37,632 bases of DNA from Robertmurraya massiliosenegalensis JC6 (GTDB taxonomy: Bacteria > Bacillota > Bacilli > Bacillales > Cytobacillaceae), in assembly GCF_000311725.1 (NCBI RefSeq), contig NZ_HE978515.1:469480-507111 (forward strand). Direction: 5' to 3'. Numbering within the stretch: position 1 is the first letter of the stretch; every line of letters starts with the position of its first letter. Made by a program: the position numbers and the translations under genes. Of the stretch, positions 1 to 37,632 are shown in pieces. Below the pieces are notes generated by a model, which made no database searches, was not told the DNA's origin, and saw only the letters and a list, made by a program, of their open reading frames with translations.

Positions 1-909
1 CAAATTATGGATCAAATCATGATTAGTCCGGAAATATATTATGAGATTAATAATTATATTAATTTTACTAACCAATATGGAGAAACGAAAACACTGATTT
101 CCTATAAATCATTGGCAGCATTAGATAAAAATTATCACTGGCAGAGAAATAATCAAAAAAAGAATTTAAACTATTTTTCAAATCAAACTCTCTATCATTT
201 ATTAAACAGATTTTATAATGAAATCGTAGAACAAAAATATAATGTTCTAGTAAAGAAAGAAAATAGATTAACACCCATACATACTCGTCATATTGCTTTT
301 GTTAATTTAATGCTACAAGGGATTCCACCAATTGAAAGAGCAAGATTAGGCGGGCATCAAACAATTACAGCACAATTTCACTACTCTTATCATATTGAAC
401 AATGGGTAGACACAGAAGTATTTAAATTAATGATCCAATATCAAAATTGGGGTGTAGAAAATAGAGTTCAAGAGGATCAGAAATCCCCTGTCTTTATCCC
501 TGAAAAAATAAAGGAGAAGGCCTACTCAGCTATCTCACCTAGTTTCAAAATGAAATTAAAAGAGGTTGGATATTGTACAGATAGACTTCAACGTTGTCAA
601 AGTAAAGAATGCATTTTATGTGATTATTGGGGTATTTCACCCGATGAATTAGAAGAAAAATCCGATGTCATTGTTAAGAAATTATTTGATAGACAAACCG
701 AAATTAAGGAAGTTGTTTCCGTACTAGAGAACATTGAAAGACAATTATTAACCAATGAATTGAGTGGATATGATCCTTCGTTTCAAATTAAACATATGAC
801 AACGATTAATCGTTTAAATGCAAAAATTAAGCAAATTTCAATGATACAAGCTAAAGTTGGCATGCTAGGAGGGAAAATTACATCGTGGGACAACGAGGAA
901 GAAATTTAA
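1..909 (+). CDS. Tyrosine recombinase, C-terminal part (Tn554 TnpB-like), cut by window start
   Basis: The frame is open from base 1, so about 302 C-terminal residues of a longer protein are seen; the first ATG at 7 is probably internal. A tyrosine-recombinase catalytic half is visible: an Arg box (IHTRHIAFVNLML, around residues 95-107), then ARLGGHQTIT and a Tyr-rich FHYSYH about 15 residues on, which would hold the nucleophile. A Cys cluster follows (YCTD..RCQSKECILCDYW), a possible zinc-binding tail. The stop overlaps the next gene by 25 bp. Two recombinases followed by a small TnpC is the Tn554 layout, so I read this as the second, TnpB-like recombinase; the first would lie to the left. 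It would cut and join DNA at the element's attachment site. The recombinase class is fairly sure; the exact subfamily is inferred. Confidence 0.8.
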   Translation, partial: QIMDQIMISPEIYYEINNYINFTNQYGETKTLISYKSLAALDKNYHWQRNNQKKNLNYFSNQTLYHLLNRFYNEIVEQKYNVLVKKENRLTPIHTRHIAFVNLMLQGIPPIERARLGGHQTITAQFHYSYHIEQWVDTEVFKLMIQYQNWGVENRVQEDQKSPVFIPEKIKEKAYSAISPSFKMKLKEVGYCTDRLQRCQSKECILCDYWGISPDELEEKSDVIVKKLFDRQTEIKEVVSVLENIERQLLTNELSGYDPSFQIKHMTTINRLNAKIKQISMIQAKVGMLGGKITSWDNEEEI

Positions 910-1580
910 CCTTATCAAAGGATCAAGTAAACGGAATAATCGGGATGTTTAAAGCTGAAAGAAAAACTTCTGGTTTGATTAAACCGATGGAAATGTTTAA
1001 ATTCACAGAAGAGTTATACAATCAAGGAAGAATTCCCTCCCTACCTTCTTATGAATTTTGGAAGAAAAAAGATCGGCTTGGAAGACAGTTGATTGAACAA
1101 AGAAATAGAATTGACACAGTAAAGTTAACCAATTCGGAAGGTAAAGAGATTACAATACCAAATGTGACTGATTTAGTTGAAAAAAAACACAAAAATAAAG
1201 AAGAGCTATTAGAAGCCCTAGTTCCATTGGAAAATCACCTAAGAAATTCAATTAATCGGGAAATTAATTTAAAAGAAAAAGTTGCAAGTTTAGAGGTGGA
1301 AATTTCCAATATAAAATTATCAAAAAAAGAGTTGCTATCAGAAAAAGAGGAACTACAAAATCTAGTGTTTGAACTTTATAGAATGATTATGAAGGAATAT
1401 AAAAGCGAAACTAAAGAATTTGCTCTATCAGCCCTACAAAATGTTTTTAAAAACCCTTTGGAAATTCTTATGCATACACAAGAAAAAAGCGATAATGATT
1501 CAAATCAAATGTTCAATGAAGAAAATATTGTTTCAATCGAAAGTAAAAAGTCCTTTAAAAATAAGTTTAGGGCTGAATAG
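885..1580 (+). CDS. TnpC-like coiled-coil transposition accessory protein
   Basis: This 231-residue protein starts with GTG inside the end of the recombinase gene; AGGAGGG at 867-873 sits 11 bases before it, so the two are translationally coupled. The N-terminal 60 residues are basic and could bind DNA. From about residue 95 to 170 there are long runs of Glu, Lys, Leu and Asn with heptad-like spacing (for example LLEALVPLENHLRNS and KKELLSEKEELQNLV), consistent with a coiled coil. No catalytic motif is seen. Tn554 carries a small third gene, tnpC, that affects the efficiency and orientation of transposition; position and character match that role although this protein is longer than the Tn554 one. 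The function is inferred from context. Confidence 0.6.
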   Translation: MGQRGRNLTLSKDQVNGIIGMFKAERKTSGLIKPMEMFKFTEELYNQGRIPSLPSYEFWKKKDRLGRQLIEQRNRIDTVKLTNSEGKEITIPNVTDLVEKKHKNKEELLEALVPLENHLRNSINREINLKEKVASLEVEISNIKLSKKELLSEKEELQNLVFELYRMIMKEYKSETKEFALSALQNVFKNPLEILMHTQEKSDNDSNQMFNEENIVSIESKKSFKNKFRAE

Positions 1581-1621
1581 AAAAGTTATGTTAATATAAA
1601 ACCTTTTAGGTGGTGTTTTAA

Positions 1622-2230
1622 ATGGATATAAAGTATCCTAATGGCAAGTCATTCATTAGGAATCAAAATAAAACTAAGCAAAATAAGATTACCAAAAAAA
1701 AGGCTTCGTATTCTAACCGAGGAATGCAATTAGAGGAAATGATAAATGAAAGTAATGAGTTCTATCTTACTCAGGATATTTGTGTTGTACATAAGAAACC
1801 TACACCCATAACAGTTGTTTCTGTAGATTATAGTCGTCGTGCTTCTACGCGGATAAATGAGGCCTATTATCAGACTCCCTCTACTCTTGATTATAGTGGC
1901 GTATATAAAAGTAAGCATCTAGATTTTGATGCAAAAGAAACAAACAACAAAACATCATTTCCACTAAGTAATTTCCATCAGCATCAAATAGAGCATATGG
2001 AGAGAGTTAAAAAACATGGTGGAATTTGCTTTGCAATATTTTATTTTAAGACCTTAGATAAGATTTTTCTTTTGGATGCAGAAGTAATCATTGAGTATTG
2101 GAAAAATCAATCTAACGGTGGAAGAAAATCAATTCCTATACAAGTATTCAATGACAAGGGGAATGAAATTAAGATTGGATATCGTCCAGCAATAGATTAT
2201 ATAAAAATTGTTGATAAATTATACTTTTAA
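1622..2230 (+). CDS. recU: RecU-family Holliday junction resolvase, complete element-borne copy
   Basis: This full-length 202-residue RecU has the family landmarks: YPNGKSF near the start, YSNRGMQLE (30-38), VHKKPTP (56-62), STLDYSGVYK, LDFDAKET, TSFPLSNFHQHQIEHM, and GYRPAIDYIKIVDKLYF at the end. RecU cleaves Holliday junctions in recombination and chromosome segregation. Relative to B. subtilis numbering, the metal-site residues D88 and K103 are present as D90 and K105, but E101 is replaced by Asp (D103). The gene begins 41 bp after tnpC in the same direction, with AGGTGG before the ATG. It is clearly diverged from the native recU remnant at 8577-8966. I infer that it replaces the native gene broken by the element. 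Confidence 0.93.
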   Translation: MDIKYPNGKSFIRNQNKTKQNKITKKKASYSNRGMQLEEMINESNEFYLTQDICVVHKKPTPITVVSVDYSRRASTRINEAYYQTPSTLDYSGVYKSKHLDFDAKETNNKTSFPLSNFHQHQIEHMERVKKHGGICFAIFYFKTLDKIFLLDAEVIIEYWKNQSNGGRKSIPIQVFNDKGNEIKIGYRPAIDYIKIVDKLYF

Positions 2231-2296
2231 AATTCTAACAACTATAACATCTTAATATAGCACTTTTCACTTTTTAGTTTTATAAATATAAGCTCA

Positions 2297-2343
2297 CCTA
2301 ACCCATTGAATACTTTCACATTAAAAATATTTGATGGGTTAGG
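2297..2343. repeat. Inverted repeat, possible weak terminator after recU
   Basis: CCTAACCCAT at 2297-2306 pairs perfectly with ATGGGTTAGG at 2334-2343 around a 27-base AT-rich loop. No T-run follows directly, so termination is uncertain. It lies 66 bp after the element recU stop. Confidence 0.45.
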
Positions 2344-2382
2344 CTTAGGCTATATAAAATTTATACTTAGGTAAATCTTATT

Positions 2383-2508
2383 TCAAATACTCATATTTCT
2401 TGCTATACTAATCGGTATTGGAATGTTGCGCAATTTTGCTCTTTGTTGATTCTCAAAATTATTTTCTATATCTGTTATTGCCAAAAAGATTGAAGTGATA
2501 AATGGCAT
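2383..2508 (-). CDS. Possible 41-residue ORF or gene remnant
   Basis: The minus strand encodes a 41-residue frame (MPFITSIFLAITDIENN to SIARNMSI). The frame stays open about 40 bases upstream of the ATG. No convincing ribosome site precedes it. The composition looks protein-like, but I do not recognise it; it may be the tail of a decayed gene. Function unknown. Confidence 0.22.
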   Translation of the reverse strand: MPFITSIFLAITDIENNFENQQRAKLRNIPIPISIARNMSI

Positions 2509-2628
2509 GTCATTCTTTGATAAATTCTTTGCTATTAAAAGAAAAAAACTATGTCAAGGATAATTACATTTCAGTGGCCCTAATTACCCATAAGTAAGGT
2601 TGTCCAATTTTAGACATTTTTACAATAA

Positions 2629-3000
2629 TTAGTTATTAAACTTAATCTTAACAACGTCTGGTTCTCTTTTTTGCCTAATTAGGATAACATTAGCTTCATA
2701 ATCATTTTCCCATTCTACAGATAAATCATCAGGTAGTTTAGTTTTCATAATTGATTTATCATCATAGTTAATTCTAAGGGTTGGGTCAGGAAATTCATCT
2801 ATCCTAACAATTTCAATTGTATTTATGTTATTAGGAGAATGACTGACCATCAACTGAGTTTCTTCAGGATATGAAAAATATAACCAAACCGGTACTAAAA
2901 CAACTACAAGCACTAGAATAACTATCCCAAAAAAACAGCCAATTCCTGTAAAAAGTTTAGCTTTTTGCTTATTTAAGATGTAATCGTCTTCTCCATTCAT
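2629..3000 (-). CDS. Small membrane-anchored hypothetical protein
   Basis: An ATG at 3021 has no ribosome site. The ATG at 3000 (MNGEDDYILN) is preceded by AAGGGAAG at good spacing, giving 123 residues, and I prefer it. After a short charged N-terminus there is one strong membrane segment (about residues 19-42, GIGCFFGIVILVLVVVLVPV). The remaining 80 residues are likely extracytoplasmic, polar and beta-rich, with SPNNINTIEIVRID and a basic-acidic tail. No lipobox or catalytic motif is seen. The layout resembles small Bacillus proteins with a DUF5412-type outer domain, but I am not certain of that family. It is transcribed against the rest of the cargo, so it is probably an independent unit. 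Confidence 0.6.
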   Translation of the reverse strand: MNGEDDYILNKQKAKLFTGIGCFFGIVILVLVVVLVPVWLYFSYPEETQLMVSHSPNNINTIEIVRIDEFPDPTLRINYDDKSIMKTKLPDDLSVEWENDYEANVILIRQKREPDVVKIKFNN

Positions 3001-3129
3001 TTTATCTTCCCTTCTTTTCATTAAGCTTGTTTATACTTATATAGCAATTTTAAACACTTAATTCTTATTACAATCGCGCAATAAGCCAGCCTCTTATATA
3101 TCCAATTATTTAAAAAAGTATGTAGCTAC

Positions 3130-3189
3130 ACTTTCAAGCCTTGAATAAATGAATGTTAATGTGTATTCATTTATTCAAGGCTTGAAAGT
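3130..3189. repeat. Perfect 24-bp inverted repeat
   Basis: The arms 3130-3153 and 3166-3189 are exact reverse complements, beginning ACTTTCAAGCCTTG, around a 12-base centre. RNA from either strand would form a 24-bp stem. No T-run of terminator length follows on the plus strand. It could be a bidirectional terminator variant, a small transposon scar or a protein site. Confidence 0.75.
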
Positions 3190-3568
3190 TTCTCCAACTT
3201 TATATTACTTCAAATACCTATGAAAATATACATCCAAATTATCATTACTGCTGATTTTCTTAATTATTATTCATTAACGTACTTCTAATAAGTCCCCTTG
3301 TATTTCCCTTTTTCTCTTCAATAATCTTATTTGTTTCAGTTAGATTCTATATGATTAATAATTTTTTTACACTTTTTTATTTCCACCATACCGTTTTAAG
3401 TTTAAGACCTCCTTATAAAGAATGATTTCTTGAAAAAAGCCACACTGCGATGCCCAAAAGATTTAAATTTAAACGCAACAGGATGTTTGTTAAGGTCAAA
3501 CATACAGTTTTGTCTGTTTTGGTACAAGTACCCTTCCAGATTTTATCATTATTAATATACTTTACTAA

Positions 3569-3609
3569 TGTCTATTGAAGAGCCAATAATTCTTTTCAAT
3601 CAATAGACA
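3569..3609. repeat. Inverted repeat in the leader of the wall-binding gene pair
   Basis: TGTCTATTGA at 3569-3578 pairs with TCAATAGACA at 3600-3609. The right arm ends 15 bases before the ribosome site at 3625. It could be an operator or a leader hairpin controlling the two following genes. Confidence 0.5.
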
Positions 3610-3641
3610 ACACTATAAAAAAATAAGGAAGGATGAACAGT

Positions 3642-4199
3642 ATGCCAGTATGTATTAACCGAAGTGGTAGAGCAGTACCTGTTTATGATTATTATGATGT
3701 GACAAAACAAATCGGGACAATCTATAACCTAGAACTATTTGGTTTTGCACCGGGTTGGGGAGGAGATGGAGTATTTGATTTTATTGTATTTAGGAACCCT
3801 AGTGGAAATGTAGTACAGGGTTGTTTAAATACCAACGAATACAATTATCCTAGCAGCGTATACACCACCGCTTACCAATCAAGGTATCGATATGGAACTG
3901 TAACACTTGGAGGAACCACATACAATACTTTTAAAATGACGCGTACAGTAAGCGTTTATCGGACAGATGGTAGCCGTTGGGGAAGTGTTGCAGCAGGACA
4001 GTATGTTGCTACGAACTCTACAGCGAATGGTAGTTCAAGGCCAGATTGGCAATTAATCCACTATGTTCGTAGTACAAGTGGACAATGGGTCAGGGTAACA
4101 AGTGGAACTAATACAAATTATGGATTTGTAAATATTGGACTAGATAAAGGATCGATGTACAACACAATTTCTATGGATGGACTATGGATAAATAATTAA
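3642..4199 (+). CDS. SH3-like/beta-rich protein, probable wall-binding partner
   Basis: The ATG at 3642 (MPVCINRSGRAVPVYDYYD) is preceded by AAGGAAGG at 3625-3632 with 9-base spacing; the in-frame ATG at 3633 overlaps that site and is unlikely. The product is 185 residues, rich in Tyr, Gly, Ser, Thr and Asn. It seems to be made of beta-strand segments, with a C-terminal half that looks SH3-like (VSVYRTDGSRWGSVAAGQYVAT, then WVRVTSG..YGFVNIGLD). No signal peptide or membrane segment is present. It lies 65 bp upstream of the large peptidoglycan-binding/DUF1906 gene in the same direction, suggesting that the two act together outside the cell or in lysis. I do not recognise a named family. Confidence 0.7.
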   Translation: MPVCINRSGRAVPVYDYYDVTKQIGTIYNLELFGFAPGWGGDGVFDFIVFRNPSGNVVQGCLNTNEYNYPSSVYTTAYQSRYRYGTVTLGGTTYNTFKMTRTVSVYRTDGSRWGSVAAGQYVATNSTANGSSRPDWQLIHYVRSTSGQWVRVTSGTNTNYGFVNIGLDKGSMYNTISMDGLWINN

Positions 4200-4264
4200 G
4201 TAATTTCTTCAAAGATATAACTGAATTATTTACTTTAAAGTAAATGAAAGGGAGGAAGATAAAG

Positions 4265-6610
4265 ATGGATGAGATGGTATTAGCAGTACAAGAATGGGTT
4301 AATGAAAAGTACGGTGATCATCCCGGATCCAGCAGAATTCCTGAAAATGGTAAAACAGGTTGGTCTACTGTGTACGCATTAACGCGTGCATTACAAATTG
4401 AATTAGGTATAACTAACACAGCTAATAATTTCGGACCTTCCACTGAAGCCGCATATAAAGCGTTTGGCGAAATGTCCTTTGACAATGTACCTAATACAGA
4501 ACAAGGAAGAAATATCGTTAAAATTCTTCAGGGAGCATGTTGGTGTAAAGGCTATAATCCCGGAGCGTTTAATGGCATTTTTGGTCCAGCTACCGAACGT
4601 GCAGTTATAAAGTTACAACAAGACGCAGGACTGCCTCAACAAGATGGAGTAGTATATGTACACGTCTTCAAAGCCTTCTTAACAATGGATGCATATGTAC
4701 TAACTTCTGGTGGAGATCCACAAATAAGAGAGATTCAGAGAACATTAAATAATAAATACTATCAATACTCAGGAGTTCAACCATGTGATGGTCATTATCA
4801 AAGACAAACAAACCGAGCGTTAATTTATGCTTTACAAACTGAAATCGGCATCCCTGCACACCAACAAACAGGAACTGTTGGACCTGCGACGAGAGCAGGA
4901 TTGCCTAATTTAACCATCGGTTCAAGTCAAAGTAATTTTGTTAGGTTATTAAAATATGCAATTGTTTTTAACGGATACACTCTAAGTAATATTAATGGAA
5001 CCTTTGATAATGAGTTGAGTAATGTTTTACGAGAATTCCAATCTTTTACTCTTTTAAACCAAAGTGGTAAAGCTGATTATCAAACATGGATGTCATTATT
5101 AGTTAGCACAGGTGATCCAAATCGAAAAGGTACAGCATGTGATGGGATAACACAAGTTACTTCTGCAAAAGCACAGACACTTGTTAATGAAGGTTATGTA
5201 ATTATTGGTCGGTATCTAACTAACGTTCCGGGTGGCTTAAATAAACGAATACAACCGGGCGAACTACAGACTATTTTTAACGCTGGACTGTCTGTGTACC
5301 CCATATTTCAGGAAAGTCATGCAAATGCGAGTAACTTTTCTCGTAATCAAGGATATGAGGATTATCAGAAAGCCTTTAGAGCAGCCGCATCCTATGGTTT
5401 TCCTAAAGGAACAACAATTTATTTTGCAGTAGACTTCGATGTATTAGGTCACGAAATTTCTAATGCCATAATTCCCCACTTTATAGGTTTAAATGAAGCA
5501 AAAAATGATATGGGGAACCAATATAACATTGGAATCTACGGGCCACGTAATGCGTGCATTCAAGTATCCAATAGGGGATTAGCTGATTATAGTTTTGTTA
5601 GTGGACTTTCTACAGGTTTTAGTGGGAATTTAGGCTATCCTTTACCAGACAATTGGGCTTTTGATCAAATATCAACTATTACAATCGGATCAGGTTCGGG
5701 AGTGATAAATATCGATAATAATATAAATTCTGGTAGGGATTCAGGTGCTTCTTTTATTGATGATAGTGTTGAAGTCCCAAGCGAATTACCAGAAGACCCG
5801 AACAATTTGTCTTACAATGAATTTAAAATTATTGCATTAGGTGCTTCCAAATACGCTAACGAAGAAGGTAACTCTAATATTGATGATTTGAATTATAATA
5901 TAAGTGGTTATTATAGGAAGGGTGTATATACTGGTCCACGATGGGCAGCTTTAGCTGGTTTTTATCCATTATTCTTCGAGTTATATTTAGAGAATTTAGT
6001 TGGTCAACCCCTAGACCCTTTCATCGACTTAATTGACCCAATCGAAAATCATCCTATTGGCGTTCAGCATATGTTTGCTGTTGTGAATAGTTACTATGGT
6101 AACTTTAAAGACTCTGTTGAAATTACAGATATAACTGGCTGGGCAGGTGACTTAATTACAATGGCAAGAAATGTAGTTATGTACAGAGATCAATATGAAG
6201 GAAGCTTAATTGATCAAACGTATGCAGCAGCTTACGATTTAATAGGCATGGTTGAAAATGAACCTTTTGATGATTTACTATTTGATTTGGATGACTTATT
6301 AGGTGATGTTGATGCATATAACATTGCTTACGAAGCCAAAAAACTAAATGTGAGTATTGCAGAAATTTTCCCAAGTTACTATACACTAGGATTAGTAAAT
6401 ACTCGTTTTACTAGGTTTTTCAATCAACGTTTTAATGGTGATAGAGCAAAATTATTAATTGACGTTGTAGAAGTTATGACAGGCGGTATAGAGTATGCAA
6501 TTGTTAGAGAAGAACTAATCGGAGATTTAAATCTTAGTGAAGGTGAATTAGAAGCAATCGCTGTAGCTTTTTATAATAAAATCCTGTATTACGTCGATCA
6601 AGGTAAGTAA
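4265..6610 (+). CDS. Peptidoglycan-binding protein with DUF1906 (Rv2525c-like, GH25-type fold) domain
   Basis: The start is ATG 4265 (MDEMVLAVQEW) behind AAAGGGAGG at 4247-4255; the upstream ATG at 4244 has no site. The 781-residue product has several peptidoglycan-binding-like helical repeats in the first 290 residues, each with a G.FGPATE..., GTVGPATR or GTFDNEL signature. A DUF1906 domain spans about 288-500, from CDGITQVTSAKAQTLVNEGY through FPKGTTIYFAVDFD, IGIYGPRNAC and WAFDQIS. Family knowledge links this fold to lysozyme-like TIM barrels. The C-terminal 260 residues form another domain with GWAGDL, FDLDDLLGDVDAYNIAY and RFTRFFNQRF; I cannot name it. There is no signal peptide, so export would need a non-classical route, lysis or a partner. 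It is cargo of the recU-targeted element. Confidence 0.85.
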   Translation: MDEMVLAVQEWVNEKYGDHPGSSRIPENGKTGWSTVYALTRALQIELGITNTANNFGPSTEAAYKAFGEMSFDNVPNTEQGRNIVKILQGACWCKGYNPGAFNGIFGPATERAVIKLQQDAGLPQQDGVVYVHVFKAFLTMDAYVLTSGGDPQIREIQRTLNNKYYQYSGVQPCDGHYQRQTNRALIYALQTEIGIPAHQQTGTVGPATRAGLPNLTIGSSQSNFVRLLKYAIVFNGYTLSNINGTFDNELSNVLREFQSFTLLNQSGKADYQTWMSLLVSTGDPNRKGTACDGITQVTSAKAQTLVNEGYVIIGRYLTNVPGGLNKRIQPGELQTIFNAGLSVYPIFQESHANASNFSRNQGYEDYQKAFRAAASYGFPKGTTIYFAVDFDVLGHEISNAIIPHFIGLNEAKNDMGNQYNIGIYGPRNACIQVSNRGLADYSFVSGLSTGFSGNLGYPLPDNWAFDQISTITIGSGSGVINIDNNINSGRDSGASFIDDSVEVPSELPEDPNNLSYNEFKIIALGASKYANEEGNSNIDDLNYNISGYYRKGVYTGPRWAALAGFYPLFFELYLENLVGQPLDPFIDLIDPIENHPIGVQHMFAVVNSYYGNFKDSVEITDITGWAGDLITMARNVVMYRDQYEGSLIDQTYAAAYDLIGMVENEPFDDLLFDLDDLLGDVDAYNIAYEAKKLNVSIAEIFPSYYTLGLVNTRFTRFFNQRFNGDRAKLLIDVVEVMTGGIEYAIVREELIGDLNLSEGELEAIAVAFYNKILYYVDQGK

Positions 6611-6931
6611 AATAAAATGGTTATGACAAAACTCTATTAAAATAAATACTCGCATGAATTCAAAGTTCCTTTATTTTATGCGATTTTTTGATAAATGGTT
6701 CTCAATATTATCACTTATGTCCCAGCCATTAGAGAATAAATACTAAATCAATATTAAGTTTCAATTGTTTAAAACACCGAATCTCAAACTATCAATAAAT
6801 TTAATTGCCCTGATTTTTGGAAGTTTTTAGACTTTCTTCTTCCCCATTGTTACAATACCAATTATCCTGTATATTTAAATCAGCTATATTTGTAATCTAT
6901 ATAAACTAATGATTGAAAAGGGTTGATACCA
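6611..6931. other. AT-rich spacer with a possible terminator
   Basis: No gene is seen. The terminator-like hairpin at 6650-6690 is listed separately. The rest is AT-rich and presumably holds the promoter of the next gene, but no clear consensus is visible. Confidence 0.45.
6650..6690 (+). terminator. Possible rho-independent terminator
   Basis: TCGCAT (6650-6655) pairs with ATGCGA (6678-6683), followed directly by a run of six T. The stem is short and the loop long (22 bases), so strength is uncertain. It lies 40 bp after the DUF1906 gene. Confidence 0.45.
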
Positions 6932-7567
6932 ATGAAAACCAAAATGAAACTAATTATATCTTTACTCGTTTTTATTTCTATTCTTATTGTTTTCATAATA
7001 ATGTATCAAAAACCGAACGGACAAACAGATGTTATAAAAAGCAATGACGAAATAGCGGAAATAAAAACTGAAAAAAATAAAGAAGTTCCAAACGATGAAG
7101 ATAAACAAGTAAGTATCAATGATGATGCCGATAATTTAACCGAAATTGAAAATCCTGAAAAAAAACAAAATGAAAGAATATCGCTATTTATTTCAAAATA
7201 CCATGAAAGCTTAAATGAAATAACTTCTTATGATAAATACGAAAATATAGATTGGCTTGGTATGAAGTCAATAAAGGAAAATATGTCAAATGAAATTAAA
7301 AATTTGTTAAACAATCAAGATTCCTACCCACCATCTATGGAATTAGATTTAGAACGCATTTTGCAATTAGCCGAAATCAGCTTAGATAACCAAGACCCAA
7401 ACTCCGTTATATATATCCACCGAATCCTTCATGATTTAGATGTTGAGTATAATGACTATACACCTAATAATAAATTTGGTTTTTCCAACTACGATGGAGG
7501 GGGAGAAAATCAATTAACTGTTTCAAATTATATTAAAGAACACAAAAAGCCAGAAGATACTTACTAA
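6932..7567 (+). CDS. Membrane-anchored acidic hypothetical protein
   Basis: The ATG at 6932 (MKTKMKLIISLLVF) has GAAAAGGG about 10 bases upstream; an in-frame TTG at 6923 is less likely. The product is 211 residues: a short Lys-rich N-terminus, one membrane segment (about 7-26, LIISLLVFISILIVFIIMYQ), a polar linker rich in Glu, Asp, Asn and Lys to about residue 85, then a helical outer region (ISLFISKYHESLNEIT, LDLERILQLAEISLDN) and a tail with FSNYDGGGENQLTVSNYI. No lipobox is seen. The stop codon lies inside a strong terminator stem. I do not recognise the family; the layout suggests an extracytoplasmic protein tethered to the membrane, perhaps working with the wall-binding proteins before it. 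Confidence 0.65.
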   Translation: MKTKMKLIISLLVFISILIVFIIMYQKPNGQTDVIKSNDEIAEIKTEKNKEVPNDEDKQVSINDDADNLTEIENPEKKQNERISLFISKYHESLNEITSYDKYENIDWLGMKSIKENMSNEIKNLLNNQDSYPPSMELDLERILQLAEISLDNQDPNSVIYIHRILHDLDVEYNDYTPNNKFGFSNYDGGGENQLTVSNYIKEHKKPEDTY

Positions 7568-7585
7568 GTATCTTCTGGCTTTTTT
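7544..7585 (+). terminator. Strong bidirectional terminator overlapping the stop codon
   Basis: A 20-bp perfect stem (7544-7563 with 7565-7584) carries GCCAGAAGATAC and its complement, flanked by A5 on the left and T5 on the right. It includes the last codons and stop of the preceding gene and could stop transcription from either side. Confidence 0.9.
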
Positions 7586-7780
7586 AAACAATACAAAAGC
7601 TAGTTTGCCAATGACTTACATATAATGGCCCTTATTTTAATATCTCCCATCACTTCTACTGTATCAGCTAATTTTATTTCCCCAAAAAAATCTTTTTAAA
7701 AATTCATTGTTATGAATTACTTTATTTAGCAAGAATAAGTCAGCCAAACAAGGATTACCAAAATCTTTATCTAAAAATGT
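7586..7780. other. Short AT-rich spacer
   Basis: Nothing recognisable is seen between the terminator and the 3' end of the minus-strand zinc-ribbon gene. Confidence 0.4.
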
Positions 7781-7978
7781 TTATTCAAATTCCGATAACT
7801 CTTCAAAGTGATTCTCTGGCGGGTTATTTGAAAAAGAACGTTTAGCGTACTCTAATCCACCATCTACAGTAACCTTTCCACATTTGCATCTTTTAAAATC
7901 ATACAGACTTCTTGATTCTATAACATCACCACAGTACTTACATCTAATCATATTCCTTTTTAGCTTTTTCTCAAACAT
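7781..7978 (-). CDS. Small zinc-ribbon protein
   Basis: This is a 65-residue protein starting MFEKKLKRNMIRCKYCGDVIESRSLYDF and continuing KRCKCGKVTVDGGLEY. Two CxxC/CxC-type knuckles (CKYC at about 13-16 and CKC at about 31-33) suggest a four-Cys zinc ribbon. AGGAG lies about 7 bases before the ATG, supporting translation. Similar short proteins with RCKYCGDVIES...CKCGKV...DGG are common in Bacillus genomes and mobile elements (a DUF7695-type family, from memory), with no known function. It is on the minus strand and probably independent of the genes before it. The tail is acidic (FEELSEFE). Confidence 0.7.
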   Translation of the reverse strand: MFEKKLKRNMIRCKYCGDVIESRSLYDFKRCKCGKVTVDGGLEYAKRSFSNNPPENHFEELSEFE

Positions 7979-8155
7979 CTTTCTCTCCTTTTACATTTCC
8001 AATCAATAACTGGGATAACTGGTTTTTTTCGGGAAATTCTTCTTCCAAACACTAAAGCAGGATTGATGAACTATTCACAGCCTTTGTAATCCCGAACAGA
8101 TGTTCTCTACTATTTTAATGCTCCTACCTATTACCAACGCTTCTTCTGTACTCAA

Positions 8156-8184
8156 TTAAATGCTGGATACAAATGTGATATAAT
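8156..8184 (+). promoter_or_regulatory. Extended -10 promoter near the element right end
   Basis: TATAAT at 8179-8184 is preceded by TG with one base between (TGATATAAT), an extended -10. A weak -35, TTAAAT, lies at 8156-8161 with a 17-base spacer. It points toward the hairpin tract, the recU remnant and ponA. Confidence 0.5.
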
Positions 8185-8189
8185 AACTA

Positions 8190-8400
8190 TGCTTTGGAGT
8201 TGTTTGAAATATAAGACCAAGGATTTTTCTCGGATAAATTGTGATAAAATTATTAATTGTGGTATATCATTATTTTGTAAATAAATGAAGGACTAAGGTC
8301 AATCTACACCATTTTATATAATGGTTTTATTAGCCTACTTGAAAATGGAAGGTAATCCTTCAAGTGGTCTTTCTATATAAAGTCTGCCCCTGTGTAGCAA
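8190..8400 (+). ncRNA. Candidate structured RNA inside the element right end
   Basis: Downstream of the extended -10 promoter the strand can fold: CCATT/AATGG (8309-8313 with 8320-8324), a 9-bp bulged hairpin with ACTTGAA/TTCAAGT (8334-8367), and an enclosing CTACAC/GTGTAG pair (8304-8309 with 8392-8397). These nested stems make a small multibranch shape. It matches no RNA family I can name. The evidence is base pairing by eye only. Confidence 0.25.
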
Positions 8401-8491
8401 TTAATAAAAGTTTTTGTGTTCAAATGACAAATTTGATGTAAAATAGTGTCTTAGAGTAATTAATTATTATAAAATAAGCTTGTAGGATAAA

Positions 8492-8580
8492 AATTTTCGC
8501 CTGTTTCAAAAGGGCGAAAATGCAATAGTACAACGGTCACAAGGAATATTATTTTTCGCCCTTTAAAATTCATGCCTATA
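8492..8580. mobile_element. Right terminus of the Tn554-like element, junction with host recU
   Basis: Homology to native recU begins around 8577-8580 (codons for KITEAYFK), so the element ends just before. Within 85 bp of that point TTTTCGCC occurs three times in alternating orientation: 8494-8501 plus, 8512-8520 minus and 8553-8561 plus. The last two extend to a perfect 12-bp inverted repeat (8509-8520 with 8553-8564). AAAATT is repeated at the junction (around 8565 and 8580) with 15-base spacing, possibly the crossover core. These look like recombinase binding sites. The exact end cannot be fixed without the left end. Confidence 0.6.
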
Positions 8581-8966
8581 AAATTACAGAAGCTTATTTT
8601 AAGCAAGCATCAACTACTGATTATAATGGGGTATACAAAGGAAAATATATTGATTTTGAAGCAAAGGAAACGCGATTTAAAACATCCTTTCCCCTGCAAA
8701 ATTTTCATAAGCACCAAATTGAGCATATTAGGCAGGTACTCAATCAGCATGGAATCGCCTTTGTCATTCTTCGCTTTTCGACCATTGAAGAGGTGTTCTT
8801 TCTTGAAGGCAAGGACTTACTTTTCTTTTGGGAAAGGATGGAAAATGGTGGAAGGAAGTCAATCACCATTTCAGAAGTTGAACAATATGGACATAAGATT
8901 TCGCTTGGTTTTCGACCTCGAATTGACTATATTAAAGTCATAGATAAGCTCTATAATCTGATGTAG
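8577..8966 (+). pseudogene. recU: 3' remnant of the native recU, split by the element
   Basis: The frame reads [17 protein letters not shown] and continues through [36 protein letters not shown] and [16 protein letters not shown] to a TAG at 8964-8966. This equals RecU from about residue 77 to the end. The first 75 or so residues, including the SNRG and KKPTP motifs, are missing. Upstream the frame runs into element sequence and a stop at 8526-8528. The catalytic D, E and K (B. subtilis D88, E101, K103) remain in the fragment. It stands 31 bp before ponA, the normal recU-ponA neighbour arrangement of Bacillus. It probably makes no functional protein. Confidence 0.93.
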
Positions 8967-8997
8967 TCGTAAGTAGTAAAAGGAAGGATGAACATAT

Positions 8998-11589
8998 ATG
9001 GCAGAAAAATACCAATCAAGAGAGGAGCGCCGTAAGCAAGTTAGTCAACAAAAAGGAAAAGGCAATAAAAAAGTAAAACTATCGATTAAACGTATTTTTC
9101 TTTTTCTTGTTGCATTAGGAATTGCAGGTTTGCTTATTGGTGCTGGAACTTTTGCTTATATGGTTAAAGATACGCCAGAACTTGATGAAAAATTATTGAA
9201 GGATCCAATCTCGTCCGAGCTTTATGATATTAACGGTGAACTATTTGCGGAGATTGGCTCAGAAAAACGTGATTATGTCAATTATGAAGATATTCCAAAG
9301 CAGGTTGAGGAAGCGATATTGGCTACTGAAGACACCCGTTTCTATAAGCATAATGGAATTGATTTGATTCGTCTTGGTGGAGCAGTCGTAGCCAATATTA
9401 CCGAAGGCTTTGGTGCTGAAGGCGCAAGTACGATTACCCAACAGGTCGTCAAAAACTCCTTTTTAACACCTGAAAAAACGTTGTCCCGTAAAGCTCAAGA
9501 AGCATGGTTATCCTTTCAATTAGAAAGAAAGTACACAAAGCAACAAATCTTTGAAATGTATGTCAATAAAATTTGGATGGATTCAGGCGGACATGGAGTT
9601 GCTACTGCTGCAAAAGTATTCTATGGCAAAGAACTCGATCAATTAACATTAGCAGAAACGGCATTACTTGCTGGGATGCCACAAAGTCCAGCCAACTATA
9701 ATCCATTTAAAAATCCGGATAAAGCCGAAAAACGCCGTAATATCGTTCTAACTTTAATGCACAAACACGGCTTTATCACACAAGAAGAAATGGAAGAAGC
9801 TAAAAATGTTGATGTTGCATCAACACTAGTTCCAGAAGACGAACGACCAACTGGCGATATCCCGTATGATGCCTTTGTTGGCCATGTCGTAAAAGAAATC
9901 AAGGCGAAGTATCCAGATCTTGATCCTTTTTCAGACGGTCTTAAAATATACACGACACTTGAACCCGATGCACAGAAATATGTAGAAGACATTCTAAACG
10001 GGGATGAGATTATTGAGTATCCAGATGAAAAATTCCAAGCAGGAATTTCCCTTTTAGATACAGCAACTGGACAAATTCGAGCTCTAGGTGGTGGACGTAA
10101 CCAAACGGTTGACTTTGGCTTTAATTATGCCACTGATGCAAAGAGACAACCTGGTTCAACGATCAAGCCGGTTCTTGACTACGGTCCTGCAATTGAATAT
10201 TTAAAATGGGGAACATATCATACTTTAGATGATAAGCCCTATACGTACTCAACTGGCGATAAGATTAGCAACTGGGATAATAAGCATATGGGCGTGATGA
10301 CGATGCGTACTGCACTGGCATTGTCACGAAATATCCCTGCTCTGCAAGCGTTTCAAGAAGTGGGAGAAGAAAAGGCAAAGCAATTTGCCATAAGTTTAGG
10401 AATCCCACTTAAGGAAATCCATGAATCATACTCGATCGGCGGATTTGGTGGTGAGGATAAAGGAGTTTCTTCACTTGAAATGGCTGGTGCGTATAGCGCA
10501 TTTGGAAATAATGGTTTTTATACTGAGCCATATTCTGTTATTGAGATTCAGCTTCGCGATGATACAAAGTTAAATATGAAGCCTGAGTCTAAGGTTGTCA
10601 TGCAAGATTATACTGCGTTTATGATTTCCGATATGCTAAAGGATGTCGTACGAACAGGTACTGGAACTCGAGCTAATATTTCTGGCTTACCACTAGCAGG
10701 AAAGTCAGGAACAACGAACTACCCTGATGCAGATAAAAAGAAATACAATATTCCGAATGGAGCTGTACCAGATGCCTGGTTTGTTGGGTACACAACCAAT
10801 TACACAGCCGCTGTATGGACTGGATATGATAATAAAAATGAAAATTATTTAGAGGGCGATGAACAAAAAATCGGCCAAAGATTGTTCAAAAACATCATGG
10901 AACATGTTCATAATGGCAAAGAAACTCAAGACTTCAAAGTTCCTAACACAGTTGAAAAAGTCCAAATCGAAAAAGGAACCATTCCTGCAAAATTAGCAAG
11001 TGAATACACGCCAAGTGACATGGTCATTACCGAATATGCAGTAAAAGGGAATGCTCCAAAAGAAGTATCCGAAAAGTATAATAAACTTGAAACACCTGTG
11101 GATCTAAAAGCTGACTATGATACAGAAAGAAATGAAATTGTGTTAAGTTGGAATTATGTCGCAGAGAACGCAAACGGTGTTCAGTTTGAAATCTATGCGA
11201 AGAAAGATGACGGTGCAGAAGAACTCTTGACCGCTCAAGCTGAAAAAACGCTTAGAATGAAAGCTGATTATGGTGGATACTACACCTTCAAAGTTGTAGC
11301 GATTCGCGATGAACAAAAGAGTGATCCAGCTACCGCTGAAATTCAGATTCCTGACCCATTTATTTTTGATGGTGAAGATGACGAAGAGGATAACGGTAAC
11401 AATAACGGTCACGGTCCTCCTTGGGGGCGTGATGATGACGATGAAGAAGAGAATGATCAAGACAACGAAGATCAAGGAAATGAAGACCAGGGTCAAGGTG
11501 AGAATCCGGACGGCGGTGAACAACAAGGCGGAAACCAAGACCAAGGTCAAGGCAATCAAAATGGCGGAAATCAGGGGAACCAACCATAA
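8998..11589 (+). CDS. ponA: Class A penicillin-binding protein 1 (transglycosylase/transpeptidase)
   Basis: This 863-residue protein polymerises and cross-links peptidoglycan at the outer face of the membrane. It has a basic cytoplasmic start, one membrane segment (about 31-54), then a GT51 glycosyltransferase domain with E111 in ATEDTRFYKHNGID and the GASTITQQVVKN motif. The transpeptidase carries the SxxK motif S387TIK, the SxN motif S443RN and the KTG-type box K569SGT. A fibronectin-III-like domain spans about 701-786. The tail is low-complexity Asp, Glu, Asn, Gln and Gly. AAGGAAGG precedes the ATG. The length is close to B. subtilis PonA (914). Because the element has cut recU, transcription of ponA must now start inside or beyond the element end. 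Confidence 0.97.
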   Translation: MAEKYQSREERRKQVSQQKGKGNKKVKLSIKRIFLFLVALGIAGLLIGAGTFAYMVKDTPELDEKLLKDPISSELYDINGELFAEIGSEKRDYVNYEDIPKQVEEAILATEDTRFYKHNGIDLIRLGGAVVANITEGFGAEGASTITQQVVKNSFLTPEKTLSRKAQEAWLSFQLERKYTKQQIFEMYVNKIWMDSGGHGVATAAKVFYGKELDQLTLAETALLAGMPQSPANYNPFKNPDKAEKRRNIVLTLMHKHGFITQEEMEEAKNVDVASTLVPEDERPTGDIPYDAFVGHVVKEIKAKYPDLDPFSDGLKIYTTLEPDAQKYVEDILNGDEIIEYPDEKFQAGISLLDTATGQIRALGGGRNQTVDFGFNYATDAKRQPGSTIKPVLDYGPAIEYLKWGTYHTLDDKPYTYSTGDKISNWDNKHMGVMTMRTALALSRNIPALQAFQEVGEEKAKQFAISLGIPLKEIHESYSIGGFGGEDKGVSSLEMAGAYSAFGNNGFYTEPYSVIEIQLRDDTKLNMKPESKVVMQDYTAFMISDMLKDVVRTGTGTRANISGLPLAGKSGTTNYPDADKKKYNIPNGAVPDAWFVGYTTNYTAAVWTGYDNKNENYLEGDEQKIGQRLFKNIMEHVHNGKETQDFKVPNTVEKVQIEKGTIPAKLASEYTPSDMVITEYAVKGNAPKEVSEKYNKLETPVDLKADYDTERNEIVLSWNYVAENANGVQFEIYAKKDDGAEELLTAQAEKTLRMKADYGGYYTFKVVAIRDEQKSDPATAEIQIPDPFIFDGEDDEEDNGNNNGHGPPWGRDDDDEEENDQDNEDQGNEDQGQGENPDGGEQQGGNQDQGQGNQNGGNQGNQP

Positions 11590-11592
11590 AAT

Positions 11593-11632
11593 AAAGCGTC
11601 TAAGCTGCAAATGCTTAGACGCTTTTTCTTTA
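11593..11632 (+). terminator. Terminator of ponA
   Basis: AAAGCGTCTAAGC (11593-11605) pairs with GCTTAGACGCTTT (11613-11625), followed by T5. The A-rich left flank means it may also serve the convergent ypoC, which ends at 11633. Confidence 0.92.
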
Positions 11633-12151
11633 TCATTTTCTCATTTTTTTCATGGCAATGGCTTTTTTATAACTTTTTTCTTGTTCTAAAAAGAGTTCAC
11701 ATAATTGCATATAAGAATGGAATAAATTAGGTCTGTCCATAATAAATTCAAATCTTTCCTTAATGTTCACTGGTTTAATTTGTAGACTCCCATATTCGAT
11801 TTGAGGATGTAGTATGACAGGTCTTTCATTTGTCCAAAAGAGGAATTCAATAAAAAAGCTTATCCCTTTTCTCATGAAAATGAAAGTGTCCTTCTTATTT
11901 CTATTTTCAAAATGTGTTTGCAGCTGTTCTTTCACTAACAGCCATTCCTGCAGGAGTGTGGAAATGCTCTTATCAGGAGTTTCCCATGGCCTCACAGTGT
12001 CTTTCCCCGAAAAATAGACAGCTTCATGAACAAACGGAGAATGACAATTGAGTTGCTTCTCATACAATGAATCGACCACTATCTCCTCTCCTTCTGAAAA
12101 AAAGAAAGGATGCACTAATTCCTCAGGTATTGTCCACCTGTCCACGCTCAT
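11633..12151 (-). CDS. ypoC: YpoC-family conserved protein
   Basis: The ATG at 12151 (MSVDRWTIPEELVHPFFF) overlaps the nth stop as ATGA, giving 172 residues; the longer frame from 12187 lies wholly within nth and is unlikely. The protein is cytoplasmic, with no membrane segment, and rich in Phe, Glu and Lys. Recognisable stretches are WLLVKEQLQTHFENRN, FFIEFLFWTNERPVILHP and FEFIMDRPNLFHSYMQLCELF. The family sits downstream of nth in Bacillus and has no established function. Coupling to nth suggests co-expression. It converges on ponA through a shared terminator. Confidence 0.85.
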   Translation of the reverse strand: MSVDRWTIPEELVHPFFFSEGEEIVVDSLYEKQLNCHSPFVHEAVYFSGKDTVRPWETPDKSISTLLQEWLLVKEQLQTHFENRNKKDTFIFMRKGISFFIEFLFWTNERPVILHPQIEYGSLQIKPVNIKERFEFIMDRPNLFHSYMQLCELFLEQEKSYKKAIAMKKMRK

Positions 12152-12798
12152 TTCTTCTTCGCCATCCTTTTCTTCCCTTCCCGACAAAGCTCAAGCAATG
12201 GACAAATATCACATTGGGGATTCTGTGCTTTACAGTGATAACGGCCGAAAAAGATCAAACGATGATGGGTAACCGACCATTCATCCTCAGGAATCTTTCT
12301 CATTAATGTTTTTTCAACTTCTAATACTGAATCCTTCCATTTACAAATGGCTAATCGTTTGCTCACTCTTTCCACATGCGTATCAACCGCAATCGCCGGA
12401 ATTCCATAAGCGACAGACACCACAACATTTGCCGTCTTTCGGCCAACTCCTGGTAAATTTGTTAATTCATCACGGTCTTTTGGAACCTCTCCATTGTAAT
12501 CATCTAATAGCATTCTACAGAGCTTTTGAATATTCTTTGCTTTATTACGATATAAACCAATCGAGCGAATATCATTTTGTAGCTCTTCTAGAGATACGCT
12601 TAAATAATCTTCTGGCGTTTTATATTTTTGAAAAAGATCTTTCGTTACTTTATTGACTAACACATCCGTACATTGGGCTGATAAAGCAACGGCAATGACC
12701 AATTCAAATGGATTTGCATGGACTAGCTCACAATGAGCATCCGGATACATTTCCCCTATTGTATCTAAACAGTAACGAATTTGTGTTTTATTTAACAT
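12148..12798 (-). CDS. nth: Endonuclease III (DNA glycosylase/AP lyase)
   Basis: Nth removes oxidised pyrimidines and nicks abasic sites in base-excision repair. The start chosen is ATG 12798 (MLNKTQIRYCLDTIGEMYP), as in B. subtilis, giving 216 residues; GTG and ATG codons 6 to 9 bases upstream are less well placed. The helix-hairpin-helix with catalytic Lys is LPGVGRKTANVVV (about residue 119), followed by the catalytic Asp in AVDTHVERV (about 137). The C-terminal 4Fe-4S loop is intact: C-x6-C-x2-C-x5-C in CKAQNPQCDICPLLELC. The stop overlaps the ypoC start and dnaD lies 27 bp upstream, so dnaD-nth-ypoC form one unit. Confidence 0.96.
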   Translation of the reverse strand: MLNKTQIRYCLDTIGEMYPDAHCELVHANPFELVIAVALSAQCTDVLVNKVTKDLFQKYKTPEDYLSVSLEELQNDIRSIGLYRNKAKNIQKLCRMLLDDYNGEVPKDRDELTNLPGVGRKTANVVVSVAYGIPAIAVDTHVERVSKRLAICKWKDSVLEVEKTLMRKIPEDEWSVTHHRLIFFGRYHCKAQNPQCDICPLLELCREGKKRMAKKK

Positions 12799-12825
12799 TT
12801 GCATCACTCACTTAAATTCTACATT

Positions 12826-13533
12826 TTATTGATCTAACCAATTATAAAAAGGCACAGCCTCAGAACGGGGAGCCTGCTCTGTTTCATTTGGGCGAATTTG
12901 TTGCCTTGAATGTTGTCTAAATTTATTCCCATAACTTTTTGCTTGTTCGATCGTTTTAATCCCATTTTTCTTCCACTCAAAGAGAATTCGGTCAATATAG
13001 CGAAAATTAAGCTTTCCAGAAATAACCGCTTCTCGCAATGCCGCTTTAATGATAAGTGGTTCATGGCGATCATCATCCAGCCATAATGCGAGTGTTTCAC
13101 ATTCAAATGGCGATAGTGGTCTCCCAAACTCTTGCTCGAAGACCGTATACAAATCGACTTCATTTTTTTGTTGCTGATCTTTTCTTTGATCATTCTGATT
13201 TCGTAAAAATTCATTTACAAGCTTATGCCAAAGTGGTTCAATTGAATATTTTTCAAAGCGGATCCCATCATTTGATTGCCCGTCTTCAATTTGGATAAAT
13301 CCTTTTTGAATCAATTTACGAAGGATTTCCGTACACTGACTCGTCGAGATCGTCATCCTTGAAGAAATTTCAGAAGGCGTTGGGAAATCATTCCCTTTTT
13401 CAAGGAATGAGATGACATGTAACAAAAGGACTAATTCGTTCTCGTTCATATTCATTTCTTTATAATAAAGTAATAAAGCCCTTGGAATGGAAATATTCCC
13501 TTCTTGGACCCATTTCACCATGTTTTCATTCAT
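12826..13533 (-). CDS. dnaD: Primosomal/replication restart protein DnaD
   Basis: DnaD works with DnaA, DnaB and DnaI to load the replicative helicase at oriC and at restart sites. ATG 13533 (MNENMVKWVQEGN) follows GGGGGAGG at good spacing and is preferred over a GTG nine bases earlier; it gives 235 residues, near the B. subtilis length. The N-terminal winged helix (about 20-100) includes SIPRALLLYYKEM, FPTPSEISSRMTIS and LRKLIQKGFIQIE. The C-terminal DnaD domain (about 130-210) has FEQEFGRPLSPFECETLALW and GKLNFRYIDRILFEWKKNGIKT. The final FYNWLDQ is typical. It lies between asnS and nth as in B. subtilis. Confidence 0.97.
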   Translation of the reverse strand: MNENMVKWVQEGNISIPRALLLYYKEMNMNENELVLLLHVISFLEKGNDFPTPSEISSRMTISTSQCTEILRKLIQKGFIQIEDGQSNDGIRFEKYSIEPLWHKLVNEFLRNQNDQRKDQQQKNEVDLYTVFEQEFGRPLSPFECETLALWLDDDRHEPLIIKAALREAVISGKLNFRYIDRILFEWKKNGIKTIEQAKSYGNKFRQHSRQQIRPNETEQAPRSEAVPFYNWLDQ

Positions 13534-13603
13534 TTGGGACACCTCCCCCTAAGTATATCATGAAGTTCTGTAAACAAGGTATGGAGAAATTAGTCAAGCC
13601 AGT

Positions 13604-13645
13604 ATAAAAAAGTAAGAGAAAGCTTACAGGGAGCAAGCTTTCTCT
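13604..13645 (-). terminator. Terminator of asnS
   Basis: AGAGAAAGCTT (13615-13625) pairs with AAGCTTTCTCT (13635-13645). Read on the minus strand, the stem is followed within a few bases by T6, just after the asnS stop at 13652. Confidence 0.8.
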
Positions 13646-13651
13646 AAAAAA

Positions 13652-14947
13652 TTATGGATATAAACGATTTAATAAACGTGGGAATGGAATGGTTTCTCGA
13701 ACATGCTCTACTCCACTTATCCATGCAACCGTTCTCTCTAGACCAAGACCAAAACCTGAATGAGGTACAGATCCGTATGTTCTTAAGTCTAAATACCATT
13801 GATAGGCTTCAAGCGGAAGATGATGTTCCTCAATTCTTGCCTTTAATAATTCAAAATCATGGATACGTTCAGAGCCACCGATAATTTCTCCGTATCCTTC
13901 TGGAGCAATTAAGTCTGCACATAGAACGACATCTTCTCGCTCATGATCTGGTTGCATATAGAAAGGTTTTAGACTTGTTGGGTACTTCGTAATAAATACC
14001 GGCTTATCGTAGTGTTCTGCAATCGCCGTTTCGTGTGGTGCACCAAAGTCATCTCCCCATTTTATATCATCAAAACCTTTTTCAATTAAGAATGCAATCG
14101 CATCATCGTAGCTAATACGCGGGAATGGCGCTTGAATGTTTTCAAGCTTACTTGTATCTCTTCCCAACGTCTTTAACTCGATTTGACAATTTTTTAGTAC
14201 AGATTGAACGATATGAGAGACATATTGTTCCTGAACCTCTAAATTTTCTTCAAACTCAACAAATGCCATTTCAGGTTCAATCATCCAAAATTCAATTAAA
14301 TGGCGACGTGTTTTCGATTTTTCCGCTCTAAATGTCGGACCAAATGAGAATACCTTTCCAAGAGCCATGGCAGCTGCTTCCATGTACAATTGTCCACTTT
14401 GAGATAAATAGGCATCTTCATCAAAGTATTTCGTTGCAAAAAGTTCCGTTGTCCCTTCAGGAGCACTTCCTGTTAAAATTGGTGGGTCAACTTTTGAAAA
14501 TCCTTTTTCATTAAAAAACTCATATGTAGCACGAATGATCTCGTTACGAATCTTCATAACTGCATGCTGACGTCGCGAACGCAACCATAAATGACGGTGG
14601 TCCATTAAAAATTCTGTTCCGTGTTCTTTCGGCGTGATCGGATAATCAACCGATTGATGAAGCACTTCAAGTCCTCTCACAAGTAATTCATATCCTAATG
14701 GTGAACGCTCATCTTTTTGAACAATCCCTGTTACATAGACAGATGACTCTTGAGTGACCGATTTCGCAGCTTGGAATAACTCCTCTGAAACTTCAGCCTT
14801 CACAACAACACCTTGGATGAAGCCTGTCCCATCTCGTAATTGTAAAAAGGCGATCTTCCCGCTAGAACGTTTGTTAGCGATCCAGGCCCCTATTTTCACT
14901 TCTTGATCTACATATTTGTGTACTTCTGTAATCGTTGTTTTAATCAC
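13652..14947 (-). CDS. asnS: Asparagine-tRNA ligase
   Basis: AsnS charges tRNA-Asn with asparagine. The 431-residue class IIb synthetase starts with GTG at 14947, with GGAGGG about 9 bases upstream. The N-terminal OB-fold anticodon domain (about 1-100) includes [25 protein letters not shown]. The catalytic domain has motif 2 in [24 protein letters not shown] and motif 3 in [34 protein letters not shown] marks the start of the class II core. Its own promoter lies at 15041-15070 and a terminator follows. No T-box is seen in the leader. Confidence 0.97.
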
Positions 14948-15040
14948 TTGTCTTTTCCCTCCAAAAACTTACCCACTGCTGTGTATGTACTTACTATCAT
15001 CATATCCAATAAACAATTGGTCAAAATGGACTATCATCTT

Positions 15041-15070
15041 ATTATACCTTTTTTGATATTGGACAATCAA
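15041..15070 (-). promoter_or_regulatory. Promoter of asnS
   Basis: On the minus strand TTGATT (15070-15065) and TATAAT (15046-15041) are separated by 18 bases. The site is about 95 bp before the asnS GTG. Confidence 0.65.
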
Positions 15071-15134
15071 TAAAGAAAAAATGTATGCACTGCATTCGGT
15101 TTATCAACGAATGTTGTCATTCTTTCAAATAAGC

Positions 15135-15169
15135 AAAGCGGACAGACCATCGATTGGTCGTCCGCTTTC
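15135..15169 (-). terminator. Terminator-like hairpin after aspB
   Basis: AAAGCGGAC and GACCA pair with TGGTC and GTCCGCTTT around TCGA, with one unpaired A. It lies 15 bp after the aspB stop. T-runs are modest on both sides. Confidence 0.75.
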
Positions 15170-15183
15170 CTTGACTTGGCCAT

Positions 15184-16371
15184 CTACATGTTGCTCTTTA
15201 CGAATTGATCTATTCTTGCCACTGCTTCTTCAAGGAGTTCTAATGAAGTAGCATAGGAAAGGCGAATATTATCTGGAGTACCAAATCCTGAACCTGGCAC
15301 AACTGCTACCTTAGCCTCTTCGAGTAGACCTTCTACAAAACCGTCCACACTTTCGTATCCTGTAAGCCTTGCTGCTTCCTTCACATTTGGATAAAGGTAG
15401 AAAGCACCTTGTGGCTTAATACATGAAATACCTGGGACAGCCACTAGTTTGTCATAAATAATATTAAGTCTATGTTCAAATGCTTCTTTCATTTCTATAA
15501 CAGCATCTTGTGGACCTGCATATGCCTCAATTGCTCCAAATTGAGCAGTTGTCGTTGGATTTGAGGTACTATGGCTAGCAAGGTTTGTCATTGCTTTAAT
15601 AATCGTTGCATTTCCAGCTGCATAGCCGATTCTCCATCCAGTCATCGAATGAGATTTCGAAACCCCGTTAATAATCATCGTTTGCTCTTTTAATTCTGGT
15701 GATATTTCTGCAATCGAAACATGCTTATTGTCTCCATAAATAAGCTTTTCATATATTTCATCCGAAATAATGAGCACATTATTTTGTAAGCACACATCGC
15801 CTAAAGCTTGCAGCTCTTCACGGGTATAAACTACTCCTGTTGGATTGCTTGGAGAATTGATAATCACTGCTTTTGTTTTAGCAGTAATCGCTGCTACTAG
15901 TTGTTCAGGAGTGATCTTAAAGTCATTTGCTTCAAGTCCCTCAACAAATACTGGAGTCCCTTCAGCAAGTTTGACTTGCTCTGGATAACTTACCCAATAG
16001 GGAACTGGGATGATCACTTCGTCCCCTTGGTCTAGCAAAACTTGAAAAAGAGTGTATAAGCCATGTTTGGCTCCATTTGTGACAATGATTTCATTTGGCT
16101 TATATTCAATCCCTTGATCATTCTTGAACTTTTTGGCAATCTCTTCAAGTAACTTCGCAACTCCTGCTGAAGGAGTGTATTTCGTATGTCCCTCATTCAT
16201 TGAAACAGAAGCCGCCTCAATGATGTTTTGCGGTGTATTAAAGTCTGGTTCGCCTGCTCCAAGACCAATAATATCATAGCCTTCCGCCTTTAATTGCTTC
16301 GCTTTTGCTGTAATCGCAAGGGTTGCAGATGGGGTTAATGCTTTTACTCTTTGAGCCAATTGAATATCCAT
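15184..16371 (-). CDS. aspB: Aspartate aminotransferase (class I, PLP-dependent)
   Basis: AspB interconverts aspartate/2-oxoglutarate and oxaloacetate/glutamate. The 395-residue protein has the family marks of a subgroup Ib enzyme: GLGAGEPDFNTP near residue 37, INSPSNPTGVVY (171-182), SDEIYEKL (203-210), the PLP lysine K239 in GVSKSHSMTGWRIGY, and a C-terminal IRLSYATS with the substrate-carboxylate Arg. GGGAGG sits 8 bases before the ATG. ypmB lies 22 bp upstream in the same direction and ypmA before it, so the three are probably co-transcribed from the promoter near 17180, as in B. subtilis. Confidence 0.96.
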   Translation of the reverse strand: MDIQLAQRVKALTPSATLAITAKAKQLKAEGYDIIGLGAGEPDFNTPQNIIEAASVSMNEGHTKYTPSAGVAKLLEEIAKKFKNDQGIEYKPNEIIVTNGAKHGLYTLFQVLLDQGDEVIIPVPYWVSYPEQVKLAEGTPVFVEGLEANDFKITPEQLVAAITAKTKAVIINSPSNPTGVVYTREELQALGDVCLQNNVLIISDEIYEKLIYGDNKHVSIAEISPELKEQTMIINGVSKSHSMTGWRIGYAAGNATIIKAMTNLASHSTSNPTTTAQFGAIEAYAGPQDAVIEMKEAFEHRLNIIYDKLVAVPGISCIKPQGAFYLYPNVKEAARLTGYESVDGFVEGLLEEAKVAVVPGSGFGTPDNIRLSYATSLELLEEAVARIDQFVKSNM

Positions 16372-16393
16372 ACCATTTTCCTCCCAATAAACG

Positions 16394-16873
16394 TCATAGG
16401 TTTTGTATATCTTTTAACCATTCACCTGTCTTAAAATCAATGTAATAATAATTGATTAATTCATCATTTGAACGGTAATAGATTTCCCAAAGCGGAATTT
16501 GATTCTCGATCCCAAGTTTCACTGACATCACTTCATCCGGTTGCTTAATTTGATACAATTTATCAAGTGCATCTTGTTTACTAATACCATCTTTTTCATT
16601 TCTTACGACAATTTTACGATTATTATCTTCTTCTGGTATCCAAGCCACTAGTCGTTTTCCTGCTTGATCGGTCCCTTTTACGACGTAATAGCTATTTGTC
16701 CCGTTGTATAAAGTAAAATCTGTGATGTTGACAATATCCGTTTCTGCTTTGGCGATTTCTTCTGCCTTTGCTTCAGCACTTTGCAATGGCTTAAGTGCAT
16801 TCAAATAGATGTTAACGGCGATTCCAATCAAGACCATGATAAAAATACTTGATATCCAAATCCATTTTTTCAT
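16394..16873 (-). CDS. ypmB: YpmB, membrane-anchored PepSY-like protein
   Basis: The product is 159 residues. MKKWIWISSIFIMVLIGIAVNIYLN is a single N-terminal membrane anchor with the rest outside. The outer part resembles two PepSY-type units: ALKPLQSAEAKAEEIAKAE...FTLYNGTNSYYVVKG, then GISKQDALDKLYQIKQPDEVMSVKLGIENQIPLWEIYY and YYYIDFKTGEWLKDI. AGAGGG precedes the ATG. Its place between ypmA and aspB matches B. subtilis ypmB, whose function is not established. PepSY-type domains often modulate proteases or wall enzymes; applying that here is inference. Confidence 0.9.
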   Translation of the reverse strand: MKKWIWISSIFIMVLIGIAVNIYLNALKPLQSAEAKAEEIAKAETDIVNITDFTLYNGTNSYYVVKGTDQAGKRLVAWIPEEDNNRKIVVRNEKDGISKQDALDKLYQIKQPDEVMSVKLGIENQIPLWEIYYRSNDELINYYYIDFKTGEWLKDIQNL

Positions 16874-16887
16874 TTTAATACCCTCTT

Positions 16888-17058
16888 TTATGTACGGTAA
16901 ATAGTAAATACAGCTTTATTTTGATCTTCTTGATCCAAAGATAACCCGAACATTAAGTCTCGCTCTTTTAATGTTCGATTTAGGGAGTCGACAATTTTGT
17001 ATAAATCAGGACTATTTTCAATTTTTATCGTGGATAATACTTCAATCTTACTTTCCAT
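16888..17058 (-). CDS. ypmA: YpmA, small conserved protein
   Basis: A 56-residue protein starting MESKIEVLSTIKIENSPDLY, then IVDSLNRTLKERDLMFGLSL, and ending KAVFTIYRT. It matches the small YpmA protein that lies between dinG and ypmB in B. subtilis. Two ATG codons are adjacent (17061 and 17058); the second has 8-base spacing from GAGGAG and agrees with the known N-terminus. The stop is 14 bp before ypmB. The function is unknown, and its conserved place in the ypmA-ypmB-aspB unit is the main clue. Confidence 0.9.
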   Translation of the reverse strand: MESKIEVLSTIKIENSPDLYKIVDSLNRTLKERDLMFGLSLDQEDQNKAVFTIYRT

Positions 17059-17175
17059 CATGATTTCTCCTCACTTACACATAATTTGTTAATCATAGAT
17101 GCCTTTTTTAAGGTTACAATAAGTTTAAGTAACCATCAGTTCTTAATACCTCTTAAGATGATTTTCACTAAAAAT

Positions 17176-17184
17176 ATTATAACA
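17176..17184 (-). promoter_or_regulatory. Extended -10 promoter of ypmA-ypmB-aspB
   Basis: The minus strand reads TGTTATAAT, an extended -10 (TG, one base, TATAAT at 17181-17176). No good -35 is seen, as expected for this class. It lies about 115 bp before ypmA. Confidence 0.55.
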
Positions 17185-17250
17185 GTTTAGACGAAAAAGG
17201 ATTACCCATTTCACAAAAATAAAATAACTTTTAGTCCACACACACACTTT

Positions 17251-17278
17251 TACCGCGCTGCAGATGCGCGGTATTTTT
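17251..17278. terminator. GC-rich hairpin between dinG and ypmA
   Basis: TACCGCGC (17251-17258) pairs with GCGCGGTA (17266-17273). The T-run (17274-17278) lies on the plus-strand side, while the minus strand, on which dinG is read, has only an A-run before the stem. It probably ends dinG transcripts inefficiently or blocks antisense reading. Confidence 0.5.
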
Positions 17279-17294
17279 CATTCGTAGATAATGG

Positions 17295-20099
17295 TCACAA
17301 AAAGGTCTCAATTAAGTCTAAAGTTTCGTTGATATTTAATTTTTTCACTGGAACATTTGGGATCGATTGCAAAAATGCCTTCCCATAAGAAGTCGTATAA
17401 ATACGTTTATCAAAAATAACGACAAAGCCTCGGTCCTCACTTGTGCGAATTAAACGTCCAAACCCTTGCTTAAAACGGATAATCGCTTCTGGGAGTGAAT
17501 GCTCTGAAAAAGGATTGCCACCCTTTTGTTTGATCAGATTGCATTTTGCTTCTGTCAAAGGCTCATTCGGTGGTGAAAATGGCAATCTAACCATAATCAG
17601 ACAAGACAAATGCTCACCAGGGATATCAATCCCTTCCCAAAAACTGCTCGTTCCGAGAAGAATCGCTTTATCAAAGCGTTGAAAATTTCGGGTCAGCCTT
17701 GTTCTACTTCCTGCAGTTATCCCCTGACCCATAATAACAAAGTCCTCTAGAAGGCCGCTCTCCTTCATGAGATTATACGTTCTTCTTAACATGTCATAAG
17801 CCGTAAAAAGGATCAACATTCTTCCTTTTGTTGCTTCTGCAATCGAAATAATATGCTCTGAGATTGCCGCCACATATTCATCAATCGAGACGTTATTAAT
17901 TTCCGGTAAGTCATTTGGAATTACTAATTGAACCTGCTTTTCATACGAAAATGGGGATGCAATCTGTTCTACAAAACAGTCTTGCTGCTCCAAACCGAGT
18001 TCTCGTAGCATGTACTGGAACGAACCTTTTACAGATAAAGTCGCTGAGGTAACAACCGCACTCTTTTTACGTTGAAAAAATTCATTCCGTAACTGTTCAC
18101 CAATTGTGATCGGTTGCGCATACATGGTCGTGGCATTTTGAGCAGCTCTTACATCCACTTCGACCCATGACACAAACTCTTCTGAAGGAAATAAAATAAG
18201 CTGTTTAATCGTATCACATACGGTATCTAATTCCTTCTGAAAAGAAGACACTTCTTGTAAAACCAGTGTTTGTGGATTTGTTAGTGTCATATGCTCATCT
18301 GTCAGAGCATTAACATATTTTTTTATACTTGAACTAAACTCTTTTAAGCTAAAATAAAAACGTTCTCCGATCGCATGAACGGAAGACCAATCTTGAGAAT
18401 GCTCTTCTTTTTGGAGACGATACGTTACTCTATTGGTTGTCGCACTTTTGTTTTGCCGTTTTCTTGCTAATAGGGCTAGGGTTCTAAAAAACTCATCCAT
18501 CTCATGATTCAGGTCAGTAAATAGTTGATTGATTTCAAAAGAGTGGGGGATGTCTCCACTCACTTCAGAGCCTTTTTCCTTTAAAATTTGCTCTAGTTCA
18601 TACTGATATTGCCTTTGCTCATATTGACCAAATTGACTTAATAAAAGTCGCATATGTAAATAATCTAATGTCTGTCCAAAGTATTTTCCTGCGGCTTTTT
18701 CAAAATGATGACCTTCATCTAACACACAGTATTGATAATGAGGCAAAATCGCCTTATCAGAAACCAGATCAGATAATAAGAATGAATGGTTTGTGATGAT
18801 AAAATTGGCTGTTTGAGACGCTTTACGCGCTCGTAAATAATAGTCATATTTCAACCATGATTTCCCATGAAAATACGCACTTTCATCGTTTTTGATTTTG
18901 CTCCAGTAAAGCATGCCCCCACTTGATAAATTAAGCTCATCCCGATCACCTGTCTCAGTTTCCAAAAGCCAGATCAAGATTTGCATTTTCGTCAAGCTGA
19001 CATCGTAATTATCGTCTTCTTCCTTTAACGATTGTTCAAATTTAGCCAAGCTTATGTAATGACTTCTACCTTTTAATAGTACAGCTTTAATCTCAAAAGG
19101 AAGCATTTTCTGTAATAAAGGGAGATCTTTCTTTAGAAGTTGCTCTTGAAGCTGAGTTGTATACGTACTTATGACAATCGTTTCCTTCCGATCGTTCGCA
19201 AAGATAGCCGCTGGTAATAGATAAGCCATTGACTTTCCGACACCTGTCCCTGCTTCAATGAGGGCATGTTTTTCATTTGTGAAAGCTGAAAAAATTGTAT
19301 CCATCATTTGAAATTGCCCTATTCGCTTTTCATAACCCTTGAACGCTTCCAGAAAAAGTCTCTCCTTTTCCTCCTCACGTTCCGGATAGGACATCGAATA
19401 ACTATCGGTTAAGTCTTCAATCTCTTCTAACTTTTTCATCATGATCCCACGATGCAATTGTAATGAATAAGGTACTTCTTCTATTCGGCTTTCCTTTTCC
19501 ACTAATAAATCATCAAGGAGCAGTGCCACATCACTCTTTAACCCACCTGATAACCTCCAAAGTTGCTGTAGAGTCACGTTCGGAAGAGTAGAGAGGCGGT
19601 CCAATAAAATCATTAATAACTCTGCCGTTACATAGGCATCACTATCTGCTTGATGAGGGCGTTCGTGATTCAAACCTTCTCTTAGGGCAAGCTCATTCAA
19701 TTTATAGCTATCCGACGTTGGAAACAAAAATCTCGCCATTTCCACTGTATCCAAGACAGGTCCTAAAAAACCTTCATAACCTGCCTCAATTAGTTCTTCT
19801 TGAAGAAAGGATAAATCAAATAAAACATTATGGGCAACAAAATAAGCGTCCTCAAGCAGTGTTAACACTTTCGGAGCAATTTTGGAAAAATCAGGTGCAT
19901 CTCGAACCATTTCATCGGTTAATCCTGTTAGTTCTTCTATAAAAAGAGGAATTTCTCTTCCCGGATTAACGAGGGAAGAAAATTGCTCCGTAATTTGACC
20001 GTTTTCAACAACAACGGCAGCAAATTGGATGATTTTATCCCCTTTTTTCGGAGCATTTCCTGTTGTTTCTAGATCGACTACTACAAACTTGTTACTCAA
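17295..20099 (-). CDS. dinG: DinG-family helicase with N-terminal DnaQ-like exonuclease
   Basis: This 934-residue protein combines a 3'-5' exonuclease with an XPD/DinG-type superfamily 2 helicase. The exonuclease (about 1-170) has VVDLETTG, HNVLFDLSFL and HQADSDAYVTAELL. The helicase has Walker A EAGTGVGKSMAYL (about 282-294), the DEGH box in VLDEGHHFEKAAG (about 458) and motif VI GFGRLIRT (about 881). The start is TTG 20099, with AGAGGTG about 8 bases upstream. The four iron-sulphur cysteines of E. coli DinG are not evident, as is usual for the Bacillus/Staphylococcus form, where the protein acts mainly as a nuclease. It lies alone between panD and ypmA, as in B. subtilis. Confidence 0.95.
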   Translation of the reverse strand: MSNKFVVVDLETTGNAPKKGDKIIQFAAVVVENGQITEQFSSLVNPGREIPLFIEELTGLTDEMVRDAPDFSKIAPKVLTLLEDAYFVAHNVLFDLSFLQEELIEAGYEGFLGPVLDTVEMARFLFPTSDSYKLNELALREGLNHERPHQADSDAYVTAELLMILLDRLSTLPNVTLQQLWRLSGGLKSDVALLLDDLLVEKESRIEEVPYSLQLHRGIMMKKLEEIEDLTDSYSMSYPEREEEKERLFLEAFKGYEKRIGQFQMMDTIFSAFTNEKHALIEAGTGVGKSMAYLLPAAIFANDRKETIVISTYTTQLQEQLLKKDLPLLQKMLPFEIKAVLLKGRSHYISLAKFEQSLKEEDDNYDVSLTKMQILIWLLETETGDRDELNLSSGGMLYWSKIKNDESAYFHGKSWLKYDYYLRARKASQTANFIITNHSFLLSDLVSDKAILPHYQYCVLDEGHHFEKAAGKYFGQTLDYLHMRLLLSQFGQYEQRQYQYELEQILKEKGSEVSGDIPHSFEINQLFTDLNHEMDEFFRTLALLARKRQNKSATTNRVTYRLQKEEHSQDWSSVHAIGERFYFSLKEFSSSIKKYVNALTDEHMTLTNPQTLVLQEVSSFQKELDTVCDTIKQLILFPSEEFVSWVEVDVRAAQNATTMYAQPITIGEQLRNEFFQRKKSAVVTSATLSVKGSFQYMLRELGLEQQDCFVEQIASPFSYEKQVQLVIPNDLPEINNVSIDEYVAAISEHIISIAEATKGRMLILFTAYDMLRRTYNLMKESGLLEDFVIMGQGITAGSRTRLTRNFQRFDKAILLGTSSFWEGIDIPGEHLSCLIMVRLPFSPPNEPLTEAKCNLIKQKGGNPFSEHSLPEAIIRFKQGFGRLIRTSEDRGFVVIFDKRIYTTSYGKAFLQSIPNVPVKKLNINETLDLIETFL

Positions 20100-20237
20100 T
20101 TCTATACACCTCTATCCTTCAAAAGCTGCTGAATTTACATTTTGAAGGAGTACTTTTTAATATAATTGCCGTTTCATCATCATAAACTGCATCTGTGCTT
20201 CCACTTTATCATAAACAGATATCAACAGGAAAGCGAA

Positions 20238-20283
20238 TAAAAACCTTTGCCAATTACATAATGAAAAACGTAACTAGCAAAGG
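20238..20283 (-). terminator. Terminator of the panBCD operon
   Basis: A 14-bp stem with two wobble pairs joins 20244-20257 and 20270-20283 (CCTTTGC with GCAAAGG at the base). On the minus strand it is followed by TTTTTATT. It begins 11 bp after the panD stop. Confidence 0.88.
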
Positions 20284-20293
20284 CTTGTTTTAG

Positions 20294-20677
20294 TTAAAGG
20301 ATGGTCTTTTCTGGTTCTGCATGAAGTAATTCAACAATTTCATTATTTTCATTCATAATCGCCACTTTTGGTTGATGTGTAGATAACGTATCTTCTGCCA
20401 CTAGCGCATAAGAGATAATAATGACCACATCTCCTTCTTGCACAAGCCGAGCGGCGGCGCCGTTAATACAAATCACACGACTTCCCCTTTTTCCAGGTAT
20501 AATATAAGTTTCAAAACGTGCGCCATTATGATTATTAACGATTTGCACTTTCTCATTCGGTACCATTCCAACAGCTTCTAAGATTTCTTCATCAATCGTA
20601 ATGCTTCCCACATAATTTAAATTTGCTTCTGTTACCCGTGCGCGGTGAATTTTTCCATTCATCATCGTACGAAACAC
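20294..20677 (-). CDS. panD: Aspartate 1-decarboxylase
   Basis: PanD makes beta-alanine from aspartate for pantothenate synthesis. I chose GTG 20677 (read [20 protein letters not shown]), with GGGGGA about 6 bases upstream, giving 127 residues as in B. subtilis; the ATG at 20695 would overlap that ribosome site. The precursor self-cleaves at G24-S25 in YVGSIT, and Ser25 becomes the pyruvoyl cofactor. [16 protein letters not shown] and [22 protein letters not shown] are further family stretches. The product would act as a tetramer in the cytoplasm. It is the last gene of panBCD, 30 bp after panC. Confidence 0.96.
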
Positions 20678-20707
20678 GATGTATCCCCCATTCATGGTTG
20701 AAATTTT

Positions 20708-21556
20708 TTAAGATTCAATTGTTAAGACGATATTGTCAATTAAACGTACTTTTGTAAATTGGACAGCAACAGCAATAATGATCTTCCCCTGCACTTTTTC
20801 AATCCTTTGTAATTCAGGAAAAGAGTAGATTTCAATATAATCGATCGTTCCGCTCGTCTTCGTTTCAATGTTATCTCTAACCCTTGAAACAATTTTCTCA
20901 ATGTTTTTCTCTCCATCTTCAATGATCTCCTTTGCCTCTGACAACGATTGATAAATGGCAGGTGCTTGATCTCGTTCCATTGGCGATAGATTTACATTTC
21001 GAGAACTTTTCGCTAATCCGTCCGCTTCTCGAACAGTCGCAACTGGTATGAGTTCGATTGGAAAATTAAAATCGGAAATTAACCCTTCCACAACCGCTAC
21101 TTGCTGGGCATCCTTCATCCCTAAATACACTCGATCAGGCAAGATTATGTGAAATAATTTCGTCAATACGGTAGCAACACCATCAAAATGTCCTGGACGT
21201 GAATCGCCACATAACACATCGGTCCTCGCTTGCACCAGTACTTTTACAGATAGAGGGTTAGGGTACATTTCTTCAACCGAAGGATAAAAAACAATGTCAA
21301 CATCTTCTGTTAGACATATATTTTTATCCCTTTCAAAATCTCTTGGATACGCATCAAAATCCTCATTCGGACCAAATTGAATCGGATTCACAAATATACT
21401 CACGATTGTGATGTCGTTTGACCTACGAGCCGTTCTAATAAGTTGCAAATGCCCTTCATGTAGATAGCCCATCGTCGGCACAAAGGCGATTGAATTATTT
21501 TTCTTCAACTCTTTAACAAGTGCTTGCATTTCGTGTATTTGTGTAATAATCTTCAT
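20708..21556 (-). CDS. panC: Pantothenate synthetase
   Basis: PanC joins pantoate and beta-alanine with ATP to give pantothenate. The 282-residue protein has the HxGH nucleotide motif in [16 protein letters not shown] (about 26-41), [22 protein letters not shown], and the KMSKS-like loop in [28 protein letters not shown] and [11 protein letters not shown] are also typical. The ATG overlaps the panB stop as ATGA, so the two are translationally coupled. The length is normal for the family. Confidence 0.97.
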
Positions 21557-22389
21557 GCTTTTCCCCCGTAAAGCCCCATCAACTCTTCCTCTTTCATCGT
21601 AAAGCTATAGGAATCAGATGGAAAGCTTTGCTGTTTTACTTCGGAAAGGTATGCGTCAATTCCTTTTCGGATCTCCACATTCATATTCGCATAGCTTTTA
21701 GCGAATTTAGGGAGCCTCTCCACTCCGTACATTAACAAATCATGATAAACCAATACTTGACCATCCGTATTTACTCCAGCACCAATTCCTATTGTGGGGA
21801 TCGATAAAATTTGTGCGATTTCTTTTGCCAATTGCTTCGGAACGCATTCAAGAACAAGCATGAACGCCCCTGCTTCTTCACATTTTTTCGCATCCTCAAT
21901 CAGCTTCCTAGCCGCAGCCGCGTTCTTTCCTTGCACCTTATAACCGCCTAGGACGGCTACAGACTGAGGGGTTAAACCAAGATGAGCACAGACAGGAATT
22001 CCTGCTCTTGTTAGCGCTTTTATATGGGATATGACATCTTCTGCCCCTTCTACTTTCACTGCATTTGCACCCGTTTCTTGAATGAGCTTCGTCGCATTTA
22101 AAAGGGTATCTCTAATCGACAAGTGGTAGCTCATAAACGGCATGTCAATAATCATGCTTGTATCCTTTGCTCCCCTTCTTACCGCTTTCCCATGGTGAAT
22201 CATATCCTCCATCGTGACGGAAACTGTTGAATCATAACCTAATACAACCATTCCAAGAGAGTCACCCACAAGAATCACGTCCACTCCAGCTTGTTCCGCT
22301 AATTTAGCTGAGGGAGAATCATAGGCAGTCAACATGACGATCTTTTCTTTTTCATTCTTCATTTTTTGAAAATCGGTCGTACTTCTCAT
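21553..22389 (-). CDS. panB: 3-methyl-2-oxobutanoate hydroxymethyltransferase
   Basis: PanB transfers a hydroxymethyl group from methylene-tetrahydrofolate to ketoisovalerate, the first step to pantoate. The 278-residue TIM-barrel enzyme has [19 protein letters not shown], the Mg-binding Asp region [48 protein letters not shown], and the catalytic Glu in LVLECVP. AAGGAGG stands before the ATG. It heads panBCD. A hairpin with a T-run lies in its leader (22425-22460), which may be the birA terminator or an attenuator. Confidence 0.97.
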
Positions 22390-22424
22390 CTTTTTTCCTC
22401 CTTTTCAAGTCGGAAGAGGAGATA

Positions 22425-22460
22425 AACAAAAAAGGCATCCTTAAAAATGCAGAAGGATCC
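22425..22460 (-). terminator. Terminator or attenuator between birA and panB
   Basis: On the minus strand GG-ATCCTT pairs with AAGGAT-CC (one bulged base) around a 10-base loop, followed by T6 ending near 22425. It lies about 180 bp after birA and 36 bp before panB, so it could end birA transcripts or control panBCD readthrough. Confidence 0.7.
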
Positions 22461-22639
22461 CTTGGTATCGTTATAATTGTTTCATCCCTCTGTCCCTGTC
22501 CACTTGGATCTAGGCAGAACATTATTCATTTTAAAAAGATTTCAAACAAGGTGCAGTTCAAAATGATACTGCCCGCAAAGAAATTATATCAAATTTCATG
22601 AAATTTACTACTAAAATAAACGAAAGAGCTAGAATAAAA

Positions 22640-23620
22640 TTATTCTAGCTCAATGTCAGCGGAATAGATATGATGGATGACACCTTTTTCGTCTTCTATT
22701 TGCAGGACTCCATCATCCGTTATCCCAAGTGCTTTACCTGTTATATTCCCGGTTAAAGTTCGAGCTGTGATGTTTTTACCGATGCTAATTGCATAGCTTT
22801 CCCACAAAAGCTTAATCGGTTTGAAGCCTTTTTCTAAATAGATTAGATACAGCTTTTCTAGCTTTAAAAATATCTCCTGAATCAAACTCGCACGATTGAT
22901 CGCTTCCCTTTTTTCAACAGAAAGTGAAGTGGCAATTGACTGCAACTCTTCTGGAAAATCAGCCTTTGTTTGATTAACATTGATCCCAATACCGATAATA
23001 ACTGAATGGATTCGATCTGCTTCTGCCTGCAATTCTGTTAAAATTCCAGTCACTTTCTTTCCGTGCAGCAAAATATCATTTGGCCATTTAATATGAGGTT
23101 CAAGTCCCGTATTTTCTACAATCGCTTGCACGACTGCGACTGCTGTCAACAACGTCAATTGAGGTGCCATCGGAAGGGGAATATTCGGCCTTAAGATAAC
23201 ACTCATCCAAATACCTGTAGATTTTGGAGAATGCCACGGTCTATCCATTCTCCCTTTGCCACCTATTTGTTCATCGGCAATGACGACCGTTCCCTCTTTC
23301 ACATTTTCCATACTAAGACGATGTGCCACTTTTTGCGTCGAATCAACTGATTCTTTATAATGAATTTGCTGACCGATAATCGCCGTTTTTAACCCTAAGC
23401 GAATTTCGTTGGCGCTCACATGATCTGGTTTTTGAATGATTCGATACCCTTTTCGTCTCACGGCTTCGAGTTCAAAGCCCTCATGGCGAAGATCTTCAAT
23501 ATGCTTCCAAACAGCTGTCCGTGAGCATCCCATTAAATCTGCCAAATACTGTCCAGAGAGAAACTCACCTTCATGTTCAGTAAATGCATCAAGTAATTTT
23601 TTTCTTAAGGTTGACTGCAT
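22640..23620 (-). CDS. birA: Bifunctional biotin-protein ligase/biotin repressor
   Basis: BirA attaches biotin to carboxylase carrier proteins and, with biotinyl-AMP, represses biotin genes. The 326-residue protein starts with a winged-helix DNA-binding domain (about 1-65: GEFLSGQYLADLMGCSRTAVWKH). The ligase core has the biotinyl-AMP loop GGKGRMDRPWHSP (a GRGRRGR-type motif), IKWPNDILLHGKKVTGILTEL with the catalytic Lys, and GIGINVNQ. A C-terminal SH3-like domain ends the protein. The start lies inside the last codons of cca (16-bp overlap), with AAGGAG upstream. The HTH domain marks it as the regulatory class II type. Confidence 0.96.
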   Translation of the reverse strand: MQSTLRKKLLDAFTEHEGEFLSGQYLADLMGCSRTAVWKHIEDLRHEGFELEAVRRKGYRIIQKPDHVSANEIRLGLKTAIIGQQIHYKESVDSTQKVAHRLSMENVKEGTVVIADEQIGGKGRMDRPWHSPKSTGIWMSVILRPNIPLPMAPQLTLLTAVAVVQAIVENTGLEPHIKWPNDILLHGKKVTGILTELQAEADRIHSVIIGIGINVNQTKADFPEELQSIATSLSVEKREAINRASLIQEIFLKLEKLYLIYLEKGFKPIKLLWESYAISIGKNITARTLTGNITGKALGITDDGVLQIEDEKGVIHHIYSADIELE

Positions 23621-24807
23621 CTAAATAGCCACTCCTTTATCGATTCCATGTCATTGGCAATTTCCCGCTTGACGACTGCCTTTTCGATGGCCAAAAGTTT
23701 TTCTTCAATCCAGGGTCCACCCTTTATTTGATACCATTGCAGTAAATCTTGACCGGTCACCACTAATTCTGCTCTCTCTCTTATCGGCAACTGTTCCAAC
23801 ATCGCTTTTAACATCTCAATGTTTTCTTCGATCACCTTTGTTTTCAAGACGTTAAACAGTTGTTCCGTACTAATGACAAGCTCCTCGCCTGCCCGATATA
23901 AGTCCTCTCGTTCCCATCCATGCTCTAATCGTCGATATAGCCAACTTAATCCTGTCTTCACTCTGCGAATTTGTTTGACCGGAAGCTTCCAACATCTTAA
24001 AAATACCTCAACCTCTGATGGTACTAGCTTTAAATGAAAAAGAAGAAATACCCAACGTTCACTGATGGTAAAATGACTAGAAAGGTTAAACATTGAATAC
24101 TTCATTAGTTCTTTTTCCTTCCCATCAAAGCCAGGTAAATACTGATAAATTCCTGTATCTATTAAAATCTTCAGTGCTTGCTGATTATTTTCTCCTCGTA
24201 ACAGCTTTTCAAATTCCGTTGTTTTTCTCTCAACAGCGATCCTTTCTAGCCATTGTTTATGTTCGCTTAAAGCTTGATACGTTTCCAGTTCTAGAGAAAA
24301 AGACAGTTGGCTGACAAAACGTATAGCTCTCATCATTCTAAGGGCATCTTCGTGAAATCTCTCACCAGCATTCCCAACGGTTTGAATGAGCTTAGCTTGA
24401 ATCGCTATCTGACCGTTAAAAGGATCTATGATCTTCCCTTCTTTATCCATCGCAATGGCATTCATCGTAAAATCTCTGCGCTGTAAATCTTCCTCTAAAG
24501 AACGTATAAAGGTCACTTCATTTGGTCTTCTAAAATCGTCATAATCCGATTCGCTGCGAAAAGTGGTAACCTCGTATGTATCTCCCTCATAAAGAACAAC
24601 AACCGTTCCGTGAGCAATACCTACATCAATCGTTTTTGGAAATATTGCTTGTATCTCTTCTGGGGTTGCAGAAGTAGCAATATCGACATCATCAATTTGT
24701 CTGTCAAGTAAGTGATCGCGAACGGATCCCCCGACAAAGTACGCTTCATAGCCTGCATCTTCAATTTTTTTTAATATTGGTAATGCTTTTATAAAAGGGG
24801 CTTTCAT
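23605..24807 (-). CDS. cca: CCA-adding tRNA nucleotidyltransferase
   Basis: The enzyme builds or repairs the 3' CCA end of tRNAs. This 400-residue class II form has the nucleotidyltransferase head with [22 protein letters not shown] (metal-binding DVD), the template-Arg region [12 protein letters not shown], and [21 protein letters not shown] helical neck and body follow. The start overlaps the bshA stop by ATGA and the end overlaps birA, so expression is tightly coupled along the cluster. B. subtilis has the same order. The full length and intact motifs suggest activity. Confidence 0.96.
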
Positions 24808-25949
24808 TCTTTTTCACCTTTTTGGATCGTCTCATAATATAGTTCTTCGTATTGCTCGACAATCAAATCCGCTCTAAAACGTTCCCATACTGTCGCAATC
24901 GCAGCTTGTGAAAAACGTTCATGTAAGGCTGAATCAGTCAGCAAATTCAAAGACTTTTTAGCAATATATTCAATATCCCCTAGCTCACAAACATACCCTG
25001 TTTCTCCATCCATAATCACTTCTGGTAATCCGCCAATATTGGTTCCAACACATGGCACACCACATGCCATCGCCTCCAAAGCAACGAGCCCGAAGCTTTC
25101 TTTTTCAGATAAGAGAAGCATTAAATCACTAATCGAATACAATTCCTCTAAATTATCCTGTTTCCCTAAAAAGAGAACTTTATCTTTAATTTTCAGTTGA
25201 TCGACGAGTTTTGAGACAAAAGGCATTTCTGGCCCATCACCAATGAGAAGTAATTTCGCTTCTGTCTGCTCCGCAATTTTTGCAAATACCTTTATGACAT
25301 CTGGAACACGTTTTACAGCCCGAAAATTACTAACATGGATCAAAACCTTTTCATTGACTTCTATTCCAAATTCTTCCTTCAAATAAGCAGAATCTGTTCT
25401 ACGATAGACTCGCTCATCAATAAAATTATAGACCGGTACAATTTGTTTATTTGGATTAATTAAGTCATAGGTTTGCTGGATTAATGAATTAGACACAGCT
25501 GTAACCGCATCTGACTTTTCAATTCCAAATCGAATCGCATCTGTTAATGTCAAGTCATAGCCAAGGATGGTTATATCCGTCCCATGTAGGGTCGTCACAA
25601 TTTTAATATCTCTGCCGCTCATCTGCTTCGCTAAAATGGCACAAACGGCATGAGGGATCGCATAATGAACATGAAGTATATCTAGGTTTTCCCTTTGAAT
25701 CACTTCTGCCATTTTACTTGCAAGTGCGATATCATATGGTGGGTATTGAAAAACGGAATATTGGTTAACCTCAACTTGATGATAATAGATATTGTGATAC
25801 ATCTTGTTTAAGCGAAATGGGAGACTAGACGATATGAAATGAATTTCATGTCCTTTTTCAGCCAACATTTTTCCAAGTTCTGTGGCGATCACCCCTGAAC
25901 CGCCTACCGTTGGATAGCAGGTAATTCCTATTTTTAATTTCTTCGTCAT
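24804..25949 (-). CDS. bshA: N-acetyl-alpha-D-glucosaminyl L-malate synthase (bacillithiol step 1)
   Basis: BshA joins GlcNAc from UDP-GlcNAc to L-malate, the first step to bacillithiol. The 381-residue GT4-type, GT-B fold enzyme has [30 protein letters not shown] at the start (glycine loop), [21 protein letters not shown], and the EX7E motif in [26 protein letters not shown]. It overlaps bshB1 by one base (TAATG), so both bacillithiol enzymes are co-translated. The gene order matches B. subtilis ypjH. Confidence 0.96.
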
Positions 25950-26659
25950 TATAGCTCTCCTAATAAATCCCTATTTAACACAATTGGCGTTTTCACTTTA
26001 AAGCCCTCTGCAAACGATACACCAACTTCTTTGCCAAATAGTTTTTCTCTTGCTTTCACTGTTTCAATATAACCATTCACTAATGGCGTATCCACGCTTT
26101 CAGCTGAAGTTTGAAATTGACTTTCATACGCATTTAAACTCGCCACTTTTTGTTCGATAAAATCAGAAATATCAATGACAAAATCTGGTTTATGAAAACC
26201 ATTAATCATATAATAGATGAGTTTTGCTGGACGGAAGGAAGGATATTCATCATCTGTATGAAATTTGCGAATGCCTGCTGAAAAAAAGGCCTCTTCTACA
26301 ATGTTTGTACAGTTTCCGTGATCAGGATGCCGATCTACGATGTAAGGGGTAAAAACCACTTTGGGACGATATTTTCTGATGATCGTAACCACTTCTTTAA
26401 TTGCTTCCTCTGTAAGATAGAGCCCACGATCTCGGTGCATTAGATTTTCTCTCACTTGAACTCCTAATATGTCCGCCGCTCTTCTCGCCTCAAGTTGTCT
26501 TCCTTCAACTGTACCATTGGACGATAATTCTGCTCGTGTTAAATCACAAATACCGATTTTTTTCCCGCTTGCTACATATTTCGCAATCGTCCCCCCCATA
26601 CCGATTTCAACATCATCAGCATGGGCGCCAAAAGCTAAAATATCTAATTGTTCAATCAT
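25949..26659 (-). CDS. bshB1: Bacillithiol biosynthesis deacetylase
   Basis: BshB1 removes the acetyl group from GlcNAc-malate, step 2 of bacillithiol synthesis. The 236-residue PIG-L/LmbE-type zinc hydrolase has the metal motif [17 protein letters not shown] (His, Asp, Asp) near residue 10 and the third ligand region in [19 protein letters not shown] (around 113). The start overlaps the mgsA stop as ATGA. The AHADD form, rather than AHPDD, is acceptable for this family. B. subtilis ypjG is the counterpart. Confidence 0.96.
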
Positions 26660-27072
26660 TCAACTTCACCATTTCGTTTTGCAATCACTTCACGCCAAGA
26701 AAGGTCTCCACGCTCTAGTCCTTTTATGATGACTTCAGCAGTTCCCATATTTGTTGCCAGAGGTACTAAATATACGTCACATAATCGAATTAATGCCGAA
26801 ACATCCGGTTCATGCGGTTGAGCTGTCAGCGGATCACGGAAAAATAAGACGACATCCATTTGATTGTTAGCAATCATCGCTCCAATTTCTTGGTCCCCGC
26901 CAAGTGGCCCTGATTGAAATCGATGTACGTTCAAGCTAGTTGCTTCCATTATTTTCAAACCTGTTGTTCCAGTTCCAAAAAGGGTATGGTCCTTTAAAAT
27001 ATGTTCGTAAGCTGTTACAAATCGTACCATATCGTCTTTTTTCTTATCATGGGCGATTAAGGCAATATTCAT
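26656..27072 (-). CDS. mgsA: Methylglyoxal synthase
   Basis: MgsA turns dihydroxyacetone phosphate into methylglyoxal and phosphate, a bypass that relieves sugar-phosphate stress. The 138-residue protein has [16 protein letters not shown], the phosphate-binding [10 protein letters not shown], the catalytic [13 protein letters not shown] and [15 protein letters not shown] regions, and a conserved [16 protein letters not shown] lies before the ATG. Bacillithiol protects against methylglyoxal, so its position beside bshB1/bshA makes functional sense; the same order is known in B. subtilis. Confidence 0.97.
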
Positions 27073-27092
27073 CGCACTCTCCTCTTTTCTAC

Positions 27093-27893
27093 TTATTCGA
27101 TGATATTTTCAAGTCCGTAAACAAATGTGTCTAATTTTACGACTGTATCAACCGCAAGCTTGACACCTGACATAAAGGATGCCCGATTATAAGAATCATG
27201 TCGAATCGTCAGTGTTTGTCCATCTGAACCGAACATCACTTGCTGATGTGCAATTAAACCAGGCAAGCGAACAGAATGGATATGCATTCCTTCAAAGTCT
27301 GCTCCTCTTGCCCCTTGGATGGTTTCTTTTTCATTTGGATGGCCCTGTATTTTCTGCTCTCTAACCGCAGAAATCATTTGTGCGGTTTTGACAGCAGTAC
27401 CAGAAGGGGCATCGAGCTTTTGATCATGATGCAATTCAATGATTTCAACATCATGAAAGTACTTTCCAGCCAGTTGCGAAAATTTCATCATAAGTACTGC
27501 CCCAATTGCAAAATTAGGTGCAATAATACAGCCTATTTCTTTCTCTTCGCAAATCGATTGTAGTTCTGCTAAATCCTCTTTCGAAAAGCCAGTTGTTCCA
27601 ACCACTGGTCTAATGCCATGTAATAGTGCCGTTTTTGTGTGATGCATTCCAATTTCAGGTGTCGTTAAATCGATCAATACATCTGCCTCAACTAGAGCAA
27701 GGCATTTTTCAATGTCACCGTAAACAGGTACTTCTGAAGATCCAAAACCGTCAACATCTTGGAGTAGTTTTCCATCATATTTATAGTCAATCGCAGCAAC
27801 AAGTTGATAGTTTTCTGTTCTTTCAACAAGTTGTACCGCTTCTCTCCCCATTCGTCCTCTTGGTCCAGCTATGATTACTTTAATATCGCTCAC
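27093..27893 (-). CDS. dapB: 4-hydroxy-tetrahydrodipicolinate reductase
   Basis: DapB reduces hydroxy-tetrahydrodipicolinate with NAD(P)H toward diaminopimelate and lysine, feeding peptidoglycan and, in spore-formers, dipicolinate supply. The 266-residue enzyme starts with GTG ([23 protein letters not shown], Rossmann loop). Other marks are [24 protein letters not shown], and [15 protein letters not shown] with the catalytic His and Lys. Its ribosome site (GAGGAG) lies within the last codons of ypjD, 6 bp before the gap, so the two genes are coupled. Confidence 0.97.
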
Positions 27894-27899
27894 CTTATA

Positions 27900-28241
27900 T
27901 CACTCCTCTGTATTCTCTATCCTTGTCCAACGATTTTTATCTCTCGTATTAAACTTGTGCATCACTCGGTCGTGGGCCTCTTCTAGATCAATATTAAGAG
28001 AGTTAGCAAAACAAGTAATCACAAAAAGCAAGTCACCTAATTCTTCTTCAATTGTTTTTTCATCCTCTGATGCTTTCTTTGGCTTTTCACCATAATAATG
28101 ATTGACTTCACGAGCCAATTCTCCTAATTCTTCGGTCATTCTTGCCATCATCGCTAAAGGGCTAAAATACCCTTCTTTAAATTGACTTATGTATGTATCT
28201 ACTTCTACTTGAAGCTCTTGTATCGTCTTATTCTTTGTCAC
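27900..28241 (-). CDS. ypjD: MazG-like nucleotide pyrophosphohydrolase YpjD
   Basis: I chose GTG 28241 (MTKNKTIQELQVEVD), with TAGGAG about 11 bases upstream, giving 113 residues; a GTG at 28253 would overlap that site. The all-alpha NTP pyrophosphatase motif is seen: EELGELAREVNHYYG, then EEELGDLLFVITCFANSL (the Glu and Asp residues bind Mg). The EEAHDRVMHKFNTRDKNRW end is close to B. subtilis YpjD. It probably hydrolyses non-canonical NTPs as house-cleaning. It is first in the ypjD-dapB-mgsA-bshB1-bshA-cca-birA chain, with a good promoter upstream. Confidence 0.92.
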   Translation of the reverse strand: MTKNKTIQELQVEVDTYISQFKEGYFSPLAMMARMTEELGELAREVNHYYGEKPKKASEDEKTIEEELGDLLFVITCFANSLNIDLEEAHDRVMHKFNTRDKNRWTRIENTEE

Positions 28242-28283
28242 GTATGTAACCACTCCTACTACAAATGTTAGTCATTACAGTTA

Positions 28284-28312
28284 ATATTAAATAATAACGA
28301 TCGCTTTTACAA
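28284..28312 (-). promoter_or_regulatory. Promoter of the ypjD-dapB-mgsA-bsh-cca-birA unit
   Basis: On the minus strand TTGTAA (28312-28307) and TAATAT (28289-28284) have a 17-base spacer. It lies about 43 bp before the ypjD start. Confidence 0.65.
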
Positions 28313-28334
28313 ATATTTTTTCTTTCTCCATTTG

Positions 28335-28363
28335 TTGCCATTCTTATTTGCTTCCCTTATAAT
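28335..28363 (+). promoter_or_regulatory. Promoter of ypjC
   Basis: TTGCCA (28335-28340) and TATAAT (28358-28363) are separated by 17 bases, a strong sigma-A match 43 bp before the ypjC ATG. It diverges from the ypjD promoter, with 22 bp between the two -35 boxes. Confidence 0.8.
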
Positions 28364-28406
28364 TAAAGCGTTTTGAACGTAGCTTGCGAAAGAGAGGAGT
28401 ACTAAA

Positions 28407-29279
28407 ATGCCTTTGGGACTAAAGTTTAAAAATATATTCTATATACTACTAGGTTCTGCTATTTTTTCATTTGGAATTGTTCACTTTAATATGCAAAATA
28501 ATTTAGCAGAAGGAGGCTTCACAGGAATTACCCTGTTGCTTTACTTCCTTTATAAATTTGACCCCTCTTACACAAATTTACTATTAAATATTCCGGTATT
28601 TTTCATTGGCTGGAAACTACTTGGTCGCAATGTGTTCTTCTATACGATCATTGGTACTGTGAGTGTATCGGTTTTTCTTTGGTTATTCCAACGTTACCAA
28701 TTTCAAATCCCTTTACATGATGATTTAGCACTCGCTGCCCTTTTTGCTGGAGTATTTATTGGGATTGGTTTAGGAATTATATTTCGTTTCGGTGGTACAA
28801 CCGGTGGTGTCGATATTATCGCAAGGCTTGCTCAAAAATATATCGGTTGGAGCATGGGGAAGACGATGTTCATGTTTGATGCGGTCGTCATCACGCTATC
28901 ACTTATTTTTTATTTATCCCATCGTGAAGCAATGTACACATTAGTCGCTGTCTTTGTTGGAGCAAAGGTCATTGATTTCATGCAGGAAGGAGCTTACTCT
29001 GCTAGAGGAGCGATGATTATTTCTGATCAAAATGATGCGATCTCCGCTAAAATTATGCAAGAAATGGACAGAGGCGTTACTGTCCTAAAGGGACATGGAT
29101 CTTTTACAAAGCAAGAGCGAGACGTATTGTATTGTGTAGTAGGACGTAATGAAATTGTTCGATTGAAAAATTTGATTACGTCAGTAGATCCGCATGCATT
29201 TGTATCCGTGAGCATCGTGCACGATGTGCTTGGTGAAGGTTTTACACTTGATGAAAATAAGAGACCGATTGAAAGATAA
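28407..29279 (+). CDS. ypjC: YitT-family membrane protein (YpjC-like, DUF2179 C-terminus)
   Basis: The 290-residue protein has about five or six membrane segments in its first 200 residues (IFYILLGSAIFSFGIVHFN, LLLNIPVFFIGWKLL, FFYTIIGTVSVSVFLWLF, LAALFAGVFIGIGLGIIF, MFDAVVITLSLIFYL). The motifs NLAEGGFTGI and FGGTTGGVDIIARL are typical of the YitT family. The last 80 residues are a cytoplasmic DUF2179 domain (MIISDQNDAISAKIMQEMDRGVTVLKGHGSFT). Transport is suspected for the family but not proven. AGAGGAG precedes the ATG. It is the only plus-strand gene in the core cluster apart from ponA, with its own promoter and terminator. Confidence 0.9.
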   Translation: MPLGLKFKNIFYILLGSAIFSFGIVHFNMQNNLAEGGFTGITLLLYFLYKFDPSYTNLLLNIPVFFIGWKLLGRNVFFYTIIGTVSVSVFLWLFQRYQFQIPLHDDLALAALFAGVFIGIGLGIIFRFGGTTGGVDIIARLAQKYIGWSMGKTMFMFDAVVITLSLIFYLSHREAMYTLVAVFVGAKVIDFMQEGAYSARGAMIISDQNDAISAKIMQEMDRGVTVLKGHGSFTKQERDVLYCVVGRNEIVRLKNLITSVDPHAFVSVSIVHDVLGEGFTLDENKRPIER

Positions 29280-29300
29280 AACACCAAAAAAGAAGCTGGG

Positions 29301-29329
29301 TCAAAAAGTCGGTGATAACGACTTTTTGA
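29301..29329 (+). terminator. Hairpin terminator of ypjC
   Basis: TCAAAAAGTCG (29301-29311) pairs with CGACTTTTTGA (29319-29329); the T5 lies within the 3' arm. It begins 22 bp after the ypjC stop. Confidence 0.65.
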
Positions 29330-29383
29330 TTCTAGTTTGAAGTGTATAAATTCCCTCGCAGTTGGAGTGGCAGCATGAAAAAA

Positions 29384-29566
29384 TAACAGGAAAAATTCCG
29401 CTTAATGAGCAACCATCATGAAAAAAAGCCAAAATAACAGGAAAATTTCCTGCTTTTCCCTCAATAAATACTAAAATAAACGATTTTGCTCTCCATAACC
29501 GGAAAATCTTCCGTTATTTCTCCTAAAAGGGACTCCAATGAGGATTTAACAGGAAAAATTCCGCTT
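29384..29566. repeat. Four copies of a short palindromic repeat
   Basis: Copies start at 29384 (ATAACAGGAAAAATTCCGCTT), 29434 (ATAACAGGAAAATTTCCTGCT), 29495 (ATAACCGGAAAATCTTCCGTT) and 29546 (TTAACAGGAAAAATTCCGCTT). Each is centred on GGAAAAWTTCC. Starts are 50, 61 and 51 bp apart and the spacers are unrelated. This resembles repeats scattered in Bacillaceae intergenic DNA, not a CRISPR, because copies are short, degenerate and irregularly spaced. Confidence 0.7.
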
Positions 29567-29714
29567 AAGGGCAAGAAATGGTTCGAGCAAAATAGGATCT
29601 TTTAGTAGAAATTTAGACAAGGTAGAAATCTATTGGATTCTTGAAGGTTAATTGGCGTTTCCCTCGATTTTTTTATACGAGGAAAATCGAAAATCTTGCG
29701 TAAATACAAAAATA

Positions 29715-29755
29715 GAGAAAGGTGAATTTGAGTACCCTCAGGATTCACCTTTCTC
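29715..29755 (-). terminator. 13-bp hairpin after yugP
   Basis: GAGAAAGGTGAAT (29715-29727) pairs with ATTCACCTTTCTC (29743-29755). It lies 40 bp downstream of yugP on the minus strand. The following bases on that strand are T-poor, so termination is likely but not sure. Confidence 0.55.
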
Positions 29756-29794
29756 ATGATTTGAAGCTAGTTAAGTCCCAGCTTCTTTTTTCTT

Positions 29795-30478
29795 CTATTC
29801 GCTTCTCTGCATGCCTGTATAGATTAAAATCAGTCGAACTAGTTCTAATACTGCTACGGCTGCTGCTGCGACGTACGTTAATGCAGCTGCATTTAGAACC
29901 TTCTTTGTTTCTTTTTCTTCATCATTTCGAATAATACCAAGTGATACAACTTGATCCATTGCTCGATTTGATGCATTAAACTCCACTGGTAATGTGACAA
30001 GTTGGAACACAACGGCAGCTGCCATAAAGATAATACCTAATAACAATAAATTACTTAGCTGAGCAAAAATCCCAATCATAATGAGCACCCACGAAAAGTT
30101 TGAGCCAAAGTTCGCAACAGGAACTAATGAATGACGAATTCTTAGTGGAGCATAATCTAATTGATCCTGAATCGCATGCCCTACCTCGTGTGCAGCAATG
30201 GCTGCTGCAGCAACAGAATGTCCATGATAGTTCTCAGAAGATAAACGAACTGTTTTGGAACGGGGGTCATAATGATCCGTTAGAAGACCTCTTGTTTCTT
30301 GTACGGCTACGTCGTATAAACCATTTGTATCTAAAATTCTTCTTGCTACCTCGGCACCACGCATGTGGGATGAAGAGGGAACCCGTGAATATTTCTTATA
30401 AGCGCCTTTAACCTTCAACTGCGCCCATATCGGAATTAAAATGATAAGGGCAAAATAGATTAGAAAACCAAATCCCAT
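29795..30478 (-). CDS. yugP: Membrane zinc metallopeptidase, YugP family
   Basis: The 227-residue protein has an N-terminal membrane segment (MGFGFLIYFALIILIPIWAQ), then VPSSSHMRGAEVARRILD, NGLYDV and LTDHYDPRSKTVRLSS. The zinc motif HEVGH is seen in AAIAAHEVGHAIQDQLDYAPL (about residues 97-101). Two or three further membrane segments follow (FSWVLIMIGIFAQL, NLLLLGIIFMAAAVVFQLV, AALTYVAAAAVAVLELVRLILIY). This is the neutral zinc metallopeptidase 2 family. TGGAGG precedes the ATG. In B. subtilis yugP is elsewhere on the chromosome, so its place beside ypjC is a local arrangement. The substrate is unknown. Confidence 0.92.
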   Translation of the reverse strand: MGFGFLIYFALIILIPIWAQLKVKGAYKKYSRVPSSSHMRGAEVARRILDTNGLYDVAVQETRGLLTDHYDPRSKTVRLSSENYHGHSVAAAAIAAHEVGHAIQDQLDYAPLRIRHSLVPVANFGSNFSWVLIMIGIFAQLSNLLLLGIIFMAAAVVFQLVTLPVEFNASNRAMDQVVSLGIIRNDEEKETKKVLNAAALTYVAAAAVAVLELVRLILIYTGMQRSE

Positions 30479-30957
30479 TTTTTCTGTATTCCTCCATTAC
30501 TGTTGTAGTAGAACTTTTACACTCAATGTGAACAACAATAAGTTGTTCAGTAAAGACTTTTAAAATATCCATTACCAGTAAAAACGTAAGGATAGTATGC
30601 TTTAATTATATTGTAAAGAGGTTTTAAAACAGAGTCAATTATTTAGCATATTCTACTCGCCCTTACTACATTCTTTTCGGGAGTAAGACATCTTCTCCAA
30701 AACAAAAAGCAAGCAAAAAGGAATTGCCAAATACATTCCCACGAAGCAAATTATGTTGAATAAACAAAGGCTCCTCCAAATAGAATATCTGTTTCTACAA
30801 AACTTTATATCACGAATTAAACTAGATAAAGTTTGTCAACAGATTGCTCTAATATAGGAATTTGGATATGCTCTATATGAGATACTTTTCATTTTCTTTA
30901 TTTTCGGGTACTTCATTGCCCCAGCATCTTTCATTATTCAATCCAAAACCTGTAATC
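30479..30957. other. 479-bp spacer between yugP and the glycan locus
   Basis: No gene or strong hairpin is seen. The half next to yugP should hold its promoter (a TATAAT-like box occurs near 30605 on the minus strand, without a good -35). Base composition becomes more AT-rich toward the glycan locus, so the boundary of the variable region probably lies here. Confidence 0.4.
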
Positions 30958-32064
30958 TTATTTTTTGTCTTCTTTTATGACTTTATAAACTCCTTCTACT
31001 ATTGGAGTATCGATAAAAGTTGATAAATAATTTCTGAACTCTTCATCTGTATCCAGAACAATGACAAAGTTAGCTACATACAACTCTCTTTCAAATAAAC
31101 TTTTACTCTCATTTGAATTCATTTGATTAAATAATTTAAAATTCCAAGAAAGCATTTCATATGTTATCATTCGTTTCAAATAACCACTAGAGACGTACTC
31201 TTCTGTACTGTAAAAGAGCACAGTTGGTTTATCCTTTTGGTAACGTATGATATCATAGTAATTTTTTAATTTTTCGCGAGGAGTAGAGTCTACTTCTCTT
31301 TTATAAATAATTGATTCGACATGCTCATGAAAAGGATAAATGAACCCAAAAGCTAACAACAATCCACTGCATAGACTCATCCATAAATTCTTCTGCGTGG
31401 TTGTGTTTTTCATCCATTCTTTAATTAGTGAAATCATTAGCATTCCTGAGCATAAAATAATAATCGTTCCCTGGTATCGCTCTATACCAGCTAACCGAAC
31501 AGCCTCACCTTCAGGCATAAGAAATACATACATAATATATAACGAAAACATATAAATCAAATAGAATATATCTGCTAATATTGTTGTTCCTAATAATACC
31601 CCTAGTATTTTTTTTCGCTTAATATAGGTATACCCTATAAATAGTAAAGAAATAAAGTTTAATATCATAATAGACTTAACATTAATATTATCACAAAAGT
31701 TAGTCGAGGCTTCCCACATTTTATAACCAATTGTATGAATTGATTCTTCTGATTTCCCTATTCCATCAATAGTAAATGTCTCTTTCGTTATTGCAAAATG
31801 ATTTTCATTATAATCAATATTGGGATAAGTTTTCTCAGTATACTTACCCCACAAATAATTTGCAAACAAAGGAATAACCATTGCTATAACAATGATATAG
31901 ACCATTATCCTTAACTTTCTCTTAAAATTTTTATTCTCTAGAGCTAAGTTTTTGAATACTAAAATAAAGATGATGATGATAATAAATCCTAAAAAAAGTT
32001 TAGCACTATCCTTAATTAAAACAAGAAAAATCAGTAGCGGTAAAGTCGAAATTAGAGTTTTTTT
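30958..32064 (-). pseudogene. N-terminally truncated polytopic membrane protein of the glycan locus
   Basis: The frame is open on the minus strand from the stop at 32065-32067 down to 30958. The first ATG at 31905 (MVYIIVIAMVIPLFANYLWGKY) has only a weak AAGG close by. Upstream, without a start codon, the frame already encodes a membrane segment (KKTLISTLPLLIFLVLIKDS, then LFLGFIIIIIFILVF), so the real N-terminus seems lost. The visible part has about five more membrane segments (SIMILNFISLLFIGYTY, ILGVLLGTTILADIFYLIYM, GTIIILCSGMLMISLI, LCSGLLLAFGFIYPF) and a soluble tail (YYDIIRYQKDKPTVLFYSTEEY). It may be a surface-glycan glycosyltransferase or polymerase; I cannot place it. The 315-residue product may still be made. 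Confidence 0.6.
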
Positions 32065-32169
32065 TCAATCATTACGGTAATAATCTAACAATTCACCTAC
32101 TAACTTTACTAATTTTCCATCTGGATTATAGGCTGGTATAAGAATTGTTATTTTTTGCAAGTCTTTCAT
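32065..32169 (-). pseudogene. Family-2 glycosyltransferase N-terminal stub
   Basis: ATG 32169, with GGGGAG about 12 bases upstream, starts a 34-residue frame: MKDLQKITILIPAYNPDGKL, then VKLVGELLDYYRND and TGA. The ILIPAYNP start is the typical first strand of a GT2 nucleotide-binding domain. The rest of the enzyme is missing. After the TGA the same frame continues directly into the membrane protein remnant, so an internal deletion appears to have joined two broken genes, or one fused gene has lost its centre. Confidence 0.7.
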
Positions 32170-32476
32170 AGATTTATATAACTCCCCAACATTATATTTA
32201 TAGTATATTTCCCTAAACCATCAACTCATTTGACAAAACAGGATAACACTTTAATAATTTAACTTATTAATTAACATTGAAAGGCAGTTCAAATTTTTTT
32301 AAAATCGTTATCTTAAACTTCGGATCTAAATAATTGGACCAAATGCCTGAGCTCTTAGATTATTTCAATCATTCATAATGTTTCTTGACAAAATGCTCAA
32401 ATTATACAAAAAACCTCATTTTTGGTATAGTGTGCTTATCTAGAAAACACTACCCAACAGAAGAGGTGCTTCCATA
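32170..32476. other. AT-rich spacer before the IS relic
   Basis: No gene is seen. A TTGACA occurs near 32383 and TATAGT near 32425, too far apart for one promoter. The left end of the IS relic probably lies around 32430-32460, but its inverted repeat is not clear. Confidence 0.4.
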
Positions 32477-33630
32477 ATGATAAAGCATAATGACCAAAAC
32501 GATAAACGACCAAAAGAATTAAATCTTGTCTTTTGTCTCATTTTCCATCATAAAAGCTGTTTTACTCTCTTATAAAGTAAGAAAGGTGATCGTTTTCCAG
32601 CCAAAGATACGGTTTTCGTTTTCTTGAATTATTCGAAGTTCGTTGGCGTCGTTTCATAACTCTTATTAGCGCAGGTATCATTCAAAAAAGTAATGTTCTT
32701 AAGAATTCAAAACGACCAAAAGTGTTGATCTTTGACATTCCATGTATGAACGAAATCGTAGTAAAAAGGTGAAGTTATTATCTCGTTGTATTGATCACTC
32801 CTCTTTAACCAAGCGGTTCTAAAAGGGATTCGTAGGCTTGCTTTGGGTTGGTCTGACGACACTACATTCATGCCTTTTTTGGATTTGAAAGCTCAAATCA
32901 ACGCCATCTCAGAAGATATTGATACAGACGTCGGATTGAAGCATTAGAGCCCACATCTTCAATCATTTCCAGCATGATTGAACGCGCCGCCTTAAAAGCA
33001 GGTGTCCTAGCTTATTATGCGTTGATGCATACTTGCTTTAGCTAGAAATCGTATTAAAGTTATCAGCATCGTCATGGATACCAATCATCTTTATTTAGCG
33101 AATCATCGTTGACACTCCTTAAAAGAATTGTATAAAAAAGCGACACCTTTACTAGGTAAAAAAGAAATTTTGCGCTCCATTCAAACAACAATGACTAATG
33201 GTGTTCAAGTAAAGGCTGTCTTTATTCAAAACCGTAATAAAAATAGTGAATGGCTTGCAATTCTTAGCACGTATTGTACGCTTTTTGAACACTAAATCGT
33301 ACGAAACTATGGCATGTGCTGAGAGATTGAGGTCTTCTTTAAGACGACCAAGTCCCTATTATGCCCGTAAAAGAGTTTCAAGGAACTTCTTATGATTTTC
33401 TGTTCAGCCAAACAATCCTTCTTGTATTTGCCCGCTATATTGTTTTATCGTGGCCGGAATCGCTGTAACAGAGATAAACACATTTTAGGTGGTCTCTTCT
33501 ATAAACTTTGTGATGAAATATTAGAACTTGAATGGAGTGTAGCCTTACAACAATTAATTGAAATTTTTGAAGATACACTAAAAAAGACAAAAACTAATCG
33601 ATAGTCAACTTCAACAGCGGATCAATAGAA
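32477..33630 (+). pseudogene. Degenerate IS4-type transposase
   Basis: An ATG at 32477 (MIKHNDQNDKRPKELNLVF) starts a frame that soon breaks. Fragments in all three plus-strand frames keep DDE-transposase character: RWRRFITLISAGIIQKSNVL, LALGWSDDTTFMPFF, MIERAALKAGVLAYYALM, GGLFYKLCDEILELEWSVAL and QQLIEIFEDTLKKTK. The IS4 Y-2-R-3-E-6-K signature is visible but damaged near 33308-33350: Tyr, then Cys in place of Arg, a TGA in place of Trp, then the Glu and Lys (EIEVFFKTTK). Several frameshifts and stops are present. It is dead and probably old; its insertion or a deletion beside it may have damaged the adjoining glycan genes. Confidence 0.8.
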
Positions 33631-33820
33631 GCACAATTACATCAAGGTCTATTTACCAATTTTTCAGTCAGCGAAGTTTGAGTCATATGAAGTATAAATA
33701 GTTTGAATAAAAAATGAATAAAAGGAATTCACTGTAATACTTTTACATAATATCACTATCCATTGTTACTCTTTAATTATTCACCTTCTCAACAGAGTTC
33801 TTCATAACTTTTGCCTTAAA

Positions 33821-34758
33821 TTATTTCTTATTAAGCAATTTTCTTAGAAAAAACTTCATTATATAGAAGATTTTCGTCATAATACTTATACCCTCTATTC
33901 TTACAATTGCTTTCCACTTATATATTTCGTTAATATCTTTAGAGAGTAAACTATTAAATATTAGACGCATTCTAGCTCTTATTAACTTTATCTCTATAGG
34001 ATGCTCATATAGTTTCAATAACTTGTTCATTTCATTCATAACGAGATAATATGAATCAAAAGATCTTTTAACTTTTTCTACCTTTTTTGAAGTCATGATA
34101 GAATCTGCTCTATATCTTCTCTTATAATACGCATTCGGATCATACATCGCACTTTTAGTATTTAAAAACACTTCTAATGTAAACAATTCATCTTCATGCA
34201 TAATCTTAGGAGTAAAAAGTATTTTATTATCGAGTAATAAACTTCTCTTCATAATATATAGACAAGGAGAAGGAGAGAATGCTTTTAAGTTTTGCCGCAA
34301 GAATTCAAACTTATTATATACTTTATTCTCTTTAAAATGGTATCGAAAATCATATAGCCTTTTATTTATATCTATTTCAATCCCATCTAGGAAAGGTTCA
34401 GCCGAAAACCTAATGATATCTAAATTATGCTTTTCCAATAGAAACAGCAAATTTTCAATAGCACCTTCCAAAATATAATCATCTGAGTCTAAAAAGAAAT
34501 ATATTCTCCATCAGCAGATTCAATTCCTCTGTTTCTAGCTATAGAATTCCCTAAGTTTTTTTGTGATATCACACGAATATTGGGATGTTTTTTAGAATAT
34601 TGATTTATTATATTTAAACTATTATCATTACTTCCATCATTTATAATAATGATTTCTAAGTTAGGATAAGTCTGGTTAATTACAGAGTCTATACACATAG
34701 AAATGTATGCTTCAGTATTATAAACTGGTATTATTACTGATACTAAAGGATTTTGCAT
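33821..34758 (-). pseudogene. Family-2 glycosyltransferase, broken by a one-base frameshift
   Basis: The start at 34758 (MQNPLVSVIIPVYNTEAYIS) overlaps the flippase stop as TAATG. The first 89 residues carry the GT2 N-terminal half (IIIINDGSNDNSLNII, SIARNRGIESADGEYISF), then a stop. One more T in the run that appears as A5 at 34491-34495 would restore ISFLDSDDYI and continue into the 216-residue second frame (KHNLDIIRFSAEPFLDG to FLRKLLNKK). The full product would be 312 residues. The break lies exactly before the DxD-type LDSDD, so neither half should be active. It is closely similar to the gene at 36284-37236. It could be a true mutation, phase variation or a sequencing indel. Confidence 0.85.
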
Positions 34759-36209
34759 TATACTTTATCCTTCTTTCTGCTTTTGAAAATTTTACCTAAT
34801 ATTTCAATGTTCCCTGTTATTTTTAATCCTAACAAAAACATTGATAAACTTAAAATAGCTTTACTAATCATTAGGGTAATAATTGAATAATTTCCGATAA
34901 AGTAATCTAATGCGAGTAAGGGAACTAATACCAATACTGATATTATAAAAGGATGTCCTAATACCTTATAAAATTCATATTGCTTAACCTGAAAAACTTT
35001 AACCATTAATAAATAATTTGCCTGTATAAAATTGATTGAGAAAGAAATCAAAATTGCTAATGCAACATAATGAATTTCCCCTAACCAAATACCTATAACT
35101 ATTCCAATAATATTTAAGATAGTAGACATAATTCCCGATAGCAATAAAAGATCAGTTCGATTAGTAGATTGAAATATTGAACCGGTACTACTCAATATCA
35201 TCTGTATCCAAATTGACAGAGACAAAATTTGTAATGTTAATATACTGCCAGTCCACTGTTGACCGAACAATATATATATAATTTCTTCTGATGAAAAATA
35301 CAAAAAGACCGATAGCGGCATTCCTATAAAAGCGAGCAATCTTGATATTGTTAAGTACGTTTTTTTTATAATTTCCTTTTTATCTTCATACTCAGACATA
35401 ATTGGTTGAATTACCGGCGTTATAACATTAGTAAGAATCTGATTAGGATATAAAGAAAGTTGGTATGCTCTCTCATAATATGATAATTCTTTCAAATTTA
35501 AAAATTTACCAATTAATAATCTATCTAAGTTTCTAGAAAAGTAATTTATAAAGTTAAATAAGAACTGGTTCTTAGAAAAGCTATATATTGCTATTAAATC
35601 TTCTTTTCTAATTTTTGTTAATATTTTTAGATTTGTTTTTAAAAATATTATAATTAGCATAGATACATTTTTAGCAATTGTACTAAAAATCAATGCATAG
35701 TAGCTAAAATTCAAAAGTGCTAGCGTTATTCCCACGATTCCAGATATAACACTAGAAATCACCTGTGCCATGTTAGCTTCTAAGAAGCGTTTTTGTTTCA
35801 ATAAAATAGCTCTAGGAACTATATTAAGTCCACTTGTAAATAAAGCAATTGACATCACTATGCTTGCACCAATCAATTTACTATCATCATAAAAGATAGC
35901 AATAGGCTTAGACATTAAAGCAAATAACAAGCTTAAAATAATCGAAAATATTATGGTAAAACTAAAAATACCATTTAACTGCTTATTTTCTAAATTTTTA
36001 TTTTGAATAATTGCAGGACCTATCCCCATATCGATAAGCATTGAAAAAAAAATTAAAAACACATTAATTACTGATACAATACCAAACTCACTAGGAGTTA
36101 ATATTCTTGCTAGCACACCTAATACTACAAATTGAACTAAATAATATGAATATTTTCCAATTGCACTTATAATGATGCCGTTTTTTAATTCTCTATTTAC
36201 GTTGTTCAT
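34758..36209 (-). CDS. Wzx-like polysaccharide flippase (MOP superfamily)
   Basis: The 483-residue protein has about 12-14 membrane segments across its whole length, beginning NGIIISAIGKYSYYLVQFVVLGVLARILTPSEFG. That start, with FGIVSVINVFLIFFSMLIDMGIGPAIIQNKNL, is characteristic of oligosaccharide flippases of the WzxC/TuaB type. Others are YFSRNLDRLLIGKFL and YERAYQLSLYPNQILTNVI. It would move lipid-linked glycan units across the membrane for teichuronic-acid, capsule or exopolysaccharide assembly. It is the only clearly intact gene of the locus. It overlaps the downstream glycosyltransferase by one base. AT-rich codon use differs from the core genes. Confidence 0.9.
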   Translation of the reverse strand: MNNVNRELKNGIIISAIGKYSYYLVQFVVLGVLARILTPSEFGIVSVINVFLIFFSMLIDMGIGPAIIQNKNLENKQLNGIFSFTIIFSIILSLLFALMSKPIAIFYDDSKLIGASIVMSIALFTSGLNIVPRAILLKQKRFLEANMAQVISSVISGIVGITLALLNFSYYALIFSTIAKNVSMLIIIFLKTNLKILTKIRKEDLIAIYSFSKNQFLFNFINYFSRNLDRLLIGKFLNLKELSYYERAYQLSLYPNQILTNVITPVIQPIMSEYEDKKEIIKKTYLTISRLLAFIGMPLSVFLYFSSEEIIYILFGQQWTGSILTLQILSLSIWIQMILSSTGSIFQSTNRTDLLLLSGIMSTILNIIGIVIGIWLGEIHYVALAILISFSINFIQANYLLMVKVFQVKQYEFYKVLGHPFIISVLVLVPLLALDYFIGNYSIITLMISKAILSLSMFLLGLKITGNIEILGKIFKSRKKDKV

Positions 36210-36283
36210 TTTCTCACTCCATAATATTCAACGAAAACCATGTTATAATAACATTAATGAATCGTTTGACACTCAAGATTTAA

Positions 36284-37236
36284 CTACCCACGCATAATAA
36301 TTTTTTTAAAATATTTTCTTAATTTATATCTAAATTTCAAGTAAGTTTTTTCAAATTTATTTAAAGATGTTATAGTTTGGACTTTTTTCTTCAAGTTTTG
36401 GTCATTAATGTCGGTATTTATTAAAATGCTGAACAATGAACTAATTCTTTTTTTATTAATTTTTTTTCATCCGGTTCTAAATACCTCTCCATCATTCTAC
36501 TCATTTCAGTAATTATTATAAAGTAAGATTCAAAAGACTTTTTAGCATTAACATTTTTATGAGTCGTCATAATAGAGTTTTTCCTGTATCTTCTTTTGTA
36601 GTAAAGATTTGAATCATACATTGCCAAATTTGTATTTAATATCACCTCTAAGGTAAATAGTTCATCTTCGTGCATTAATCCTGGTTTAAAATTAATATTA
36701 TTGTTAATAACTAATTCTCTTTTTACTAAGTATAGACATGGAGAAACTGAAAATGCTTTTAGATTTGCCAATAAGAAATTTTCCTTATTGTATACCCGAC
36801 CTTTTTCGAAATATCTACTAAAATCATATTGTCTCTTATATATCTTAATCTCGACATCATCTATAAATGGCTCTGCCCCAAATCTTATAAGATCAAGATT
36901 ATGTTTTTCCATTAAATGTAACATATTCTTATAAGACTCCGTTGTAATATAATCATCTGAATCCAAAAAATGAATATACTTACCTCTAGACTGCATAATA
37001 CCTTTATTTCTTGCAACAGATTGCCCTGAATTTTCTTGAGAAATAACTGTAATATTATTATTATTCAATTCATACTGTTTAAGTATCTTTAGACTATTAT
37101 CAGTACTTCCATCATCAATTGCGATAATTTCAATGTTTTTGTATGTTTGGTTTAAAATTGACTCTATGCATTTTCTTATATAGGCTTCCACATTATAGAC
37201 TGGAATTATAATGGATAATATTGGATTTCCCTTCAT
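36284..37236 (-). pseudogene. Family-2 glycosyltransferase with C-terminal frameshift
   Basis: The start is ATG 37236 (MKGNPILSIIIPVYNVEAYI) with AAGGTG upstream. The catalytic part is complete: IIAIDDGSTDNSLKILKQYE, SVARNKGIMQSRG, HFLDSDDYIT and LMHEDELFTLEVIL. At a run of seven A on the minus strand (36454-36448) the frame shifts and the protein ends early as KKELVHCSAF (271 residues, stop at 36421). One added A would give KKRISSLFSILINTDIND and run to a TAG at 36284, making 317 residues, near its paralogue (312). Only the C-terminal tail is lost, so activity may survive. It would transfer a sugar during surface-glycan synthesis. Confidence 0.85.
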
Positions 37237-37632
37237 TTACTTCACCTTTATTCTCATTTAATGTTATATTATTATTCTCAACAATATATAAAAATTATTC
37301 CACTATACAACTATTTAAGTATACTTTGTATTCTTATATCACACAAGAATATTAAGCCTTAATATCAAAAATGCGGAAATTTGATATCATTGCATCTGAA
37401 TTTAATGCATAAAAAGATTACATTACTTTTATAGACGTAAAAGTTAAAAATATATATGGTACATCGGTGTGTTATATTAATTTAATTTCAAGATTAATAC
37501 GACTTGGAATGTTCACTTTTAAATTTTTACAAAGAAAAAGTCCTTTATAATGGATAAATCAGTTACTCAACTTTCGCATACCAAATTAGGCAGGTAAGCT
37601 CTGATATAACTGGGCAGACCTGCAATCCATTA
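37237..37632. other. AT-rich end of window, no gene seen
   Basis: No reading frame of note is present. It should hold the promoter for the minus-strand glycosyltransferase-flippase genes, but no convincing -35/-10 pair is seen. A GC-richer stretch with GCAGGT and ACCTGC (about 37590-37623) can form a 6-bp stem near the very end. Confidence 0.4.

Follow-up and report, generated by a model that had tools for sequence, protein, structure and literature searches.

The window analysed here, a 37,632-nucleotide stretch of contig NZ_HE978515.1 (positions 469,480 to 507,111), begins inside an island of ~15.4 kb that splits the recU gene of Robertmurraya massiliosenegalensis JC6. The split gene has a yppC-type gene and ponA as its neighbours, the latter being a presumed identification from our reading of the sequence, and the RecU profile match of its 3' part starts at 8565. 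A first-pass annotation had described a truncated native recU beside ponA, interrupted by a tyrosine-recombinase element, and had expected the missing 5' part further left; this part was indeed found there, on the same contig, and the two recU parts flank the island (Table 1). The island ends (left GTCATAAATTATAGG, right CCTATAAAATTACAG) consist of an inverted TTATAGG, the CCTATAA of the right end being the inverse of the TTATAGG of the left end, and an AT-rich core. No clear direct repeat of at least 10 nt, comparable to the imperfect repeats of GInt elements, was seen at the island ends, and the repeat lists contained no long terminal repeat. Relatives with an empty site, to which the annotation had looked for comparison, do exist, since a single full-length recU is present in each of the other genus genomes compared (6/6).

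Table 1. Features of the recU-splitting island and its surroundings. Positions are those of the window unless given as contig positions.
Feature	Position	Strand	Description
Native recU, 5' part	contig 462424-462678		6.8 kb left of the window, same contig
Island left end	contig 462655		GTC ATAAAT TATAGG
Element gene C, 5' part	contig 467500-468324		275 aa
Element gene C, 3' part	1..909	+	third tyrosine recombinase, last 302 aa, HTRH ... LGGH motif
Element gene D	885..1580	+	231-aa coiled-coil-like protein
Replacement recU	1622..2230	+	202 aa; sole intact recU of the JC6 genome
Cargo region	2231..8574		four ORFs
Cargo ORF	2629-3021	-	130 aa
Cargo ORF	3633-4199	+	188 aa
Cargo ORF	4244-6610	+	peptidoglycan-binding / Rv2525c-like glycoside-hydrolase protein
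Cargo ORF	6923-7567	+	214 aa
Island right end	8575..8586	+	CCTATA, then AAATTA, then native CAGAAGC; crossover base approximate
Native recU, 3' part	8581..8966	+	reading frame open as far as the stop codon, before ponA
ponA (presumed)	8998..11589	+	right-hand native neighbour of recU

To the left of the window the island carries an HTH gene, the two other recombinase-type genes and the beginning of gene C. By its predicted proteins the module consists of three tyrosine-recombinase-type proteins, A (456 aa), B (876 aa) and C (about 580 aa), plus the coiled-coil-like D (231 aa), and the island belongs to a family found in Bacilli. The three-gene Tn554-type element originally proposed thus gives way to one of four genes, and the protein taken for TnpB, at 7-909, is actually the tail of C. 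The R, R and Y positions are present in A, B and C, and B retains them in most of 18 rows. Using tblastn, A, B and C were found in 19 of the 20 loci of relatives and D in 11/20, and an ORF of 196-269 aa comes after C in 18/19 loci. Protein D had no Pfam family and no NCBIfam match above cut-off, and its gene is the counterpart of GinD, Srap and TnpC by position alone. In JC6 the 5' and 3' parts of gene C are separated by 1155 N at a place where relatives are contiguous, so gene C may here contain inserted DNA that was not assembled, and this copy of the island may be immobile.

The replacement recU starts 41 bp after gene D on the same strand, as first read. Its product is a full-length match to family models (NCBIfam NF002584, 285.5 bits against a cut-off of 236) and to solved RecU structures (2fco, residues 1-202), and by these matches is a RecU Holliday-junction resolvase in predicted activity. 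It is about 50% identical to the split gene (46% to one native half, with 84 aa aligned, and 52% to the other, with 125 aa aligned), which argues against a recent duplication; the earlier statements that the two recU sequences are too diverged for a simple duplication, and that the element supplies a complete, diverged RecU, both stand.

Bacillus kwashiorkori also has a relic of the island in recU, and its element RecU is 83% identical to that of JC6. The DNA of the two element genes is 84% identical over 667 bp, including 43 bp upstream of the gene, and across the right end identity is 74% over 301 bp; the native recU halves, yppC, ponA and dnaD are 49-52% identical between the two strains, nth 77% and asnS 84%. 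No recombinase module was found at the B. kwashiorkori recU locus; there the native 3' part of recU contains a stop as well as indels, with the element RecU left intact. In the tree the RecUs of the two elements group as a single clade (100/100), on a stem so long (1.93) that its exact position is unsure. Over 202 codons they differ by a dS of 0.77 and a dN of 0.087 (dN/dS about 0.11). Judged from these comparisons, the element RecU is inherited together with the element and is under purifying selection. A scan that took both element RecUs as queries, relied on two peptide patterns and would miss clade members lacking them gave one close relative (B. kwashiorkori) and 79 at 48-54% identity among the best 80 of 224 relatives, and plasmid and phage collections (19 and 38 records) held no RecU at least 60% identical.

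Three surveys were made for related islands. The first gave 31 places in 28/397 genomes, JC6 included, of which twenty were analysed; a flank for G200 and four weaker or fragmentary places were added, and G038, G343, G278 and G256 were left out. The second gave matches in 90/398 genomes, often weak and partial ones, and 13 places were analysed (G578, G603 and weak matches being left out), whilst the third, with matches in 81/398 genomes, yielded no strong new place. Scanning genome contigs with protein A alone confirmed nothing. The resulting 33 loci comprise 19 relatives, the JC6 island and the 13 places of the second survey, one of them (L255) having a partial A only.

Eight of these 33 loci around A matches contain a full homologue of their own split gene, with seven targets: recU, radA, rarA, mrfA, a yhaM-like gene, an exonuclease and a nuclease. 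According to these sequence matches, the arrangement of a split target and an island-borne homologue recurs for six target genes besides recU. Replacement is not obligatory, as both target parts were located and no copy was present at 7/33 loci (radC three times, a DUF72-type gene three times and floT once); the remaining 18/33 could be placed in neither class. The copy lies close behind the module in the recU, radA, yhaM and mrfA islands, about 3 kb past it in the exonuclease island, left of A in the nuclease island and near the other end in the rarA island. The yhaM-like locus is a weak case, with 25% identity and 93 bits where the cut-off is 460; its 3' part (34 aa) was met in one search but not in that of the 38 loci. 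At L248, an exonuclease-site island, there was no copy in the stretch covered. An ArgE-like pair at L248 and nuclease-like pairs at L062 and L066 were not counted, as they do not flank the islands. At the insertion site the copies differ from the targets, but other positions differ as well.

The split gene, both island ends and the status of the island recU as sole intact copy are established at the sequence level, and the explanation that fits them best, one we consider very probable, is a self-compensating insertion by target-gene replacement in a site-specific four-gene island. The island would have entered recU by recombination at a short site, the SAAVI/EAYF codons, and so divided the gene. 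The distantly related complete recU behind the module, whose insertion codons are not those of the native gene, would take over Holliday-junction resolution. We infer that the island could excise and integrate and that its recU would be expressed and could complement the split gene; selection may have favoured the replacement because insertion then carries no cost while loss of the island does.

That recU is instead ordinary beneficial cargo, an extra DNA repair gene matching the target by coincidence or through a bias towards repair genes, appears improbable. Several island targets are repair genes, and a recA island of Vibrio cholerae is reported also to hold umuDC and a MutL-domain gene and to protect E. 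coli from DNA damage (PMC4405046); however, a yhaM-type gene and a nuclease gene are also among the targets, the copy is that of the island's own target for all seven targets, and a search of the seven copies against 38 loci (L059 and L239-L242 entering this search only) found no further copy within another island. In all five whole-genome searches (recU in JC6 and B. kwashiorkori, radA, rarA and mrfA), moreover, the island copy was the only intact one. The suggestion in the first-pass annotation that RecU aids transposition, resolving recombination junctions for the island, accords with the position of recU just past gene D on the same strand but found no support, as the same module is accompanied in relatives by RadA, RarA, a nuclease or nothing of the kind, and we regard a role in the machinery as very unlikely. 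Slightly less likely still is that the host's ancestral gene is the full RecU and that the split one came in later from outside, or that a rearrangement without the recombinases is responsible. Just one of the two recU genes is intact, as such a history would have it, but it is the split gene that sits beside ponA and the yppC-type gene and that lies close to the genus relatives (pN 0.08-0.19), which themselves keep an ordinary recU, whereas the full copy has a pN of 0.33-0.35 to all six and falls outside their clade in the tree.

The usual view of site-specific elements is that they avoid cost by settling in tRNA genes or at the ends of genes. In the present element family, conserved genes are split in the middle and a substitute is brought along, for seven genes so far; this may be how such elements can last inside important core genes. 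Extending self-compensating insertion beyond JC6, we think it probable that target replacement is a general strategy of the four-gene islands of Bacilli, with lineages specialised on core nucleic-acid genes and carrying a diverged copy altered at the insertion site. The host would undergo a forced swap of a repair-gene allele, gain protection against repeat insertion and become dependent on the island, and the swapped gene could outlast decay of the recombinases, as for recU of B. kwashiorkori. If true, repair genes could in this way be replaced horizontally at the native locus, and addiction and self-immunity become testable. What is annotated as 'pseudogene plus paralogue' for recU, radA, rarA or a repair helicase can then be the mark of a single island.

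The literature searched contained no recU-targeted element with a replacement recU, and a search on intact copies beside disrupted genes returned no paper. The earlier claim that no such element had been described holds in this respect for recU but not for the principle, which has precedents in recA and tmk (PMC4405046; PMC10653934). The RME of V. cholerae S24 is a site-specific island that splits recA and holds a complete copy 23% divergent, which was shown to work, and it excises as a circle (PMC4405046). The JC6 island likewise combines a split recombination gene with a complete, diverged homologue inside and no other intact copy, but RME belongs to Vibrio, targets recA and uses a phage integrase and a XerS-type recombinase, and the account at hand presents it as a first single island and not as the habit of an element family (PMC4405046). 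In Pseudomonas putida KT2440 the tmk island interrupts an essential gene and itself provides the function, and the substitute is retained in related islands together with two tyrosine-type recombinases; unlike the JC6 recU, however, this substitute is a T4-type dNMP kinase non-homologous to the target (PMC10653934). As far as these accounts go, the published precedents are single, whereas here the arrangement recurs for seven targets.

In gene organisation the JC6 island, with three tyrosine-recombinase-type genes, a small fourth and cargo behind, can be likened to GInt elements, whose ginABCD operon encodes three recombinase-type proteins and a small fourth with cargo behind, and which insert site-specifically and have reported members in Firmicutes (PMC5385486). 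GInt elements are characterised by circular excision and by four genes that are all essential. The insertions described for them lie at the ends or 5' ends of genes (ssb, an ABC transporter), unlike the middle of recU, and the available part of that report mentions a duplicated ribonucleotide reductase gene at one site and describes no island-borne target replacement (PMC5385486). The strand-biased circularizing integrative elements (SE), found mainly in Gammaproteobacteria, have four core genes (intA, tfp, intB and srap), a 6-bp footprint and a site preference, and the portion of the source consulted does not mention target replacement, which sets them apart from the JC6 island (PMC10214605). 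The JC6 module resembles that of SE in order and sizes, but the second SE protein is without RHRY, whereas B of the JC6 family mostly has R, R and Y. A counterpart of Tfp is reported absent from Tn554 (PMC10214605). Tn554 has three genes, tnpABC, against four in the JC6 island, tyrosine recombinases being common to both. Its target is radC, which is also the target at four of the loci described here (L049-L051 and L243).

The first 9 kb of the window are laid out as the first-pass annotation had described, with a recombinase tail, a 231-aa protein, a full recU, cargo and a recU 3′ part (see table), and the finding is both real and larger than stated there, since the Robertmurraya massiliosenegalensis JC6 island is one member of a family in the Bacilli that resembles the tyrosine-recombinase elements GInt (ginABCD) and SE (intA-tfp-intB-srap). 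A whole-genome profile search with RecU (PF03838) returned four matches. Besides the full gene and the 3′ part, these were a 5′ part covering profile positions 1–43 and, on a different contig, a partial hit spanning 86 positions. The 5′ part, which the annotation had proposed to seek by extending leftwards, lies on the same contig 6.8 kb left of the window and adjoins a gene that we take to be yppC, so that the native recU still occupies its normal locus, where the island splits it. In the empty-site comparison a single full-length recU, unbroken at the insertion codon, was present in each of the six other genomes of the genus that were compared.

Positions of features in and around the island and in related loci
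Feature	Position	Remarks
Island splitting recU	contig NZ_HE978515.1, 462660–478061	~15.4 kb
N run	contig NZ_HE978515.1, 468325–469479	1155 N, inside gene C, directly left of window position 1
Large recombinase, tail (gene C 3′ part)	window 7–909	
D	window 885–1580	231 aa
Complete recU	window 1622–2230	starts 41 bp after D; cargo behind
Inverted repeat	window 3130–3189	perfect, 25 nt, 10-nt loop; in cargo
Native recU 3′ part	ends window 8966	ponA next
Host DnaD-type gene	window 12826–13542	protein tail VPFYNWLDQ
Island HTH genes	L005:7949–8479; L056:14990–15529	proteins end PFYNWLED (L056, PFYNWLEED)
Second N run	L007:9650–10713	contig C7
radA island, far right end	L060 with L234, oriented 24372–25534	D-like gene (by reading), beside a serine-recombinase-like gene
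A homologue, Enterococcus faecalis plasmid	L262 (LR961926.1), 27314–28642	29% identity

That RecU belongs to the element is seen from Bacillus kwashiorkori SIT6, where recU, flanked by a yppC-type gene and ponA, is likewise split. This locus yielded no module gene but retains an intact RecU 83% identical to the JC6 element RecU. Between the two species the element recU DNA is 84% identical over 667 bp, 43 bp of it upstream of the gene, and the right-end DNA 74% identical over 301 bp, whilst the yppC, ponA, dnaD and native recU half products are 49–52% identical and those of nth and asnS 77% and 84%. In a tree of 52 RecU proteins the two element RecUs group together as a single clade (support 100/100) outside the supported clades that contain the genus relatives of JC6 or the family relatives of B. 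kwashiorkori, its exact place being unsure because the stem is long (1.93). The pair has a dS of 0.77 and a dN of 0.087, so strong purifying selection has acted on the protein from the time that the two copies diverged. The native recU 3′ part of B. kwashiorkori contains a stop and indels. Plasmid and phage collections yielded no RecU of at least 60% identity.

From its left end the island encodes an HTH protein (176 aa), A (456 aa), B (876 aa), C, D, RecU and cargo. The N run divides C into pieces of 275 and 302 aa and falls where most relatives are contiguous in the alignment, and the gene may therefore be interrupted by a repeat, for instance an IS, that was left unassembled. A matched Pfam and NCBIfam models below cut-off only, and in the same searches B, C and D fell into no meaningful family. 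In alignments R, H-x-x-R and Y are conserved in A; R, R, H and Y positions are present in most rows of B, and R, TRH and GGH in most of the 20 rows of C, of which L057 and L066 misfit and are probably pieces of B. By tblastn, A, B and C occur in that order in 19 of 20 related-element loci (the twentieth is an 8.3-kb contig) and D in 11 of 20, whilst an ORF of 196–269 aa lies behind C in 18 of the 19. The island ends read GTC-ATAAAT-TATAGG (left) and CCTATA-AAATTA-CAG (right), with TTATAGG inverted. The annotation's reading as a relative of Tn554 (tnpABC), a three-gene element, is not upheld, as this four-gene module has the layout of GInt (three integrases and a small protein) or of SE islands. 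The C-terminal tails of the island HTH protein and the host DnaD-type protein are alike, perhaps a docking motif.

Stretches of 20 to 60 kb, contigs permitting, were fetched around other A matches, and all open frames of each locus compared with one another. At 8 of the 33 loci a pair of frames, one at each end of the island, matches successive parts of a full-length gene in the same locus, giving seven targets in seven genomes, recU of JC6 included.

Targets split by the JC6 and related islands, with the full-length copies found in the same loci
Target	Genome	Copy position	Identity, parts to copy	Family model
recU	JC6	close behind module		PF03838 match
radA	G132	3 bp behind C	38–39%	RadA, 434 bits (cut-off 403)
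RarA-type ATPase	G200	near other end	51%, 65%	below cut-off
DEAH helicase, MrfA/YprA type	G718	close behind module	85%, 79%	below cut-off
5′–3′ exonuclease	G567	~3 kb behind module	81%, 66%	below cut-off
Nuclease-like, two near-identical copies	G716	left of A	53–66%	no NCBIfam match
YhaM-like	B. kwashiorkori, contig 13	close behind module	25%	below cut-off

Given these model results, the names RarA, MrfA, exonuclease, YhaM and nuclease are partly our presumption from reading; which parts pair with which copy is independent of them. Whole-genome searches for radA, rarA and mrfA found the island copy, two parts and otherwise just weak partial matches. G716 has two near-identical islands (L250, L252) on two contigs, each within a copy of the same nuclease-like gene, and in B. 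kwashiorkori two loci are of the target-replacing kind, namely the relic in recU and the island in yhaM (L055, L124). In the radA island the D-like gene is at the far right end, not behind C, and adjoins a serine-recombinase-like gene.

A control search ran each of the seven copies over the full set of 38 loci (1.18 Mb). Leaving aside the parts belonging to each copy and the twin in G716, they matched fragments of radA in L059 and of the exonuclease gene in L248, each next to A and presumed to be a target half, and the host's own mrfA near the JC6 island; three weak RarA matches were set aside as P-loop similarity. With the matches so explained, no island has another island's target gene in the stretches covered.

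Several islands of this family thus bear a substitute for the core gene that they split. A universal rule is contradicted by seven loci where the two halves of the target were identified but a copy was absent, in radC (L049, L051, L243), a DUF72-type gene (L052–L054) and floT (L064); we suppose that such genes are cheap to lose. The other 18 of the 33 were placed in neither class, among them three beside topB-type fragments (by reading), one further radC, one further floT and the L248 exonuclease case. Four related islands (L049, L050, L051, L243) lie in radC, the Tn554 target, immediately before the HNHPSG-coding stretch.

Site-specific recombination most likely placed the island in recU, and the element RecU, whether its expression is coupled to the module or driven by signals of its own, would stand in for the lost resolvase. 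The sequences show the anatomy, the inheritance and the selection; that the island moves, and that its RecU is expressed and complements, is inferred. A role of RecU in transposition, as the annotation had suggested, is unlikely, because the same module occurs in relatives with other such genes or with none. Under target replacement the cost of insertion would be removed, repeat insertion blocked and imprecise loss of the island penalised. The insertion codons differ (native SAAVI-x-EAYF, copy STRI-N-EAYY), so the copy should be no target itself; copies differ from native genes elsewhere too, so the change at the site need not reflect selection.

There are precedents in the parts of the literature consulted: a Vibrio cholerae island inserted in recA brings along a divergent recA that is functional, and a Clostridioides difficile insert in a thymidylate synthase gene, cited in the same paper, contains another version (PMC4405046), whilst a tmk island of Pseudomonas putida supplies a dNMP kinase (PMC10653934). 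The GInt paper, up to the start of its Methods, reports insertion at ssb, at ABC-transporter sites and elsewhere, including one site where a ribonucleotide reductase gene is duplicated, and describes no island-borne target replacement. Among the matches listed in a mainly open-access literature search, no island targeted recU and replacement was nowhere stated as a rule. The E. faecalis plasmid that encodes an A homologue also has streptogramin and glycopeptide resistance genes.
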